A stretch of DNA of 64,000 bases, taken from the NCBI GenBank assembly GCA_020048055.1, contig JAIFNA010000001.1, forward strand, positions 28,985 through 92,984. Reading direction: 5' to 3'. A program made the position numbers and the translations under genes. Below, piece after piece: positions 1-64,000 of the stretch. How positions within the stretch are numbered: position 1 is the first letter of the stretch; each line of letters starts with the position of its first letter. The notes below the pieces were generated by a model. The model ran no database searches and was not told where the DNA came from. It was given only the letters and a program-made list of their open reading frames with translations. The DNA is from Arcobacter sp. (GTDB taxonomy: Bacteria > Campylobacterota > Campylobacteria > Campylobacterales > Arcobacteraceae).

Positions 1-3000
1 ACCGACACAGAAGTTGTATTGAAACGCGGTTATGATGTGTGCTTTTATAGTTCCTAGGTTCCTCGAACCGACACAGAAGTTGTATTGAAACCACAATCAC
101 TTTCGTGATTGTGAAACAGGACTCAAGCTCGAACCGACACAGAAGTTGTATTGAAACAGACAAGAGAGAATACAGCAGGACAGAAAACAGAAACTCGAAC
201 CGACACAGAAGTTGTATTGAAACATGAGTACAGTTGAACTTGAAATGAAAGTTAAACTTCTCGAACCGACACAGAAGTTGTATTGAAACCGAAACACTAA
301 GAAGAACACTAGATGAGCAAACACCTCGAACCGACACAGAAGTTGTATTGAAACTGTCTATAGAGTTATTTGGGATATGTATTTAGAGCCTCTCGAACCG
401 ACACAGAAGTTGTATTGAAACCACTAAGATAAGGCATATTTTTGTCCTTTGATTTCTCGAACCGACACAGAAGTTGTATTGAAACAAGGATGGTTCAAGG
501 GGTAAATTTTGTAGATGATCTCGAACCGACACAGAAGTTGTATTGAAACGTCATACACTATAGTTATAACACCTAGCGAAAGACTCGAACCGACACAGAA
601 GTTGTATTGAAACACTGCTAGTAAATATGGGCTTAATGGGTGGACTGCTCGAACCGACACAGAAGTTGTATTGAAACAGTGTAAAATCAACTATTTCAGA
701 TATCCTAGCTCCTCGAACCGACACAGAAGTTGTATTGAAACAAGATAACGGAGTGGATGGACAATCAACCGCTACAGCTCGAACCGACACAGAAGTTGTA
801 TTGAAACAAAGTTATAAGTCTTTTTCCGTTTGCAATTGCCACCCTCGAACCGACACAGAAGTTGTATTGAAACGAGAGAATCAAAAACGGAGGGATTAGT
901 TACACCTACTCGAACCGACACAGAAGTTGTATTGAAACTGAGGAACAAAAATTAAAGGAGTTTTTTAAATATTTACTCGAACCGACACAGAAGTTGTATT
1001 GAAACTAAGATTAGCAAGTGTGATTGATCTTTTGCCGACTTCTCGAACCGACACAGAAGTTGTATTGAAACTTGTCAACTGACAAAGTCCGTTGGACTGA
1101 TTTAACAAACTCGAACCGACACAGAAGTTGTATTGAAACTTTATCTCTATTCCACAAAGTTCAGAATAAAATTCTCGAACCGACACAGAAGTTGTATTGA
1201 AACGCGGTTATGATGTGTGCTTTTATAGTTCCTAGGTTCCTCGAACCGACACAGAAGTTGTAAGATAATAGTGTTCTTTTGGTCTCGAACCGACACAGAA
1301 GTTGTATTGAAACTGTATATCTCTACTATTTACACTATTGACCTCTTCTCGAACCGACACAGAAGTTGTATTGAAACGGATTTTGCAAAAGAGGTAACAA
1401 ATCCAAATAATCCTCGAACCGACACAGAAGTTGTATTGAAACTATTCACTAATAACAATAGTAATTTTTTCGGCAGACTCGAACCGACACAGAAGTTGTA
1501 TTGAAACCTCATTATTTTATATTTATAAATGCCCGTACCTTGCTCGAACCGACACAGAAGTTGTATTGAAACATATCTTTATAAAGTAAATCTAATTGAT
1601 TACCAAACTCGAACCGACACAGAAGTTGTATTGAAACATCTTTGAAATTGACCTCTAACTGTTTTTTTAATCTCTCGAACCGACACAGAAGTTGTATTGA
1701 AACGACTGGGAAAACAGTTTAGTGAGGTTGAGGATTCTCGAACCGACACAGAAGTTGTATTGAAACTTTATAGTTAGATTTTTCTTTACACTTTTAATAA
1801 TCTCGAACCGACACAGAAGTTGTATTGAAACTTTTGAAGAACCTAAATCAATGAATTGTCGCATAACTCGAACCGACACAGAAGTTGTATTGAAACTCGA
1901 TAAAATCTTCACTAGTACCTTCAGCAATTGCTCGAACCGACACAGAAGTTGTATTGAAACGGTAGTTGGTCGCCTTTAAAGTATTTTTTATGGATTCTCG
2001 AACCGACACAGAAGTTGTATTGAAACAAAGTATAATCATAAATATTAAAACTATCAACGCAGCTCGAACCGACACAGAAGTTGTATTGAAACATAGTAGG
2101 TTTAGTTCTTGAATCAAGCCATTCAATACTCGAACCGACACAGAAGTTGTATTGAAACATGGAGAGTGATGGTGAGTATTTTAGGTATAGCTCACTCGAA
2201 CCGACACAGAAGTTGTATTGAAACTGGAGAGAAAACTGCAAGTTTTGTAATCAGTCCACTCGAACCGACACAGAAGTTGTATTGAAACCGAGATGGAGAG
2301 CTGATTGCTAGAATGGAGGGTAACTCGAACCGACACAGAAGTTGTATTGAAACGCAATACATAACTGCAGAGCAAATCTACAAGATAGCTCGAACCGACA
2401 CAGAAGTTGTATTGAAACCTTGATGGCTTGAAGTTTCCATCTCCATTTTCTAACTCGAACCGACACAGAAGTTGTATTGAAACATCGTTAACTTTGTGAG
2501 AGGTGGCAAAAGCAGTTTAGCTCGAACCGACACAGAAGTTGTATTGAAACAATGGCGTAGCAAACACACAAGTATCTGGAGGAGTCTCGAACCGACACAG
2601 AAGTTGTATTGAAACATCTTTATACAATCTTCAATACTGTTATGACAATACTCGAACCGACACAGAAGTTGTATTGAAACTATTTAGCATTTGTGACAGG
2701 TCGTAGAAGTGTTGAACTCGAACCGACACAGAAGTTGTATTGAAACTTTGCTATATTAATATTTGTTCCTATCCCATATTTTCTCGAACCGACACAGAAG
2801 TTGTATTGAAACTCGATGAATTTGATGAAGATGGAAATAAACAAATTCTCGAACCGACACAGAAGTTGTATTGAAACCTTTGCTTGTGTTGTTGCTAGGT
2901 CACATGGTTTTCTCGAACCGACACAGAAGTTGTATTGAAACATCAGTGTTTTTAAGGTTTTATAATGACTAGATTCTCGAACCGACACAGAAGTTGTATT

Positions 3001-4362
3001 GAAACTTCAATCCTTTTGATGTTTGGCTCATTCCAAGAGTTCTCGAACCGACACAGAAGTTGTATTGAAACTCATTAGTTAAATCAGTCCAACGGACTTT
3101 GTCAGTCTCGAACCGACACAGAAGTTGTATTGAAACGAAGATATAAACGATGTAAATAATCCTTTTAATTTGCTCGAACCGACACAGAAGTTGTATTGAA
3201 ACAAGTTCCGTAAGCGTCTTTTACATCTTGAGGTAACTCGAACCGACACAGAAGTTGTATTGAAACCGATTTAATAAAGCCTCATCTTCAAGAGGGCTAA
3301 CGCTCGAACCGACACAGAAGTTGTATTGAAACAATCTTATGAAAGGGGGTAAGTTTTAATGTTTACCTCGAACCGACACAGAAGTTGTATTGAAACCCGC
3401 TTCTGTTTAAAGTTGGAAGTAAGGAAGAAGGTCTCGAACCGACACAGAAGTTGTATTGAAACAATGATATTCTTACTAAATCCGCTGAAATATTTTTACT
3501 CGAACCGACACAGAAGTTGTATTGAAACCGGAATGACATCTACAATCAAAAATATTTTACTTTCCTCGAACCGACACAGAAGTTGTATTGAAACTAAGTT
3601 GGTTTCTTTGTTGTGCGACTTGCATAGTTCTCGAACCGACACAGAAGTTGTCGAATACCCTAATCCTAGTTTATTCTCGAACCGACACAGAAGTTGTATT
3701 GAAACAGTCTTCCCAGTAAAGGGGATAGTCTAATGGATTTTCTCGAACCGACACAGAAGTTGTATTGAAACTCAAACCCGATAACCTCTCCAACAGGTGA
3801 AATTTTCTCGAACCGACACAGAAGTTGTATTGAAACATTAGAACAGATTACTATTACAACGGTTTAGAAATTCTCGAACCGACACAGAAGTTGTATTGAA
3901 ACAGGTAAATGTACAAAGTTTATCGATAATGGATTTAACTCGAACCGACACAGAAGTTGTATTGAAACAAGATATGACCGTAGATATTCGCAAAAAGTTG
4001 ACTACTCGAACCGACACAGAAGTTGTATTGAAACGTTCGTTTAGTAGCTCGTTTTTCTTGCTATTAACTGCTCGAACCGACACAGAAGTTGTATTGAAAC
4101 TTTGGTTTTACAATCAATCTTAGGTATTCATTTATCCTCGAACCGACACAGAAGTTGTATTGAAACTTTCCATAACCCTTCAATAAAATTTTTCGTAAGT
4201 TTCTCGAACCGACACAGAAGTTGTATTGAAACATTTACGACACATTAGGGTATCTCTCTCATCATACTCGAACCGACACAGAAGTTGTATTGAAACGTAA
4301 ATAATTGGGGAAGCTCTCAAAACTTTCCAAGACTCGAACCGACACAGAAGTTGTATTGAAAC
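1..4362 (+). CRISPR. CRISPR array 1, 68 repeats, left end outside window
   Basis: A 30-bp repeat that begins CTCGAACC and ends ATTGAAAC recurs about every 66 bp, from a copy cut by the window edge (1-25) to the last copy at 4333-4362. I count 68 repeat copies and 67 spacers, mostly 34-38 bp. The ATTGAAAC end is the usual crRNA 5-prime handle of type III and I-B repeats, which puts transcription on the plus strand and the leader left of the window. Two copies are truncated on the right (1240-1262 and 3630-3651), each followed by a short spacer (21 and 24 bp). No cas gene lies beside it in the window. The long open frames across it are repeat artefacts. Confidence 0.98.
1204..1283 (+). repeat. 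Duplicated spacer followed by a truncated repeat
   Basis: The 36-bp spacer at 1204-1239 is identical to the first spacer in the window (26-61), 1178 bp away. The repeat after it (1240-1262) lacks its last 7 bases and runs straight into a 21-bp partial spacer. The pattern suggests recombination between array copies followed by an internal deletion, although an assembly collapse in the repetitive array would look the same. Confidence 0.85.
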
Positions 4363-4557
4363 TTAAAAAACTTATAAACAACACCACTCCTCTTCCAATT
4401 TAGTTACTTGAACCTGAATTGATTTTTATTCGTGCATTGTCTAAATTCGCCATATATTTATTCCTCCTCTCCTCTTTTAAATTATTTACGTAATAGTCAT
4501 AATTTTTTATAAATTTGATATAATTAAATATATTTAAGGAATGAAAAGGGTGATAAA
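4363..4557. other. Trailer side of array 1 and toxin-antitoxin promoter
   Basis: AT-rich region after the last repeat. On the minus strand an AGGAGG ribosome-binding site precedes a 17-codon frame (4453 down to 4400) that stops at once; it may be the stump of a gene cut off when the array end was rearranged. On the plus strand a TATAAT box near 4519 and an AAGG-type site serve the antitoxin gene. Confidence 0.35.
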
Positions 4558-4806
4558 ATGCAAACAATACATTTACAAGTTCAAGATAATCTTTATAACC
4601 AACTCATTAAAAGTGGTGTAAATATTCAAGAAAAGTTTAATGAACTTCTATACGATATGCTTGATGATGGATATCCGTCAATTACAACAGAAGAGGCAAA
4701 AAAAAGAGTAAGTGATGCTGTGAAAGAATATGAATCTGGAACTATGAAAACTATACCTTATGAGCAAGGAATGGATAAAATTGATAACTGGCTGAAAACT
4801 ATTTAA
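4558..4806 (+). CDS. Antitoxin of a ParE-type toxin-antitoxin pair
   Basis: An 82-residue acidic protein placed directly before a ParE/RelE-like toxin; its TAA shares one base with the toxin ATG, so the two are translationally coupled. The N-terminal third should form the DNA-binding, dimerising part, and the C-terminal part (residues about 42-80, rich in E, K and D) resembles the toxin-neutralising tail of Phd/RelB-like antitoxins. I infer the role from size, order and coupling rather than from a clear family motif. It probably represses its own promoter. A GGGTGAT site 5 bases before the ATG supports the start. Confidence 0.7.
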   Translation: MQTIHLQVQDNLYNQLIKSGVNIQEKFNELLYDMLDDGYPSITTEEAKKRVSDAVKEYESGTMKTIPYEQGMDKIDNWLKTI

Positions 4807-5090
4807 TGACATTTATTATTGAAAAAAGTCCATTTTTTGATGAAAATTTATTTGTTATTTTAAAGTATATTGCAAACGATAGCCCAAACAATGGAAGAAA
4901 ATTTAAAAGTAAACTTGATCAAAGTATTAAAAATCTTAGCTATATGCCATACAAATTTAGAAAATCTCATTATTACAACAAAGAGAAAATAAGAGATTTA
5001 ATCTTCAATGGTTACACTATTCCATATCTTATTGATGATGAGAAAAACCAAATTGTAATATTAGATATTTTCAAGTGGAGCGAGAGATGA
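4806..5090 (+). CDS. ParE/RelE superfamily toxin
   Basis: A 94-residue basic protein with the ParE-like pattern: an N-terminal strand (TFIIEKSPFF), two helices, a KFRKSHYY segment and the closing strands IRDLIFNGYTIPYLI and QIVILDIFKW. Known members poison gyrase (ParE) or cleave mRNA on the ribosome (RelE); sequence alone does not settle which. It overlaps the antitoxin by one base. The pair sits between CRISPR array 1 and a stranded array remnant, so it may stabilise this end of the array or may have arrived by insertion. Confidence 0.8.
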   Translation: MTFIIEKSPFFDENLFVILKYIANDSPNNGRKFKSKLDQSIKNLSYMPYKFRKSHYYNKEKIRDLIFNGYTIPYLIDDEKNQIVILDIFKWSER

Positions 5091-5108
5091 TTATTTTTCA
5101 TATTTATA

Positions 5109-5558
5109 CTATAATGCTTCCATTAAAAATCGAGTGAGTGAGTGGCTAGTAAACATTTTTTCTTCCATCATCTTCTTTTCAAATTCAACAGGAGACAAAT
5201 TATTATTTGCACTATGAGATCTTTGTCTATTATAAAACACTTCAATATATTCAAAAATACTTCCATTTGCCTCGGATTTTGTTTCATAAATTTCATGATA
5301 AACAAGTTCAGTTTTTAGAGTATGGAAGAAACTCTCGCTTACTGCATTATCCCAGCAATTACCCTTCCTTGACATACTTTGAACAATTCCATATTGTTCA
5401 AGTAAATCTTTATGCGAATAAGAGGCATATTGACTCCCTCTATCTGTGTGCCAAATAAGTCCAGCTTGTGGTTTTCTTTGTTTTATTGCCATAAGTAAAG
5501 CATCATTAACAAGTGATGCTTTCATTGTATCATCCATTGACCAGCCAACTATTTTTCG
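5109..5558 (-). pseudogene. IS3-family transposase (OrfB), C-terminal fragment
   Basis: About 150 codons of an IS3/IS150-type DDE transposase. [10 protein letters not shown] carries the second Asp, [16 protein letters not shown] the catalytic Glu, and [20 protein letters not shown] is the usual C-terminus. The protein begins abruptly at RKIVGWSM, so about half of OrfB, all of OrfA and the outer end of the element are missing. The break coincides with a degenerate CRISPR repeat at 5559-5577, and the longer open frame is completed by translated repeat sequence, not transposase. The element therefore appears to have inserted in or beside the array and then lost its front half by recombination. 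Confidence 0.9.
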
Positions 5559-5640
5559 CAGAAGTAAGTATTGAAACAGATTAACTTTCGGATGTTGAGA
5601 GTTAAATGTACTCGAACCGACACAGAAGTTGTATTGAAAC
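5559..5640 (+). CRISPR. Stranded remnant of CRISPR array 1
   Basis: 5611-5640 is a perfect copy of the array 1 repeat, 1.25 kb beyond the array end. It is preceded by a 33-bp spacer-like segment (5578-5610) and a degenerate repeat end at 5559-5577 (CAGAAGTAAGTATTGAAAC). The array once reached here; the toxin-antitoxin pair and the IS3 fragment now separate the two parts. Confidence 0.9.
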
Positions 5641-5649
5641 AATAATTAA

Positions 5650-5850
5650 AATAAGAAGCTAATTAAGAGAATCCTCGCAAAACAAATCGTGGCATACAAA
5701 AATGATATTGAAAAATTCAATAAAGATGATAAAGAGTCTTATGTCATCCTTGAATGGCACTATATGGTAAGGCTTATGATTGACTATGTTAGTGGAATGA
5801 CAGATGATTTTGAATTTAAAGAATTTAAAATTCTTTTTACTTTGAAATAA
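5650..5850 (+). pseudogene. Possible C-terminal remnant of a dNTP triphosphohydrolase
   Basis: An open frame without a start codon runs to the TAA at 5848-5850. It contains RLMIDYVSGMTDDF, close to the DYISGMTD motif near the C-terminus of dGTPase/dNTPase (Dgt) proteins. The HD catalytic part is absent, so this is a fragment left after rearrangement of the flanking DNA. The assignment rests on one motif, and another HD-domain family is possible. Confidence 0.5.
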
Positions 5851-5939
5851 ATGGAGGGATTGTAATACTTTTCTGTCTAAAGTATATTTTATAATAAACT
5901 TAATATAATTCTAAAATGTAATTATAAAAGGTAGAAAAA

Positions 5940-7127
5940 ATGAATCTAGCAACACTTCAAAAAATATCTGCTCAAATACTCAGTCGCGAGATTCCAAATT
6001 ATAAAAGATATCTTTACGCAAGAATTGATTTTAGTTCAAAACTTATAGGGATAAAAGGGGCTCGTGGTACTGGAAAAAGTACGATACTTTTGCAGTATGC
6101 AAAAAGTTTAGATTTTGCATCATCAAAGATTTTATATCTTAGTTGTGATCACCCTGCTATGAGTGGAGTAAGTTTGTATGAAGTGGCTGAGAGTTTTTAT
6201 GCAAGAGGTGGAAAGTTACTTATCATTGATGAGATTCATAAAACGCCAAACTTTTCTAACGAACTCAAAGCAATCTATGATGTATTTGATTTGCAAGTGA
6301 TTTTTAGTGGATCATCTGCTCTTCAAATAGAACATGAAAGTGCTGATCTCTCTCGAAGAGCTGTTATTCATACACTTGGTATTTTATCACTTAGAGAGTT
6401 TTGTGAACTAGAAACCAAACAAACATTTAAAAGTTATAGTTTAGATGAAATATTATCAGCTCATGAAGATATAGCAGCTTCTATTATGAAAGCTATTAGA
6501 CCTCTAGAGCAGTTTTCTAATTATTGTGAGTATGGATGTTACCCTTTCTTTGGCGAATCACTTATAGACTATCCCTCAAAGCTTTTAGAAGTTATCAATG
6601 TAACAATTGATTCTGACCTTTGTGGTATCTATAATATTGACCCTTCCAAACTTGATAAACTCAAAAAAATCATCTATATGCTTTGTAGTTCAAAACCCTA
6701 TGAAGTAAATATCTCAAAACTGAGTTCAGCTGTTGGAGCTTCATGGCCAACACTTCAAAAATATTTAGAAAGAATGGATGCTGGAAGTTTAATCCATATC
6801 GTAAGGGGTGGAGTAGGGATGCGAGCAGTGAATCGTCCTGATAAACTATTGCTTGATAATCCAAATCTTTTTACAGTACTTTGTGCAAACTCTGATATTG
6901 GTGCAATGAGAGAGAGTTTCTTTGTATCTCAAGTTGGACTTACTCATCAAGTGCATTATCATGACAAAGGTGATTTTATTGTTGATGACATTTTGGTATT
7001 TGAAGTCGGTGGAGCATCAAAAAGTGATAGTCAACTAGAAGGTCAAAAAGGATATGTTGTTGCAGATGATATAGAAATAGGGTTTGATAATAAAATTCCA
7101 CTGTGGCTTATGGGGTTTTTGTATTGA
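5940..7127 (+). CDS. AAA-family ATPase (AAA_14-like)
   Basis: A 395-residue protein with a Walker A motif GARGTGKST (residues about 39-47), a Walker B LLIIDEIHK (about 92-100) and a sensor strand VIFSGSSAL. The C-terminal half looks like a winged-helix region (SKLSSAVGASWPTLQKYLERM) followed by a small domain ending VFEVGGASKSDSQLEGQK, like the PD-(D/E)XK-type tail of the AAA_14/DUF4143 group. These ATPases are common in mobile and accessory DNA and their function is mostly unknown. It stands alone, with its own AAAGG-like site. Two similar proteins lie at 31964-33166 and 38953-40251. Confidence 0.8.
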   Translation: MNLATLQKISAQILSREIPNYKRYLYARIDFSSKLIGIKGARGTGKSTILLQYAKSLDFASSKILYLSCDHPAMSGVSLYEVAESFYARGGKLLIIDEIHKTPNFSNELKAIYDVFDLQVIFSGSSALQIEHESADLSRRAVIHTLGILSLREFCELETKQTFKSYSLDEILSAHEDIAASIMKAIRPLEQFSNYCEYGCYPFFGESLIDYPSKLLEVINVTIDSDLCGIYNIDPSKLDKLKKIIYMLCSSKPYEVNISKLSSAVGASWPTLQKYLERMDAGSLIHIVRGGVGMRAVNRPDKLLLDNPNLFTVLCANSDIGAMRESFFVSQVGLTHQVHYHDKGDFIVDDILVFEVGGASKSDSQLEGQKGYVVADDIEIGFDNKIPLWLMGFLY

Positions 7128-7262
7128 TATAAAAATTAATGCACATTTATCTCAAAAACTATTCTTGAATGATTTATAGTTCAAAAATATCAATCTATTA
7201 GATACCATTTTCATCTGATAAACTTTCTATAAAACTATACCTTCCTATTTTTACTTCTAAAA

Positions 7263-7397
7263 AGAATTAAAACGCTTGATGTTCTAAAAGTAAAAAATGC
7301 TATACAACCTTTTATTAAAGATATTAAAGAGGTATAGCTTTGGTCAAAAGAATATTTTATTGCTGTTATTGAGAATATTAAAAATACAAAAAAGTAG
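7263..7397 (+). pseudogene. C-terminal remnant resembling an AbiEii/AbiGii toxin
   Basis: One frame reads VKNAIQPFIKDIKEV, a TAG stop, then LWSKEYFIAVIENIKN. This matches the end of the nucleotidyltransferase AbiEii family, where a PFL(E)D...LWS.ENF..L pattern is usual. The internal stop and the missing N-terminus show that it is dead. Confidence 0.45.
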
Positions 7398-7484
7398 ATA
7401 TTCTTACCCAATCTTGCAGTTAGGTTGACACTAAGACAAAAAACACTTAGTGCAAAAATAGAGAAAAATAAAAATAATTAATAA

Positions 7485-7533
7485 TAAATATTTGTAGTTA
7501 TAGATAAATATGCGATATAATTACAAATATTTA
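7485..7533. promoter_or_regulatory. Operator-like inverted repeat at the hipA promoter
   Basis: TAAATATTTGTA (7485-7496) and TACAAATATTTA (7522-7533) are perfect 12-bp inverted arms, 25 bp apart, bracketing a TATAAT box at 7516-7521. This is the expected layout for autorepression by the HTH partner (8802-9164). It is placed 19 bp before the HipA ATG. Confidence 0.6.
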
Positions 7534-7551
7534 TGAATAAGGTTTAGTTAA

Positions 7552-8805
7552 ATGCAAAAGATTTCAATTTATATTTTTGAACAGCATATTGCTGATATGT
7601 ATCAAGATGGTGATAGAGTATATCTCAAACAAGTTAATGCTATATGTCAAAAAGTGAGTCCATTGATGTTATCAAGTGATGTAAAAGATATAGATACAAC
7701 CCATCTAGTTTATCTTGAAAGAGTAGCTGGATTTATTAGTGATTCATTACCTGGTAGTTTTGGAAATGAAATTTTGCAAAACTTTTTTTTAAAAAATGCT
7801 AACAGTTATCCAATAGTGAGCGATAAATTACTTTTTATAGGAAATATGGGGCTTGGAGCAATTACATATGAACCTTCAATGGAAAAAGAGAATACATTAG
7901 TAGATACACTAAAGTTAAAATCGCTATTTGAAAAAGCAAAAGAACTTAAAAATGGTGGAGAGTATCACTCATTACAAGATGCATTTTTAGTAAGTGCCCA
8001 TTCGTTTGTTGGAGGGGCGAGAAGTAAAGCGGTTGGAGCTATAAATTTAAAGACAAAGGAAGTTTTCTTAGGAGATAGAACAAAACCTCTACAAGATGGA
8101 TTTATCCATGCTATTATCAAATATGATGATACAGCTAATGATGATGAAAATAAATCAACATATTCAAAAATAGAGTATATTTACCATCTATTAGCAAAAC
8201 AAAGTGGGTTAGAGATGATGGATTGTCATTTAGTGGAAGCAGATGGAAAATATCATTTTATAACAAAAAGATTTGATATTGAGCCAAATGGGAAACGATA
8301 CCATATCCACTCTTTAGCAGGGCTCTTACATCTTGATTATAATATCCCTAGAACCATTGGATATGAAGATTTACTACGAACAGCTGTTAAACTTGGAGCA
8401 AATAATAGTCTTAAGCAACTCTTTTCACAAATGCTTTTCAATTATATATTTGTAAATCAAGATGATCATAGTAGAAATTTCTCATTTATGTGTGATAGTG
8501 ATTTTAAATATAAAGCGACCCCAGCTTATGATTTAACTTTTACTAAAGGTGAAAAGCAAACCGTTGAACATCAATTATCACTTTATGGAAAACCTCTTTC
8601 ACAAATAGAGATAGATGATATTGTAATGTTAGCTACTGAATTTTCCATTGGCTTAGAGTTTGTAGCCTCAGCACTTGAAACTATGAAAAAGCTTCGTGAT
8701 GATGAACTTCCAAAATTACTAAAAGAATACAAGATAGACGAGTTAAAACAAAAACAAATACTATTTGAAGTGGCTAAAAGAACTCTACAAGGGGAATTAT
8801 TATGA
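7552..8805 (+). CDS. hipA: HipA-family serine/threonine kinase toxin
   Basis: A 417-residue protein with HipA hallmarks: the N-subdomain motif DSLPGSFGN (about residues 65-73), an ATP-binding region (GGARSKAVGAI then IIKYDD), the dimer/activation stretch HSLAGLLHLDY, the catalytic loop NQDDHSRNFSFM and metal-binding ATPAYDLTFT. HipA kinases phosphorylate translation targets such as glutamyl-tRNA synthetase and cause dormancy. The gene comes before its HTH partner, with an ATGA overlap; classical hipBA is the opposite order. The active-site residues look intact, so it is probably functional. A paralogue with the same order lies at 35064-36344. Confidence 0.9.
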   Translation: MQKISIYIFEQHIADMYQDGDRVYLKQVNAICQKVSPLMLSSDVKDIDTTHLVYLERVAGFISDSLPGSFGNEILQNFFLKNANSYPIVSDKLLFIGNMGLGAITYEPSMEKENTLVDTLKLKSLFEKAKELKNGGEYHSLQDAFLVSAHSFVGGARSKAVGAINLKTKEVFLGDRTKPLQDGFIHAIIKYDDTANDDENKSTYSKIEYIYHLLAKQSGLEMMDCHLVEADGKYHFITKRFDIEPNGKRYHIHSLAGLLHLDYNIPRTIGYEDLLRTAVKLGANNSLKQLFSQMLFNYIFVNQDDHSRNFSFMCDSDFKYKATPAYDLTFTKGEKQTVEHQLSLYGKPLSQIEIDDIVMLATEFSIGLEFVASALETMKKLRDDELPKLLKEYKIDELKQKQILFEVAKRTLQGELL

Positions 8806-9164
8806 GTAATGAATTATTGAAAAAACTCCAGCTTTCACAAAAGAAAACAAAAAAATCTATCAAAACTAAACTTAATTCAAATAGTCCATTTGGAACATTA
8901 ACGGATGATGAAATAGCGATGGTTTTAGCCATACGAGCAAAGGAACTTAGAATAGTACAAAATAAAAAGCAAACAGAATTTAGTAACCAAGCAAATCTAA
9001 ACTCACCTACAACATACTCAAATTTTGAGCAAAAAGGTACTATCTCAATGATAAATTTCATTAAAATTCTAAGAGTTTTTGGAAGACTTGAGCAACTTGA
9101 AAAATTACTTCTACCAACAGTTAAAGAAAAGATTGAAAAAAATGAAAAGAAAAGAGTTAGATAA
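8802..9164 (+). CDS. HipB-like HTH antitoxin, downstream of hipA
   Basis: A 120-residue protein whose middle (residues about 42-100) is an XRE/Cro-type helix-turn-helix: IRAKELRIVQNKKQTEFSNQ, then SPTTYSNFEQKGTISMINFIKILRVF. The ATG overlaps the HipA stop (ATGA), indicating translational coupling. It should neutralise HipA and bind the inverted repeat at 7485-7533. The basic N-terminal extension (residues 1-30, many K and S) is unusual for HipB and may contact the kinase. Confidence 0.8.
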   Translation: MSNELLKKLQLSQKKTKKSIKTKLNSNSPFGTLTDDEIAMVLAIRAKELRIVQNKKQTEFSNQANLNSPTTYSNFEQKGTISMINFIKILRVFGRLEQLEKLLLPTVKEKIEKNEKKRVR

Positions 9165-9297
9165 AATTTCAAACATAGCTTCAAAACCCTTACAAGAATA
9201 AGTTTGAAAATCTTTATTTTCAAGACTAATTAGTTATAAATTCCTATTATATTTGATTTGTAATAATAAATATAAGAAATGCTTTTCAATACAAATA

Positions 9298-9813
9298 CTA
9301 AATAACAGAAAGAGTTTTATATGGAATCTTATTACCATTTTTATCTATCCATTCAATAATACTTTTAGTGTTATTCAGATCTAAATGAATGCAACTTTTT
9401 GGAATGTTTTCTTTTAGTATTGTATCATCAGTAGCAATAGCATCTGTCATTTCAAAATAGTTCTCATCTAATTTCTCTCTAAAAATAGCAATTCTAGGCA
9501 ACGGAAGAGTTTTAAGTCCTTCTACAAGCAAATAGTCAAAATCATCAAAAAGTTCAACAATTTTACTAATAGATGAATTTGATTGTTTGAATAGTGTTGT
9601 TTTATTTGGAGAAATGACGATGACATCAGCACCTGTTTGTGAAAATAGCCAACTATCTTTTCCTTCTACATCAAAAATTGCTTTATCTTTTGGGTCATGT
9701 TTTACGATACACACTTTGTATCCGTATTTCTGAAGTATATTTGAAATATTGACTATTAATGTAGTTTTTCCACTGTTTGATGGTCCCGTAAAAGCAACTG
9801 CTAACCTTTTCAC
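9298..9813 (-). CDS. mobB: MobB, molybdopterin-guanine dinucleotide biosynthesis adaptor
   Basis: A 171-residue P-loop protein: AFTGPSNSGKTTL is the Walker A (residues 7-19), followed by the MobB signature VCIVKHDPKDKAIFDVEGKDSW and QTGADVIVISP. MobB binds GTP and assists MobA in attaching GMP to molybdopterin, giving the bis-MGD cofactor that NapA needs. It is divergent from the cytochrome c gene and shares one Crp/Fnr-like site with it (9869-9882); a TATAAT box at 9841-9846 (minus strand) fits a class II promoter. Length is normal for stand-alone MobB. Confidence 0.93.
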   Translation of the reverse strand: MKRLAVAFTGPSNSGKTTLIVNISNILQKYGYKVCIVKHDPKDKAIFDVEGKDSWLFSQTGADVIVISPNKTTLFKQSNSSISKIVELFDDFDYLLVEGLKTLPLPRIAIFREKLDENYFEMTDAIATDDTILKENIPKSCIHLDLNNTKSIIEWIDKNGNKIPYKTLSVI

Positions 9814-9868
9814 ATAAACCCCTTATAGATATTTTTAAAGATTATAGCCAAAAAATCAATTTGCCTTT

Positions 9869-9882
9869 TTGACTTAAATCAA
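9869..9882. promoter_or_regulatory. Crp/Fnr-type box serving two divergent promoters
   Basis: TTGACTTAAATCAA matches the TTGAT-N4-ATCAA Fnr-type palindrome at 9 of 10 positions. Its centre (9875.5) lies 41.5 bp from the predicted start at about 9917 (TACAAT -10 box at 9905-9910, cytochrome c) and 41.5 bp from about 9834 on the other strand (TATAAT at 9841-9846, mobB). One box is therefore in the ideal class II position for both genes. Start sites are predicted from the -10 boxes. Confidence 0.75.
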
Positions 9883-9936
9883 AGTAATGTAGAAAATATT
9901 TTAATACAATTTTAAAATAACATAAGGGAAAAGAGA

Positions 9937-10230
9937 ATGAAAAAAATAGTTACAATAGGTTTATTGGCAAGTTTGATGACAACATCACTTTTAGCAGATG
10001 GTGTAGCAGCATACAAAAAATGTGTAGGATGTCATGGTGCAAATGGGGAAAAAGTTGCATTAGGAAAGAGTAAAATTATCAAAGATATGTCTAAAAATGA
10101 GTTAGCTATTGCTTTAATGGGTTACCAAAAAGGAACATACGGCGGGGCAATGAAAGCTCTTATGAAAGGACAAGTAAAAGGACTCAGTAAAGCTGATATC
10201 GATGCACTTGCTGAAATGATTGGAAAGTAA
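9937..10230 (+). CDS. Periplasmic class I cytochrome c (c553-like)
   Basis: A 97-residue precursor with a signal peptide (MKKIVTIGLLASLMTTSLLA), one heme-binding CVGCH (residues 29-33) and a Met ligand candidate in KALMKG near the C-terminus. Such small cytochromes carry electrons in the periplasm between the bc1 complex or a dehydrogenase and terminal reductases. The Crp/Fnr box at class II spacing and the nap genes nearby suggest expression under oxygen limitation or nitrate respiration. A 12-bp stem-loop follows the stop codon. Confidence 0.9.
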   Translation: MKKIVTIGLLASLMTTSLLADGVAAYKKCVGCHGANGEKVALGKSKIIKDMSKNELAIALMGYQKGTYGGAMKALMKGQVKGLSKADIDALAEMIGK

Positions 10231-10238
10231 TTTCATAA

Positions 10239-10271
10239 AATGATAGAAGAGATATTTTATCTTCTATCATT
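10239..10271 (+). terminator. Stem-loop after cytochrome c gene
   Basis: AATGATAGAAGA and TCTTCTATCATT form a perfect 12-bp stem with a 9-nt loop, starting 9 bp after the cytochrome stop. The following bases are TTAAAAT rather than a clean T run on this strand, so termination is likely but not textbook. Confidence 0.55.
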
Positions 10272-10383
10272 AAAATACCTCTAGCTCATAAATCATATAG
10301 TACACATAGACCAATTACGATATTTTAAGTACACTAAAAATATAATATAAAACTTAAAAACATAAAATATTGGACGATTATGG

Positions 10384-11613
10384 ATGATTGATAAAGACAA
10401 AATACTACTTGACCTTTTTGAATAAGAACCACAACTAGCAAAAAAATATTGAAGAAAAAACTCATATCAAAGGCTCAACTCTTAATAATATTCTCAAAAG
10501 TTTAGTTGAATCACAAAGGCTAGAGAGGATAGGAAAATGAAAAGCAACCTACTATAAAAGAATCTATAGAGAAAACTATTCATATAAAAATATCACTGTT
10601 TTAAAAGATGGAATTGTTGTAGGGGAGCTTAGTTTTGGTGAAGGAAATTATTATTTTGTTTATAGTGAAAGTTACAAAGGAAAATCTCTTATTGGACTTC
10701 TAAATAATGGGACAATTATCCAAAATAATGAGCTATTTTATGTGTTTGAAAATCTTATTCCAGAATCACATAGAAGAGAAAAACATATAGATATCTCAAA
10801 TTTGAAGATTTAGCTGACAGTTTAACAACACTTTTAAATACTCATGGTTCCTATGAGTTTGTTTATACTTATGAACTCTTCAAATACAAAAAAGTAACTG
10901 ACAAAAGACCAAACTGGTTAACAGTAAAAAATAAAATATTGAGCTCTTATAATTATCCAAATTTACTTGATATGAAACTTGATATCAGTGATGAGATTCT
11001 TGAAGATAAAAGCAACCATGATCATTCATCACTAAGTGGTTATCAAAACAAAATTGATGTAAATATCGATGAAGAGACCAAAACAATCACAATTGATACA
11101 AAAAATCCACACTATCTTCTTAAACCATTTAATACAAACATCGGTCACTATTTTGGAGATAAAAACTCATATTATCCACAAGCTTTGGTAAATGAGCATC
11201 TTTTTATGAGTTTTGCTAAAAATGAACTTCTTTTAGATGTCCCATACAATGGACTTATATACCACAATAGTCAATTTCACTATATCATCAAAAGATTTGA
11301 TAGATATGAATAGTTTAAATATGAACAATATGATTTTGGGCAGTTTTTAAATATCTCAAGTGCTAACAAATACAATGTCAGTAGCGATCATTTGTTTACT
11401 AAAGCAAATGAAATACTTCAAGATAAAAATTCTAAGATGTCACTTTTAAGATTTTACTTTTACTCTTATATCATACAACATAGTGATTTACATGCAAAAA
11501 ATTTAGCAGTTTTAAACATCGGTAAAGAGAACTATCTCTTCTATCCACTCCATGAAAGCTGTTTCAAAGGTGATGCAATACAGTGGCATGAGATTTGGAT
11601 TGACAAAAATTAA
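10384..11613 (+). pseudogene. Decayed HipA-like kinase with N-terminal winged helix
   Basis: Translated piecewise, the region gives a winged-helix segment (STLNNILKSLVESQRLERIG), a HipA N-subdomain, then SLSGYQNKIDV, HYIIKRFDRYE and HSDLHAKNLAVL. The last three match the HipA motifs S-I-S-G-x-Q-x-K, KRFDR and the catalytic N-N-D-D-H-A-K-N loop, with the ligand region changed. In-frame stops interrupt it (after residue 13, in the RIG/KATYYKR linker, after DISNLKI and after KRFDRYE at 11311-11313), and there are frame shifts. It represents a third, dead HipA of the type with HTH and kinase in one chain. Confidence 0.8.
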
Positions 11614-11634
11614 AAAGATTTTATCTTCTCTTTA

Positions 11635-11683
11635 TTGATTTATATCAATCAATAAAATTTTAAAACACTCTACACTTCCAAAA
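11635..11683 (+). promoter_or_regulatory. Fnr-type promoter of the DUF2249 operon
   Basis: TTGATTTATATCAA (11635-11648) is a perfect Fnr-type palindrome. A TACACT -10 box lies at 11671-11676, so the predicted start (about 11683) is 41.5 bp from the box centre, the class II activator position. The gene start follows at 11708. Confidence 0.78.
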
Positions 11684-11707
11684 CAAAATTAAAAACAAGG
11701 ATTGAAA

Positions 11708-12046
11708 ATGAAACAAGAGATAACTTTAGAGGGCGCAACTGTACTATTTTTCAAAGAGGAAAATGATGGGATCACTTCATATACTTTTGATAGTAGTAGA
11801 TGTGGACATCCTGAACCCATGATAAATGCGATGATTGGGCTTCAAACTATCAAAGATGGTGAACAACTCATTATGATAAATAGTAAAGCACCAGCTGGGC
11901 TTTTTCCTAAAGTTGAAAATGACTTCAACTATGAAGTGAGTGAACTTTCTAATGGATTATTTCAAATTATTTTTACAAAAAAAGGGGATGAAAGTAATAC
12001 GGATTTTAGTGATAGAGGATGTGGCGGAACAGGATGTTCCCACTAA
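11708..12046 (+). CDS. DUF2249-family protein with Cys-rich tail
   Basis: A 112-residue cytosolic protein. CGHPEPMINAMIGLQTIKDG and LIMINSKAPAGLFPKVEND fit the DUF2249 pattern (a TusA-like fold often found with nitrite/NO and iron-sulfur genes). The C-terminus, CGGTGCSH, adds two Cys and one His that could bind a metal. I start at the ATG at 11708, which has AAGG 8 bases upstream; a TTG two codons earlier is also open. It is first in an operon with an interrupted membrane protein, a DUF59 protein and a MOSC protein. Exact function is unknown. Confidence 0.72.
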   Translation: MKQEITLEGATVLFFKEENDGITSYTFDSSRCGHPEPMINAMIGLQTIKDGEQLIMINSKAPAGLFPKVENDFNYEVSELSNGLFQIIFTKKGDESNTDFSDRGCGGTGCSH

Positions 12047-12069
12047 AAAGCTTTTAGTAAAGTTATAAA

Positions 12070-13302
12070 ATGGCAGTTTCAACTGATTTTGCACCACCCT
12101 TTAAACTTATCGCTCCCTATTTTATTTTAGGGGTTGTTTTTTATATAGGAAGTATTGTTTCGTTATTTGGGGTGGATATTTCACATCTTTCACAATTTTC
12201 AACTTTTACTCTCTCTTTTATTCATATCTTTTTACTTGGATTTGTGATGATGGTAATATTTGGTGGCATGGCTCAACTTGTCCCTGTTGTCCTTGAAGTT
12301 GGGCATTTTGCGGTTGAGTTGTATTATGTGATTTACCCACTATTGGCTCTTGGAGCTCTACTTATGGGGATTGGATTTGTATTCTCCCCTATATTACTCC
12401 CTTTTGGTGGGGTTGTTGTTTTGATAGCGATGATGGTATTTTTATTTGAAACGATGATGACGATAAAAAAAGTAAAAAAACTCAACTTTGTGATGAAAAC
12501 TGTATTGTTAGCCAATATTTTTCTTTTTTTTGGACTTGTATTTGGGATAATTATGGCATTAGGTTATGGTGGAATTATCGACATATCAATCGAAAGATAG
12601 CTTCTTCCTCATATCTTTTTGACATTCTTTGGGTATGTTGGGATTACGATTATGGGGATGAGTTTGGTACTTCTTCGTATGTTTTGGCTCTCTCATAGCT
12701 TTAGTTGGAAAAGTGTTGAGTATAGTGTGTATTGTTTTAGTGGAAGTGTTTTTTCTATCCTTTTAGGAGTATTTTTAAAAAGTAGCTTGGTTGAAACTTT
12801 AGGGTATCTTTTGATTATCGTATCGGCTGTTTTGTATTTGTATCAAATATTTTTGATTTATAAAACAAGGGTAAGAAAAGAAAATGATATCTATTTTAAA
12901 TCGACAGTTTTTTCCTACACAAGCCTATCTGTAGCACTTTTACTTGGAATGAGTTATTTGATTTTTCAAAGTGAGAGGATTCTTTTAGTTTTTGGATGGG
13001 TTTTACTTTTTGGTTATATTGGAAATATTATCACTGGGCATCTATATAAGATTATCCCATTTTTAGTGTGGTATCAAAGATTTTCTCCACTCATTGGAAA
13101 ACAAAAAGTACCGATGTTAGCTGATATGGTTCCAAAACTAGGGAGCAGTTTTCAGTTTTATTTTACACTTTTTGGTGTCTTACTCTGTGGATTTGGGATA
13201 GGATTTTTGAGTAATGAGCTCTTTTATAGTGGCGTTAGCTTTTTGTTTGTTGGGGGGATTTTTATGTTTAAAAACCTCCTTTTTATGATAAATTTTAGAT
13301 AG
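12070..13302 (+). pseudogene. Polytopic membrane protein (NnrS/oxidase-like) with in-frame TAG
   Basis: About 410 codons of one continuous frame, interrupted only by the TAG at 12598-12600. Both halves are strongly hydrophobic, with about twelve membrane segments in total. Conserved His-bearing helices (FIHIFLLGFVMMVIFGG, VVLEVGHFAVELYY, HIFLTFFGYVGI and GHLYKIIPFLVWYQR) recall NnrS and heme-copper-oxidase subunit I-like proteins linked to NO metabolism. The second half has no good start of its own. It is either a recent nonsense mutation, a sequencing error, or a gene read through at amber. The neighbours (DUF2249, DUF59) support a NO/nitrite-related role. Confidence 0.7.
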
Positions 13303-13318
13303 AAAAGGGGTATTTTTT

Positions 13319-13624
13319 ATGATAACGAAAGAGGAAATTTTTAAAGCAGTTGCAACGGTCAATGACCCAGAAGTGGGATTTAATCTGGTCGAGATGGGGC
13401 TAATTTATGATGCGACTGCAAATGACAAAGATGAAGTAAGGGTAATTATGACCTTAAGTACAAAAGCTTGTCCTTTACATCAGATGATTATAGAGTGGGT
13501 TGAACAAGCCGTTATGAGGGAGATTCCAACTGCACAAAGTGCTGAAGTTGAAGTAGTTTGGGAACCTGCTTGGAATATCTCTATGGCAACAGATGAAGTG
13601 AATAGTAAACTTGGTGGATTGTAA
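13319..13624 (+). CDS. DUF59/MIP18-family iron-sulfur assembly factor
   Basis: A 101-residue protein with the whole DUF59 fold: EEIFKAVATVNDPEVGFNLVEMGLIYD at the front, the conserved Cys in LSTKACPLH (about residue 50), and the closing VEVVWEPAWNISMATDE. Relatives (SufT, PaaD-like) help insert or mature Fe-S clusters. It lies 16 bp after the interrupted membrane gene and directly before a MOSC gene, so it may mature a metalloprotein of this operon. Confidence 0.88.
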   Translation: MITKEEIFKAVATVNDPEVGFNLVEMGLIYDATANDKDEVRVIMTLSTKACPLHQMIIEWVEQAVMREIPTAQSAEVEVVWEPAWNISMATDEVNSKLGGL

Positions 13625-14326
13625 ATGGAACCATATATCAAGTCGATTCAAATAGGAAAAGTGGAAAGTTTTGGAGATAGTTCAAAAACAAATTTTTTTC
13701 TTAAATACTATAAAACAGCTTCTTTTAAAAAAGTTGTCCCTTTTGGATGGGTAACTCACACAGGTTTTATAGGGGATGAAGTAGCAGATAAGGATAGTCA
13801 CGGTGGAGAGGAAAAAGCAATATTTGCCAATAGTAATGAAAACTATCCAAAATGGAGCTCATTTTTAGGAGTTGAAACACTTCCCTTTGGCGCATTAGCT
13901 GAAAACCTCACTATTAGTGGGCTTGATGAAACGACAGTTTTATTAGGAGATATTCACATTATTGGTGGTGTTACTTTGCAAGTATCACAACCTCGAAAAC
14001 CTTGCTGGAAAATAGCAAGAACACATAACAATGAAGATTTTACCAAAGAGATTTATGAAAGTGGACTTACAGGCTGGTACTATCATGTTTTAAAAACTGG
14101 AATAATAAAACAAGGTGATACAATAGAAATCATCTCAAATCAAATGATAAAAATCTCTATAAAAGAGGCAAATCAAGCCTTTAGGGAACCAAAAAAATAT
14201 CAAACCACCCTTTTGAAAATCTTAGAAATTCCCTCTTTATCAAAAAAATATAAAGAAAGTATCGCTAAAAAATTAGAAGGGTCATTTAACCTAAGCTATA
14301 TAGAGACTAAAGATAAAAATCAATAA
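13625..14326 (+). CDS. MOSC-domain protein (YiiM-like)
   Basis: A 233-residue protein beginning one base after the DUF59 stop. The MOSC domain (residues about 35-175) shows TGFIGDEVADKDSHGGEEKA, PFGALAENLTISG, and the sulfur-carrier Cys in VSQPRKPCWK (about residue 126). MOSC proteins move sulfur to molybdenum cofactor or reduce N-hydroxylated compounds with Moco bound. The C-terminal 60 residues are helical, as in YiiM. The neighbourhood of mobB, moeA and moaA supports a Moco link. Confidence 0.87.
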   Translation: MEPYIKSIQIGKVESFGDSSKTNFFLKYYKTASFKKVVPFGWVTHTGFIGDEVADKDSHGGEEKAIFANSNENYPKWSSFLGVETLPFGALAENLTISGLDETTVLLGDIHIIGGVTLQVSQPRKPCWKIARTHNNEDFTKEIYESGLTGWYYHVLKTGIIKQGDTIEIISNQMIKISIKEANQAFREPKKYQTTLLKILEIPSLSKKYKESIAKKLEGSFNLSYIETKDKNQ

Positions 14327-14453
14327 AAATATGATTAATTTCTAATCTAAAGTAGGTAGATCTAAAAAATTTAAATTTATGAAATTTCTCTTATTCATAG
14401 TTTCGAATTTACCCAGTTATTTTTACACTACCATCTTAATAAAAACATTTTAG

Positions 14454-15671
14454 TTAATTAAAAAAATCTTTTTTTATATCACTAAAAAACTTCCAGTTAA
14501 TTGGGAGTATTTTTACAATTTCGTCTTTATTTATATGCCCTATATTTTTCCCAAGTACCATCATACTGTTACAATTGTGTAGCACTCCAACCATACCTGG
14601 AAGCCTTTTACTTGATGGTACAAAACAACTTCCATCAAAGAAACCAGGTATTATTGTGGTTCTTCCTTGTTTATTGTTAAGTATTTCTCCTAGCTTTGTT
14701 TCAATATAGTTATGATATATATTTTTATTTCCAGCTAATTTTTGAAGGATTATTTTTCCAAAAGCTTCAAAAATAAGAATAGCAGCAAGTGGATTTCCAG
14801 GAAGACTTAATATATAAGTTTTTCCAATTTTTCCAAAAATAGTTGGTTTGCCTGGTTTTATTGTAATTCCATCAAAAAGTATCTCCATCTCAAAAGCTTC
14901 AAAAGCCTCTTTTGTAAAATCAGCTTCACCAACACTAATCCCACCACTTGTAATAATAAAATCAGCATATAAAGAATTTTCTATCATCTCTTTTAGAGAC
15001 TCAACTGTATCTTTCGCCATTCCTGTAAAAGTTACATCAGCACCTAACTCTTCTGCACGAGCCAAGAGTGTTGGTGTATTTGAGTTATAAACTTGATAAT
15101 CATCTATCTTTTCAAAATGAAGCTTTAACTCTTCGCCACTTGTAAAAACACAAACTTTTGGTTCTCTATAAACCTTGATATGAGTTATCCCTTGAGATGC
15201 TAAAATTGTAACTGTTGCATAATTTATCTCATCGCCATCACTTAAAAGTTTTTCACCTATTTTTATGTCTTCCCCGATAAATCTTATGTGTTGATATTTT
15301 GTAATACTTTTTGGTAAAGCAATAAAGGCATCTTTTAAAATCTCAATATTTTCTTGAGGTACAACAGCTTCTACACTGTTAGGAACTCTTGCCCCAGTCA
15401 TAATTTTTATAGCTTCACCATCATTTATGATTGGTTCTTTATCACTTCCTGCAAATACTTCATCAACTACTTTAACCTCTCTACCAATATCCCCTATTCG
15501 TACACCATAACCATCCATTGCAGAATTATTATATGTAGGAAGATTATAAAGTGCGAAAATATCTTGAGCCAATATTCTATCTTTTGAATTTTCTATTGGG
15601 ATAATTTCATATGAGACTTTTTTGACATTTGATACTATAAGTTCTAATGCTTTCTTGATACATATTGCCAT
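14454..15671 (-). CDS. moeA: MoeA, molybdopterin molybdotransferase
   Basis: A 405-residue full-length MoeA. LPTYNNSAMDGYGVR (residues about 42-56), VVPQENI, VYNSNTPTLLARAEELGAD, SGGISVGEADFTKEAF and KPGKPTIFGKIG with LSLPGNPLAA are its standard motifs; it inserts molybdate into adenylylated molybdopterin. Start ATG has an AGGGAT site upstream. A weak Crp/Fnr-like box lies 53-66 bp before the start codon. The gene is convergent with the MOSC operon. Confidence 0.95.
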   Translation of the reverse strand: MAICIKKALELIVSNVKKVSYEIIPIENSKDRILAQDIFALYNLPTYNNSAMDGYGVRIGDIGREVKVVDEVFAGSDKEPIINDGEAIKIMTGARVPNSVEAVVPQENIEILKDAFIALPKSITKYQHIRFIGEDIKIGEKLLSDGDEINYATVTILASQGITHIKVYREPKVCVFTSGEELKLHFEKIDDYQVYNSNTPTLLARAEELGADVTFTGMAKDTVESLKEMIENSLYADFIITSGGISVGEADFTKEAFEAFEMEILFDGITIKPGKPTIFGKIGKTYILSLPGNPLAAILIFEAFGKIILQKLAGNKNIYHNYIETKLGEILNNKQGRTTIIPGFFDGSCFVPSSKRLPGMVGVLHNCNSMMVLGKNIGHINKDEIVKILPINWKFFSDIKKDFFN

Positions 15672-15723
15672 ACTATCCCTTTAATTTGTTTTTGTATCTT
15701 AGCTATTTTGTTGTTTTATATTC

Positions 15724-15737
15724 TTGATTTTAGTCAT
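15724..15737. promoter_or_regulatory. Weak Crp/Fnr-like box before moeA
   Basis: TTGATTTTAGTCAT fits the palindrome imperfectly and lies at a distance compatible with a class II promoter for moeA, though the -10 candidates (TACAAA or AAGATA) are poor. It is listed because five better sites occur in the same island. Confidence 0.35.
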
Positions 15738-15788
15738 AACATTTTGGAATCTTTTGTCCCTATATTATTAAAAATTTAAAAATAAAGT

Positions 15789-16400
15789 CTAAAAGCTAAT
15801 CAGCATCTCCAATTTTGAACAATCGATAATATTTGAGTGATCATCTAAAATTTTTAGCTCTTTTAGTTTTTTTAAAACTCTTGAAAATGTTTCAGGGGTT
15901 ATATTAAGCTCATTCGCGATTAATTTCTTTTTTGTTTCTTGAAATGTTTCTTTATTATTGTAGATAAAAAATGCAACTTTTGTCATCGCATCAAAGATTA
16001 AGCTCCTATTGATAAGCTTCTCAAGAGCTTTTATCTTTTGGCTAAACGACTTTGTCATCAAATATGAAATCTTTGGATTTGTTTTTAAGAGTTGATTTAA
16101 GCCATCTTTTTTAATGAGTGCAATTTTACAATCATCAATACAAATAGCAGTTGCTGGGAATTTTATATTTTCAAAGCTAGCCATTTCTGCTATAAAATTC
16201 ACAGGTGAAAAATTATGCAAAACTATCTCGTTTGATTTGTTATCTGTTTTGTAAATTTTCACAAAACCAAACAAGAGAAGATAAAAATATTGTGGCTCAT
16301 CACCTTCAAAAAAGATAATTTCATTTTTTTGAAACTTTTTTATTTCGGTAATTTGTACTATCTCATCATGATTGATGAAGCTTTCTAATACATCTTTCAA
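15789..16400 (-). CDS. Crp/Fnr-family transcription regulator 1
   Basis: A 203-residue protein with a cyclic-nucleotide-like beta-barrel (residues about 20-110: IIFFEGDEPQYFYLLLFGFVKIY) and a C-terminal winged helix (KKLIANELNITPETFSRVLKKLKEL). There is no Cys cluster as in Fnr; the recognition helix carries E-T-F-S-R. It starts with TTG inside the stop of the FmdE-like gene. It belongs to the Campylobacterota group that includes the Nss regulators of nitrate and nitrosative stress. It is the last gene of the regulator operon that begins at 18610. Confidence 0.85.
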   Translation of the reverse strand: MKDVLESFINHDEIVQITEIKKFQKNEIIFFEGDEPQYFYLLLFGFVKIYKTDNKSNEIVLHNFSPVNFIAEMASFENIKFPATAICIDDCKIALIKKDGLNQLLKTNPKISYLMTKSFSQKIKALEKLINRSLIFDAMTKVAFFIYNNKETFQETKKKLIANELNITPETFSRVLKKLKELKILDDHSNIIDCSKLEMLISF

Positions 16401-16930
16401 AAATTCTCTTTCGTTGTAAAAACAATATCAGTATTTGCAAAAATCTCAAACACTCTTTCTTGAAAATCAGTTTTAGTAGAATTCAACAATGAAAGATTGT
16501 AATAAATATCAACCGATTTGTTTGTATCAACCCTTGTAAATCTTACATCCGAATCTATGTTTACCCCATAAAAGAGTAAATTTGTTCTCCCAAACTTACC
16601 ATTTAACCCTTTAAATCCACTATTGGTTGTTGCACCTGTAATATTTGAAATAACACCTCCAATAACTCCGCTAACTCCGCTTGCAATGTCATTTGGGAGT
16701 TCAACTTTTATCTCCCCTCTTTTTGGGAGTTCATTTTGATAAAGTTTTTTTAGTCCAATTAAACACATCAAAAAAGCCCCGCTTACGGTTGGACAACTAT
16801 GCCCTGCTGATTTTACAACATCAAGATAAGAAAATTCAACAATCCCATCTTCAAATACGCCGAGTGTGAGTGCTAATTCATCTCTTAAAACGATTTTTTC
16901 TAATTGATCAAAAAACTTTGGATATTTCAT
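16397..16930 (-). CDS. FmdE-like protein
   Basis: A 177-residue protein. VVKSAGHSCPTVSGAFL (residues about 38-54) resembles the His/Cys motif (GHxCP) of FmdE-family proteins, first seen beside formylmethanofuran dehydrogenase genes and able to bind metal. In Campylobacterota, FmdE-like genes accompany nitrate or Moco genes, but the reaction is unknown. The gene sits between a PilJ-type sensor and Crp/Fnr regulator 1 and overlaps the latter, so it is likely part of the same nitrate-linked regulatory operon. Confidence 0.6.
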   Translation of the reverse strand: MKYPKFFDQLEKIVLRDELALTLGVFEDGIVEFSYLDVVKSAGHSCPTVSGAFLMCLIGLKKLYQNELPKRGEIKVELPNDIASGVSGVIGGVISNITGATTNSGFKGLNGKFGRTNLLFYGVNIDSDVRFTRVDTNKSVDIYYNLSLLNSTKTDFQERVFEIFANTDIVFTTKENF

Positions 16931-16958
16931 AATTGCCCTTTTTTATATTTTTTTTAAT

Positions 16959-17948
16959 TTACTTTGACTTACAATTCATAAGGAGAATATCTAGCTCATT
17001 TTTTAATGCTTGAAGCTTTTTAGTTGTTTTTAAAAGCTCCTCAGTCGATTCAATTACAATATCCTCACTCTTATCAAGATATTTTGAAATCTCTCCATTA
17101 TGCTCAAGTTCTTCTATTATAAGGCTAAACTCATCTGTTAGATTTTCAAGTTTTAGCGAAGCCAATTTTGACTGTTCAAGTGCATTTTGTGAATAATTCA
17201 TAGCTGATGATACTTTATTTATAAAACAATTCAGATTATCTGCAATCTCTATAAATTCCTTCTCTGAATTGATATTCATAGGCTCAAGATTTTCGAAATC
17301 CCCCTGACTTATCTGTTTTGACTTTTTTATAAGCTCCATCGCATGGGCTTCAATTTGTCTTAACTGAACAATTGAATATATGGCAAAAATTATTAACAAC
17401 ACAAATGAAATAGATTGAAAATTTTTAATAAAAGCATTTTTGGTTTCAATATAAAGTGTGTATAGAGTTACTATTTTATCAACTTCTTCTAGCAATTTGT
17501 TATTTGTTATTGTGTAGTAAATAATAAGTGAATTTATTTTTTCCACATCATTAATAAGCAATGCATTTTTAAACTCGTTTGTATTATTTGAAAATAAACT
17601 CCACAAAATAAGTACATTTGAGATTTGATTTTTTATCTCATCGGTTGGAGCTGGTGCTATTTTTAATAGTTCATTTCCTTTTTCTAATGTTCTAATCCCA
17701 AACTCGAACTCTTTAATAGCAGTATCCATTTCACTAAAATCTTTTGATTTTGTTTGTGACAAAAGAAAAATATTTTTTGTAATCTTTTGCGTAAGCATTC
17801 TTTGTTTTCCAGCTAAATTTACAACTGAAGCATCTTTTTTATTCTTTTGATTTAGATATATTGTTACGCTTATAACAAAAAACACAGTTATCAATAAAAA
17901 TGCACCCAATATTTTTATTTTTTTACCAACACTAATATTTGCCATCAT
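16959..17948 (-). CDS. Membrane sensor with PilJ-type (nitrate-like) domain
   Basis: A 329-residue protein with a membrane segment at residues 8-28, a periplasmic region containing LAGKQRMLTQKITKNIFLL (about 43-61), which is the PilJ/NarX-type P-box-like motif, a second membrane segment (about 178-195) and a HAMP-like, coiled-coil cytoplasmic tail. There is no kinase or methyl-accepting output domain, so it probably signals by protein contact. The start overlaps the stop of Crp/Fnr regulator 2 (ATGA). Its place next to nap suggests nitrate or nitrite sensing. Confidence 0.72.
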   Translation of the reverse strand: MMANISVGKKIKILGAFLLITVFFVISVTIYLNQKNKKDASVVNLAGKQRMLTQKITKNIFLLSQTKSKDFSEMDTAIKEFEFGIRTLEKGNELLKIAPAPTDEIKNQISNVLILWSLFSNNTNEFKNALLINDVEKINSLIIYYTITNNKLLEEVDKIVTLYTLYIETKNAFIKNFQSISFVLLIIFAIYSIVQLRQIEAHAMELIKKSKQISQGDFENLEPMNINSEKEFIEIADNLNCFINKVSSAMNYSQNALEQSKLASLKLENLTDEFSLIIEELEHNGEISKYLDKSEDIVIESTEELLKTTKKLQALKNELDILLMNCKSK

Positions 17949-18610
17949 CTAACTCCTGTATAAATAGCGCTTAATTCTTCATATTTTTCAATAACAACTA
18001 GCCCTTTATCAATATTAATTATTTCGTTTCTTTGCATCTTTTTTAATACCCTTGATAATGTTTCTGGTTGAATATGTAGCAAAAGAGAAACCTCATTTCG
18101 TTTTATTTTGTTAAATATTTCTAAATCATTACAAAGCATAAAAGCAACTTTAGAAGTCGCATCAAACACAAGTTCCCTATTTATAATACATTGAAGTTGT
18201 TGATTTTTATATATTAGCTCCTCTATAAAACTAAAAATTAGCTCATTATGAAATAAAAAAGTCTCTTTAAAATTTTTAAAATCAATGGCAAGCATCAAAC
18301 TATCTTCAACAAATTCTGCATTTGAAAAACAGCGAATTTTGTCATCTTGGAGATTTGATAGTTCTGAGATCATCCCTTTTGGGTGTATGTAATACAAAAA
18401 AATCTCATTGTCATATTTATCTATCTTAAACACTTTAATAAGTCCATCAACCAAAAATAAAAGTTTATCATTAGTCTCCATCTCATAGTGCAAAATAGTA
18501 TTTTTATCGTATTTTAAAAGTATTGAGATTGAAGCTAAGATATCTAAATCTTTTACATTTAGATGGGAAAAAAGAGTTATTTTTTTAATTGATTTTTGTA
18601 AGATTGTCAT
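17945..18610 (-). CDS. Crp/Fnr-family transcription regulator 2
   Basis: A 221-residue protein with an effector barrel (residues about 15-120) and a winged helix near residues 165-205 (NEVSLLLHIQPETLSRVLKKM). The recognition helix E-T-L-S-R nearly equals that of regulator 1 (E-T-F-S-R), so both probably read the same box. No Fnr-type N-terminal cysteines are visible. It heads an operon with the PilJ sensor, FmdE-like protein and regulator 1. The stem-loop at 18637-18666 just upstream contains a box-like sequence. Confidence 0.86.
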   Translation of the reverse strand: MTILQKSIKKITLFSHLNVKDLDILASISILLKYDKNTILHYEMETNDKLLFLVDGLIKVFKIDKYDNEIFLYYIHPKGMISELSNLQDDKIRCFSNAEFVEDSLMLAIDFKNFKETFLFHNELIFSFIEELIYKNQQLQCIINRELVFDATSKVAFMLCNDLEIFNKIKRNEVSLLLHIQPETLSRVLKKMQRNEIINIDKGLVVIEKYEELSAIYTGVR

Positions 18611-18631
18611 ACTCTAATATTATGGGAATTT

Positions 18632-18666
18632 AAAAAATATTTGCTTGATTTAAGTCAAGCAAATAT
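18632..18666 (-). terminator. Terminator of the nap operon with embedded Crp/Fnr-like box
   Basis: ATATTTGCTTGA (18637-18648) and TCAAGCAAATAT (18655-18666) form a perfect 12-bp stem with a 6-nt loop. On the minus strand it begins at the stop of the PAS gene and is followed by a T run (18632-18637), the form of an intrinsic terminator. The stem centre reads TTGATTTAAGTCAA, a Crp/Fnr-like box 35 bp before the start of regulator 2, so it could also act as an operator. Confidence 0.75.
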
Positions 18667-19113
18667 CTAATTTGTATAGATGACTTTTCGTATATTTTCT
18701 TTATTTGTATTTCTAAGTTCGTCATATATTTTTTGAAATTTTAATTTATCTTCAAAAATAATCGGGCTTCTAATTGATTTGTATTCAACCAAAATACCAT
18801 TTTTATAAACTCCACTTACATTCGCATAAACCCAATAATATCCTGTATCTTTTCGTAAATTTTTAACAACACCCTCCCATTTTTGCTCTCTTTGTAGAGT
18901 TTTCCACATCTCTTTAAAGATTACTTGTGGCATATCGGGGTGTCTTACAATATTATGTGATTTACCTAAAAGCTCCTCTGTACTATACCCCGATATTGTT
19001 GCAAAAGTTTCATTTACATAGGTAATGACTCCTTTTAAATCCGTTCTTGAAACAATCAATTCATCACTTGGAACAATAGTTTCTATAAAAAATTCACTTT
19101 CATTGTATTCCAT
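18667..19113 (-). CDS. PAS-domain protein (Aer-like sensor)
   Basis: 148 residues. LIVSRTDLKGVITYVNETF, ISGYSTEELLGKSHNIVRHPDMP, and WEGVVKNLRKDTGYYWVYANV are the PAS fold of Aer-type redox sensors, which bind FAD or heme. There is no transmembrane or signalling domain, so it must act through a partner. I start at the ATG at 19113, 1 base after the napD stop, because 13 residues of a longer frame would overlap napD. It is the last gene of the nap operon and may report redox state to the chemotaxis system. Confidence 0.85.
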   Translation of the reverse strand: MEYNESEFFIETIVPSDELIVSRTDLKGVITYVNETFATISGYSTEELLGKSHNIVRHPDMPQVIFKEMWKTLQREQKWEGVVKNLRKDTGYYWVYANVSGVYKNGILVEYKSIRSPIIFEDKLKFQKIYDELRNTNKENIRKVIYTN

Positions 19114-19114
19114 C

Positions 19115-19498
19115 TTAATCCACCCTATCAAACTGGGCAGCAAACCCCTCAAGGTCTTTTTTCTTTAAATCACCGCGATAAAGAATCTTATCAACATCAA
19201 TCGTATCATCATTTAACATTTTAGGCACAATATCACTATTTGATAAAACTTCCATATGAGCATCAAGTTCATCTTCACTATAAGCCATCTGCATCTCAGC
19301 ACTTATTACATGAGGAATTGCTTCAATCACCCTTAATTTTTCGAGTTCCTCTTTTACCCCTTCCCCCTCAATTGTGATAATTATCCGACCTTGTTCATCA
19401 TGCATATGATAATCACATTCTGGACAATTTTTAAGTGCCTTTACTACCTCTTCTAAATACTTTGGCACCGTTTTTACTACTATACTTGAAATGTTCAT
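19115..19498 (-). CDS. napD: NapD, chaperone for NapA maturation
   Basis: A 127-residue protein that begins ISSIVVKTVPKYLEEVVKAL and carries a ferredoxin-like NapD domain over residues 1-85. NapD binds the twin-arginine signal of NapA and controls its export until the Mo cofactor is loaded. The 40-residue acidic C-terminal extension is typical of the Campylobacterota form rather than the shorter enterobacterial one. It overlaps napL by 4 bases. Confidence 0.9.
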   Translation of the reverse strand: MNISSIVVKTVPKYLEEVVKALKNCPECDYHMHDEQGRIIITIEGEGVKEELEKLRVIEAIPHVISAEMQMAYSEDELDAHMEVLSNSDIVPKMLNDDTIDVDKILYRGDLKKKDLEGFAAQFDRVD

Positions 19499-20454
19499 TT
19501 TGTTTCTCCTAATTTAAAATAATTTATTTTTTTACTATCGCTACTTACAAATAGCTCATTTGTTTTTGCAAAAAGTATTTGAGTTATTGTTGCTTCTTGC
19601 CCAGTAAGGTTATAAAGATACTTTCTTGTAGTTGTATCAAAAATAAGTACCTCATTTTTTTCATTATAAGCTATTGCACCTCGTTTCGAATCTTTACTTA
19701 ATGCACAACTGTAAAGTAAAAAATCAAAATTCAAACTATAAGCAATATCTTTTGTGTAAAAAACAGACTTTCTATCTTGTCCTGCTGTTAAAATATCACC
19801 ATTTTTATAATCTAGTTGATAAATTTTGTCAAGATTGATAGCCTTTAGCTCCTTAATTATTTTAGAAGTCATGGTATCTATTATCCTTACAACACCACTT
19901 TCATCGGTTAATGCCATCGTTTTTTTATCTTCACTCAAAACAAAATCTGAAAATGCTGAACCACTTATTTGATTTAGGTAAATAAATTTATTCATCTTAA
20001 TATCAAAAGCAGCGATTTCATTACTTAGAAGTGCAAAGACAATCTTATCTTTAAGTAAAAAATTTGCTTTTTCAATATACATTTTTTGTTCAATATTTAT
20101 CAATTTTCTTAGAATATTATTTTCATAAAGAAAAATATTTCTAAATCCTTTTTCACCCTGTGAGACGATTAAAATTTTATCTTCAAAAACATCAACAGAA
20201 TAGACTTTAGCATCGATCTTATCACCTATGAAATCTCTAATTATTGGTAATTTTATTTTTTTTAAACTCTTTTGCGAAACAACATCAAATATTTCAACAA
20301 CCCCGTTATCACACCCAACATATAATTTTTTATTCTCTAAAACCATACTTTGCACATTGCTTGTTGTTTTGAATATTTTTGTTGGTTTTTTCGTTTCAAG
20401 TGAAAAAGCTAAAGTAACAAAAATGAAAAATAAGATTATTTGTTTCATTTTCAC
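19495..20454 (-). CDS. napL: NapL, periplasmic WD40-like accessory protein
   Basis: A 319-residue exported protein (signal peptide at residues 1-17, MKMKQIILFFIFVTLAF) with repeated beta-propeller blades (SMVLENKKLYVGCDNGVVEIFD, DSKRGAIAYNEKNEVLIFD). NapL is found only with the napAGHB(F)LD type of operon, where its loss lowers NapA activity; the mechanism is unknown. It lies between napF/small ORF and napD. Overlap with napD is 4 bases. Confidence 0.85.
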   Translation of the reverse strand: MKMKQIILFFIFVTLAFSLETKKPTKIFKTTSNVQSMVLENKKLYVGCDNGVVEIFDVVSQKSLKKIKLPIIRDFIGDKIDAKVYSVDVFEDKILIVSQGEKGFRNIFLYENNILRKLINIEQKMYIEKANFLLKDKIVFALLSNEIAAFDIKMNKFIYLNQISGSAFSDFVLSEDKKTMALTDESGVVRIIDTMTSKIIKELKAINLDKIYQLDYKNGDILTAGQDRKSVFYTKDIAYSLNFDFLLYSCALSKDSKRGAIAYNEKNEVLIFDTTTRKYLYNLTGQEATITQILFAKTNELFVSSDSKKINYFKLGETK

Positions 20455-20696
20455 TCTTCTATCGTTTCTTTTATTTTTGCCATTTGTTGGTGCAACTCAT
20501 AAAAATGCTCATCTGTAACGTCACTATTTTTACTCCAAACTACTGAAATATCATTATTATGTGCGGCTCCCATAATGGCAAGTTGTTCACTAAATTCATC
20601 TATATTTGCACATATCACAGAGGTTATTTCATCAGATAATTTAATATTCCAACCACCAACATTATCCTCTTGAACAATTGCATTTAATATATCCAT
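20451..20696 (-). CDS. Small protein of the nap operon, unknown function
   Basis: An 81-residue acidic soluble protein (EDNVGGWNIKLSDEITSVIC near residue 10). No signal peptide and no motif that I recognise. It lies 18 bp after napF and overlaps napL by 4 bases, so it is an integral part of the operon. Its size and position invite comparison with small chaperones such as NapD, but I see no sequence match. Confidence 0.65.
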   Translation of the reverse strand: MDILNAIVQEDNVGGWNIKLSDEITSVICANIDEFSEQLAIMGAAHNNDISVVWSKNSDVTDEHFYELHQQMAKIKETIEE

Positions 20697-20714
20697 CTTT
20701 TTTCCTTTATTTGG

Positions 20715-21221
20715 TTATTTTAAAACTATTGCATTTGTAGGGCAAACTTTGATACAAAAACCACAATTAGTGCATTTATCTATATTTATAGTTGGACGAA
20801 ACATTCCAATAAATTCAATCGCATCTTCCAAGCATGGGTCTTTACACGAAAAACACATCGTTTTATCCCAACTCATACACTCTAATATATTGATCTCTAC
20901 ATTTGTTTTAATTTGATGCTTATACTTCACTTTTAAAACCCCGCTAGGACAAGCAACAGCACAAGCATCACAATAAGTACAACCACCAAGACTAAAATCA
21001 ATCTTTGGTGTTTTATCCTCTAGTATAACAATAATCTTTTCTTCACAAAAAGTGCTACAAACTCCTTCACAATTCATACATTCTTTGGTAAAAAAAGATA
21101 CTTCATCCTCGTAAGTACTATTTTCATAATAAAAATACGGTGGTCTTACAATAACCTCTTTTTTCTCTTTTTTTTCCCTAAAAGGGGAAAAAAGAGAACC
21201 AAATAATTCTCTTCTTTCCAT
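20715..21221 (-). CDS. napF: NapF, iron-sulfur protein for NapA maturation
   Basis: A 168-residue cytosolic ferredoxin-like protein with four cysteine clusters: CMNCEGVCSTFC, CTYCDACAVACP, the irregular CMSWDKTMCFSCKDPC, and CTNCGFCIKVCP near the C-terminus. NapF helps assemble the 4Fe-4S cluster of NapA before export. It follows napB by 4 bp. The usual N-terminal motif MERRELFGSLFSPF is present. Confidence 0.9.
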   Translation of the reverse strand: MERRELFGSLFSPFREKKEKKEVIVRPPYFYYENSTYEDEVSFFTKECMNCEGVCSTFCEEKIIVILEDKTPKIDFSLGGCTYCDACAVACPSGVLKVKYKHQIKTNVEINILECMSWDKTMCFSCKDPCLEDAIEFIGMFRPTINIDKCTNCGFCIKVCPTNAIVLK

Positions 21222-21225
21222 AAAA

Positions 21226-21852
21226 TTAATCTTTTAAAGTGTCTAAACCATCAGTGAATTTAGAACCGCTCCAGCTTGATTTTTTAGCACCATTCTTATC
21301 TGTATATTTTGCTTTAAAATTATTTTCTACAAGTTGCCCTTCACTTTGAGGAGCATGACAAGCGCTACAATTAAATCTTGCATTTACGAGAACATCCTTG
21401 GATTGAATTGCCACTTCATTTTTCATATCATCAGTTGTTTTTTCAAATACTTCATCTTCACCTTCACCAGTTAATTTTGGCTGTGGTCTAAAATCTGTAA
21501 AGTGTGATTTTGGGATAGCTGTTGCTTTCATTCCCATCTCTTTTGCAGCATCTGGCATATGACACACAATGCATTGATTGTCATTTACTGTAATTGGCAA
21601 CATCCCCTCTGTATCGTGTGGTATCATCGGTGGTGCATCTTGAAATGCTCTTTTGATTTTATACCCACTTCCAGGGCTACTTGTACCATATTTTGTCATC
21701 GATGGATTGACACTATCCTCACTGTAAATATCTACTTTTCGCAAACCAATAGATTCTTCAGAAACTGCTTTTTTACTTGCAGCATAACTTGCTACAAATA
21801 GCACAGAAACAGCAACTATGCTCAACCCTATTTTAGAAAATACTTTTACCAT
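21226..21852 (-). CDS. napB: NapB, diheme cytochrome c subunit of nitrate reductase
   Basis: A 208-residue precursor with a signal peptide and two heme sites, CIVCH (about residue 92) and CSACH (about 164). NapB passes electrons to NapA in the periplasm. I prefer the ATG at 21852, which has AAGGAG just upstream; the ATG five codons earlier would put this ribosome-binding site inside the gene. The napH gene ends 25 bp before it. Confidence 0.93.
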   Translation of the reverse strand: MVKVFSKIGLSIVAVSVLFVASYAASKKAVSEESIGLRKVDIYSEDSVNPSMTKYGTSSPGSGYKIKRAFQDAPPMIPHDTEGMLPITVNDNQCIVCHMPDAAKEMGMKATAIPKSHFTDFRPQPKLTGEGEDEVFEKTTDDMKNEVAIQSKDVLVNARFNCSACHAPQSEGQLVENNFKAKYTDKNGAKKSSWSGSKFTDGLDTLKD

Positions 21853-21877
21853 ACCATTCTCCTTCATTTTATTTTTA

Positions 21878-22687
21878 TTATTGTTTTTTGTGTGCTATCA
21901 AATCCCTCAAAGAGAAATTTAAAGCATCATCATCACAAACTTCAATACATCTAGCACAATTTGTACATTCACCACTTAGCACTTGTTCACTTGATTTTCC
22001 AACCATAAAAAGTACCTGATTTTCTGGACAAACATCTTTACATTTCATACACAATGTACACTTTTCTTCTTGATGTTTTACTCGAATAAGGGAATATTTT
22101 CCAACTATCGAATAAAATCCACCAAGTGGACAGATATGTCCACACCAACCATTTTTTAACACAAAAAGATCAAAAAGAAAAATAACCAAAATAGCTGCAA
22201 ATCCAAATCCAAATCCAAAAATCACACCCCTGTGAACCATAGATATTGGCGAGATAAATTCAAAAGCTGTTATACCCATTGCAAATGAGATAACTAAACT
22301 AATTGCGATAACCCAATATCTCATATTTCTTGAAGCAGGTTGTTTTTTTTGTATTTGATTGAAACCAAATTTTCGTCTGATATAGTTTGCACTATCTGTA
22401 ACAATATTTATTGGACATACCCAGCTACAAAAAGCTCGTCCACCAATAATGCTATAAAAAAGTAATGCAACCAAAATACCAACAAAAATATCAGTGGTAA
22501 TAATGGCACCAGCTACAAACATTTGTAAAACTGCATATGGATCACTCATAGGAATTACTCCAAATATAAGTGAAGAACTTAGATTTCCAACAATTATATT
22601 CCAGCCCCAAGCATTTGCACCAAAATATAGGAATAACAAAAATATTTGAGTAAATCTTCTTAAAATTAAATATTTATGTTTAATCAT
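21878..22687 (-). CDS. napH: NapH, membrane quinol dehydrogenase subunit
   Basis: A 269-residue protein with four transmembrane helices and two C-terminal 4Fe-4S motifs (CTLCMKCKDVCP, CTNCARCIEVCD) plus the Cys pair motifs CSWVCPIN and CGHICPLGG at membrane edges. With NapG it takes electrons from menaquinol and gives them to NapB/NapA. Its start overlaps the napG stop by 8 bases. Confidence 0.95.
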   Translation of the reverse strand: MIKHKYLILRRFTQIFLLFLYFGANAWGWNIIVGNLSSSLIFGVIPMSDPYAVLQMFVAGAIITTDIFVGILVALLFYSIIGGRAFCSWVCPINIVTDSANYIRRKFGFNQIQKKQPASRNMRYWVIAISLVISFAMGITAFEFISPISMVHRGVIFGFGFGFAAILVIFLFDLFVLKNGWCGHICPLGGFYSIVGKYSLIRVKHQEEKCTLCMKCKDVCPENQVLFMVGKSSEQVLSGECTNCARCIEVCDDDALNFSLRDLIAHKKQ

Positions 22688-23474
22688 CTAAAAGTCCCTC
22701 CATATTATTTAGTGAATCTATGGCTGAGTCTTTACTTATTTTTGTTGTCGTTGTTTCTGCTGTTGCTGTTTCTAGTTTCTTCTCATCTGCTTTATCCCAA
22801 CCTTTAAGGTAGTGATCCCCTGCTTTTCCTAAGATTAAATCTCTTGGAAGTACAGTAATTGAAGCTTTATCAGTCACACAAGCTCTTTCACAAAGTCCAC
22901 ATCCAGTACAAGCATCACTATCAACCACTGGGGTAAGAAATGCGTGTTTGCCTGTTCTCTCATTTTTAGAGTATTCTAATTTGATAGCAACATCTAAAAG
23001 AGGACAAGCTCTGTAACATGCATCACATTGGATACCCCAATATGCTATGCAATTTTTACTATCTACAATAGCAACACCCATTTGGGCTTTATTAATATCA
23101 AGAATATTGTTTGTTTTTAACTTTGTAATATCTAAAGCTCCGCTAGGACAAACTGGAACACAAGGGATATCAGGACACATATAGCAAGGGGTTTCGCGTG
23201 GGGTAAAATATGGAGTACCGATTGGTTTATTGTCTCCAGCTTTTGCCAACATCAAAGTATCATAAGGACAAGCTTCTACACACATTCCACATTTTATACA
23301 AGTGCTTAAAAAATCTTCCTCTTTTATTGCTCCTGGTGGTCTTAATAGAAGTTTATTTGCCGTAGCTTCATCGACATAAGCACTCCAAATAAGTCCACCA
23401 AGTGCTGCTAAACCTGTTGCTCTTGCAATTGTTAGAAAGAATTCTCTTCTTTCATTTGTTGTCTTATTTATCAT
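22680..23474 (-). CDS. napG: NapG, periplasmic 4Fe-4S ferredoxin subunit
   Basis: A 264-residue protein exported by the Tat route (NERREFFLTIARATGLAALGG, residues 7-27). Four cluster motifs are visible: CIKCGMCVEACP, CYMCPDIPCVPVCP, CDACYRACP and CTGCGLCERACV. It partners NapH at the outer face of the membrane. The 20-residue Thr/Ala-rich linker near the C-terminus (ATAETTTTK) is a normal variable tail. Confidence 0.94.
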   Translation of the reverse strand: MINKTTNERREFFLTIARATGLAALGGLIWSAYVDEATANKLLLRPPGAIKEEDFLSTCIKCGMCVEACPYDTLMLAKAGDNKPIGTPYFTPRETPCYMCPDIPCVPVCPSGALDITKLKTNNILDINKAQMGVAIVDSKNCIAYWGIQCDACYRACPLLDVAIKLEYSKNERTGKHAFLTPVVDSDACTGCGLCERACVTDKASITVLPRDLILGKAGDHYLKGWDKADEKKLETATAETTTTKISKDSAIDSLNNMEGLLDD

Positions 23475-23519
23475 TGTTTCTCTTTTTTGTTTTGGTTGTT
23501 TTTAAAGGCAACCAATTTT

Positions 23520-26330
23520 TTATGCTTTGTATATCTTAACTGCACATTTTTTATAATCTGTTTGTCCAGATTGTGGGCAAGTTGCATCAAGACAAACTTT
23601 ATTTATAAATACTTTTTCATCAAACCATGGAACAAACACAAGCCCACGAGATGGTCTATTTCTCCCTCTTGTTTCAACTCTTGCTTTTACCTTTCCTCTA
23701 CGACTTTCTACCCAACAAAGTTCACCTTGTTTTACACCATAAGTTTTTGCATCTTCTGGGTGCATATAGCAAAGTGCTTCTGGAACTGCCCTATAAAGTT
23801 CAGGAACCCTCATAGTCATCGTTCCACTATGCCAATGTTCAAGAACCCTACCCGTACAAAGCCAAACTGGATATTTAGCATCTGGCATTTCAGGAGGATC
23901 CATATAAGGACGAGCAAATATCTTTGCTTTATTTTTTAAAGCTGTTTTTGTCTCATTTGTAACACCTTTTAGATTTCCAAAAGGTAATGCTTTAGCAATT
24001 GTCCCATAAAATGCAAATTCTGTATGACCTGTTGCAGCTCCATATTTTTTAGCGTATGGGTCATATTTTGTATTAAATCTCCACTGGGTCTCTTTCCCAT
24101 CAACAACTGGCCATTTCAAACCTCTTACTCTATGATAAGTATCAAAGTCTGCTAAATCGTGGGCATGTCCTCTTCCAAAATCAGCATATTCTTCAAAAAG
24201 ATATTTTTGGATAAAAAAGCCATAACCACTAAAAACTTTCCCATCACTTCCTATAACTTTTCTTTTATCGCCGTACCCTTCACTATTGTCATAACCTTTT
24301 TGAATTGGGTCTTTTTGATCTAGTTTATATGATTTTGCCCTTTTATTTGCAAATAAGATTTCAAACATTGTCGTATTTTCATTGTATCCCATCGCTTTTG
24401 CTTGTTCAATTAGACTTGGAAGTTTTGTCCCATTTCTAAGTGTTGATTCACCCCATACATCTTTTACTGTAAATCTTTTTGATAATTCAACCCATTGCCA
24501 TGTGTCAGACATCGCATCACCTACTGGAAGTACTTGTTGTCTCCAAAGTTGAGTTCTTCTTTCAGCATTTCCATAGCCACCCCATTTTTCATAAATCATC
24601 GCCGATGGTAAGATAAGGTCAGATACTTTTGCAGAGATTCCAGGATATCCATCTGAAGTTACGATGAAGTTGTCCATCTCTCTTGCAGCTTTTATCCAAT
24701 GTGACGCACTTGCTGTATCTTGATATGGATTACAAACATTTACCCAAGCAAATTTCATAAATCCATCTTCAATATCTCTATGGATTTTCATAATATGCTG
24801 GTTTCCGATTGGATTAATTGTCCCTTCTGGTACACCCCAACCTTTTTCTGTAATTTTTCTATGTTCTGGATTGTCATTAAACATATCTGCTGGAAGTCTA
24901 TGTGTAAATGTTCCTACTTCTCTAGCTGTTCCACAAGCTGATGGTTGCCCTGTAAGAGAAAATGCTCCACTTCCTGGTTTTGCTTGTTTATTGAGTAAAA
25001 AGTGAACATTGTATGAAAGTGTATTTACCCAAGTTCCTCTTGTATGTTGATTCATCCCCATAGTCCAGAAACTTACAACTTTTCTCCCTTTTTCAATATA
25101 TAAGTTAGCTAGTGTTTGAAGTTTTTGTTTGAAACTATCTAAACTCTCATCTGGATTACCCTTAGAGATCTTTGCTACATAATCAAGTGTATAAGGTGCT
25201 AAGAATGCCTTATAATCCTCAAATGAGATCTCCCAGTGAGCAAGTCCAGCATTTTTATTTGTCATAGTATCACCCTCTTTGTACCCATAAGGTGCAAGTG
25301 CTGGTGCTTCTTTTGCTGAAACTACTTTACTCATCTCTTTTTTGATTGTTTCCATTTCAAGAGCTGTATATTTTCCCTCTTTGATAGATTTTTCATCACT
25401 TCTTCTCATGCCATAACCCATATTTACAGGTGAGGCACAAAAAATCATATGTTTTTTTACAAATGCCCAATCGATTGCTTCTGGATGATTGTAAACTATT
25501 TCATGAGCAATATAGTTCCAAAGAGCAAGGTCTGTATTTGGTGAAAAGATGATTTCAATATCAGCTAAATCTGAAGTTCTATGTCTATAAGTTGACATAT
25601 TGATAACTTTTACTTTACTTGGATTTGATAACTTTCTATCTGTTACCCTTGACCATAAAATTGGGTGCATCTCTGCCATGTTTGATCCCCATGAAACGAT
25701 TGTATCAGTAAGCTCAATATCATCATAACATCCACTTGGCTCATCTATTCCAAAAGTTTGGTAGAATCCAACAACAGCACTTGCCATACAATGTCTTGCA
25801 TTTGGATCAATTGCATTTGATCTAAATCCAGCCTTCATCATTTTTAAAGCCGTATACCCTTCCATAATTGTATACTGCCCAGATGCAAAAACACCAACTG
25901 CTTCAGGTCCACCAGATTTGAGAGCTTTTTTGATATGGATCTCCATCTCATCAAATGCTCTTTTCCAAGAAACTGGAGCAAATTGCCCTTTTTTATCAAA
26001 TTGTCCTTTTACATTCATTCTAAGAAGTGGTTGTTTTAATCTATCCGCTCCATACATAATTTTTGCATTAAAATACCCTTTGATACAGTTAAGTCCTCTA
26101 TTTACTGGTGCTGCTAGGTCTCCTTTAACTGCTACAATTTTTCCATCTTTTGTAGCCATCATAATCCCACAACCTGTACCACAAAATCTACATGCTGCTT
26201 TATCCCAACGCCATCCACTTTGAGCTGTATTTGATGCTGCTTGCATAGCAGTTGGTACTGCCATACCAACTGCTGCTGCTGCACTAGCTGCTGCTGAACT
26301 TTTTAAGAAATCTCTTCTTGAAAGTGACAT
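23520..26330 (-). CDS. napA: NapA, periplasmic nitrate reductase catalytic subunit
   Basis: A 936-residue molybdoprotein with a Tat signal ([20 protein letters not shown]), the N-terminal 4Fe-4S motif CRFCGTGCG with the fourth Cys in [10 protein letters not shown], and the Mo-ligand Cys in [12 protein letters not shown] (about residue 170). It reduces nitrate to nitrite with bis-MGD. The ATG at 26330 is chosen because GGAGAATAGT precedes it and the Tat motif follows directly; the longer frame adds 11 residues without a site. It heads napA-G-H-B-F-(small ORF)-L-D-PAS. Confidence 0.97.
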
Positions 26331-26360
26331 ACTATTCTCCTTTTTTAAAATATTTTTAAA

Positions 26361-26409
26361 CATAAGAATTGTAACGAGATGGAAAGAATATGTATTTGAC
26401 TTATGTCAA
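26361..26409 (-). promoter_or_regulatory. Crp/Fnr-type promoter of napA
   Basis: TTGACTTATGTCAA (26396-26409) is centred 41.5 bp from the predicted start at about 26361, with a TACAAT -10 box at 26368-26373 (minus strand). This is the class II activator layout and gives a 31-nt leader before the napA ATG. Confidence 0.75.
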
Positions 26410-26478
26410 GGATTGAAAATTTTATTAGTTAAGCAATAGAAGGAAAATAAAAGAGGAAAAGCAAGGTAGGTGATAAAT

Positions 26479-27456
26479 TCACCCACCTGTATAGTAAAAA
26501 GCCCTTGAGGATATCTCTTGTGGTTCGTCGAATATTAGAGTTTGATGTGTCCATTTATTTTTTTCAGGTTTATTTTTTATGACTGTTTTTAAAACTTCCA
26601 AAAGTTTTTCATTTGATTGGAGGGAAGATTTGATATTGAGTGAATCTTCAAAATACAAACAAGGGATCAAATCCCCCTCAGCACTTAAACGGATTCGATT
26701 GCAGGTTTTACAAAAACTATCATCATATGGTTCAATTATCCCAAAAATATAGCCACTCTCATCTTTATAGAGTTTTGCAGCTGAACTCTCATTTTTTGGC
26801 ACCTCTTCTATAATATGCTTTTTCATAATCTTCTCTAAAACTTCACGACTTGGGAGAGTTTTAAGGGTGTCGTTTGCGCTTTCATTTTCCATATATTCTA
26901 TAAATCGTATCTGCATCCCTTTTGATTTTGCAAATTCATATAGTTCCATTATCTCAAAATCATTGATATCTTTCATCACAACGGTATTAAGTTTTACAAA
27001 TAAACCAGCATCAAGTGCAGCTTCAATCCCCTCCATCACAGCACATAAAACATCTTTTTTTGTGATGTACCACATCGTCTCTTTATTTAAAGAATCAAGT
27101 GAAATATTTATCCGTTTTAAGCCTGCATTTTTAAGTTTATGAATTTGATTTTTAAGTAAATAACCATTAGTGGTGAGTGCTAAATCTATATCATTTTTGT
27201 ACTCATATATCATAGAGATAAGCTTGTCCAAATCATCCCTTACAAGTGGTTCTCCCCCTGTAAGACGAATCTTTTTTATCCCATTATCGATAGAAACTTT
27301 TATAAAAGAAAACATCTCTTCATAAGAGAGAATCTCCTCTTTTGGAAGCCACTCAAAAGGTTTTTCGGGCATACAGTATTGGCATCTAAAATTACATCTT
27401 TGTGTCACTGAAATTCTTAAATAATCAACTTTTCTCTCAAATTTATCTATTAACAT
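26479..27456 (-). CDS. moaA: MoaA, GTP 3',8-cyclase (radical SAM)
   Basis: A 325-residue enzyme for the first step of molybdenum cofactor synthesis. It has the radical SAM motif CNFRCQYC (residues about 22-29), KIRLTGGEPLVR, the second cluster CKTCNRIRLSAEGDLIPCLY, and the essential C-terminal Gly-Gly (YYTGG). It has its own Crp/Fnr-type promoter and is divided from napA by 149 bp. Moco made here serves NapA. Confidence 0.96.
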   Translation of the reverse strand: MLIDKFERKVDYLRISVTQRCNFRCQYCMPEKPFEWLPKEEILSYEEMFSFIKVSIDNGIKKIRLTGGEPLVRDDLDKLISMIYEYKNDIDLALTTNGYLLKNQIHKLKNAGLKRINISLDSLNKETMWYITKKDVLCAVMEGIEAALDAGLFVKLNTVVMKDINDFEIMELYEFAKSKGMQIRFIEYMENESANDTLKTLPSREVLEKIMKKHIIEEVPKNESSAAKLYKDESGYIFGIIEPYDDSFCKTCNRIRLSAEGDLIPCLYFEDSLNIKSSLQSNEKLLEVLKTVIKNKPEKNKWTHQTLIFDEPQEISSRAFYYTGG

Positions 27457-27471
27457 AGTAAACTCCTTATT

Positions 27472-27518
27472 TTAGAATAGTATAAAGTTTTTATCTTTTT
27501 TATTTTGACTTGTGTCAA
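27472..27518 (-). promoter_or_regulatory. Crp/Fnr-type promoter of moaA
   Basis: TTGACTTGTGTCAA (27505-27518) lies about 40 bp from the predicted start (about 27472), with a TATACT -10 box at 27479-27484 on the minus strand. The layout matches napA, mobB and the cytochrome gene. Confidence 0.72.
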
Positions 27519-27927
27519 ATAAAATCATTTTTAGTACCAAAAAATAAAAATTGACTTTAAAATATATAACACTCGGAAAACATTTTTGCACAATAAACAC
27601 CAGAAAATTATTAAAAGTTTAGAATGTTGATTAGTTTTAGTGTTTTTTACAGTCGTTCGTAAATAAACCTTCTTTAACAACTATAGTAAAGCAGCTAGCT
27701 TAAGTTTTGAGACCCCCAAATTTTTCATTAAATCTAGAAATCATTTAGGAATAGGATTTTTTTGCTATTAAAGAAGAGATATTGGCTATAAAAGAAAATG
27801 TGATTCAGATTAACATTAAAATGAATATAAAGTTATATCTACACCAAGATTCTCAATCAACTTCAAGTTAAATATTAACAAGAAAAAGAACTGTTACGCT
27901 AAAATATAAATTAAAAAAGAGGTTTCT
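27519..27927. other. Intergenic region without recognisable gene
   Basis: Between the moaA promoter and the HugZ-like gene I find only short broken frames on both strands and an AAAGAGG-type site just before 27928. No repeat or RNA gene was recognised. Confidence 0.5.
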
Positions 27928-28398
27928 ATGATACATTTTATTTCAAATATACAAACCGCAATAATAGGGACGATTGATAAAAACAATCTCCCTTTCTCCT
28001 CTTATGCTCCTTATATCTATCACGACAATCGATTTTATATCTATATTTCAACTATAGCAACACATACAAAAAATCTAGAGGCAAATCCAAAAGCCTCTTT
28101 GTTTTTTATAGAAGATGAGGCTAAAAGTGAAAATCTTTTTGCTAGAAAAAGAATCTCATTGCAATGTGGCTCAATAAAGATAGCAAGGGAAAGTGAAAAA
28201 TTTGAAGAGGTGCTAGCTTTATTTAGTAAAAAATTTGATAGTTCTATGGTAGAGATGCTTAAAAAGATGACTGATTTTAATCTATTTGAGTTAAATGTAC
28301 AATACGGTGAAGCGACTTTTGGTTTTGGAGCTGCTTATTTAATAGGCGGGGATGATATGAATGAGTTAGTTCCAAGAAAAAGTGGTGGTCATAAATAA
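27928..28398 (+). CDS. HugZ-like heme-utilisation / pyridoxamine-oxidase-fold protein
   Basis: A 156-residue split-barrel protein. FISNIQTAIIGTIDKNNLPF at the start, LEANPKASLFFIEDE and the C-terminal GFGAAYLIGG with a final SGGHK match HugZ, whose C-terminal loop and His bind heme. HugZ of Helicobacter and Campylobacter degrades heme for iron. This copy lacks the N-terminal extension of the Helicobacter protein, as do many Campylobacterota relatives. It is monocistronic and followed by decayed DNA. Confidence 0.8.
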   Translation: MIHFISNIQTAIIGTIDKNNLPFSSYAPYIYHDNRFYIYISTIATHTKNLEANPKASLFFIEDEAKSENLFARKRISLQCGSIKIARESEKFEEVLALFSKKFDSSMVEMLKKMTDFNLFELNVQYGEATFGFGAAYLIGGDDMNELVPRKSGGHK

Positions 28399-28544
28399 AA
28401 TCATATACTAATATTTAAGTATATTCCATATCGAATAGGCAAAGGAGATAGTCTATGTGGTTGCTTACAAATTGTAATTTAAAATTTGATATCGTTACAC
28501 CAATACCTTTTGTATTGATGTTTTGACCAAGGAGTAGTGAACTG

Positions 28545-28800
28545 GAGTGTAGAAATTTTTCATATCTTGGGATCGCTTTATGTCAAAGGTTAACTATTCA
28601 TGCTTGTATGGTTGGCATATCTTCATCATTTAGAACCTATGGATATACACGCTTGGTTTTAGGCTTATATGGGAGATAGATGGTATTTGTTTGATGCGAC
28701 ACAAAGTGAAATAAAAGGTGAATATGTAGCCCTTGAATAGGGAAGAAATACAGCTGATGTTTCTATTTATAACTAATTTGGACCAAGTTTATATCCCTCT
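28545..28800 (+). pseudogene. Transglutaminase-like protein, decayed
   Basis: Frames joined across a shift give ECRNFSYLGIALCQRL, then LEPMDIHAWF and GDRWYLFDATQ, then GRNTADVSIYN with FGPS. These are the Cys, His and Asp segments of bacterial transglutaminase-like peptidases (GVCRDFAHL, HAWFE, GRWYLFDAT). In-frame TAG, TAG and TAA codons and at least one frameshift make it inactive. The N-terminal part is not recognisable. Confidence 0.8.
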
Positions 28801-29060
28801 TAGTAATCTGTTAATGTTGAAAAGATTTAGAATGACTAAAAATAGAGCAACTAAAAAGGCAAAAGATGAAACGCTATAAAATTATCCATCATACATATTA
28901 TAATTATTCTTAAAGTGTCACACTTTGGGAACATCGTTTGCTTTTGCGCCTAAGGGAATATTATGAACTACGTATAGAGATCATGACACACTAACATTGC
29001 TTTATAATTATTTGGATAGATTTTTTAATAAAATGTTTAATTATATGTTTTGCTATCTCA
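28801..29060. other. Gap without recognisable gene
   Basis: AT-rich stretch after the transglutaminase remnant; only short frames, no repeat or clear signal. Confidence 0.45.
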
Positions 29061-29206
29061 TCAACTCTTCTTTTTTGCCATTAAAAAAGTATCAAGAGAA
29101 CTTGCTTTTGCTTTTAGTTTTGCTTGCTTTTCATCACTCTCAGTTTCAAAAAACGAGTTAAAGACTTCATTCATTAAATCTTTTTCTATAAAAAAAGGAA
29201 TCCCAG
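29061..29206 (-). pseudogene. C-terminal gene fragment, unknown
   Basis: On the minus strand an open frame ending at 29061 reads MNEVFNSFFETESDEKQAKL and on to FLMAKKKS, with normal codon use. It has no start region: the frame runs into DNA that belongs, on the other strand, to a different fragment (29207-29322). I do not recognise the family. Confidence 0.3.
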
Positions 29207-29322
29207 TTTGGCAGCTTTTGGATTTGGCTTGGGTCGTGATACTTATTTCCGCTCCATTTGGAGAACTATCAAAAACAGTTGATTTTAAATTAAAGTATGA
29301 AAAATATAGTAAAAATAGTTAA
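29207..29322 (+). pseudogene. Truncated copy of the small membrane protein at 41772-41909
   Basis: The frame gives LDLAWVVILISAPFGELSKT and then VDFKLKYEKYSKN, clearly related at protein and DNA level to the 45-residue protein on the minus strand at 41772-41909 (GTVILISAPFGAMSKIFDF). One small indel near 29222 shifts the frame against the intact copy and the N-terminus is missing, so this is a broken paralogue. Confidence 0.6.
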
Positions 29323-29437
29323 ATATAGATGGAATTGGTATAAATTTAAAAATAAATAAAATTATTTTACTAAAAAGTTACACTAAAATTACATAGATTT
29401 GATAGAATTTTCAACAAAAATAACAAAGGTATAAATA

Positions 29438-30226
29438 ATGAAAAGAAACAAAATTACTGACACTGTTGCGATCAAGCAAAATTTCAGAAAAACTATACTA
29501 GGGCTTGTTGCATCAACTATTTGTGTTGCTACTTTAAATGCAGATGAAACAAAAGTGGAGCAAATGGTTATTCCTGTTTCTCATTGTTCCCAAACTATTA
29601 AAAATATAGTGATTAATGAAGTTGAATGTAAAGCATCTTCATGTGATGGCAGTGGAGCCAAAAGTGGAATGTTTGGACTTGCTCAAATGCTCGCTGGTGG
29701 TGGTGTTGAGGGGATTGGCAAAGGTGTAAAATCTATGCTTACTAATGCAATAAAAGAAACTAAATGTTTTAAAATAGTTGATTTAGAGCAGTTTGAAAAA
29801 GTTAAAAAAATGATGGAAGCAACTGGGCAAAAAGTTAATCCACCTAAAATTGACTTGTTTATTAGCGGAACTATATCAAGTGTTGAAGTAAACAAAGAAG
29901 GTGGCGCTTTAGGTGGTGGATTTATCCCTTTACTTGGGTTGATATCTAAAAATACTGAAAAAGCAAATATGGTTTTAGATGTAACTACAATGGACCCAAA
30001 TACTATGGAAATTGGTGAGGCAAAATCTTTTAAAGCAGATAGTGAAAAATCTTCTTGGGGATTTGGTGCCGTAGGTCCTGGATTTGGTGGAGGTTGGAGT
30101 GTATCTAAATCTTTAGCGCTTGACAATGTTGTAAGAGATGTTGTATTTAGTACGACTAATTATCTTGCAGAGACATACGCTAAAGATGTGATTATAGATA
30201 GACCTGTTGCAAAAAAAGAGGATTAA
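29438..30226 (+). CDS. CsgG-like secreted/outer-membrane associated protein
   Basis: A 262-residue protein with an export signal ending near residue 35 (LGLVASTICVATLNA, with a long charged N-region). The rest follows the CsgG/LpoB-type pattern: TKCFKIVDLEQFEKVKKMM, a helix, then KIDLFISGTISSVEVN, the NMVLDVTTMDPNTMEIGEAK strand pair, and SLALDNVVRDVVFSTTNYL. CsgG family proteins form secretion pores or bind the envelope; no curli genes are nearby. Four Cys residues near the N-terminus (SHCSQT, NEVECKASSCDG) may form disulfides. A strong terminator follows. Confidence 0.72.
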   Translation: MKRNKITDTVAIKQNFRKTILGLVASTICVATLNADETKVEQMVIPVSHCSQTIKNIVINEVECKASSCDGSGAKSGMFGLAQMLAGGGVEGIGKGVKSMLTNAIKETKCFKIVDLEQFEKVKKMMEATGQKVNPPKIDLFISGTISSVEVNKEGGALGGGFIPLLGLISKNTEKANMVLDVTTMDPNTMEIGEAKSFKADSEKSSWGFGAVGPGFGGGWSVSKSLALDNVVRDVVFSTTNYLAETYAKDVIIDRPVAKKED

Positions 30227-30256
30227 ATAATATTCCTCAAATGTAAATCAAATTTT

Positions 30257-30290
30257 AAGCTCAGATTTTTTATCTGAGCTTTTTTTATTT
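30257..30290 (+). terminator. Intrinsic terminator after the CsgG-like gene
   Basis: AAGCTCAGAT and ATCTGAGCTT form a 10-bp stem with a TTTTT loop, followed by TTTTTATTTTT. It lies 31 bp after the stop codon. Confidence 0.92.
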
Positions 30291-30392
30291 TTGGAAATAT
30301 AAATTATTGTGAAAATAACCGAAGTTTATAAAGTTATAATATAAATCAATTTCAAACATACCAAAAAGGTAAAATTAACTTTGCAACATAAA

Positions 30393-30936
30393 TCAAACTG
30401 ATAGCAAAAAATCTCGTATCAGTTCAAAATGTCGCTCAATACCATCAAAACTATGATTTCCACCCTCTTCTGCTATAACCATTGAACCGTCTAAAAATTC
30501 TATTGCTTCATTTGGATTAAGCAGTTCATCTCAAAGCTGAATTAGTGCTAATATGTTTGAGTGAGTTTTTGCTTTTGTTCTATAAGTTTCAAGTGATTTT
30601 AGATGATTTTCACTCCATTCATACAAACTATTATCATAAAAACTAGGAGCTTTTGGGATAGCGCGAGATAGTGTGATTTGTGGATTTATCGATGTATTTA
30701 TCACAACAGCTTTAAGATTATATTGTTTGGCTAGATACAAAGTATAGTATCCTCCACGAGATAAGCCTATCAAAGTGATATTTTCTTTATATGAATGGTA
30801 AGTTCTTCTAAAGTAGAAATCGCGAGTGATGGGATATATGATATTGATGGAGCGATAAATGGCTCACCAATAATTTTAAAATATTTTCTAAAAGCTTTTG
30901 CTTTATTACCTTCTCCATTACCACCAAATCAGTGAA
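30393..30936 (-). pseudogene. YqiA/UPF0227-type esterase, decayed
   Basis: Joined frames read FGGNGEGNKAKAF, EPFIAPSISYIPSL, then ITLIGLSRGGYYTLYLAKQY (nucleophile elbow GLSRGG), AVVINTSINPQITL, and after an in-frame TGA the end DELLNPNEAIEFL with GGNHSFDGIERHF (catalytic His). This is the YqiA alpha/beta-hydrolase layout. A TGA replaces the Cys of the usual HCFGG start, another TGA cuts the C-terminus, and a frameshift precedes the nucleophile, so it is dead. Confidence 0.75.
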
Positions 30937-30983
30937 TATATATATATATTGTCATCTTTTAGCCACTTTTATGGTTATTGGTT

Positions 30984-31955
30984 TTATTTCACCGATTTCC
31001 ATATCGTTTCAATATGTCCAATCCCCGTTGTAGGAAGCTTCAATGTTTTAAAATCAGCGATATCCTCACCTATCCCCTTGATAATCTCCTCTTTTCTTGA
31101 ATCAGTAAGTGAATCTCTATAGAGTGCTTTAGCATCTTTGATTTTGCCAAGAAAGATTAGTGCATGGGCTTTATTTACCATCACAATGTGTGCAGCATCT
31201 GGATAAAAAAGTATAGACTCATCAGCTGCTTTGATAGCTCCCTCAAAGTCACAAAGACAAAGATTGATATAAGAAAGTCTTACAAGAAGTCTTCCTATCG
31301 TATCATCTTCTAAATGCTCCTCTAAAAGATTTATCTGTTTAAACGAACTAATAGCAAGATTGATATGTTTTTGTTTCTCTTTTAGATAACGAAAATTCCC
31401 ATATATCTCATAAATATTATAAACACTTAGCTCTGTTTTTGCACGGTTTTGAAGCGATAGATTTTGATCAAGGAGTAAAGTATCTGTGATAGTAAGCATC
31501 TTACCAAGTAAATTATCATCAGCTTTGGTATTTGAAAGATAAAAATCTATCATCTCTACCCCAGAAAGTAAAAATTCTTGTTCTGGTTTTGGTGCATTTG
31601 GTGTAGTGATAATCTCATCAAGTTTTTCAATCCACTCTTTTGAGTGTTTTATATCTAGTTGGTGAAGTTCCTCTTTATGATTTTCTTCAAGGTTGGAAAG
31701 TTTTTCTTCTTCAGTGTGAAGGATTTTTAAAAGTCCTGAGATTTGTTCATCTGCAAGATTTGGAAGTTCATTGAGCCAGTACTGTTTCTCATCTTTATCC
31801 ATCGATTCTGTGTCAATTATTAGCGAAATAAGCTCAGTTTGAGTTTTCAAACTCTCATCATTGACGGTTAGATTATTTGATTTAAGTAAGTCGCTTAAAG
31901 TTGGTTCAACACCATTCAAAAGTACCACCGTGATAAATAATAATAATAATTTCAT
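30984..31955 (-). CDS. Secreted TPR-like protein
   Basis: A 323-residue protein with a signal peptide (MKLLLLFITVVLLNGVEP) and an acidic helical body: a coiled-coil segment around residues 90-115 (LHTEEEKLSNLEENHKEELH), then helix pairs resembling TPR units, for example RLSYINLCLCDFEGAIKAAD and HALIFLGKIKDAKALYRDSL. It probably acts as a periplasmic scaffold; no partner is evident. It is 8 bp after an AAA/DUF4143 ATPase on the same strand, possibly cotranscribed. Confidence 0.7.
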   Translation of the reverse strand: MKLLLLFITVVLLNGVEPTLSDLLKSNNLTVNDESLKTQTELISLIIDTESMDKDEKQYWLNELPNLADEQISGLLKILHTEEEKLSNLEENHKEELHQLDIKHSKEWIEKLDEIITTPNAPKPEQEFLLSGVEMIDFYLSNTKADDNLLGKMLTITDTLLLDQNLSLQNRAKTELSVYNIYEIYGNFRYLKEKQKHINLAISSFKQINLLEEHLEDDTIGRLLVRLSYINLCLCDFEGAIKAADESILFYPDAAHIVMVNKAHALIFLGKIKDAKALYRDSLTDSRKEEIIKGIGEDIADFKTLKLPTTGIGHIETIWKSVK

Positions 31956-31963
31956 TGTTTCCC

Positions 31964-33166
31964 TTATAAAAAATATCCAATTGGAACAGCCACCAAATCA
32001 TCACTAAACTCTATCACCATCTCGCCATTATAAAACACCACACCAAGAATTTTTTTGTCATATCTTGTTTGTAAATCTATGATATGTCTGAAGTCATCTT
32101 TAGTGACGCTGCTACTTTGTTTCACTTCGATTGCTAGGAGTTGATTCTCTATCTCTATGATGAAATCTATCTCTTTTTTGTCATTTGTTCTGTAGTGAAA
32201 CATTTGCGAGGATGTTTGCAAATAGGAGAGATGTTTTTGAAGTTCACAAAATACAAAAGTTTCAAATACTTGTCCAATGTATGGTGAACTAAGAAGTTGC
32301 TCTTTTGAACCAATCCTAAGCAAACTACAAAGCACCCCAGTATCATTAAAAAACACTTTAGGAGATTTGACAAACTGTTTACCTATATTTACAAAGTATG
32401 GTTTTAAAAGTGTAGCTTGATAGATACGGCTTATGGTTGAGAGATAGTTTTCTGTTGTGATATCTTTTATACCTATATCGTTGCTTAGACTTGATTTATT
32501 TAGGATTGTGCCACTTCTTGAAGCTAAGATACCAACAAATTTAATAAAACTATCTATATCCCTAATATCAGCCAAATCCCTCGCATCCCTCTCTATATAA
32601 GTAGCGATGTAGGATTTGAACCAAAGCTCTTTTGAAAATCCACTCAGTTCTAAAATTTCAGGATACCCACCATCTAAGATATGTCTATAAACTTCATCGA
32701 TGTAATCTTTTTTGGGGAGTTTAAAATCTCTTTTTAGTAGCTTTTCTATGATATTTTCATCACTCTTATCATTTTTCTCTTTTGAGCTTAGTGTATGGAG
32801 TCGTAGTTCACAAAGTCGCCCTGCAAGTGTATCTTTACTCTCTTTATGATCTAGCACATTACTACTTCCCGTAAGTAAAAAATACCCACTTACTCTATTT
32901 GAATCGATATGCATCTTGATATATTCCAAGAGTGTTGGAACTTTTTGAATCTCATCAAGGCAAATAGGAAGTTCAAGATTTTTCAAAAAACCTTTTGGAT
33001 TCTCTTTTGCATAAATGCGGAGTTCCCCATCATCAAAAGTAATGTAATTTTTAAATTTTTTAAGAGCAAGTGTCGATTTCCCAACTTGTCTAGCACCATT
33101 TAAAACCACCACAGGGAAAGTATTAAGGGCAATTTTGAGTATAGTTTCTAAGGTTCTTATTTTCAT
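31964..33166 (-). CDS. AAA_14/DUF4143 ATPase
   Basis: A 400-residue protein: Walker A NGARQVGKST (about 23-32), Walker B ICLDEIQKVP (about 68-77), sensor LLTGSSN, then the DUF4143 region (SRSGTILNKSSLSNDIGI and FFNDTGVLCSLL) and a PD-(D/E)XK-like end (KKEIDFIIEIENQLLAIEVK). The nuclease-like D...EVK residues look intact. The family is widespread, often in mobile DNA, without an established function. Two paralogues lie in the window. Confidence 0.9.
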   Translation of the reverse strand: MKIRTLETILKIALNTFPVVVLNGARQVGKSTLALKKFKNYITFDDGELRIYAKENPKGFLKNLELPICLDEIQKVPTLLEYIKMHIDSNRVSGYFLLTGSSNVLDHKESKDTLAGRLCELRLHTLSSKEKNDKSDENIIEKLLKRDFKLPKKDYIDEVYRHILDGGYPEILELSGFSKELWFKSYIATYIERDARDLADIRDIDSFIKFVGILASRSGTILNKSSLSNDIGIKDITTENYLSTISRIYQATLLKPYFVNIGKQFVKSPKVFFNDTGVLCSLLRIGSKEQLLSSPYIGQVFETFVFCELQKHLSYLQTSSQMFHYRTNDKKEIDFIIEIENQLLAIEVKQSSSVTKDDFRHIIDLQTRYDKKILGVVFYNGEMVIEFSDDLVAVPIGYFL

Positions 33167-33737
33167 TTTATCTCTTTAGTGCTAAAATATTTACCATTAT
33201 ACTATATAATATTTACAATGCGTGCTTATTATTTTAGGTAATGTAGCGAGCTCAAGTCATCAATCAGTGGACTATAATAATTTTGGTATTGAAGCTTCTT
33301 ATTGAACTCTTAAATCCCATAACCATTTTTTTCACACTTCATACAGATAATAAATGTTCAAATATCTCTTTTAAGCTCAAGTTCCCTAACCAATGGACTA
33401 TTTCTAAAAAAATCTACGAAATCACTTTTTTGATTTTCATTGCTATAATTTTTAATTTCATGTATTTTAAGGTCTTTTTTTGAGATATTTCCCAAAAAAA
33501 CATCACTTTATCATAAATGCTATCATTCATATTGAGTTGTATAGAGTACACCTAAAACCTCATGTGTCATTGGATTTGGTTTTATTGAAAATAGATTAAA
33601 TTTGAGGTTAAACTTATATCTATTTGCTACTTCGCTGTAAAAATCGTTTCACTTCCATCATAATAGTTCCAATTGACACAAAAACTTCACAAATATATAG
33701 CTATCGCCACCCCCACTCTAGTCTTGCATATCCGCTA
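33167..33737. other. Intergenic region, no intact gene
   Basis: No intact gene is visible. The right part (about 33600-33737), read on the minus strand, gives short decayed stretches such as VYTNSSGYARLEWG, possibly the tail of the broken small protein at 33738-33899. Confidence 0.4.
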
Positions 33738-33899
33738 CTATTTGTATAAACAGCCGATGTCATACCCAGTGAGTCCACATACTTCACCCACTACTTTTGC
33801 ACCGCTATATTTCGCACAACTTGGAAATGTCACATTTACACCAAGCGACCCACCAGATGCAAATCTCCCGCGTGCTATAATTGCTAATAATTTTTTCAT
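33738..33899 (-). pseudogene. Short exported protein, probably truncated
   Basis: 53 codons starting MKKLLAIIARGRFASGG, which looks like a damaged signal peptide (charged residues break the hydrophobic core), then VNVTFPSCAKYSGAKVVGEV. Beyond the stop another frame continues with NSSGYARLEWG, so the original gene was longer. I do not recognise the family. Nearby 33967-33987 is a GC-rich hairpin (CCCGTGCTAAAGCACGGG). Confidence 0.35.
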
Positions 33900-34029
33900 C
33901 TTATTCTCATATTTTATTTTGTTATTTGCTCTAAAGCGCACTTGCAACCCGACTTTTTGGAAGGAAAATTTTACCCCCGTGCTAAAGCACGGGAAAGTAA
34001 AAAAGAAAAATGTAAAAAAATACACATCT

Positions 34030-34796
34030 CTATTTAGTCATGAGGAGTCGAAACTCTCGGTAGTTGTTACGGTCGTCCGGAGTGCCGTAGCTCTGATTCG
34101 CAGAAAGAGTGCTGTCGGCATAGTTGCCCAGCACCCACCACGGTTGACTTTTCTACTACAATCTTTACCACTATTATAATCACTTGTCCAACAGCTATCT
34201 GTCCAATCCCAAAAATTTCCATGCATATCATAGAGTCCAAAAGCATTTGATTTTTTTCTTTTGACTGCTCTTGGACTATTTGTATCATAAACTGCTACAG
34301 AACTAAGGCAACTTTCACTATCTCCACAGCTCCATTTTGTGGTTGTTCCTGCTCTGGCTGCATATTCCCACTCCTCTTCTGTTGGAAGACGATATTTATT
34401 TGTACCCTCTTTTTGATTGAGTCTGCTGATAAACTCCTTTGCATCATCAAAGCTTACTTGCTCTACTGGCATATTTGCATCACCTGTTTTAAATTTTGCT
34501 GGGTTATTTTCCATCACTTCATACCATTGCCCTTGGGTCACTTCGGTTTCCCCTAGATAGAAGCTATTTAAGCTTACTCTATGAGCTGGTGTTTTAGATT
34601 TACTAATACTTCCAAGACACTCATCAAACTCATTTTTTTCTGTAAATGGATTGTCTTTTGGACAGTTTGGAGTGGGTGTCCCCATCACAAATGAGCCTTT
34701 TGGAATATCCTTAAATTTCATCCAGATGGAGTTGGTGTAATCGCCTGCAAATGTGAGGGTCTCTAGAAGCGAGGCTGAAAGAACTATTTTTTTCAT
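34030..34796 (-). pseudogene. SUMF1/formylglycine-generating-enzyme-like protein with frameshift
   Basis: A secreted protein (signal at residues 1-17) with the SUMF1 (FGE-sulfatase) fold: IPKGSFVMGTPT, YLGETEVTQGQWYEVM, PVEQVSFDDAKEFISRLN, YRLPTEEEWEYAARAG, FGLYDMHGNFWDWTDSCW and RKVNRGGCW. Close to the end (about 34126-34130) one base is missing from a G run. The uncorrected frame ends at 34038 in an unrelated tail, whereas adding one G restores the canonical end GNYADSTLSANQ...RNNYREFRLLMTK with a stop at 34030. Bacterial members often lack FGE activity and have ligand or assembly roles. Confidence 0.82.
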
Positions 34797-34885
34797 TTTT
34801 AGGGTTCCTTTTTTGTTGGTTTTTGGTTTTGAGATTGTTTGGAATTTTGTACTTATTTTTACTTGAAGTTTTAGTCATTTCTTGT

Positions 34886-34960
34886 CATCGAACATCGTGA
34901 AGCAATCCATAGAATCGGCTTCTTGGACTGCTTCACTATCGTTCACAGTGACGATAGTTT
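34886..34960. repeat. Copy of the dispersed GAAGCAATCC / GCTTC repeat
   Basis: GTGAAGCAATCCATAG and GGACTGCTTCAC are opposed half-copies of the repeat family found also at 44709-44806, 46050-46086, 48900-49250 and 51022-51095. The pair can form a hairpin. Confidence 0.6.
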
Positions 34961-34990
34961 TCACTATTTTTTTTAGTAATTATCTTATAA

Positions 34991-35051
34991 TATACACTAT
35001 AAATGTATATTATATAGTTTAATGTGATATTATATACACTTTAGATGTATA
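34991..35051. promoter_or_regulatory. Twin HipB-type operators
   Basis: TATACACTATAAATGTATA (34991-35009) and TATACACTTTAGATGTATA (35033-35051) are two 19-bp sites with TATACA/TGTATA arms and a 7-bp core, with centres 42 bp (four helical turns) apart. The second ends 12 bp before the HipA ATG. The arrangement resembles the multiple operators of hipBA and points to cooperative autorepression by the HTH protein at 36341-36637. Confidence 0.75.
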
Positions 35052-35063
35052 AAAGGATAGGAA

Positions 35064-36344
35064 ATGATTTATATTAAAGCATGGGGAGAAGAGATAGGGC
35101 AACTTATAGAACACAAAGGGATAATAAAATTTAAGTATTTAGAGTCCAATACACTTGATTTTTCCCCTATTAAAATGGCTGTAAAAAATAAAAAAGTCTA
35201 TGAATTTTCCCATCTTGCATATCAATATGGGCTTCCAGGTTTGATAAGTGACCATATGCCAGGCAGTTATGGTATGGACTATATGGATCGTTTTATGTTC
35301 CAGCACTTAAAAAGAAAACCTACTATTTTGGAGAGGTTGCAGTTTTTGGGTAGTCATACATTGGGTGCTTTGGAATTTTATCCAGCTTACAAAACGAATG
35401 AGTACAAAGAGATACTCAATATATCGCAAGTGTACAATGAATCTAAAAAACTTTTGAGTGAAGAGAACCAAATCAATCATCATTCTATCCCTACACTAAA
35501 AACCCTTATTGCTGTTTCTAATTCTGCTGGTGGTGGAGCAAGAGCCAAAGCAATGGTAGGTTTTAACCCTGAAGATAAAACTATAAGCCTCACTAGAAAA
35601 CAAGGAGATTTTCCAAAAGGGTATTATCCTGTTATTATTAAATATGACGATAGCGATATATCTATGTATCCTAGTTTGCCTCACAAGTACAAAGAGGCTT
35701 CTGTTCCTACAAAATTAGAATATTTGTATCATATTTTAGCCAAAGAGTCTGGAATTAATATGAGTTCTTGTGAATTATTAGAGCTTGATGGGAGAGCTCA
35801 TTTTTTGACATATAGGTTTGATAGAAAAGCAAATGAGAGATTTCATATGCATTCACTATCAGGGATGATGCATTATAATCCAAGTGAAACATACAATGAC
35901 TATATGGATATGTTTAGAATCGCTCAAAAGCTTAATTTGTCACAAAGAGAAAAAGAGCAAATGACAAAAGTCATTTTATTTAATGCGATTTTTGGAAATA
36001 GAGATGACCATTCGAGAAATTTTTCGTTTCTTATGAATAGTGATGGAAAGTGGGCATTTGCTCCTGCTTATGATTTGACATATACAAGCAATGGATATCA
36101 TCAGATGTTGCTTGGAAATAAGATGCTCAATCGCTCATCTTTTGAAGATTTGAAAAATGCTTTTAAACCCTATAACATTAGCGAATCATTTTTAAAAGAA
36201 AATATACAAATAATGTGTGAACTAAAAAATACTAAATTAGTGAATGAGTGTATAAATCTAGGTATCCCAAAAGAGTTTGCTTATGGGGTACTAGAAGAGA
36301 CTAAAATTGTAGATGATAGCTTTACGAAAGGATTTAGCAAATGA
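35064..36344 (+). CDS. hipA: HipA-family kinase toxin, second module
   Basis: A 426-residue HipA-like kinase: SDHMPGSYGMDYMDRFM (N-subdomain), NSAGGGARAKAMVGF with VIIKYDD (ATP-binding), LTYRFDRK, MHSLSGMMHYNP, the catalytic loop NRDDHSRNFSFLM and FAPAYDLTYT. All catalytic residues look intact. AAGGATAGGA precedes the ATG. It is followed by its HTH partner with an ATGA overlap, the same reversed order as the module at 7552-9164; the two kinases are clearly diverged paralogues. Confidence 0.9.
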   Translation: MIYIKAWGEEIGQLIEHKGIIKFKYLESNTLDFSPIKMAVKNKKVYEFSHLAYQYGLPGLISDHMPGSYGMDYMDRFMFQHLKRKPTILERLQFLGSHTLGALEFYPAYKTNEYKEILNISQVYNESKKLLSEENQINHHSIPTLKTLIAVSNSAGGGARAKAMVGFNPEDKTISLTRKQGDFPKGYYPVIIKYDDSDISMYPSLPHKYKEASVPTKLEYLYHILAKESGINMSSCELLELDGRAHFLTYRFDRKANERFHMHSLSGMMHYNPSETYNDYMDMFRIAQKLNLSQREKEQMTKVILFNAIFGNRDDHSRNFSFLMNSDGKWAFAPAYDLTYTSNGYHQMLLGNKMLNRSSFEDLKNAFKPYNISESFLKENIQIMCELKNTKLVNECINLGIPKEFAYGVLEETKIVDDSFTKGFSK

Positions 36345-36637
36345 AAGAGATCGACTTTTCTTTAGCTACGACTGGGGAGATTTTGCAAGAATTAGCTTCA
36401 AGGGCAAAACAAAAGCGAAAACAAAATACAGCACGATATGGTACTCAAAAAGAGTTTGCGATCCATATTGGGATGAGTTTTCGCTCCTATCAAGAGTTTG
36501 AAATCAGTGGGAAAATCACATTAGAGAAATTTATCGATGTTTTGCGAGGATTGGATGCTTTAGAGGAGAGTGAGCAGCTTTTAAAAATGCAAGATGAAGA
36601 GTTGTTTAAAAAGAGAAAAAAGATCAAGGAGTTTTAA
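36341..36637 (+). CDS. HTH antitoxin partner of HipA (second module)
   Basis: A 98-residue XRE-type protein: QKEFAIHIGMSFRSYQEFEISGKITLEKF is the helix-turn-helix (residues about 40-70). The basic N-terminal arm (SRAKQKRKQNTARYG) precedes it. Its ATG lies in the HipA stop (ATGA). It likely binds the twin operators upstream of hipA and neutralises the kinase. Confidence 0.82.
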   Translation: MKEIDFSLATTGEILQELASRAKQKRKQNTARYGTQKEFAIHIGMSFRSYQEFEISGKITLEKFIDVLRGLDALEESEQLLKMQDEELFKKRKKIKEF

Positions 36638-37114
36638 ATTCAGATATTTATAAGTTTGGAGCTAAACTTCAAATAAAATGATAGAAAAAGTAGAGGTGGT
36701 TTAAGTTTTAAATAGTAACTTTTTTTAAATTTTAGTGCCACATTTTAGAGTTAGTTTGACAAAAAAATTAAATATGAGCAAAAATGCCCATAAATGCCCC
36801 TAAAACTAAAAATCATACAAAAAACGATATGAGATATACCCTAGGGCTTATTTTGGCTTTACTGGTACCTTAAAACTAAAATAAACACTATTTGCATTTT
36901 ATTTTTTAACAAAAAAATTGAACAAAAAAAATTAAAAATTATCACAAGATATAACAAAAAGTTATAACTTGGCAGCAACCTTTAAATTTTGTTTTATTTT
37001 TATCTTTCACCCTGTTATTTTGCAAGCAAAATACTTAGAATTTCTAGTTATAACTAAAATCGCATGTTAATATTAGTATATCTAAAGGGTATAGATATAC
37101 TAAAGCAAAATTAT
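36638..37114. other. Long intergenic region with stem-loop
   Basis: 477 bp without a gene. It contains AT-rich tracts, two close copies of AAATGCCC (36781-36799) and a perfect 12-bp inverted repeat TTAGTATATCTA / TAGATATACTAA (37073-37084 and 37092-37103) just after the stop of the minus-strand gene at 37115. The latter could be a terminator or an operator, since no T run follows. Confidence 0.5.
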
Positions 37115-37807
37115 TTATCTTTTTTTACGATAAATTATCTCTCTTTTTGCCAAATAATATGTTGGCATTAGTTTGTTTTTTTCCCAATAATCTTTGCACT
37201 CATTTCCAAATGCTACCTGCTCTGCGCTGCTTAAAACAGTGAATTGAAACAATCTCTCAATCGTACGCTTATTTACATACTCAAGCAGTGTTTCAACATG
37301 GAAACTAATTCCAGCTATTTGCATAGCTGTCCTAACATTTTTATATACACTTGGGGTTGCATATGTAAGATAAATAGCTTTAGTGTTTTTATGATTTCCA
37401 TTAACATGTGTTAGTCTTAAAACCTTCTCCATATACCCACTAAACAACATTATACTTGCATGTTTTGTCTGCTTAAAATCAGGGTCGTAGCAAAAATCAC
37501 TAACAAATTTTCCAGCATCACCAAGCTCATATGTATCTATATATCTCGCGATTGTTTGCAACAAATAAATGTAATCTACAGTGATAAATTGAGGTTTGTT
37601 GATTGTGTTAGAGGCATAGTAAACCACTGGTAACATCTTTAATTTATCATTCAAATAATTAACCTTCAACTCCTCTAAATCATCACACATAAACTCAAAA
37701 AAATGTGATATTTTCTCTTCACTACTGAACAAATATACTGCATCTCCAACATCTCTATATTGGAACGGTTCTCTGTACACACTTAGACATTTTAAGTCAT
37801 TTTCCAT
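37115..37807 (-). CDS. Unknown protein, 230 residues
   Basis: A soluble protein with mixed alpha/beta content that I do not recognise. Features: N-terminal CLSVYREPFQYRDVGDAVYL, a central TVDYIYLLQTIARYIDTYEL, and VYKNVRTAMQIAGISFHVET, with a basic C-terminus (IIYRKKR). The start overlaps the end of the coiled-coil gene at 37797-38210 by 11 bases, so the two form an operon divergent from 38228-38908. The isolated setting and unusual composition suggest a plasmid- or phage-derived cassette. Confidence 0.6.
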   Translation of the reverse strand: MENDLKCLSVYREPFQYRDVGDAVYLFSSEEKISHFFEFMCDDLEELKVNYLNDKLKMLPVVYYASNTINKPQFITVDYIYLLQTIARYIDTYELGDAGKFVSDFCYDPDFKQTKHASIMLFSGYMEKVLRLTHVNGNHKNTKAIYLTYATPSVYKNVRTAMQIAGISFHVETLLEYVNKRTIERLFQFTVLSSAEQVAFGNECKDYWEKNKLMPTYYLAKREIIYRKKR

Positions 37808-38210
37808 TGTCTACTCCTTCTACTTTTTGTAGTATGTTTCCTTTAATTCTGACATCTTTTTTGATGTCACAACTCTCACTTTTGCACATATTTGTGTTGT
37901 CATTTTCTTCACTTATTGCAACTCTTTTTAATAAAGTAATCGCTAAATATGACACTTCATTTTCTCTTTTTAAGCGTTTATTTTGAGCTTTTAATCTCCC
38001 TATTTCGCTATTTTTTAAATCAATAATTTGCAATAATTCTTCAATTTCAATATCCAAATTTTGAGCTTTTTTGATGGTTTCCATATCCTCATTAAAGGTA
38101 AAAAGGACTTCATCTTTTACTCGTTTGCACATACAAAAATCTATCATTTTTACAAAAATATTTCTCATAAATTCACAAAATCTACTGCTTTTTAATCGCT
38201 CAATATTCAC
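37797..38210 (-). CDS. Unknown coiled-coil protein
   Basis: A 137-residue protein. Residues about 50-85 form a coiled coil (LDIEIEELLQIIDLKNSEIG then RLKAQNKRLKRENEV). Six cysteines are scattered (CEF, CMC, MCKSESC), perhaps binding metal. No family recognised. It is the first gene of a two-gene operon, 17 bp from the divergent gene at 38228, with which it must share a control region. Confidence 0.55.
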   Translation of the reverse strand: MNIERLKSSRFCEFMRNIFVKMIDFCMCKRVKDEVLFTFNEDMETIKKAQNLDIEIEELLQIIDLKNSEIGRLKAQNKRLKRENEVSYLAITLLKRVAISEENDNTNMCKSESCDIKKDVRIKGNILQKVEGVDNGK

Positions 38211-38227
38211 AATTTCCTCCTTAAGTT

Positions 38228-38908
38228 TTGATATTATACAGCCTTAAGATTAAACTATTATTAAGCTATATGTGGTATTATTTATTAGAAAAAATAAACA
38301 ACAAGAGAATAAAATTGCGAAGAATTAAACAACTATCACAAGCTGAAATTTTTAATAAACTATACATGGAATATTCAGCTAGATACCTAATTCCTTACGA
38401 CAAAATTGTACAAATTATCAATCAAGCTCTAACAAAAACATACAACTCAAAGCTTCCGATTATTATAAATGAGCATCATAATATCACGATAACTGAAATA
38501 ATAAATGGATACTACTCCACAAAAACAATAGTAATATCTGCGCAAAAAGAAAAGCAATTTGTTAAAAATCTAAACGAACTAATCATCCTTAATAGAATAA
38601 AACATTATGCAAAAACATTAAAACATATCACCAAAGAGACAGATAATATGTTATATGCCAAACCTCTTAAGTTTGATGAGGATAACCAACTAATTTTCCA
38701 AATATACAACTATCGAAAACAAAAAATAGATAACTTTTTTTCAATAGTTAAAGCACAAGACCTATGCATGATTGAATACAAACTTGATAAATTTTATTTA
38801 ATTAGCCCGACAAAAAACTTCTATCCTCAAGAAAAGAACGGGAAATATTTTATCTATTCTCGTTCAAAAGATTTATCAATTATAAGAGTTTCTTGTTGTT
38901 CAAATTGA
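38228..38908 (+). CDS. Unknown basic protein, 226 residues
   Basis: A Lys/Ile/Tyr/Asn-rich protein. An early helix region (KLRRIKQLSQAEIFNKLYME, then IPYDKIVQIINQALTKTYNS) has a faint look of nucleic-acid-binding proteins, but I cannot name a family. The N-terminal 20 residues are hydrophobic and the true start may be the ATG at codon 15 (MWYYLLEK). It is divergent from the coiled-coil gene. Its richness in A+T codons exceeds that of the nap genes, consistent with transfer. Confidence 0.5.
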   Translation: MILYSLKIKLLLSYMWYYLLEKINNKRIKLRRIKQLSQAEIFNKLYMEYSARYLIPYDKIVQIINQALTKTYNSKLPIIINEHHNITITEIINGYYSTKTIVISAQKEKQFVKNLNELIILNRIKHYAKTLKHITKETDNMLYAKPLKFDEDNQLIFQIYNYRKQKIDNFFSIVKAQDLCMIEYKLDKFYLISPTKNFYPQEKNGKYFIYSRSKDLSIIRVSCCSN

Positions 38909-38952
38909 AAAAACAGATGTTTAGGATTCGTGAGAAATTAGGAGGGGATTAT

Positions 38953-40251
38953 TTATACTCTCTCGGGGACCGAACAAACCTGTTTATAAAAAGGTATCAC
39001 TTCAATTTGTATTCCATCTTGGAAAAATGACTCTTCGCTATCATAAGAGATAATTTTGCCAGTAGGAAGATTAAATTTTTTACATGCTTCCACAAGCCCT
39101 TTTATCTCTCTTGCTTTTGTTTCATCCTCGCTCATATCATAAGTAACTTGGATAGCTTCAGTGATAGTGCCATTTTTTGCAACTAAAAAATCACATTCAC
39201 TTTTATCCCTATGATAGTAGAGTTCATATCCTTTTCGTTTTAATTCTAAAAATACCGCATTTTCAAGTGATTTACCAATATTATCTGAGAAACGAAATTC
39301 AACTGCATTATTGAGACCTATATCTATCGTATAAATCTTTTTTTCACCTAATTCTTGAGATACCAAAGAGGTGTCAAATCTATGAAGAGTAAGAGCCAAA
39401 TGGATATTTTGTGAATACTCTAAAAACTCATAGAGAGTGTTTTTCCCTATTTTGATATTACTTGCCTTGAGGTCATTGTAAATTTTATTTATTGAAATTT
39501 GTTTAGTGGTAGAGGAGAGTAATCTTTTTAGAAAAAACTTCAATGCTATAGTGTTTGTGATGGCATATCTTTCACACAAATCTTTATAAAGCAATACATT
39601 AAAGTACTCTTGCAAAGTTTTGTTGGCATAACTTTCTTCCAAATACAAAGTTTCAGGAAACCCACCATTTTTTAGAAATTTAGCCAATGAGTGTTTTATT
39701 AAGGCTTTGCTTTTAGTTGAGTATAAATCAACTTCAATATTTTTAAATCTCAAATATTCAGTAAAAGATAGAGGAAACACTTCAAAGGTTAAAGTCCTAC
39801 CCCTTAAGCTTGTAGCTATTTCACTACTTAACAATTTTGAGTTTGAACCAGTTATGTAGATATTTTTTGAGATAGTATCATAAACCCTTCTTATAAACTT
39901 TTCCCAGCCAGTGACATTTTGAATCTCATCGAAGAAAAAATAACACTCACTTAGATTTTGTTCTGGATAGAGTTCCATAAAAGCCTGAAGAAGCAAATCA
40001 AGCTCATCACTTGTAAGCTCTAATCTTTCATCTTCAAAATTTAAAAAAAAGATTTTTGTTTTTGAGATAGTTGTAGTTAAACGATTTATCATCTCATATA
40101 AAATAGATGTTTTTCCACATCTTCTTACACCTATAAGTGTAATGATTTTTTTAGTATCAAGTGGAGGTTCTATATCCCTTTTTGTTACTTCAAAATCACC
40201 TTGGAGATGAAAATCTCTTATTATTTGTTTTAGCTGTTCTTTCTTTTTCAT
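38953..40251 (-). CDS. AAA/DUF4143 ATPase
   Basis: A 432-residue protein with Walker A GVRRCGKTSI (about residues 41-50), Walker B YFFFDEIQNVTGW (about 103-115), sensor ITGSNSKLL, the RGRTLTFEVFPLSFTEY motif and a C-terminal PD-(D/E)XK-like part (YYHRDKSECDFLVAKNG, AIQVTYDM). This is the COG1373 type. The last residues after IPFYKQ differ from the usual end and may reflect a small indel. It stands alone, next to the unknown divergent module. Confidence 0.88.
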   Translation of the reverse strand: MKKKEQLKQIIRDFHLQGDFEVTKRDIEPPLDTKKIITLIGVRRCGKTSILYEMINRLTTTISKTKIFFLNFEDERLELTSDELDLLLQAFMELYPEQNLSECYFFFDEIQNVTGWEKFIRRVYDTISKNIYITGSNSKLLSSEIATSLRGRTLTFEVFPLSFTEYLRFKNIEVDLYSTKSKALIKHSLAKFLKNGGFPETLYLEESYANKTLQEYFNVLLYKDLCERYAITNTIALKFFLKRLLSSTTKQISINKIYNDLKASNIKIGKNTLYEFLEYSQNIHLALTLHRFDTSLVSQELGEKKIYTIDIGLNNAVEFRFSDNIGKSLENAVFLELKRKGYELYYHRDKSECDFLVAKNGTITEAIQVTYDMSEDETKAREIKGLVEACKKFNLPTGKIISYDSEESFFQDGIQIEVIPFYKQVCSVPERV

Positions 40252-40483
40252 AAAGAAGATTATATCATAAATCTTCCTTTATAAAGAAGAACATATTACA
40301 GAGTGTAAATATCTCCAGAAGCTCATCGTTATTCATATATTTGAGCCAATCTTAACACTAAAGTCTCACAACTTTTATTTACTTTGATTGTATTTTTTAG
40401 TGTAACTTGTTTTATTATTCGAATATTACTGTGAATTTTGAGATTCCAAATCAAAAATCATATGAGTTTTGGTATAATTTAAT

Positions 40484-41191
40484 ATGAAAGAAATAGAACA
40501 ATTAATTGATAAACTTATTAAAAATAGTACTTGTAGTGTCTTTGAAATACTAGATGGATATTTTACAACTCTTCCTGTTTCTACTGTGTTAACAAAAAGA
40601 CAAAAATTTTTATTAATTGTTAGCCATTTGAAAGTAGAAAATAAATTGAGTACACAAGAAGCTCAATTATTAGAAACAATTTTGATAAATAAAGATGAAT
40701 CTTCTGATTCTATTATTGAGTACGATAGATACTACAATTCATTTATGATAAGCAAAAGTAAAACATCACTAGAAAAAGTTTTCCCTTTTATTTTGATGCC
40801 TTTTTTAGTAGCTGATAGCATAGAAGAGGTTTTAAGTATCAAAAAAGATGATGTTAGGCTCGTTAAAACTAAACAAAAAATGATAATACTTTTTTTCAAA
40901 ACATCTCAATCTGAATATGCTGTTCATATTAAAAAAAATGTCAAAATGTTTGAAAAATATTACAAAGAATATCTGCTTACTGTTTTCAAATGTATTTCAC
41001 TATTTGGAAAAGATGAGAAAGAATACTCACACAAAATGAGAACACTAAGAGGAAGGGTTGATAAAACACTTGATAAATATATCTCCAGTGAAAACCGCCA
41101 TAAGCTAGAGCAAACAAAAAGAACAATACTTAGCATACTGTATGAAGATGTTAGAACAAAAAAAGATTATTTTTATTTTAGTGAGCTATGA
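40484..41191 (+). CDS. Unknown protein, 235 residues (faint tyrosine-recombinase likeness)
   Basis: A helical protein. The middle (FLVADSIEEVLSIKKDDVRL followed by KMIILFFKTSQSEYAVHIKK) resembles the region around the first catalytic Arg of tyrosine recombinases, but Arg, His and Tyr of the active site are not evident, so this is only a hint. It ends EDVRTKKDYFYFSEL. No neighbour is linked. A degenerate integrase or an unrelated helical protein are both possible. Confidence 0.4.
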   Translation: MKEIEQLIDKLIKNSTCSVFEILDGYFTTLPVSTVLTKRQKFLLIVSHLKVENKLSTQEAQLLETILINKDESSDSIIEYDRYYNSFMISKSKTSLEKVFPFILMPFLVADSIEEVLSIKKDDVRLVKTKQKMIILFFKTSQSEYAVHIKKNVKMFEKYYKEYLLTVFKCISLFGKDEKEYSHKMRTLRGRVDKTLDKYISSENRHKLEQTKRTILSILYEDVRTKKDYFYFSEL

Positions 41192-41203
41192 GAAACCAAT
41201 AAA

Positions 41204-41455
41204 CTATTTAGTCCACCAACCAATCCCCATCGACTCAAGTAAATAAAGTGCTTCATAGCGATTAAAAATAGCGCCATTTAGATAATTTGTTTTTACATTG
41301 ATAGAGCTATTTGTTGTATCTGTAAAGTTAGCACCTTCAAGTTGGGTATTGTGAAATATTGATTCTTTTAGGTCGCTACCTTTAAAATCACATTTTTTTA
41401 AAAGAGCATTACTAAAATCAACCTCTCTTACTTGGCAATCTTTTATTGTTATATC
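41204..41455 (-). pseudogene. Pentapeptide-repeat protein, N-terminally truncated
   Basis: 84 codons of pentapeptide repeats: VDFSNALLKKCDFKGSDLKE, SIFHNTQLEGANFTDT and a C-terminal LLESMGIGWWTK. The frame opens directly at the stop codon of the upstream membrane protein, without start or ribosome-binding site, so the N-terminal half has been lost, probably by deletion that joined it to the gene at 41456. Confidence 0.7.
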
Positions 41456-41749
41456 TTACTCATCATCTCCACCAAAAGAATAAGAGGAATCATGGTTATC
41501 ATCACTGTCCCAAGAGTCTTTACGACATTCGTCTTCGTAATCGTAGTTTGAGCAACTATCATTATCTCCTCCACTATTGCTAGAAGTATTTGTATTACTA
41601 CTTCCAAAAAGAAACGAAACAGTCCCAAGAAGTAATATAAACCAAAAAATGGAGCTAAAGCCTCTACTTCTTTGGTAGTTGTCATTGATAAACTTTGCTA
41701 AGTAAAGCCAAGCTACAAAACATACAAAGATTAAGATGATTGTTTCCAT
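41456..41749 (-). CDS. Small membrane protein with Ser/Asp-rich tail
   Basis: 97 residues: two transmembrane segments (TIILIFVCFVAWLYLAKFI and IFWFILLLGTVSFLFG) and a low-complexity hydrophilic tail rich in S, N, D and G (from about residue 50), with three Cys. No recognised family. The tail ends exactly where the pentapeptide fragment begins, so the original C-terminus may have been different. Confidence 0.55.
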   Translation of the reverse strand: METIILIFVCFVAWLYLAKFINDNYQRSRGFSSIFWFILLLGTVSFLFGSSNTNTSSNSGGDNDSCSNYDYEDECRKDSWDSDDNHDSSYSFGGDDE

Positions 41750-41771
41750 TTTGGTATTTTCCTTTTAGTGG

Positions 41772-41909
41772 TTAATTTTTATCAGATTTTTCGTACTTGA
41801 ATTTAAAATCAAATATTTTTGACATAGCACCAAATGGAGCTGAAATAAGTATTACTGTACCCAACCAAATCCAAAAGCTACTAAATATAAATTGCATAAC
41901 TTCTAACAT
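41772..41909 (-). CDS. Small single-span membrane protein, 45 residues
   Basis: One hydrophobic span (FIFSSFWIWLGTVILISAPF) followed by a charged end (KFKYEKSDKN). A broken paralogue lies at 29207-29322, and protein conservation between the copies (VILISAPFG..SK..DFK.KYEK) supports that this is a real gene. It lies between the OMP gene and the Ser/Asp-rich membrane protein on the same strand. Function unknown. Confidence 0.55.
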   Translation of the reverse strand: MLEVMQFIFSSFWIWLGTVILISAPFGAMSKIFDFKFKYEKSDKN

Positions 41910-41918
41910 ACAAGTTTC

Positions 41919-42428
41919 CTATTTATCGAACGTATAAACTAAACCAGCATTGATAACTTTAGCATCATAATCAAGTGCTTCATAACTTAGAGCATAGTTT
42001 TTATAGCTCACATCAAGTGCGAAATTTTTTGTAAAATCATACTTTATACCAGCTCCAGTTGTTAGTCCAGTTGCATAAGCTGTTGTTGAATTTCTACCAG
42101 TTCCAATTGTTCCAAGTGATTGGAAACCATATCCAATTGTTCCATATGCAGTTGTATTTGGCAATACTGTATAACCTATGTTGTAATAAATATCGCCAAT
42201 ATTTCCTTTGTCCTCATTTGCATCATTTCCTTCGCCTAAAAATGTAACTTTTAATCCAAAAGCTTGTTTGATTGTTTCACCAAAACCAAAACCATATCCA
42301 ACAGATACACCACTTTTTGAAATCCCATCAATATCAGCCGAACTATATCCAACATCAAATTGCCCATTTGCACTTGCACTTAAACTTAATGTTGCTATTG
42401 CAACTGCACTTAAAACTAATTTTTTCAT
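41919..42428 (-). CDS. Outer-membrane beta-barrel protein
   Basis: A 169-residue precursor: signal peptide MKKLVLSAVAIATLSLSASA, then alternating strands rich in Gly, Tyr and Ser (GVSVGYGFGFGETI, YYNIGYTVL, AYGTIGYGFQSLG) and a C-terminal strand INAGLVYTF ending DK. This is the OmpA/Opa-like eight-strand porin-type fold. Its promoter (42482-42513) has the shared CGACA/TGACC architecture described in the findings. Confidence 0.82.
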   Translation of the reverse strand: MKKLVLSAVAIATLSLSASANGQFDVGYSSADIDGISKSGVSVGYGFGFGETIKQAFGLKVTFLGEGNDANEDKGNIGDIYYNIGYTVLPNTTAYGTIGYGFQSLGTIGTGRNSTTAYATGLTTGAGIKYDFTKNFALDVSYKNYALSYEALDYDAKVINAGLVYTFDK

Positions 42429-42481
42429 ATTTTTTCCTTGAAATTTTGTATTTTGAAACAGTTAAGTGTTTCAATAGTGAG

Positions 42482-42513
42482 ATTATAAAAAATTATTTGG
42501 TCAGATATTGTCG
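42482..42513 (-). promoter_or_regulatory. Shared-architecture promoter b (outer-membrane protein)
   Basis: On the minus strand: CGACA (42509-42513), 5 bp, TGACC (42499-42503), 11 bp, TATAAT (42482-42487). The site overlaps the last codons of the WYL regulator gene. It would drive the outer-membrane protein gene 54 bp downstream. Two other promoters in the window have the identical spacing. Confidence 0.72.
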
Positions 42514-43433
42514 TTTAGATAAGTTTTAAGTTGATTTATAAGTTTGATTTTTGAACTCTCAGGAGAGATAATTTTAAGATGTGGCAGCCATTTTTTAACT
42601 AAAGGAAGTATCTCCATATCGTTTGTTACTTGAAAAGACAAGATGAGTTTATCGTCATTTTTGATGATTTTTTGAGAAGATAAAAATTTCTTTTGTCTAA
42701 AAAATCGTTCTACAAACTCATCAACTTCAACTATCACCTCATACGATTTAACATCATAGTTACTGAAAATAGTTTGAAAATCTTTGAGAAAAAACTCCGC
42801 TTTTATATCTTTATGGAAAGTTTTACTATGCAATACAACACTCTCTATAAAACTAAGTCTTAAAAACTTAAAGCCATTATTGATACTCTCATCATCACTT
42901 AAGGTTGCGACATAAAAATTTCCTTCACTAAAAATAATTTTGAGAAGTTTGCACTCTTTAAAGAGAAATTTCTCCCCATTATTATAAACAATATCTACAT
43001 ATTGGTGATTTTTTATGGCTCGTTTTATCTCTTTTAGATATTTATGATTGAAAAAATACTCAAAAGGATGTTGTTTGATAGAGTAACAAAGAGCATAGTT
43101 CTTTTGAAGTTTTGCTAAGATTTTTGAAGTATCTTCATCAAATGACTTTGTAAAATCAAAATCAACCAAAGAGAACAAATCTACAACTCTTGATAAGTCG
43201 TCTTTGTCATATGAAAGGATATTTTTCTCTATCGTATTTGAACTAACAAAAGTATAACAATCGCCATCTTTTATGATGTTTTCATCAAATGCCTCAATGA
43301 GTTCTTTCATATGTCTTTGAGCCGTCCTGAGTGAGATCTCTTTTGAAATTGAATAATTTTTTAAACAAATTTGCTTTCCACCAAGAAGCTCTTTTAAAAG
43401 GGTAAGAAGTTGGATTGATTTTGTATCTTTCAT
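42501..43433 (-). CDS. WYL-domain transcription regulator
   Basis: 310 residues: an N-terminal HTH (SISKEISLRTAQRHMKELIE, about residues 25-45), a middle WYL domain (IKNHQYVDIVYNNGEKFLFK, then FYVATLSDDESINNGFKFLRLS) and a C-terminal WCX-like end. WYL regulators bind nucleotides or nucleic acid and often control CRISPR-Cas and other defence genes. I start at ATG 43433, which begins the HTH; a TTG 13 codons earlier is also open. The protein is the best candidate for binding the shared promoter element. Confidence 0.85.
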   Translation of the reverse strand: MKDTKSIQLLTLLKELLGGKQICLKNYSISKEISLRTAQRHMKELIEAFDENIIKDGDCYTFVSSNTIEKNILSYDKDDLSRVVDLFSLVDFDFTKSFDEDTSKILAKLQKNYALCYSIKQHPFEYFFNHKYLKEIKRAIKNHQYVDIVYNNGEKFLFKECKLLKIIFSEGNFYVATLSDDESINNGFKFLRLSFIESVVLHSKTFHKDIKAEFFLKDFQTIFSNYDVKSYEVIVEVDEFVERFFRQKKFLSSQKIIKNDDKLILSFQVTNDMEILPLVKKWLPHLKIISPESSKIKLINQLKTYLNDNI

Positions 43434-43476
43434 AGAGTTGCACCTTTGTTTATTGATACTAGTTTGTACCAATATT

Positions 43477-44622
43477 TTACTTACAATTCACAAAAAAATC
43501 CAAATGAGACCCTTCATTTGTGTAATACATCCAAGCCAACGAGAAAGCTACATTGTTAGTTTTATTTACACTAAAAATATATTTAGATGGTTCATCAGTA
43601 TTGCCATTTATCATATATGCGTAAGAACTATATTGGTTAAATACATTTGTAGTATCCAAAGTGTACAAAGTACAAGATTTATTTTTTGAATCTTTAATAG
43701 TAAAGTTCTTTAAATCAGTCCCGCCAAGGTAAGTTTTTTTGTATTTTGTATTTTGTTCAATCGTTGTTGAAGTGCTTAAATCATATATTGTAGTCCCTAA
43801 ACTGTTTGTAAGTTCCGTGATGGCTTCTATTTCATATTGATTTTTTATTGTATTTAAGCTTGTAGTAAAATTTGAAGTATTAACCAATGCCATAACATTT
43901 GTAATGTTCGTTTGCAAATCCAAAACATTACTTTCAACTTCAGTTTTTACAGTTCCAAGTTTCCCCATAACAATATTATCAATATACTTATCAACCACTT
44001 TTGCATCATAATTTTGTGCTGATGTTCCCAATCTTTGAAATACTTGCATCTTCATATTGGCAATAATCTTTGCTTTTTTATGCACTTCAGTTGCTTCTGA
44101 AGAGTTATTTTCAATATAGTTTTCAACCGATAAAGCCTTATTATCTATCCCTAAAAGATTTTCAATCGCAGCCCTTGCCACTTGATTTGTTACTTTGTTT
44201 GTTGTCTCATAGTTTCTTATCATTGTTGAAATTGGGGAGATAAATGTTTCCCCTGGTGTTGCTTTTAGCGTGTAGTATTCCCCAACAGTTTTGTTGTCAT
44301 CCTCATCAATTACAAGTTCATCAACTTCAACCAAAAGAGGATAAGCGCTTATATCAGAAGCTGTAAGATTTGAGATTGTATATTTACCTTTTGCCAATGT
44401 TATCGCATCTGGCTCATCAATATCACATTTACTATTTGCATTTTTATCAAGACAAACTTTTGCACCCACTAGATAACCATCTGCAACATTTCCACTTAAA
44501 CTTTGTGAAGTTTGGGTATCAGTTACATCAGAACTCCCAGCTCCACCACCACATCCAACTAAAAATGACGATACAAATAGACTTAAAGCCACTTTTGTTA
44601 ATTTTTCTGTTTTTAATTTCAT
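43477..44622 (-). CDS. Lipoprotein with Cna/carboxypeptidase-like domain
   Basis: A 381-residue lipoprotein: signal peptide with lipobox LVGC (about residue 24), a Gly/Ser/Thr linker, then SGNVADGYLVGAKVCLDKNA and the Ca-binding-like NANSKCDIDEPDAIT, followed by a mainly helical part. This first domain is the carboxypeptidase-regulatory-like/SdrD-B type found in surface proteins. The start at 44622 has AAGGA 6 bases before; an upstream ATG eight codons earlier lacks one. It has promoter a of the shared set. Confidence 0.75.
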   Translation of the reverse strand: MKLKTEKLTKVALSLFVSSFLVGCGGGAGSSDVTDTQTSQSLSGNVADGYLVGAKVCLDKNANSKCDIDEPDAITLAKGKYTISNLTASDISAYPLLVEVDELVIDEDDNKTVGEYYTLKATPGETFISPISTMIRNYETTNKVTNQVARAAIENLLGIDNKALSVENYIENNSSEATEVHKKAKIIANMKMQVFQRLGTSAQNYDAKVVDKYIDNIVMGKLGTVKTEVESNVLDLQTNITNVMALVNTSNFTTSLNTIKNQYEIEAITELTNSLGTTIYDLSTSTTIEQNTKYKKTYLGGTDLKNFTIKDSKNKSCTLYTLDTTNVFNQYSSYAYMINGNTDEPSKYIFSVNKTNNVAFSLAWMYYTNEGSHLDFFVNCK

Positions 44623-44651
44623 ATTTTTCCTTTTTTGTTTTCTCACAAAAA

Positions 44652-44683
44652 AGTATAGAAAAAGAAATTGTCATAATTTGTCG
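44652..44683 (-). promoter_or_regulatory. Shared-architecture promoter a (lipoprotein)
   Basis: On the minus strand: CGACA (44679-44683), 5 bp, TGACA (44669-44673), 11 bp, TATACT (44652-44657). Predicted start about 44645, 23 bp before the lipoprotein ATG. Spacing is identical to the sites at 42482 and 52371. Confidence 0.72.
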
Positions 44684-44708
44684 TTTAAAAATATATTTAT
44701 AAAGTTCA

Positions 44709-44806
44709 TCCAAGTCACTGCGAACGATGGTGAAGCAGTCCATATTTTAATTAGTCCGCTTTATGGATTGCTTCGTCCTTCCTCCTCGCAATGACAATTC
44801 AGTCAC
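44709..44806. repeat. Dispersed repeat, opposed pair
   Basis: GTGAAGCAGTCCATA and TATGGATTGCTTCG with CTCGCAATGAC form an opposed pair able to fold back. The element belongs to the same family as the copies at 34886, 46050, 48900-49250 and 51022. Confidence 0.7.
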
Positions 44807-44816
44807 TAAAATATAG

Positions 44817-45920
44817 TTATTTTAGCCACAACTCAAAAAGTTTATCGTTGATATAATAAATATCTTCTCTTTTATCTATTATCTCTTTGTCGTATAAAAC
44901 CTTGAGTGCTGAGGAAAGAGAAGATTTTGAGATATTATTTTGAGCCAAAACCTCTTTTGAAAGGAGACTTTGACCATTGTGTCTTGCTATCGTTTTGAGT
45001 GCTGTTTTTTGAGTGTTAGAGAAACTATCAAAAAGAGTTCTAAAGATACTATCACTCATAGAGATTATGTGTTTGATTGTGTTTTCTATCAAATCTAATG
45101 TTACATCATCATACTCTTGCCAAATATGATAAGCGATATTTTGGACAAGATATGACTCACCATCTACTTCATCATAAATCTTTTCAAATGCCTCTTTTGA
45201 GATAGTTTTGTTTGAGGCTTGAAATTTGTGTGATACAAAATCATAAAAATCATCTTTAGGGATAGATTTTAGTTCAAGTGGAATAGCTTGATTGTAAAAT
45301 GGCTGTTTATTTAAAGTAAACATTTGGGTCAAAAGATGTCTTTTAGAACCACTATACACAAAGCTTATATTGTCAAGATTTTGTATATATTTTCGTAAAA
45401 TCGCTTCCAAATTCTCCTCTTTTATCGTTGCTATTTGTTGAAATTCATCTATTGCGATAATAGCTTTTTGGTTATGTCTTGCAAGATACGAAGAGAGATT
45501 TGCAAAAATATCTTCCATCATATCTTCAAAGTTTAAAGTGGTAAATGAGGGCTTAAACTCTATTTCGCCATTTGAAGTAACTGTCGCACTAAAAGAGGCT
45601 TTTGAAAATAACTCTTTGAGTGTTTTTAAGATAGTTTGCATATCTGTTTTAAAGCTTCCTGCAACTGCTTTATAAAAACTATATGCAAAATCGTTGCTGC
45701 AGCTTATATCAAAAATATCAAAATAGATACAAAGATACTCCTCTTTATCGATGTGATTTTTAAATATCTCTTTGATAAGAGAACTTTTCCCATATCTTCT
45801 TTTTGAAAACAATACTACATTTATGGAGTTGTTCATATATGTTTTAAGTATGTCCAAATCATCTCTTTTGCAAAAAGCATCATCTGTAACTATATGTGAA
45901 AATACAAATGGATTTTTCAT
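44817..45920 (-). CDS. AAA ATPase (COG1672 type)
   Basis: A 367-residue ATPase: FSKRRYGKSSLI is the P-loop (about residues 37-48), AIIAIDEFQQIA the Walker B (about 150-161), FVYSGSKRHLL the sensor. The C-terminal 70 residues look like a winged helix (SLLSKEVLAQNNISKSSLSS). This archaeal-type family has no established role and is common in accessory DNA. Monocistronic, framed by dispersed repeats. Confidence 0.87.
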   Translation of the reverse strand: MKNPFVFSHIVTDDAFCKRDDLDILKTYMNNSINVVLFSKRRYGKSSLIKEIFKNHIDKEEYLCIYFDIFDISCSNDFAYSFYKAVAGSFKTDMQTILKTLKELFSKASFSATVTSNGEIEFKPSFTTLNFEDMMEDIFANLSSYLARHNQKAIIAIDEFQQIATIKEENLEAILRKYIQNLDNISFVYSGSKRHLLTQMFTLNKQPFYNQAIPLELKSIPKDDFYDFVSHKFQASNKTISKEAFEKIYDEVDGESYLVQNIAYHIWQEYDDVTLDLIENTIKHIISMSDSIFRTLFDSFSNTQKTALKTIARHNGQSLLSKEVLAQNNISKSSLSSALKVLYDKEIIDKREDIYYINDKLFELWLK

Positions 45921-46049
45921 AAATCTCCCCTTTTTTTGTGGTATTGTATCTCAATACCAGTTAAATAAAACCTAATGGTATTATTTTTGAGTACTTATGT
46001 ATGTTATTTGTGATTTTTTGAACCATTTACTGAATCATTTTCTGCTCAA

Positions 46050-46086
46050 TCGTCACTGCGAACGAATGTGAAGCAGTCCATAAAAG
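46050..46086. repeat. Dispersed repeat half-copy
   Basis: TCACTGCGAACGAATGTG followed by AAGCAGTCCATAAAAG is one half of the dispersed repeat family. Confidence 0.6.
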
Positions 46087-46116
46087 TTAACTTTTTTCAG
46101 CAATAGCACATTAAAA

Positions 46117-46377
46117 CTAATATATCTCTTTTCTATGTCCAATTCTAACTATAATGACAATAAGTTCTTCATCTTGGATTTTAAATACAATTCTGTATTG
46201 ATTTACTCTTAATCGAAATTTTCCTTTATATTCACCTTTTAATGGTTTAATATTATTCTTTAAAAGTTCTGGATTTTCGACCAACAGAAGTAGTTTTTCT
46301 TTGATAAGCTTTTGAATAACTCTATCAAGCTTTGCAAATTCTTTTTTTGCACTACTCAAGAAATGTAACGAATACAT
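46117..46377 (-). CDS. relE: RelE-family toxin
   Basis: An 86-residue toxin with the classic RelE/YafQ pattern: YSLHFLSSAKKEFAKLD, a helical hairpin, KPLKGEYKGKFRLRVNQYRIVF and IIVRIGHRKEIY. RelE toxins cleave mRNA in the ribosomal A site; R and K residues of the active site are present. It follows its antitoxin after 3 bp. Confidence 0.92.
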   Translation of the reverse strand: MYSLHFLSSAKKEFAKLDRVIQKLIKEKLLLLVENPELLKNNIKPLKGEYKGKFRLRVNQYRIVFKIQDEELIVIIVRIGHRKEIY

Positions 46378-46380
46378 ATT

Positions 46381-46608
46381 TTATATTCCAAACTCTTTAA
46401 ACACTTCACTTGCTGGAATCATTGTTTCTTGATTATTTTCAAGATTTTTCAATCTTGCATCAGAAAGTTTTTCATCAATGATATCAAAATACATTGTTAA
46501 AGCTTTCTCAACAATATGTGATTTTTTCTCATTAAGCTCCAAAGAGACGCTATTTAACTCATCAATAATAAAATCTGACACAGTAAATGTACTTCTTATT
46601 TTTTGCAT
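46381..46608 (-). CDS. relB: RelB-family antitoxin
   Basis: A 75-residue protein: STFTVSDFIIDELNSVSLEL is the ribbon-helix-helix and PASEVFKEFGI the toxin-binding tail. A GGAGAAAAG site precedes the ATG. Autoregulation is likely through the inverted repeat at 46623-46640. Confidence 0.88.
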   Translation of the reverse strand: MQKIRSTFTVSDFIIDELNSVSLELNEKKSHIVEKALTMYFDIIDEKLSDARLKNLENNQETMIPASEVFKEFGI

Positions 46609-46622
46609 TTTCTTTTCTCCTA

Positions 46623-46640
46623 TTCATATGATTGTATGAA
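46623..46640. promoter_or_regulatory. RelB operator-like inverted repeat
   Basis: TTCATATGATTGTATGAA has TTCATA/TATGAA arms and a third ATATGA follows at 46645-46651. It lies 15 bp before the relB start. Confidence 0.6.
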
Positions 46641-46696
46641 TGATTATATGAAAAAAGAACATAAAGTTATCTTATCCATTTTTTATCTAAGATTTA

Positions 46697-46787
46697 AATC
46701 CCCTAAAATACCTCCACTCGTGCTAAAGCACATTCGTTTTGGTTTCAAACTTAAAAATGTGAAGCAGTTCACATTTTCTTAACAGTT
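46697..46787 (-). repeat. Trailer of CRISPR array 2 with terminator-like hairpin
   Basis: The leader-distal end of the array. It begins with a degenerate repeat end (AATCCCCTAAAA) and includes AAAATGTGAA / TTCACATTTT (46754-46777), a 10-bp stem with a GCAG loop; on the minus strand the stem runs into a T-rich tract, as in a terminator. All 91 bp are duplicated inside the array at 47296-47386. Confidence 0.75.
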
Positions 46788-46810
46788 TAGCATAAAGTGA
46801 TTCAGCCAAC

Positions 46811-48740
46811 GTTTCAATCCCCTAAAAATCGGGTCATTTGGTATTAAAACGAAAAAGAAACAGTCAGAGCATTGTGTGTTTCAATCCCCTAAAAATCGGG
46901 TCATTTGGTATTTAGACTTGAAGCAAGAGCACAGTCGTTGAAATTTGGTTTCAATCCCCTAAAAATCGGGTCATTTGGTATTTCACCATTAACACAAGAA
47001 GAATATAAAGAGCAAGTGTTTCAATCCCCTAAAAATCGGGTCATTTGGTATTTGTCAACAGTTAACAAATTGGGGGACTGGATGAAGTTTCAATCCCCTA
47101 AAAATCGGGTCATTTGGTATTAGCTCCCATCACTGATAATAGAAGATTAGACATAGGTTTCAATCCCCTAAAAATCGGGTCATTTGGTATTAAAAGACTT
47201 CTTTGCAACCCTTGGGGTGATCAGTTTCAATCCCCTAAAAATCGGGTCATTTGGTATTTTATAAAAGCTTTGCAGGTGATACTGCAGTAAGTTTCAATCC
47301 CCTAAAATACCTCCACTCGTGCTAAAGCACATTCGTTTTGGTTTCAAACTTAAAAATGTGAAGCAGTTCACATTTTCTTAACAGTTGAATAACAAAAAAC
47401 GGAACACTGTTTCAATCCCCTAAAAATCGGGTCATTTGGTATTATGAGAACTTTATCCTTAACAAACATAGGGTTTTGTTTCAATCCCCTAAAAATCGGG
47501 TCATTTGGTATTTAAAAATGCTCAGATACAAATTCAGAAAATAAGGTTTCAATCCCCTAAAAATCGGGTCATTTGGTATTTATTAGGTGGGTTTGTTATA
47601 AGCATACCCATCGAGGGTTTCAATCCCCTAAAAATCGGGTCATTTGGTATTAGATATAGCTATCAAACAGTTAAAGAGTTCTTTGGTTTCAATCCCCTAA
47701 AAATCGGGTCATTTGGTATTTAGAGAGCAAAAATTCACAAAAAAAACTCCTAGTTTCAATCCCCTAAAAATCGGGTCATTTGGTATTAGATACTACACTT
47801 GTGAAGAGTGCGAAGGCACTGTTTCAATCCCCTAAAAATCGGGTCATTTGGTATTTTAAGCAGTGCTTCTGTTGATAAGTTGAACACAGTTTCAATCCCC
47901 TAAAAATCGGGTCATTTGGTATTTAGACAAATGGGTAGATAAAACTGCCGACACTGGTTTCAATCCCCTAAAAATCGGGTCATTTGGTATTAGCTGAATG
48001 GTCTGAGACATACACTCTCACAGAGTTTCAATCCCCTAAAAATCGGGTCATTTGGTATTGGAGTAGAGTAGCCCACAGCACTAAAAAAGTAATCTGTTTC
48101 AATCCCCTAAAAATCGGGTCATTTGGTATTTAGTTAATAGAGGGATTGACAACAAATCGCTATGTTTCAATCCCCTAAAAATCGGGTCATTTGGTATTTT
48201 ACCCAACGGCGACAGATAGAAACAACGACACAGTTTCAATCCCCTAAAAATCGGGTCATTTGGTATTAACATGTGTGACAGAATCGATTTCGAGCACTCA
48301 GTTTCAATCCCCTAAAAATCGGGTCATTTGGTATTATGGTCTGAGACATACACTCTCACAGAGGTATGTTTCAATCCCCTAAAAATCGGGTCATTTGGTA
48401 TTTTGTCGGGGATAGTTTATTAACATCATGGAGGGTTTCAATCCCCTAAAAATCGGGTCATTTGGTATTTAAGAGAAAGAATATATGTTGCACAAAAAAA
48501 GTTTCAATCCCCTAAAAATCGGGTCATTTGGTATTATTTGAAGATATGGAGAAATACAAAGTAACCGTAGTTTCAATCCCCTAAAAATCGGGTCATTTGG
48601 TATTAATGGTGTGCACGGGTTTAGTGTTTGGAAAAACAGTTTCAATCCCCTAAAAATCGGGTCATTTGGTATTATAAACAACGAAGGAGGAATAGAGATG
48701 CATGGGTTTCAATCCCCTAAAAATCGGGTCATTTGGTATT
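46811..48740 (-). CRISPR. CRISPR array 2, 28 units
   Basis: A 35-bp repeat (plus strand begins GTTTCAATCCCC and ends TTTGGTATT) occurs 27 times intact and once truncated (47291). Spacers are 32-35 bp. Read on the minus strand the repeat ends GGGGATTGAAAC, so transcription runs leftwards from a leader at 48741-48840 beside the cas genes. The plus-strand start of the unit list is 46811, the leader-proximal repeat 48706-48740. Two spacers (47992-48024 and 48336-48367) share 27 bp. Confidence 0.98.
47291..47408 (-). repeat. Trailer copy inserted in array 2
   Basis: Instead of a normal unit, 17 bp of repeat (GTTTCAATCCCCTAAAA) lead into a perfect 91-bp copy (47296-47386) of the array trailer at 46697-46787, followed by 22 bp of spacer-like DNA. 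The copy includes the terminator-like hairpin (47353-47376). It separates 20 leader-proximal repeats from 7 distal ones. Confidence 0.88.
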
Positions 48741-49256
48741 CCTTCACAGAGTCGTATTTATCGCATTTGTATTTCTTAAAAAAATCTTACACTTTGAAAA
48801 AAAGCTATTTTTAAGTCTAAACACTACTCGAACTCCTATAAAATACTCGAAAATATTCTTAACTAAATCTTAAATATTGTTATTGCGAATTAAATGAAAC
48901 TGTCATAAGTTGGCTTATAGATTGCTTCGTTCCTCGCAATGACTGGAATACTAAATCTTAAATATTTATAACATTTAGCTGTAAAAGAACTATGATATTT
49001 TACCCAAAAAAGCTTATATTATCGTTGGTTTTAAGTTGTCTTATGGATTGCTTCGTCGTTCCTCCTCGCAATGACTATGATGGATTGTTTTATCGTTTTT
49101 CTAGCAATGACAATATAGTCACTGCGAATGAAATGAAGCAGTCCATAAAAGCGAACTTATAGTTGTTTAATTGAAGCTGCAAAAAGAAAAGATGGATTGC
49201 TTCGTCGTTCCTTCTCGCAATGACTAAGAGGATGGATTGTTTCAATGGCTTTTTGG
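48741..49256. promoter_or_regulatory. Leader of array 2 and dispersed repeats
   Basis: 48741-48840 is the AT-rich, repeat-adjacent leader of the minus-strand array. Beyond it at least five half-copies of the dispersed repeat occur: ATTGCTTCGTTCCTCGCAAT (about 48918), GGATTGCTTCGTCGTTCCTC (49043), CACTGCGAATGAAATGAAGC (49119), GATTGCTTCGTCGTTCCTTC (49194) and a decayed one near 49081. No gene seen. Confidence 0.65.
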
Positions 49257-49568
49257 CTAAACATAAATAAGTTCCTTTTTGATACTTTCTTTAAATGGAC
49301 TTTGGCTATCAAGGTCAAAAATATCTATATTTCTATGAAATTTTTTTCTCAAAAGTTCTTTTAGTTCCCCAACCATTTCAAAATACTCATAAGATGATTT
49401 GTGAGTCAAAAAATCTTTTTGTTTTCTAATAGCTATATCTATATCGCTATAAGGGGTTTGGGTATTTTCAGCAAAACTTCCAAAAAGTGCAAAATCTTGA
49501 ATACTATTTTGAAATTTTGGCTTGAGTTCTTGAAGATAAGCTACAATATCTTCTTTTAAGTATCTCAT
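49257..49568 (-). CDS. MNT-type nucleotidyltransferase (orphan)
   Basis: A 103-residue minimal nucleotidyltransferase: ALFGSFAENTQTPYSDIDIA (residues about 26-45) holds the GSxA and DxD motifs. Such MntA proteins usually pair with a HEPN ribonuclease, which they inactivate by adding AMP; no HEPN partner is adjacent here. Start at the ATG at 49568, since a GGGGATGAAACG site precedes it; a longer frame reaches upstream. It lies between the array leader and the second cas2. Confidence 0.75.
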   Translation of the reverse strand: MRYLKEDIVAYLQELKPKFQNSIQDFALFGSFAENTQTPYSDIDIAIRKQKDFLTHKSSYEYFEMVGELKELLRKKFHRNIDIFDLDSQSPFKESIKKELIYV

Positions 49569-49611
49569 CGTTTCATCCCCTCTTTTTTTGAAGTATGGTA
49601 ACATAAATCAT

Positions 49612-49887
49612 TTAAACTATCGTAAATGGGTCATCGAGATTGACAGCTATTCCTGCGCGAAATCCACTTTTTTTGATAGTATAAATTCGCACATCATCCT
49701 CTTTTTCATCTATCCTACTTTTTATCTCTTTTTGGATTTCCTTAAACTCTTTATCATTTGGATTTGGAAGATAAAAAATACTGTATTGGATACGAAAAGC
49801 TACTTTTTCTATATATCTTGCGAGTTTTGAAAGTCGTTTTTCATCACTTATATCGTAGCAAATAAGATAATTTTTAACCCTTTTCAT
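49612..49887 (-). CDS. cas2: Cas2, second copy
   Basis: A 91-residue Cas2 with standard features: NYLICYDISDEKRLSKLARY (catalytic Asp in YDISD), RIQYSIFYLPN, and DDVRIYTI. Its ATG overlaps the stop of the Cas1-like fragment gene (ATGA), so I start at 49887 and not at the upstream ATG of the long frame. It is the protein closest to the array. Cas2 forms the dimer core of the Cas1-Cas2 integrase. Confidence 0.92.
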   Translation of the reverse strand: MKRVKNYLICYDISDEKRLSKLARYIEKVAFRIQYSIFYLPNPNDKEFKEIQKEIKSRIDEKEDDVRIYTIKKSGFRAGIAVNLDDPFTIV

Positions 49888-50210
49888 AGTATTTTTGCCC
49901 TTTTGTATTTCGCTACTATATGCCCATACCCATCTATAAAATAGATTTTGATATATCTTGAGATGGCATAGCATTCACTTATGGGAAGTGCTATATCTTT
50001 GTGGATATAGAGTGCTTTTAGATTTAATACCCCATAAATTTGGGATAAAACACCATCATTTACTTCAAGATAAGTGTTTTTAAGGCTTATTTGAAGTGTT
50101 GGTGTTTTTAAGATAAGGTTGTATTTGACTCTATTTGTTTCTTCAAAGTTACTATTTTTTTGTTTACTTTTTTGTTGAGCTGGTTCATAAATGGTTTGAG
50201 TATTTTCCAT
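49884..50210 (-). CDS. Cas1 N-terminal-domain-like protein
   Basis: A 108-residue frame. LKNTYLEVNDGVLSQIYGVL and LPISECYAISRYIKIYFIDG, AKYKR resemble the beta-rich N-terminal domain of Cas1, without the catalytic helical part. It overlaps cas1 by about 100 bp and its first 35 residues may not be translated; the ATGA overlap with the following cas2 argues that the gene is real. It may be a relic of a second adaptation module. Confidence 0.45.
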   Translation of the reverse strand: MENTQTIYEPAQQKSKQKNSNFEETNRVKYNLILKTPTLQISLKNTYLEVNDGVLSQIYGVLNLKALYIHKDIALPISECYAISRYIKIYFIDGYGHIVAKYKRAKIL

Positions 50211-50989
50211 AATTTAGTCCTTCCGTTTTGAGTTAGGTACACTCCACCTTTTATGGTGAAGTCGTCAGTTGTTAGGGTGTGGCTTAGAAAAAGGTCTGCC
50301 ACAAAGTTGTTTATGTCGCTTCTTAAAGTTTCTAGTAAATCGCTACTTAGAGCAAAGTGGTTTCGAAATGGAATATGCAAATAGCTAATACTTGGCTCAA
50401 ACCCTCTCATATAAAGTTTTGCCGTGATGGTGTTGTAGCCTAAAGTATAGATGTAGCTAAGGGTTGCATTTACTGGGTCAAGTGGTGGATTTTTACTGCG
50501 ATAACCTTTTGTGAGCTTCCTTTCAAAAAGAGAAAAATAATGCCCAAAATATTTTCGTGCCAATGCACCCTCTATCCCCATCATCGTATCGATATCTTTG
50601 GCAAGTGCAAGGGAAGTTAGCTCATCATCGACACTCATAACGATGTCGTATTTTTCTAAAGATGTTTTATGTGTTGTAAATTTTTCATAGAGTAACTCCT
50701 TTGCTATTTCGATGTTTTTTGAGAGTGCTTTGTATTGAAGGACTTTTTGTTCACTATTTTTGGAAATCGCTGGAAGAGTGATGGCAAACTTTTTTGAATC
50801 GTTGCTTAAAAAAAGGAGCGGAACATTTTCATTTGTGAGGTTTACTATCGTTTTTGGTGTGATTTTAGCACTTTCGGTTAAGATAAGTAAATCTATCAAT
50901 TTGAGTGGTATGGTGTGGTCATTGGTGTAGATTTTGGCACCTTTTAGCTCTATTTTTTGGTCGTTTTTGTCTATGATGACTGTGTTCAT
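50108..50989 (-). CDS. cas1: Cas1 integrase
   Basis: A 293-residue Cas1: N-terminal strand domain (MNTVIIDKNDQKIELKGAKI), then the catalytic helical domain with GIEGALARKYF (Glu), LHIPFRNHFALSSDLLE (His and Glu/Asp). It integrates spacers together with Cas2. I start at 50989, which has AAAGGA 9 bases before; the open frame extends 33 codons upstream, but into the dispersed repeat. No reverse transcriptase is fused. Confidence 0.93.
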   Translation of the reverse strand: MNTVIIDKNDQKIELKGAKIYTNDHTIPLKLIDLLILTESAKITPKTIVNLTNENVPLLFLSNDSKKFAITLPAISKNSEQKVLQYKALSKNIEIAKELLYEKFTTHKTSLEKYDIVMSVDDELTSLALAKDIDTMMGIEGALARKYFGHYFSLFERKLTKGYRSKNPPLDPVNATLSYIYTLGYNTITAKLYMRGFEPSISYLHIPFRNHFALSSDLLETLRSDINNFVADLFLSHTLTTDDFTIKGGVYLTQNGRTKLWKILKPFMNQLNKKVNKKIVTLKKQIESNTTLS

Positions 50990-51021
50990 AATTTGTATCC
51001 TTTTAGTAAAATCTAGACTAT

Positions 51022-51095
51022 TTTTGTGTACTGCTTCGTCGTTTCTCATCGCAGTGACTGTGTTGTCATTGTGAATGAAATGAAGCAATCCATCT
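51022..51095. repeat. Dispersed repeat between cas2 and cas1
   Basis: GTACTGCTTCGTCGTTTCTC with CGCAGTGAC, then GTCATTGTGAATGAAATGAA with GCAATCCATC: an opposed pair of the dispersed repeat family placed inside the adaptation operon. Confidence 0.7.
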
Positions 51096-51368
51096 TTAGA
51101 TAATTATTGCTCCATCTTCAAAAAGTAGTGGTAATCCTCGCCCAAGCATAAGTGGTTCTGGGTCGATTTCAATGATATTTATCTTGTCCTCTTCTTTCTT
51201 GATGATTTTTGAAAGTTTAGTCAAAATCTTTTTTGCTTCACTTCTACTAAGCGGTGTATGAAGGGCTGATTTTTGTCCGCCAAGACTAAGCGGATAGGAA
51301 AGTTTTCTAGTACGATAAAGTCGTTTTTCATTTGCTATATCGTAGCAAAGTAGGTAGTCTTTTACCAT
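51096..51368 (-). CDS. cas2: Cas2, first copy (variant)
   Basis: A 90-residue protein: MVKDYLLCYDIANEKRLYRT gives the catalytic Asp (YDIAN); then SYPLSLGGQKSALHTPLSRS and DKINIIEIDPEPLMLG. This is the longer-loop Cas2 type, clearly different from the second copy. It overlaps the NYN-like gene by 7 bases and lies 106 bp before cas1. Confidence 0.85.
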   Translation of the reverse strand: MVKDYLLCYDIANEKRLYRTRKLSYPLSLGGQKSALHTPLSRSEAKKILTKLSKIIKKEEDKINIIEIDPEPLMLGRGLPLLFEDGAIII

Positions 51369-52204
51369 TTTGTACCTTTTTTATAAAATTGACTTAAATC
51401 GATGTAGTTGTCAAACTTTACAATATCTTCGATTACTGGTTTTTGGGTGATAAATTTATCTATATCGTAGAACTTATAAAACTTTATCTCTTTGTGAAAT
51501 TCTATGGCAAATTTATAGTATGCCTGTGGTGTTCTTTCCTCTCTTTGGTACCTTTTTTTAAACAACTTTACACAATTTCTGCATACTTTTTTTCTAAAAT
51601 TGATACCATTTTCAAGTCGGAAAAGTGCATTACCAAGAAATTTATATTCTGGGTCAATATAGTGGAGATTTTGGCATACTTGACATGGAATATAGTTTTC
51701 TAAATTTGGTAGTGGTTCTAGTTTTGGCTCATTTTGTATGGAGTGCCTTTTTCGTTTTTTATCTTTTCCGTAAAATATATTGATTTTTAATTTTTCTGCT
51801 TTGAGTGGGATAAACATCATAAGATTTCTTTGGTAATTTGTGCTTACTATAAGATGAAGAGATTTTTTGTATCTTAGTATCTTAGAGATGAGTGGAGCAA
51901 AATATTTATTGGAAGTAACAACTATAAAATGGGTGTACTTTGCCAATAATTCTTTAAAATAATCAGAAGTATAAAAATCTCTTACACTCTCTTCATGGAG
52001 ATATTCTATCTGGTTTTTTTGAATATATTCGCTGTTTATCTCTGTCAACAGTGCAAAAGGAAAAAGAGAAAATATCAAAGTATGATGTGGGATAACCGTA
52101 AGTTTTTTTTCAAAATATTGTTTGTTTTGAAGTGAAACAGAGGAAAAATCCCATATCAATAGAGTGTCTTCTTTGATTTGTAAATCTAGATTTTCAAAAA
52201 TCAT
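51362..52204 (-). CDS. Unrecognised protein: NYN/PIN-like domain plus zinc finger
   Basis: A 280-residue protein between the effector and adaptation genes. The N-terminal part (TLLIWDFSSVSLQNKQYF and THFIVVTSNKYFAPLISKIL) has the alternating strand/helix order and placement of acidic/Ser residues of NYN/PIN-type nucleases, but the key acidic residues are only partly kept. Residues about 175-225 hold a treble-clef-like CxxC...CxxC pair (PCQVCQNLHY and KKVCRNCVKLFKKRY). I know no named family. It is coupled to a 46-residue protein upstream (TAATG) and to cas2 downstream. Confidence 0.55.
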   Translation of the reverse strand: MIFENLDLQIKEDTLLIWDFSSVSLQNKQYFEKKLTVIPHHTLIFSLFPFALLTEINSEYIQKNQIEYLHEESVRDFYTSDYFKELLAKYTHFIVVTSNKYFAPLISKILRYKKSLHLIVSTNYQRNLMMFIPLKAEKLKINIFYGKDKKRKRHSIQNEPKLEPLPNLENYIPCQVCQNLHYIDPEYKFLGNALFRLENGINFRKKVCRNCVKLFKKRYQREERTPQAYYKFAIEFHKEIKFYKFYDIDKFITQKPVIEDIVKFDNYIDLSQFYKKGTKW

Positions 52205-52344
52205 TAAAACTCCCTTTTTGCATAATCAAAATCTTTTTGATTTTTTCTTGTGTAGAGCTTTTTGCTTTTTTTGGTTCTTGTAACTGGGTTGAAGCCCCAA
52301 ACAATTCTTGTTTTTATTTGTGATGTTTTTATTGTAAGTTTCAT
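52204..52344 (-). CDS. Small basic protein of the adaptation operon, 46 residues
   Basis: The first codons are MKLTIKTSQIKTRIVWGFNP, followed by VTRTKKSKKLYTRK; 14 of 46 residues are Lys or Arg, suggesting nucleic-acid binding. AAAGGAAAT precedes the ATG and its stop shares a base with the start of the NYN-like gene. It is the first gene after promoter c. Confidence 0.65.
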   Translation of the reverse strand: MKLTIKTSQIKTRIVWGFNPVTRTKKSKKLYTRKNQKDFDYAKREF

Positions 52345-52402
52345 ACGATTTCCTTTTTATTTATAGGGAAATTGTATGAAATATTTATGTCAGATTTTGT
52401 CG
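52339..52402 (-). promoter_or_regulatory. Shared-architecture promoter c and inverted repeat (adaptation operon)
   Basis: On the minus strand: CGACA (52398-52402), 5 bp, TGACA (52388-52392), 11 bp, TACAAT (52371-52376); predicted start about 52364. TTTCATACAATTTCC (52381-52367) and GGAAATCGTATGAAA (52353-52339) are near-perfect inverted arms (14 of 15) that embrace the -10 box and the ribosome-binding site/ATG of the 46-residue gene, likely a repressor operator. Confidence 0.72.
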
Positions 52403-52410
52403 TTTTAAAA

Positions 52411-53646
52411 TTAAATTAGTTTTTTGAGCGCTAGACTTTCATATTGAAAGATTAAGCTTGCAATATCTTTTTTTATGTCCGCAAAAGGTGTACTTGAGTT
52501 TGCATGGGCTAGATTGTTTCTTTTGTTGTCTATGTTTTTGTATAAAACTTCAATATTTAATTTACGATAACTATTTTGTAGCTTTTGATAATCGCTTTCT
52601 AAAAGTGTAATAGCTTTATTTTTATTATCTTTGGTAAATTTTTCATAATCTTTCCAAGAGAGATTTTTGAAAAAATCACCGATTTTATATAAATCATTTT
52701 TGAATTGTTTTTCAATATTTTCTACCAAATTTGGATGCTCTTTTTTGATAGCAGATTTGATATACATTCGTATACTCTCATATAAAAGTGCCAAACTAAG
52801 AAGCATATATCTCTTTTCAAAAAGATTTTTTGAAAGTTCATAATAGGTCAAATATCTTTTTTTACTACTAAAATCTGATAATTCCTCAATCACTTTTTTT
52901 AAACTTTGTGCTTGATTTTTGATAGAGACTTCGTGTACATTATCAAGCTCAGTTATTAAATTTTTTGCTGTGATAAATAAATTTCCTAGATTGAGTGCCA
53001 TTAGGTCATTTGAAAAGTCATTGAGTTCTTGAAGAAGTTTTTTGTATTTTTGTGAGTTTATATGACTAGCCACTGTGTAATTTCTTTCAAATGTTGAGAG
53101 TACAAAAGCGATATTTGCAAGGTCGAGATACTCTTTGAGGTCGATGATTTCATACTCTTTGAACTGCACTATCTCTTTTGCAAATAAAATCTTTTTAATT
53201 TTTGAAGTATCTTTGAAATTTTGGATAATCAAATCAACTATCATCAAAATTGGTAAATGCCGAAATCCATGTGAAACATCGATAATAAGCTCATCAAACT
53301 CATCAACGGCGTTGTTGATGATATTGAAAAGTTTCGTAAAATCTTTATCATCTTCAATAAAATATTTTTCATCAAAATGTGTAAACTCACTACCACTTTT
53401 TACCAAAACTTTTTCATTGACAGCTTTTGCCTCTTTGGTGTGAAGAGGGACGATAGTGTAGTCTTTAGAATATTTTTCACACAATAGAGGGAAAGTATTG
53501 AAATACTCTTTTGCATCAGCCTTATTTTCCTCAAAGTAGTATTGAGCTTTTTGGTGGTTGTCATTTCCACCAATTAATCCCAAAATAGTGATAACTGCTT
53601 TGGATTTTTTTGGAATACTTGTTTTTGCTACTATTTTGAGGGGCAT
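52411..53646 (-). CDS. CARF-HEPN ribonuclease (TM1812/Csx1-like)
   Basis: A 411-residue ancillary effector. N-terminal CARF domain (residues 15-190): AVITILGLIGG, and the ligand-site motif DVSHGFRHLPIL (about 123-134). C-terminal HEPN domain with RNNLAH (Rx4H, near residue 376). Cyclic oligoadenylate made by Cas10 should bind the CARF dimer and switch on RNA cleavage. The gene follows the large Cas7 by 11 bp and ends the effector operon. Confidence 0.88.
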   Translation of the reverse strand: MPLKIVAKTSIPKKSKAVITILGLIGGNDNHQKAQYYFEENKADAKEYFNTFPLLCEKYSKDYTIVPLHTKEAKAVNEKVLVKSGSEFTHFDEKYFIEDDKDFTKLFNIINNAVDEFDELIIDVSHGFRHLPILMIVDLIIQNFKDTSKIKKILFAKEIVQFKEYEIIDLKEYLDLANIAFVLSTFERNYTVASHINSQKYKKLLQELNDFSNDLMALNLGNLFITAKNLITELDNVHEVSIKNQAQSLKKVIEELSDFSSKKRYLTYYELSKNLFEKRYMLLSLALLYESIRMYIKSAIKKEHPNLVENIEKQFKNDLYKIGDFFKNLSWKDYEKFTKDNKNKAITLLESDYQKLQNSYRKLNIEVLYKNIDNKRNNLAHANSSTPFADIKKDIASLIFQYESLALKKLI

Positions 53647-53657
53647 TTTATTTTCCT

Positions 53658-55853
53658 TTATTTTATTGTTTTTATTTCAGCTTGTGCTTGTTTTAGTAAA
53701 TTTAAAATAAATTCTGAGCCTTCATTCTTTTTTGAATTCTCATATGTTTTAATAAAATTCTGTAAAGCACTTTTTAGAAATTTTTTATCTGCATTGTGTA
53801 TATTATCCCACTTATCTTGAGCTTCTTGATTTACTTTTGCAAACTTATTTTGCTTTTGTGCCTCTTCTAAAGTATTTTGAATAGCTTGTAACTCATTAAT
53901 TTTTTCATTTTCTGGATACTTAACAATAAAATTCTTGATAATATGAATATCATTTGAAGAGAGTGCTTTTTCAAAATCATCATTTTCTTTTTTGATTTTT
54001 GCTTCTAATTCCTCTTTTTCTTTTTTAGCTTGAATTTCTTGTCGTGCTTTTTCTTCTCTCTCTTTAGCTATCTCCTCTTTTCTTGAAATCAAAGATTTTC
54101 TCTCTTCATCACTAAGAAGTGATTTAACTGTAACTGATTTGATATTGTCAAGCGCTGTATAGTTTCTTAAATAGTCTTGCTCATTGCCTGTTTTATTTTT
54201 TGCAAACTCTGGTAGTTCTAAATATTTTAGTTTTGAATTTCCATCATTTTTTTGTTCTGTTGCCATTGAAACTAACTCTTTTAAGTGCTCACTACTTGCC
54301 CAATTTGGTATTTGTTCTGTTAGTGTAGTTTCAAACTCTTTAAGATAACTATTGATATCTTTTACACCATCAAGCTTTAACTCAATTTTGCCATAACCTA
54401 AAGATTTTGCCATACCAATATTGTGAAATGTTTTAGTGGTGTTGTGAAATGTAAGTGCTGAAAGCAATGCTCCAATCTCTGCTTTTTGAAGATTGTGATA
54501 TCTCAGTTTACCTTTGAATACTACTTCATCTTTTAAGGGCTTAAATGTTGTACCGACATTATCATTACCAGTAATTGTTGTTTTTGTAGTTTGATTTGAA
54601 TTATGAATAGGGTATCTTTTTCTACCTGCAATTTCAAAATAACTATCCATAAAAGTAGTGAATAATTTTCCATCAGTTTGTTGAACATAGATTGGATAGT
54701 ATGAAGCTCGTGGTGTTCCTAAAATCTCTTTTCTAGGATTCATTGGAGTTATATTTGAAATCGCTTTAAAATGGCTAAATTGTACTCTTCCTTTTAATGC
54801 TTCCTTTTTTTCTTTATTGATATAACCAAATATTGTTTGAGCTAAATCCAAATCTTCACTTTCAAAATGTGCTTTTGGAATACCATCTTTAATACTATGA
54901 GAATACGGTAATTTATAAAGATATGAAAGTCCAAAATGTTTTATGGTAGCACCATCTTTTTGAAAAAATACAGGAACTTTCTCTCCATTTTCAAGTTTCT
55001 TTTTCCAATAAGTCCAATCTGGTGATTCTTTTGGTTCTGTTGTTCGTTTGTCAAAATAGGCGAATTTGAAGTTTTCCATAGCTTCTTTTGAAACTGGTAA
55101 TTCACCTTTTGCATCAAAAAATAAAAACTCATACCCTTTTCCATCTCCCATTTTACCTGTATCTTTTCTTGGAGTTGGTTGACCTGTTAGAACTAAAATA
55201 GCTTTATTTTTATCATCTTTTGAGTAGTTATAAAAAACTCTATTGTCATATTTTGCATTCGTTTTTGACTTAAAAGGTTCAGATAAAGTTATTGCCTTTA
55301 ATCCTGCTCCAATCTTATTATATTTATACTCTGAAGATTTTTGTTTTTGATTTTTTGCATCAAAATTATTTCCCTTAAAATATTGTGCAAATTTAACATT
55401 TAGTGCTTTATCTATCTCTTCATGTCTTATGCGTCCGACTTCTCCGCAATCTTCAATGATATAGTTATTATTGACTTTTTTAAGCCAACCACCAAAGGTA
55501 GGTTTTTTCATTTCGCTCATATAAAAATTATCTGCTTTTGATAAATCTCTAACCGCATAAGTGTTGTCATCAAAAATTTCATCTCTCATTTTAGAAAAAC
55601 TCATAATCTCCAAAACATTTCTAACCATCCCTTTGACACTGGTCGACGGGATATAATATTGTCCATTATGTTGACAAAATTCCTCTTTGTTTTCGTGGTC
55701 TCTTATAAAAATTGGACTTTTAGCCGTAATTGTAATCCCTATCTCACCACTTTCACCATCTTCAAATGGTATATCGTGACTGACTTGTTCACTCCAAGTT
55801 GGATAAAAAACCTCTTTATTTAGAGGTACAAAATTGTATGGTGCTGTTATCAT
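53658..55853 (-). CDS. Large Cas7-like RAMP (insertion-type, TIGR03986-like)
   Basis: A 731-residue RAMP that starts ITAPYNFVPLNKEVFYPTW, the hallmark of TIGR03986 proteins of type III-D. RAMP features: YIPSTSVKGMVRNVLEIMSF, the FRxxG-like GRVQFSHF, and FHNIGMAKSLGYGKIELKL (Gly-rich loop, about 490-508). Two long insertions separate these. The last about 180 residues are a charged coiled coil (REEKARQEIQAKKEKEELEA). It corresponds to the Cas7-insertion subunit of III-D variants. It overlaps the Csx19-like gene by 4 bases. Confidence 0.88.
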   Translation of the reverse strand: MITAPYNFVPLNKEVFYPTWSEQVSHDIPFEDGESGEIGITITAKSPIFIRDHENKEEFCQHNGQYYIPSTSVKGMVRNVLEIMSFSKMRDEIFDDNTYAVRDLSKADNFYMSEMKKPTFGGWLKKVNNNYIIEDCGEVGRIRHEEIDKALNVKFAQYFKGNNFDAKNQKQKSSEYKYNKIGAGLKAITLSEPFKSKTNAKYDNRVFYNYSKDDKNKAILVLTGQPTPRKDTGKMGDGKGYEFLFFDAKGELPVSKEAMENFKFAYFDKRTTEPKESPDWTYWKKKLENGEKVPVFFQKDGATIKHFGLSYLYKLPYSHSIKDGIPKAHFESEDLDLAQTIFGYINKEKKEALKGRVQFSHFKAISNITPMNPRKEILGTPRASYYPIYVQQTDGKLFTTFMDSYFEIAGRKRYPIHNSNQTTKTTITGNDNVGTTFKPLKDEVVFKGKLRYHNLQKAEIGALLSALTFHNTTKTFHNIGMAKSLGYGKIELKLDGVKDINSYLKEFETTLTEQIPNWASSEHLKELVSMATEQKNDGNSKLKYLELPEFAKNKTGNEQDYLRNYTALDNIKSVTVKSLLSDEERKSLISRKEEIAKEREEKARQEIQAKKEKEELEAKIKKENDDFEKALSSNDIHIIKNFIVKYPENEKINELQAIQNTLEEAQKQNKFAKVNQEAQDKWDNIHNADKKFLKSALQNFIKTYENSKKNEGSEFILNLLKQAQAEIKTIK

Positions 55854-56260
55854 TTATCATCTCCTTTTGCAAATCCTACAAAGACTACTTTTTTGAGTTT
55901 TAGTGTAGGAATATTTTCACAAAATGGGTCGTTTTCCTCTTCCCAAATCTGAGCCATTTTAATTTTATAACTAAAATCTTTTATATCTGAAATATATTTT
56001 TCGGTATCTTTTGATGCTATATTTGAAATATCTGTTGTTGAAATCAACCAACTATCATTTATTTGTCTAATCATTACAGATTCACTTCCGTTACAAAAAT
56101 GAGCCTCATAGATAAAGCCACTTTCATCAACTATCTCAACCTTTTTAGCACCTGTAAATATATCTTTTTCTTTATCTATTGGACGATTTGAAAATTGAAC
56201 ATAACCTTCATAATCCCTATAATTTTCATTTATTATTTTTGCAATATCTTCTTTTCTCAT
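55850..56260 (-). CDS. Csx19-like / TIGR04423-like small subunit
   Basis: A 136-residue protein: YEGYVQFSNRPIDKEKD, then KVEIVDESGFIYEAHFCNGS and SESVMIRQINDSWLISTTDI. Its size and its place between two cas7 genes fit Csx19, an accessory subunit of type III-D complexes; the sequence also recalls a small type III-associated family seen in Campylobacterota. I cannot decide between them. Overlaps of 4 bases on both sides show strict coupling. Confidence 0.55.
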   Translation of the reverse strand: MRKEDIAKIINENYRDYEGYVQFSNRPIDKEKDIFTGAKKVEIVDESGFIYEAHFCNGSESVMIRQINDSWLISTTDISNIASKDTEKYISDIKDFSYKIKMAQIWEEENDPFCENIPTLKLKKVVFVGFAKGDDK

Positions 56261-57555
56261 AGTTTTTCTCCATCTTTTAAAACAGTTCCAATAAACACTC
56301 CATGCCCTTTTGTTGTAGCCCCACCAAGAGGAAGCATACCTGTAGCTATATCTTTAAGTGTAGTTTCAAATGCTTTTAGTTCATCAGACACAATTGACTT
56401 TTCAAGTAAAATTTCTATTTCGTACTTATCATTGTCTTTAGATATAGTTTTTTCTTGAAATAATGCCCCATCAAGTCCTCCACCTGTAAATCTATCAATT
56501 GCCACATGGTCAAATGTTTTAGTTTGCCCACCATCATTTTTAAAACAATCAGAGATAAGGATTTTCCCTTTTTGTCCAAGTTCAGTTTCGTTATCACTTG
56601 CTAACTCTTTTTTGTGTCCAAAAATAGCATCAATAGATAGAACTCCATTGTTTGCTTCTATTGTATTGCCTTTGAGTTTATTAAAATGATATGTTGTACG
56701 ATGAGCAATTGCCCCTTTTACTGAACTTGCCGGTATTAATACTTTTTTAGCTGTTAGTTTTTTATTTTCATAGTCCACAACACTTTCATACACGGGTGTC
56801 ATATCCGCATCATCATCTCCAAATCCACTCCCAAACATGAAGAAATCTTCTGGGCAAATTTTGAGAGTATAGACTGTATAGTTGATATTTTGTCGTTCAT
56901 CTTTTGGGAAAAGTTTTGAATATGAGGTATTAAGAGAAGACGATTTTTCTTGATATTCTTTGGTTGTAATTTCAAAAGTATCATAGCTACTAAGCTCATT
57001 TAAAATCTTAATATCCCCAAATCCTTTAGTGGTACCGCCACCCAATCTAAAAACTTTTGAATTGATAACTTTGATGAGTTCATCCCAATTTGAATGGTCA
57101 TTGTCATCAGCTATTAGTTCTAGTCTAAATTTAAAACGAGTACCTTTATAAACTACCTCTTCATCAAATTTTCCACTATTTTCACTGTCTGCTACACCTT
57201 TTGATGTAATCTTTGTGTGTTCTCTTTGAGGAAGGTTTTCAAAAATCTTTAAAAAGTCATTTTTATTTGGATTGAGTGTTTCTATCACTTGCATATCTTT
57301 ATCACAAAGAAGTGCATTTGAGATGATAATCCTTGAGCCTTTTTCATCACCAAATATATCATTTGCAAAATTTTTATCAAACTCTTTTCGCAAAACTCCA
57401 GCAATAGAAGTTCCTAGTATCATAGGAAGCTCATTCCAATCTTTTTGTACAGGAGCATCTTGAAGCATATCAAGATCACTACTTCCTACTTTTAGAGGAG
57501 TTTTTGCTTCAAAAACTATATTGGCTATATATCTTTTGTTATACTTATTTCCCAT
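56257..57555 (-). CDS. Double Cas7 RAMP (Cas7-2x)
   Basis: A 432-residue protein composed of two Csm3-like RAMPs. First unit: IVFEAKTPLKVGSSDLDML, PMILGTSIAGVLRKEFD, REHTKITSKGVADSENSGKF and RLGGGTTKGFGDIK (residues about 10-190). Second unit: IPASSVKGAIAHRTTYHF, HVAIDRFTGGGLDGALFQE with a candidate catalytic Asp, and LGGATTKGHGVF (about 270-425). Cas7 subunits form the backbone and cut target RNA every 6 nt. The fusion is the Cas7-2x of III-D variants. Confidence 0.88.
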   Translation of the reverse strand: MGNKYNKRYIANIVFEAKTPLKVGSSDLDMLQDAPVQKDWNELPMILGTSIAGVLRKEFDKNFANDIFGDEKGSRIIISNALLCDKDMQVIETLNPNKNDFLKIFENLPQREHTKITSKGVADSENSGKFDEEVVYKGTRFKFRLELIADDNDHSNWDELIKVINSKVFRLGGGTTKGFGDIKILNELSSYDTFEITTKEYQEKSSSLNTSYSKLFPKDERQNINYTVYTLKICPEDFFMFGSGFGDDDADMTPVYESVVDYENKKLTAKKVLIPASSVKGAIAHRTTYHFNKLKGNTIEANNGVLSIDAIFGHKKELASDNETELGQKGKILISDCFKNDGGQTKTFDHVAIDRFTGGGLDGALFQEKTISKDNDKYEIEILLEKSIVSDELKAFETTLKDIATGMLPLGGATTKGHGVFIGTVLKDGEKL

Positions 57556-58906
57556 CTTTTCCCCCTTTTGTGTGTTTACTTACTATCATCGCAAGAAGTT
57601 TTGTAAATTCTAGTGGATTAGATGATTTTTGAATCTCACTGAAAAGCTTTCCTTTTGTATCTTCCCATTGTTTTTTTGAAGTACCTTTTGAGAAATAATC
57701 TTCTATTTTTACTATTAAATCCTCTTTATTTTGTGCTATTGAAGCAAATATTCGTATTTGTCCCCATTGTGATTTTGATGGGCCAATTAAATCTTTGTAC
57801 ACTCTTTGCACATCAGATGAAACTTCAAATATGTCATTTTCTTTTTGATGCTTATGAGATAAGAATGAGATAAGATTTTTATCAACATTGTCTTTTTGAC
57901 TGTATTGTTTTTCTTGTATATATTTTGTAAGAATTGGATTTTTAAAGGCTAGAAACTCTGGGTTGATGATAATATCTCCAAATCCTTCATTTAAAAATGC
58001 TCCTATTTTAGAAGGTATCTCATCTATGCAGTTTTGAACTGCTATGATGCTCCCATTGTTTATACAAACTCTTGTATATTCTTTTGTTTGTCGTTTGTAG
58101 TTGTATGGATGATATGTAGAAGTTTTGATATATGTTTTATCCCAAACTATCTCTCCACTTGTAAGTCCTAAATTTTCTATAGTTGGTGTACTTGTAAAGT
58201 TTCCATCTTTATCATACAAAGCTAATCTTGAATTTACATAGATATAAGTCAAATTTTCAGATGGTTTTTTACTCTCTATTTGTTTTGGAGTGTCTATTAG
58301 AGATATCAATACTTGACCATATTGACTTGTTTTTGATTTTCCTAGTTTTTTTGTTCCAAGAAGATTTTGTTCTACTTGTAAGATATATTTTTCATCTTTG
58401 TATGAAACTTTAAATATCCAATTTGACCCAGATTTTAAAGCACTATATCCGTACATTCCACTATCTTGGCTTTTTCTATTTTCTTTATCATATGATGATT
58501 TTTGAGAGTAGTTATATTCAGGCAATATAAATGTTCCAGATGAAGTCATAAAACCATTTCGTATTTGTTTTAGTTGTTGTTGATCTTCTCTTAAAGTTTT
58601 TTCTTCTTCATTGGTGAGTTCTAATCTATTAAAAATCCCTTCTCCAACTTTTAGAGAATGAAAAACTAGTGGTATTTTATATGTTTGTTCTGCTTCAATA
58701 GCAATATGAGCGTCTCCAAATTGCACTGCTCCACTATGAAAAACTTCAAAAGCATCATCTCCAAAACTATCATAAGCAGTTGCTACCATACCTAAAAAGT
58801 TACTACCACTTATAAAATCACTTAAAGCTACATTTCCTTGTGTATTTGAACTAGCTGGAAGTACAATATCACTTAAAAATTCACAATTATAGTATTTCGT
58901 TATCAT
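57545..58906 (-). CDS. csx10: Csx10, Cas5-like RAMP of type III-D
   Basis: A 453-residue protein. FLSDIVLPASSNTQGNVALS, then DFISGSNFLGMVATAYDSFG (residues about 10-48), matches Csx10 (D/E-x-S-L/V-x-x-x-S-N-T/S-x-G-N... then PGS-x-x-x-G). VQFGDAHI and LNEGFGDIIINPE (Gly loop, about 325) are also typical. Csx10 defines subtype III-D and probably binds the crRNA 5-prime handle. It overlaps both neighbours. Confidence 0.88.
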   Translation of the reverse strand: MITKYYNCEFLSDIVLPASSNTQGNVALSDFISGSNFLGMVATAYDSFGDDAFEVFHSGAVQFGDAHIAIEAEQTYKIPLVFHSLKVGEGIFNRLELTNEEEKTLREDQQQLKQIRNGFMTSSGTFILPEYNYSQKSSYDKENRKSQDSGMYGYSALKSGSNWIFKVSYKDEKYILQVEQNLLGTKKLGKSKTSQYGQVLISLIDTPKQIESKKPSENLTYIYVNSRLALYDKDGNFTSTPTIENLGLTSGEIVWDKTYIKTSTYHPYNYKRQTKEYTRVCINNGSIIAVQNCIDEIPSKIGAFLNEGFGDIIINPEFLAFKNPILTKYIQEKQYSQKDNVDKNLISFLSHKHQKENDIFEVSSDVQRVYKDLIGPSKSQWGQIRIFASIAQNKEDLIVKIEDYFSKGTSKKQWEDTKGKLFSEIQKSSNPLEFTKLLAMIVSKHTKGGKDGK

Positions 58907-59406
58907 TTGATTACCTCGATTTTACATCTTCCAAGACCTCTATTTCTATTGAGTCCTATTTGTTTTATCATACCTAGTGCTTGAGTTATTAACTCCTCAT
59001 CTTCACACTCTATTGTCCCACTTAAAAGTAAAGGTACTACAACTTCTATCTCTCGTAAACTTTTATCCACTGCGATTCCATTTTCTCCAATTTGTGTAGA
59101 GGTAACTTTATCAAAAAGATGTTTTTTGAGTATTGGATTATTGATAAGATAATTTGCTGTATCTTCATCTAAAGTAGCATTTGAAAAATATGAACTCGCT
59201 ATATTGCTCCCTTTGTCACCAAATATTTCTTTTACTTTTGAATTATCAAGAAGTTCCACCATCTCTTTTACTAATCCTTTAAGTGTTTTTCCTGGAAGAT
59301 ATGGCAATCCATCACTATCTTTTACTACCAAACTATCCATTGAAGGACCCGCACTAGCACCACTGCTTAAATGCCAAAAGTCATAAAAAGTTATATTATA
59401 TTTCAT
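58903..59406 (-). CDS. Small Cas7 (Csm3-like RAMP)
   Basis: A 167-residue single RAMP: ITFYDFWHLSSGASAGPSMD, PYLPGKTLKGLVKEMVELLD, then STQIGENGIAVDKSLREIEV and the Gly-rich GLNRNRGLGRCKIEV. Shorter than usual Csm3 (about 220), which may mean a reduced thumb. It overlaps cas10 (TAATG) and csx10 (ATGA). Confidence 0.85.
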   Translation of the reverse strand: MKYNITFYDFWHLSSGASAGPSMDSLVVKDSDGLPYLPGKTLKGLVKEMVELLDNSKVKEIFGDKGSNIASSYFSNATLDEDTANYLINNPILKKHLFDKVTSTQIGENGIAVDKSLREIEVVVPLLLSGTIECEDEELITQALGMIKQIGLNRNRGLGRCKIEVIK

Positions 59407-60827
59407 TATTTGTTACTCCAATCTACTACTGAAAGATGTGTATCGATCTCACCTATTGGTGTATATGTTTTATTGTCTCTCATATATGTAAGTTCTGTTA
59501 GTTTCATCTCATTGTTAAACTCGAAAAGATTATTTTCCAAACTTCTTTTATTGTACATTTTTTCTTTCAAATCCATCATTTGATTAATTCTAAGAAGTCT
59601 TTCTTTTGCATCATTGGAGTTTTGCCCAACAATTGTCAGCCACTCTCTATATCTACTTGCTGGGCTTCCTTGCACCATCAAAGCTCCGCTTAGATTGTTA
59701 AAAGCATCTATTGTAGAGTAGCTTTCTTGAGTATGTACAAAGTATGGTCCATAGTTTAAATATACTGTGTCAATCCCTTTGTTTAAAGTCAATTCTTTAT
59801 CAATATATTCATTAAAATCTGTAAAATTTGAACTTTGAATATTGTGAAACATCAAACTTGATGGTGCTAAATCTAGCTTTATAGCTTTACTATGCTTTTT
59901 ACTATAACTACAAAGTGATTCAGCAAGATTCACAGCATAATGGAATGGATATTTATGATTACAATAGGCGATTCCTGCACAAGCAGTTAAACCTGCTCCG
60001 CCCATTTGCTTTTGAGTTTGTTTTTCAAACTCTTTTAAAAACTTATTTGTAAAATCAAGAGCTATATTTGCATCGCATATGATAGTCATATCATCACCAC
60101 CAAGGATAACTTTTCTGATACTTTTTTTATTTATATCTTTAGTTGCATTTTCAAAAGCCGTATTAGTAGCCTCATCAAGATTTGTTGAAAATTCTTTATA
60201 TGCTTTTATAATCTCATCATCAGTTTTAAGATTTTTATTCATAGAAGCTATCATGGCTCCTAGTCCGTTTCCATCTGCATGGATAATAGCTGTTTTATTC
60301 TTCTTATTTTTAGGAATATTTACTGCCGAACTTTCATCATTTTTTGCTTCTGTCTCTTTTTGAATAGTTGCTTTATCAATACCCTCTTGAACTTCTGGTT
60401 TTCCACTTTTAGGAGCTAATTTGATGATGTTTATATTCGTATCTAGTGGAATTTCAGTTATATTTCTTTGTGTAAAAAGTTTCTTTTCTAAATTCTCAAA
60501 AGCATCTTTTAACTCACCATTTTCAAATTTAACAACTGCTTGAGATATTGTAATTCCAAAAGCTGATTGTTTTATTTCTTTTGGAAAATTTAAAACCAAA
60601 TCATCCAAAATATCTTTTTGGGTCTCATCAAAAATTAATTTTACATTTCCTGCTGCATTGATAACAACATTTTTTTCATATTTTTCTTTTACTTTATTGT
60701 TTATATTTTTTACAATTTCACTTGCACCTACTATAGTTTTTAGCTCATTTGTAGCAAAAATAAACTCCTGTATCCCTTGCACCGAAGCACCATATAAATA
60801 TTTACTCAACTGTGTTTCCTCCTTCAA
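59406..60827 (-). CDS. cas10: Cas10, signature large subunit with active GGDD
   Basis: A 473-residue Cas10. It begins straight at the palm-type YGASVQGIQEFIFATNELK, so the N-terminal HD nuclease is absent and single-stranded DNA cleavage is not expected. HADGNGLGAMI (183-193) and VILGGDDMTII (240-250) give an intact cyclase palm, followed by AGIAYCNHKYPFHYAVNLAE. It should make cyclic oligoadenylate on target RNA binding, feeding the CARF proteins of this locus. Confidence 0.94.
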   Translation of the reverse strand: MKEETQLSKYLYGASVQGIQEFIFATNELKTIVGASEIVKNINNKVKEKYEKNVVINAAGNVKLIFDETQKDILDDLVLNFPKEIKQSAFGITISQAVVKFENGELKDAFENLEKKLFTQRNITEIPLDTNINIIKLAPKSGKPEVQEGIDKATIQKETEAKNDESSAVNIPKNKKNKTAIIHADGNGLGAMIASMNKNLKTDDEIIKAYKEFSTNLDEATNTAFENATKDINKKSIRKVILGGDDMTIICDANIALDFTNKFLKEFEKQTQKQMGGAGLTACAGIAYCNHKYPFHYAVNLAESLCSYSKKHSKAIKLDLAPSSLMFHNIQSSNFTDFNEYIDKELTLNKGIDTVYLNYGPYFVHTQESYSTIDAFNNLSGALMVQGSPASRYREWLTIVGQNSNDAKERLLRINQMMDLKEKMYNKRSLENNLFEFNNEMKLTELTYMRDNKTYTPIGEIDTHLSVVDWSNK

Positions 60828-60845
60828 AAATTAAATTATCTTTCA

Positions 60846-61670
60846 TCATACTTTTAACTCCTTTACTTCAATCTTCCCGAGCCCAAAAACAGTGCTTTTC
60901 CCTAAAGCAATAAGCTCTCCTACTTTAAGGACTTCATAGCACTCTTTGCTTATATCTTTTATAGTTATTTCTCCCATCAAACCGCCTAAATTCATCGTTG
61001 TTTTTTGACGATTACTTTGTCTTGTAAGTTCTTTAAATTCAAGATTTTTACTAACAATTTCACCTGTCACAAGATAGGGGAACTTTTTATAATCACGCCC
61101 TAAAAGTTTCATTTGTCTTTGATAAATTGAGTTTATGATGTCGCTTAGTTCTATCTCATCGCTTCTTAAGTATCTATTTTCTTTTTTGATACGAAGTGGT
61201 GTTGCAAAGCGTAGTGTAATATTTGGACAGAAATTGTCGATTTCTAACTTTTTAGTAAACTCTTTTGGTAGTGAAAATTTGCCATCTTTGAAACAATTTG
61301 CATCATTGATATACATATCAAACTCTTTATAGGTTTTTTTCTCCACTCCAAGCCCTATTTGTGTAAGCAACATATGAAAAGCTGAAACCACATAAGGAAG
61401 TTTTGAAGTCGCCGTGTCAAAAAGGTAAAAGTCAAAATTGTAATATGAAAGCCCAAGTTCAAAGTCAAAACGGTATTTATGAAAAGTATTTTTCTCTTCA
61501 TAAAATTCGCTATAAAGGCAGTTTGAAGTAGCAAAACACCCCTCGCAAGAGTAAGATGGATTGATACAAGTTACTTTTTTGAGAGCATATCCCAAAGCCC
61601 CGCGAAGTTGGCTTCCTATAAAATATGGTGGTTTGTCTTTAATGATTATGGATAGTTTTGTGTAGATCAT
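60846..61670 (-). CDS. cas6: Cas6 pre-crRNA endoribonuclease
   Basis: A 274-residue double-RAMP. SQLRGALGYALKKVTC, the cysteine set CINPSYSCEGCFATSNC (residues about 35-52, possibly zinc-binding) and the closing NLGGLMGEITIKDIS then VGELIALGKSTVFGLGKIEV are features of the large Cas6 family with DUF2276-like C-terminus. It should process array 2 at the ATTGAAAC handle. The ATG lies in the stop of the Fic gene (ATGA). Confidence 0.9.
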   Translation of the reverse strand: MIYTKLSIIIKDKPPYFIGSQLRGALGYALKKVTCINPSYSCEGCFATSNCLYSEFYEEKNTFHKYRFDFELGLSYYNFDFYLFDTATSKLPYVVSAFHMLLTQIGLGVEKKTYKEFDMYINDANCFKDGKFSLPKEFTKKLEIDNFCPNITLRFATPLRIKKENRYLRSDEIELSDIINSIYQRQMKLLGRDYKKFPYLVTGEIVSKNLEFKELTRQSNRQKTTMNLGGLMGEITIKDISKECYEVLKVGELIALGKSTVFGLGKIEVKELKV

Positions 61671-62638
61671 CAGATAATTTCCATTTCAAAAATTAAATGT
61701 TTTATCAACTTTATCAAAATATCTTTCTCTTTTGGATTACTTGATGCTACTAGTAAAGTAAGAGCCGTTAGAGCATTATCATTTATCTTTTTTTCACCAT
61801 TGTGTTTATAGAGATAATCACATTTATCTAAAAAATAGACAAACATAAAAGATGCAGTTCTTTTATTTCCATCATTAAATGGATGGTCTTTGATGATAAA
61901 ATAAAGGAGATTTGAAGCCTTATCTTCTATGCTTGGATAGAGTTCAATGCCTCCAAATGTTTGGTAAAGATTGCCGATGATCCCAGAAAGTTGATCATCT
62001 TTTTCATTTCCAAAAAGTTCTGTTGCTTCTTTTTTGGCTATCAGATTACTTTTGAGTTGTGTGATAACTTTTTTCGTTTCGTCATAAGTAAGCTCATAAT
62101 TTGTCGTTTTACCATCAAAATCTTCAATACTTGCTTTATCGTAATTTTCAAGAAGTGAGAGGGTTTTTGTGTAGTTTTGAAGAAGTGAAATTATCTCTTT
62201 TTCCTCTCCAATTTGTTTGGTTGTCAAAAATTCTATCGTTTGTTTGAGATTATTTAAAATAGTTTTTGTTTTGGTGATTTTAGTTTCATTTATCGCATAG
62301 CCATCGGTTAGGTATTTTTTTAGCACTTGTGTTGCCCATTTTCTAAATTCGATAGCCTTTTGAGAACTTGTTCTATAGCCAACAGCTAAAACAATATCAA
62401 GACTATAAAAAGTTACAGGTTTGTCAGAATTTGCAATGTGCATTTTTTGCACATTGCTTTTTTCATCGACTTCTTCATCTTTTAAAATTTTATTTATATG
62501 TTTTGTGATAACTGAACGGTCTTTTTCAAAAACTTGAGCTATCTGATTTTGACTAAGCCAAAAAGACTCCCCGTCAAAACTTACTTGAAGTTCATTTTTA
62601 CCATCTTGTGTTTTGTAAAGTTCTATTTTATTTTGCAT
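61670..62638 (-). CDS. RhuM-Fic/Doc fusion protein
   Basis: 322 residues. The N-terminal RhuM domain (residues about 8-105: VSFDGESFWLSQNQIAQVFE, then TFYSLDIVLAVGYRTSSQKA and EFRKWATQVLKKY) precedes a Fic/Doc domain with the active-site HPFNDGNKRTASFMFVYF (about 255-272). Fic proteins transfer AMP or phosphate to targets. Start at the ATG at 62638 (AAGGATTGAAA before it). Its stop overlaps the cas6 start, so it is translated together with the CRISPR effector. Confidence 0.92.
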   Translation of the reverse strand: MQNKIELYKTQDGKNELQVSFDGESFWLSQNQIAQVFEKDRSVITKHINKILKDEEVDEKSNVQKMHIANSDKPVTFYSLDIVLAVGYRTSSQKAIEFRKWATQVLKKYLTDGYAINETKITKTKTILNNLKQTIEFLTTKQIGEEKEIISLLQNYTKTLSLLENYDKASIEDFDGKTTNYELTYDETKKVITQLKSNLIAKKEATELFGNEKDDQLSGIIGNLYQTFGGIELYPSIEDKASNLLYFIIKDHPFNDGNKRTASFMFVYFLDKCDYLYKHNGEKKINDNALTALTLLVASSNPKEKDILIKLIKHLIFEMEII

Positions 62639-62640
62639 TT

Positions 62641-63033
62641 TCAATCCTTCTTAATCCATGCGAATTTCTCTTGTTGGACTTTATCCATTTTTATGATAAG
62701 TTCTGCAACTTTGCCTTGTTGAATATTATAAATATCATCAAAAAATTGTTGAGTCATTAGATAATCTATGCTATATCTATCTTTACTATCTTTTTGAATA
62801 AAACTAAGATAACCAGCTATTTCAGCTCTTGTAACATCTTTTCTAATAATTGAAAACCTTGGATTACTTTCTTTACAACCATCAACCTCAAAGAAAAATT
62901 GTATAAGTTGTCTGTTTTTATATTCTTTCCATCTATTAAAACTAAAATTTCCAATAACAACAAACATTGTAATAAATGAAAATACTATGGTAACTTTATC
63001 CATCATATCTATCGTTTCTAATACCTCATTCAT
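62641..63033 (-). CDS. Unknown single-span membrane protein in the CRISPR operon
   Basis: 130 residues: a membrane helix (VTIVFSFITMFVVIGNFSFN, residues about 14-33) and a cytosolic helical domain (RKDVTRAEIAGYLSFIQKDS, FDDIYNIQQGKVAELIIKMD). No family recognised. It overlaps csx20 by 8 bases and is followed after 2 bp by the RhuM-Fic gene. The topology suits a membrane-anchored effector or regulator of the type III response. Confidence 0.6.
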   Translation of the reverse strand: MNEVLETIDMMDKVTIVFSFITMFVVIGNFSFNRWKEYKNRQLIQFFFEVDGCKESNPRFSIIRKDVTRAEIAGYLSFIQKDSKDRYSIDYLMTQQFFDDIYNIQQGKVAELIIKMDKVQQEKFAWIKKD

Positions 63034-63406
63034 ATCTCCTAAACCTCCTATGTTTAAAGATTGATTTTTTTACACTCACTCCGTTTTCAATCACTTCAAC
63101 GACTTCTCTTTTTGTAGTTGCATACACTGGAATTAGCCCCAAATCTAAAGCAAAATTTACCATTGTAAAACTTGCACCAAAATCCCCTTGAACCAAAACT
63201 ATATCCCCATCATTTGCATTATTTTGTAAAAATTCTTTAAATGCTTTAGTGTCCAATCTTTCCAAATCAGCATCAAAATTGCTCCAAAGTTTTTGAAGTT
63301 CACTTGGCAAATACAAAAACTCATCCACACCAAACTCTTTTTTTCCATCTATTATCTGCTCATCACTTAGAGTATGTGAAAAAAGCAATATCATTTTTTT
63401 ACTCAT
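63026..63406 (-). CDS. csx20: Csx20, stand-alone CARF-type protein (predicted ring nuclease)
   Basis: A 126-residue protein with the Csx20 signature throughout: LLFSHTLSDEQIIDGKKEFG, EFLYLPSELQKLWSNFDADL, DGDIVLVQGDFGASFTMVNF, PVYATTKREVVE and IFKHRRFRRYE. This small CARF family is predicted to degrade cyclic oligoadenylate and so end the type III alarm. It is coupled to the zinc-ribbon gene by an 8-base overlap. Confidence 0.9.
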   Translation of the reverse strand: MSKKMILLFSHTLSDEQIIDGKKEFGVDEFLYLPSELQKLWSNFDADLERLDTKAFKEFLQNNANDGDIVLVQGDFGASFTMVNFALDLGLIPVYATTKREVVEVIENGVSVKKSIFKHRRFRRYE

Positions 63407-63524
63407 AAATTTCCCCTAAAACTACAATATCTTCACTTTGGCAATTTGGGCATTCACAAAAATCTGCTGTTAAGCTTTCCCAAGTATAGGTACAATCTAA
63501 ACATCTTAATTGATAATTTTTCAT
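63399..63524 (-). CDS. Small zinc-ribbon protein, 41 residues
   Basis: MKNYQLRCLDCTYTWESLTA then DFCECPNCQSEDIVVLG: two CxxC knuckles typical of a zinc ribbon (rubredoxin-like or FmdB-like). It shares 4 bases (ATGA) with the upstream membrane gene and 8 bases with csx20, so it is a genuine gene of the operon. It may tether or regulate one of its partners; function unknown. Confidence 0.75.
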   Translation of the reverse strand: MKNYQLRCLDCTYTWESLTADFCECPNCQSEDIVVLGEIYE

Positions 63525-63931
63525 CCTATTACCCCATTTTTCTTACAATTATAGATATACACAGCCACTCCACTAGCAAATAAAGCTCCACATGTTCCAA
63601 AAACTACTGTCAATCCATAGCTAAAATTTTCTATCCCAAATAAACTAACTAATAGGATAAAACCAAGTCCAGCTGACATAGTTGTGGTTGCATACATACT
63701 AGCCAACAAGCCACTTTTATTTAGACATGTTGCGAGTGGTGGTGTAGGTTTGATACGATAATATCCTCCAAAAGTTAACATCGAAAGTCCAAATAATATT
63801 ACCCCTAAAAGGATATTTGAATCTTTATCAATGATAAAAAAGTACACTGACAAAATGATAAGCCCGCTTGTACTGGCTTTAAAAAATAGCCATTTAAAAT
63901 ACTCTTTGGTTAAAAGTTCTTTGATTTTCAT
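63521..63931 (-). CDS. Unknown multi-span membrane protein at the head of the CRISPR operon
   Basis: 136 residues with about four transmembrane segments (SGLIILSVYFFII, ILLGVILFGLSMLTFGGYY, GLGFILLVSLFGI, GLTVVFGTCGALFASGVAVY). No recognised family. AGAGGAAATATG-type site upstream. It is the most upstream gene seen in the unit that leads into csx20, rhuM-fic and the cas genes; the promoter probably lies in 63932-64000. Confidence 0.6.
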   Translation of the reverse strand: MKIKELLTKEYFKWLFFKASTSGLIILSVYFFIIDKDSNILLGVILFGLSMLTFGGYYRIKPTPPLATCLNKSGLLASMYATTTMSAGLGFILLVSLFGIENFSYGLTVVFGTCGALFASGVAVYIYNCKKNGVIG

Positions 63932-64000
63932 ATTTCCTCTTTTTGTTTTATTTCAAGAATTATGATATATCTACTCGAAACCATTACTTCGCTATTTCTT

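Follow-up and report, generated by a model that had tools for sequence, protein, structure and literature searches.

Within the 64,000-nucleotide stretch of Arcobacter sp. DNA analysed here (the window), does one regulator site serve both mobB and the small c-type cytochrome gene that faces away from it? The two reading frames are separated by 123 bp (mobB from 9813, minus strand; cytochrome c from 9937, plus strand), and this gap holds a single exact palindromic box with a −10 hexamer on each side. The features of the locus are:

9298..9813, minus strand: mobB, 171 aa, GTG at 9813 (TIGR00176, 120.2 bits, cut-off 76.2)
9834, minus strand: predicted mobB transcript start, seven bases past the hexamer
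9841..9846, minus strand, centre 9843.5: TATAAT, predicted −10 hexamer for mobB, 22 nt from the box
9869..9882, centre 9875.5: Crp/Fnr-type palindromic box TTGACTTAAATCAA, predicted to be common to both promoters from its sequence and from class II spacing kept in relatives
9905..9910, plus strand, centre 9907.5: TACAAT, predicted −10 hexamer for cytochrome c, 22 nt from the box
9917, plus strand: predicted cytochrome c transcript start, seven bases past the hexamer
9937..10230, plus strand: small c-type cytochrome gene, 97 aa, ATG at 9937 (PF00034, E 8.7e-08)

A probable shared box for two divergent promoters

The predicted transcript starts were placed seven bases after each −10 hexamer. Both hexamer centres lie 32.0 bp from the box centre, and the two starts, 83 bp apart, each fall 41.5 bp from it, which is the class II position of about −41.5. 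The initial annotation had placed one box, centred on 9875.5, at this distance from both starts, with TACAAT on one side and TATAAT on the other; its coordinates are confirmed. Judging from the DNA sequence, the box is probably where an activator binds to drive two divergent class II promoters; one Crp/Fnr dimer would co-induce the two, which would compete for it.

Specifically, a Crp/Fnr-family dimer bound at 9869-9882 would take over the role of a −35 element for each promoter and could bring in σ70 RNA polymerase at either of the two −10 hexamers, both 22 nt from the box. Because the box and the dimer are two-fold symmetric, the two halves would present identical contact surfaces, one toward each gene. 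Since the two polymerase sites share the box, a given DNA molecule would probably be transcribed in only one direction at a time. With starts 83 bp apart and the same box needed by both promoters, this geometry makes simultaneous occupancy by two polymerases unlikely. El-Robh and Busby reportedly found in 2002 that one CRP site cannot hold two polymerases at once. The initial annotation had proposed strict co-expression of the two genes. A shared activator would give co-induction, but because both promoters need the same box, competition is likelier on geometric grounds than lock-step.

A plain σ70 scan of 9000-10800 returned 11 promoter-like sites, compared with 10.0 in shuffled sequence, which is no excess. 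The consensus scan returned neither TACAAT at 9905-9910 nor TATAAT at 9846-9841, and found no −35-like partner for either one, as expected if both promoters are activator-dependent. Two other weak plus-strand candidates lie in the gap (9869-9897 and 9890-9918), one of them carrying TAAAAT at 9913-9918. Matches to TATAAT of 5/6 or 6/6 occur at about 2.3% of positions in hand-chosen intergenic stretches of the window. When up to one mismatch is allowed, the window shows no excess of boxes over shuffled sequence (97 versus 89.8), and the counts given below therefore use exact boxes unless stated otherwise.

The mobB gene beside cytochrome c is the second copy in the genome, the other being at C5:70024-70512. 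Thus, the link may provide an extra supply of cofactor rather than control the cell's only MobB.

Conservation of the spacing in relatives

We collected 82 cytochrome c loci (30 + 52), which after removal of five duplicates represent 77 distinct upstream regions. An exact box is present within 140 bp upstream in 27 of these; the other 50, more distant paralogues among them, have no exact box. All 27 boxed regions have a TATAAT match of 5/6 or better at offset 22, more than chance would give at the background of about 2.3% in the intergenic stretches. At offset 17, the runner-up among the 21 examined, only 7 of the 27 have such a match.

This rigidity bears on the reading in which the regulator represses both promoters from their −35 regions and is released by a signal. 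The box does overlap the −35 region of both promoters. Repressor positions usually vary, however, whereas rigid spacing such as that at all 27 loci is typical of class II activation, and the lack of −35-like partners for the two hexamers is likewise what activator-dependent promoters would show. Repression of this kind is thus highly improbable.

A divergent mobB neighbour was found at two of the 77 cytochrome c loci, namely the window's own and L052/L111 of G022, a genome of another genus. The mobB/cytochrome c gap of G022 is also 123 bp, and the positions of its box and of both hexamers align with those of the window. Consistent with the proposal of the initial annotation that one Crp/Fnr-type box is tied to both genes, class II spacing is found in both directions and is kept in G022. 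Counted from the other gene, cytochrome c adjoins mobB at one of 30 mobB loci, again the window's own; the G022 pair is outside those 30. That the pairing is this rare counts against the shared-site reading.

Alternatively, the box could mediate class II activation of cytochrome c alone. The mobB hexamer would then be a weak constitutive promoter that is either unaffected or repressed, repression coming from an activator and a polymerase that occupy the cytochrome c side. A box at −41.5 without mobB is indeed widespread (25 of the 27 boxed loci), and such a box is lacking from most mobB loci and from the region directly upstream of the mobB copy at C5:70024-70512. This reading is nevertheless unlikely, considering that a 6/6 far-side hexamer stands at exactly 22 nt at both boxed loci with divergent mobB, in two genera, and at none of the 25 without it. 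The neighbourhood of mobB in genus relatives also argues against it. In four of them (L170-L173) mobB directly follows moeA. The region before moeA contains in L170 an exact box followed at 22 nt by TATAAT; weaker versions stand there in L172 (exact box, 4/6 hexamer) and L173 (one-mismatch box, TAAAAT), and none is listed for L171. We therefore retain the shared activator site as the preferred reading.

An origin of the window pair by inversion of mobB from a moeA-mobB operon was considered. In G022, moeA and mobB are convergent. In a tree of 32 MobB rows, the window copy is not placed with the moeA-linked mobBs of the genus relatives. Constraint tests rejected neither the grouping of the window copy with the moeA-linked mobBs (p-AU 0.355) nor its grouping with that of G022 (p-AU 0.186), so the tree and the tests are decisive neither way.

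Downstream of the shared gap, the gene order in G022 is cytochrome c followed in line by DUF2249-like, membrane-protein, FeS-assembly-like, FmdE-like, YgbA-like, crp2-like and PilJ-like genes. In the window, the stretch between cytochrome c and the DUF2249-like gene (10231-11634) appears by eye to be a broken HipA-type gene; it is missing from the G022 operon, and the DUF2249-like gene has an additional box in front of it, at 11635. The membrane-protein gene of the window (12070-13302) is interrupted by an in-frame stop, which leaves frames of 176 and 227 aa, while its G022 relative is one 412-aa frame.

Recurrence of the mirror layout

A strict mirror pattern, ATTNTA-N22-TTGA-N6-TCAA-N22-TANAAT, was searched in 104 genomes of the family. 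It occurs at 17 places in 15 of the 104 genomes, once in the window's genome. Fifteen of the 17 places lie between divergent reading frames, and the pairs are of seven kinds:

napA / glycosyltransferase-family-3 gene: 6 of 17 mirror places (L076-L079, L089, L090)
crp2 relative / YgbA-like gene: 3 of 17
mobB / cytochrome c: 2 of 17
CXXCH protein / glycosyltransferase-like: 1 of 17
CXXCH protein / Sel1-like: 1 of 17
FmdE-like / small ORF: 1 of 17
crp1-like / ABC permease-like: 1 of 17

Here, the glycosyltransferase, YgbA and FmdE names have Pfam support from one protein each, and the CXXCH, Sel1 and ABC labels were given by eye. The initial annotation had called such symmetry uncommon; its presence in 15 of 104 genomes of the family speaks otherwise.

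Mirror geometry could in principle arise by chance in AT-rich DNA. In line with this, the number of boxes with one mismatch at most does not exceed that in shuffled sequence, and two of the 17 places do look like chance, L080 being hairpin-like and L083 lying inside a frame. Yet the same search with spacers of 25/25 and 20/20 gave 2 and 0 places, compared with 17 at 22/22, and the same layout stands at the same gene pair in G022, which leaves chance with hardly any probability as an account of the window pair. Because the same mirror layout recurs at nitrate-respiration genes of relatives, it looks like a real shared on-switch rather than a coincidence.

When the spacer was allowed to vary from 16 to 28 on both sides, 77 places were found. 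Of these, 35 have a spacer of 22 on the TATAAT side, where no other value exceeds 7, and 21 have 22 on the opposite side. The cell with 22 on both sides contains nine places, one of them hairpin-like, versus 9.5 predicted by the margins, and symmetry itself is thus not shown to be favoured. The 22-nt spacing is the rule, and double promoters, as predicted from the sequence, exist.

We tentatively suggest, as a possibility that is more doubtful than the shared site itself, that in this family the exactly symmetric mirror promoter with a single box recurs as a design feature of the nitrate regulon, with neighbours recruited by gain of a −10 hexamer and competition setting the output. As the box and the dimer are palindromic, a gene back to back with a regulon member might need to acquire no more than a −10 hexamer at 22 nt to come under the same control. 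Two polymerases competing for one dimer might then keep the outputs of the two operons at a constant ratio, or lead to a stochastic choice of one operon over the other. Repeated recruitment would fit the 15 intergenic mirror sites, which are of seven kinds.

In L170 (3762, 3793) and L172 (3173, 3207), the crp2/napA gap has two separate boxes, each with a hexamer of 4/6 to 6/6 at 22 nt on the side of one gene, in contrast to the single shared box of the window pair.

Other boxes and the predicted regulon

The 2.0-Mb genome contains 40 exact TTGAYNNNNRTCAA palindromes, compared with 19 matches to the reversed pattern. Of the 40, the window contains five, all outside frames of 100 aa or more, whereas 30 of the remaining 35 are inside frames of at least 100 aa and five are outside. 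In addition to the box shared by mobB and cytochrome c, the window contains:

11635..11648, plus strand: box before the DUF2249-like gene (11702), TACACT at 22 nt
18645..18658, minus strand: box before crp2, TAATAT at 22 nt
26396..26409, minus strand: box before napA, TACAAT at 22 nt
27505..27518, minus strand: box before moaA, TACTAT at 22 nt

NapA and MoaA were identified by profile matches, while the DUF2249-like label rests on a Pfam match below the gathering score. Three of the six gene-side hexamers at 22 nt in the window match TATAAT at 5/6 to 6/6 and three at only 4/6; the three weaker matches count against the preferred reading. Read from sequence, the boxes of the window mark a predicted nitrate and molybdenum-cofactor regulon comprising mobB/cytochrome c, napA, moaA, the DUF2249-like gene and crp2.

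On this reading, mobB and cytochrome c would be induced together with napA, moaA, the DUF2249-like gene and crp2 by one signal, presumably nitrate or low oxygen. Co-induction with napA makes sense because NapA requires the molybdopterin-guanine dinucleotide cofactor. A one-mismatch box at 15724-15737 precedes moeA, with TAAGAT, seen by eye, 22 nt away on the moeA side.

Candidate activators

The link to the Crp/Fnr family drawn in the initial annotation is supported by two genes for such regulators nearby:

15789..16400, minus strand: crp1, Crp/Fnr-type regulator, candidate activator (PF00027 and PF13545)
17945..18610, minus strand: crp2, Crp/Fnr-type regulator, favoured candidate activator (PF00027; PF13545 just below the cut-off)

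The genome has five cNMP-domain matches, namely crp1, crp2 and frames of 731, 615 and 207 aa. The helix-turn-helix contains PETFSR in Crp1 and PETLSR in Crp2, compared with PQHLSR in the 207-aa protein; the E..SR pattern of Crp1 and Crp2 is the one known from FNR. The first 25 residues of crp1 and crp2 contain no cysteine, so neither has the N-terminal Fe-S cysteines of an E. coli-type FNR.

Relatives of crp2 at 44% identity or more were found in 21 of the 24 family genomes searched; for crp1 the corresponding figure is 6 of these 24. No separate crp1 match was found in G022, the 86%-complete genome that also has the mobB/cytochrome c pair. In G021, a boxed cytochrome c is present and no crp2 above 32% was found, which makes it less likely that the box is read by crp2 alone. 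These presence patterns do not settle the choice; crp2 is the likelier activator, and crp1 a possible one.

A PilJ-domain protein (16959-17948) adjoins crp2, as it does in L111, L170, L172 and L173, and could be a partner sensor.

Comparison with known systems

A single CRP site for two divergent promoters and FNR boxes at −41.5 are already known, and what is new here is the recurrence. For E. coli, 11 divergent pairs with a single CRP site are described (PMC3105977). These resemble the present locus in having one Crp/Fnr-family site between two divergent genes; here, in contrast, the box is of FNR type, its distance to both −10 hexamers is identical, and the arrangement is repeated at other gene pairs. 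Class II FNR promoters with a box near −41.5 are described for, among others, Sphingopyxis granuli, in which one box is suspected to serve a divergent gene as well (ccoN/ompW; PMC7713065). The type of box sequence and its position are alike, but each box discussed here has two predicted promoters. In the open-licence literature, no description was found of the shared-box case of mobB and cytochrome c, which is weak evidence of absence, nor of a single FNR site at both of two divergent promoters.

The boxes of DNR, NnrR and HcpR are reported as TTGAT-N4-ATCAA or TTGAC-N4-GTCAA, with targets in nitrogen-oxide respiration (PMC1274295). The box described here is nearly the same, and FNR-type boxes stand before genes of nitrogen-oxide respiration (napA, moaA, DUF2249-like, crp2), so that the likeness is one of box and targets. 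The targets visible here differ in being Nap and molybdenum-cofactor genes.

Bidirectional promoters of E. coli, as outlined in a 2026 study, share with the window pair divergent transcription from one short region and possible polymerase competition, but they use a shared −10 element and have starts typically 18 bp apart, whereas the window pair has two −10 hexamers and predicted starts 83 bp apart (PMC12825309). According to the same study, strong activation one way represses the other at bidirectional promoters, while direct polymerase clashes are without effect at separate divergent promoters, which counts against competition (PMC12825309).

A review states that no FNR orthologue was found in this bacterial group and that an FNR/CRP homologue is missing from Arcobacter butzleri (PMC6682613). 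The boxes described here would provide such a group with a sequence-defined Crp/Fnr regulon that follows a rigid 22-nt box-to-−10 rule. The mirror promoters would also be natural, evenly matched test pieces for whether one activator dimer serves two polymerases at once or singly.

Other features of the window

Repeated peptides in spurious ORFs at about 1848-3733 and 51362-61670 suggest CRISPR arrays, and several genes of the window resemble, by eye, those for type III Cas proteins.

Follow-up and report, generated by a model that had tools for sequence, protein, structure and literature searches.

In many CRISPR systems decay affects the 3′ end of the terminal, leader-distal repeat (the trailer repeat), spacers can be integrated ectopically, and arrays are rearranged by recombination or slippage within the homology of their repeats, with duplication or deletion of whole blocks (PMC8047081). 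The array described here shares with these systems a decayed terminal repeat and a proposed junction that lies in repeat homology. Unlike known terminal repeats, however, half of its terminal repeat is replaced by a structured intergenic element, a second copy of which is found inside the array; and, unlike known rearrangements, the piece that appears to have been joined brings an array end into the interior, while in a relative (G023) the type of end matches the array of another species. A limited literature search found no description of internal array ends of this kind. Our account, held with slightly better than even confidence, is that the element, here called E, is a 3′-end element closing the array, and that its internal copy was once the end of the leader-side array, which has since been joined to a second array.

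The stretch of DNA analysed (the window) comprises 64,000 nt of Arcobacter sp. (GCA_020048055.1, contig JAIFNA010000001.1, positions 28,985–92,984 of the forward strand), with the array lying within a 136-kb contig of a 2.0-Mb draft genome in 18 contigs. Perfect copies of the repeat GTTTCAATCCCCTAAAAATCGGGTCATTTGGTATT, 27 in all, are separated by spacers normally 31–36 nt long, and the features of the locus are collected in Table 1. Because cas1, cas2, leader and array follow one another in a single direction, an order identical in the related locus L087, and because the leader is conserved, the array is taken to be read on the minus strand, from right to left. This bears out a preliminary description of the same DNA, as does the count of 20 repeats on the leader side (right) and 7 distal repeats (left) of the internal copy of E. 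By score the cas operon belongs to type III-D, with Cas10d, the III-D set of Cas7 and Cas5, and Csx19 in one operon (PADLOC best hits: Cas10d, 1.5e-148; Cas5_IIId, 2e-131; three Cas7_IIId; Csx19, 2.1e-32; Cas6). Among 104 genomes of the family the array repeat was found in its own genome only, its core had no match in viral and genome collections, and there was no match for the array region among phages or for the array-end region among plasmids.

Several further observations concern the window at large. Two spacers of the array (47992–48024 and 48336–48367) have 27 nt in common (ATGGTCTGAGACATACACTCTCACAGA) and therefore come from overlapping source sites. Positions 62–5640 hold a second CRISPR array, whose repeat (CTCGAACCGACACAGAAGTTGTATTGAAAC) differs from that of the first and occurs there 66 times without a mismatch. 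The array under study is immediately followed by two small genes (46117–46608; 86 and 75 aa) that by sequence resemble a toxin–antitoxin pair. Window 48880–49604, between cas2 and the leader, is occupied by dispersed GTCATTGCGAGG-type repeats in several copies and, at 49257–49604, by a gene for a nucleotidyltransferase; at the corresponding place L087 has only a short gap.

Table 1. Features of the type III-D CRISPR locus and of the two copies of element E (window coordinates).
Feature	Position	Strand	Basis or remark
Decayed half repeat ATTTAAATCCCCTAAAA abutting terminal copy of E	46692–46708	−	compare GTTTCAATCCCCTAAAA
Terminal copy of E	46706–46793	−	covariance model R1, 86.0 bits, E 3.8e-16
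Truncated spacer beside terminal copy, 23 nt	46788–46810	−	normal spacers 31–36 nt
CRISPR array, read right to left	46811–48740	−	27 perfect 35-nt repeats
Perfect half repeat GTTTCAATCCCCTAAAA abutting internal copy of E, proposed junction	47291–47307	−	decayed counterpart at 46692–46708
Internal copy of E	47305–47392	−	R1, 82.7 bits, E 2e-15; 91-nt identity to terminal copy
Truncated spacer beside internal copy, 22 nt	47387–47408	−	sequence unrelated to 23-nt spacer
Leader region	48741–48960	−	conserved with three related loci (L087, L088, G023)
cas2	49612–49974	−	Pfam PF09827, E 9.5e-18
cas1	50108–51088	−	Pfam PF01867, E 1.8e-46; relative L087 89% identical
CARF-HEPN (Csx1-like) protein	52411–53646	−	PADLOC E 1.1e-121
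Type III-D effector operon: Cas7, Csx19/Cas11, Cas7, Cas5, Cas7, Cas10, Cas6	53658–61670	−	PADLOC best hits

The perfect 91-bp copy of 46697–46787 that had been reported at 47296–47386 was confirmed (91/91), and the extended pair, 46693–46787 and 47292–47386, matched at 94/95 positions. No third copy was present in the 2.0-Mb genome, where the next BLAST match had E = 0.11. Also confirmed was the 10-bp stem with its GCAG loop and T-rich continuation: in the terminal copy, hairpin A (46720–46731) is accompanied by hairpin B (46754–46777, recurring at 47353–47376; AAAATGTGAA-GCAG-TTCACATTTT), which on the minus strand has a CTGC loop and a second arm running into TTTTTAAG. Absent from the preliminary description was the fusion of each copy of E to 17 nt of CRISPR repeat, the repeat end on the minus strand being perfect at the internal copy (ATTGAAAC) and decayed at the terminal copy (ATTTAAAT). 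Missing from both copies are the other 18 nt of the repeat and some 11 nt of the spacer that follows (29 nt in total), and both truncated spacers look like normal spacers of 33–34 nt that have lost about 11 nt.

That the internal copy is a misjoin of the assembly would be conceivable in a draft of 18 contigs, but a repeat of 91–95 nt is short, its flanks are unique, it lies inside a 136-kb contig and the same kind of architecture occurs in G023, a genome in one contig; an artefact is thus highly improbable. We give equally little credence to ectopic spacer acquisition, documented in other systems (PMC8047081), as a process that duplicated the terminal repeat before the copies were separated. 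It predicts adjacent copies, spacers of about 33 nt and a decayed repeat end, whereas seven normal repeats lie between the copies, the neighbouring spacers measure 22–23 nt and the internal repeat end is perfect.

The duplicated piece had been taken for the trailer of the array, a view that needs correction: it is not array-specific, and is instead one member of an order-wide intergenic family of two-hairpin elements. BLAST searches in the genus and family recovered sequences related to E outside arrays, and a covariance model (R1) was built on an alignment of 29 sequences, the terminal copy of the window among them. R1 is written on the plus strand, the neighbouring genes making the minus strand that of the upstream gene. 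The aligned sequences showed two hairpins, an invariant AAGCAGTT loop region and compensatory changes in 18/22 pairs; G–U wobble cells, counted as a gauge of strand preference, were nearly balanced, with 10 on the plus and 11 on the minus strand. Both window copies matched R1 with the conserved AAGCAGTT loop, the terminal copy being itself a sequence of the model. R1 was found in 64/104 genomes of the family (17/20 genera), at 1–17 copies per genome, and in 92/249 sampled genomes of the order (37/73 genera), the latter search being the more independent test because the seeds of the model came from the family. Searches against Rfam were negative, both for the window at gathering score and for five loci at E ≤ 0.1. 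REP/BIME and MITE palindromes are likewise short, intergenic, multi-copy and hairpin-forming, but E differs from them in its low copy number, in its strong orientation relative to stop codons and in its conserved lower stem and second hairpin.

One stretch within E, GTTTCAAACTTAAAAATG, was considered as a decayed CRISPR repeat and rejected, because it is also conserved in copies of E outside arrays. In genome G007, units with GTCATTGCGAGG-type ends enclose copies of E, and three copies (L032, L034 and L036) share one and the same insert of about 75 nt, which lies between the hairpins or within them. At five loci in several genomes (L063, L065, L067, L073 and L086) E adjoins TGTTTCACGTGAAACA, which we take to resemble the ParB binding site parS.

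Dispersal of this kind, with up to 17 copies in a genome of the family, raises the question of whether E is mobile and was inserted twice, independently, at the same place in CRISPR repeats. G023 and G034 do have inserts in repeat centres, and G100 has one next to a half repeat. Yet no other copy in the genome comes close to the array pair, no target duplication is seen at either array copy, the same 29 nt are missing at the two sites, and the insert of G023, which was considered as a member of family E, was rejected as such for want of an R1 match. Recent transposition, moreover, is unsupported, since the near-identical copies in G008 are copies of rRNA operons; double insertion is, in our judgement, unlikely.

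Gene neighbours were surveyed at 55 places occupied by E, using simple open-reading-frame calls rather than annotation and including some homologous loci. All 34 open reading frames lying ≤60 nt away on the 3′ side of the loop (plus-strand reading) were on the minus strand, and their stop codons faced or overlapped E, often falling inside it, with the same offset in 12. On the other side, genes often started ≤60 nt away, 20/24 of them on the same strand, so that E spans the gaps between genes of one direction. Both array copies are oriented as at gene ends, the array replacing the upstream gene, and a 3′-end role is therefore plausible. The placement of E across the survey plausibly fits a 3′-end, processing or attenuating element, and throughout the order E probably marks the 3′ ends of transcription units. 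In the rRNA operons of G008 (six operon copies, L152–L157), to judge from sequence, E is also found between 5S and the 3′ end of 23S.

An intrinsic terminator has a stable, G–C-rich stem followed by a U-run. Like such Rho-independent terminators, E has a hairpin and then a T-run on the array strand, occurs at gene ends and keeps a fixed orientation; unlike them, it has few G–C pairs, a conserved loop and a second hairpin, belongs to a large covarying family and is found between 23S and 5S. The stem of hairpin B (−9.9 kcal/mol, 2 G–C pairs in 10 bp) is neither stable nor G–C-rich by that standard, although the U-run is present, and a consensus terminator scan did not call the hairpin of E. Promoter-like sites were no commoner in the region than expected by chance. 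The earlier proposal that the internal copy stops part of the transcripts and silences the 7 distal repeats is thus upheld in part: an effect is made plausible by the gene-end orientation (34/34), whereas the stem, the negative scan and the location in G008 speak against a conventional terminator. E would end, weaken or process the array transcript, leaving less crRNA from the 7 distal spacers, and the hybrid of element and repeat, since it lacks the first half of the repeat, may be poorly processed by Cas6.

As to origin, the 91-bp identity, the lack of any other close copy and the divergence of the genome's remaining copies of E from the array pair indicate that the pair arose locally. In the reading we favour, E closed a type III-D array, fused to half of its terminal repeat, and a leader-side array of 20 repeats with its E end would have been joined to a second array of 7 repeats with an end of its own, when the terminal half repeat recombined with a normal one. 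The repeat ends observed, perfect at the internal copy and decayed at the terminal one, are those expected from a crossover inside AATCCCCTAAAA. The preliminary description had invoked a recent crossing between two arrays or array copies; joining remains the best reading, and has a parallel in G023 and G034. Identical sister arrays, however, cannot have been the source: a single crossover between them would have duplicated the adjoining spacer as well, and the spacers next to the two copies of E differ. Arrays that were already different next to E, a second step, or copying with a chance breakpoint must then be invoked. It also tells against fusion that the near-equal lengths of these spacers (23 and 22 nt) suggest an equal loss of 29 nt, which the model leaves unexplained. 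No strain with either array alone was found, and the repeat was in no other genome searched.

Template switching or gene conversion could have copied E from the end of the array into a repeat–spacer unit farther in, with the repeat half serving as homology on one side and microhomology in the spacer on the other. A single array would suffice, and both the different neighbouring spacers and the common right boundary, at the structural end of E, would be accounted for. On the other hand, the right breakpoint must then have fallen by chance at a near-equal distance from the next repeat (22 versus 23 nt), and the arrays of G023 and G034 resemble joined ends more than local copying; we regard copying as possible but doubtful.

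G023, a complete genome in one contig with a related repeat, has inserts of 76–79 nt in the repeat centre of 6/20 repeats (the terminal repeat and five others; three of the six at the end of the array, three farther in). The insert of one interior copy, L3, was identical to the terminal-repeat insert of another species, G034 (76/76), as against 71/79 for the terminal insert of G023 itself. The repeat end of L3 is perfect where its counterpart in G034 is decayed, and in G022 merely a remnant of that terminal repeat is left. On the simplest reading of these sequences, the end of one array would have recombined with a repeat of another and been left inside. The window array is laid out in the same way around a different insert, and in G100, the genome with the array matching L087 (Cas1 89% identical), E itself stands at the array end beside a half repeat. 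G023 and G034 have the terminal insert in common while the neighbouring spacer differs, hence turnover beside a stable terminal repeat occurs in this family. The array of G023 (L120, 2190–4020) is itself a mosaic of four repeat types, in which insert and repeat variants recur in parallel order in two blocks. Spacers differ between these blocks as well, a point against the fusion reading as far as the details of joining are concerned.

More tentatively, E may be an undescribed, order-wide RNA 3′-end element which, in arrays joined end to end, sometimes across species, forms the boundary between separately expressed blocks. An array end inside an array would be the visible scar of joining, and joining would offer a route to many spacers at once that is invisible in spacer lists alone. 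With its strong covariation and its fixed relation to stop codons across the order, family E looks uncatalogued and is worth describing. Should E end or weaken transcripts, under-expression of the 7 distal spacers would follow; and, if it affects transcript ends, this array would provide a natural test of the influence of an internal boundary on crRNA supply.
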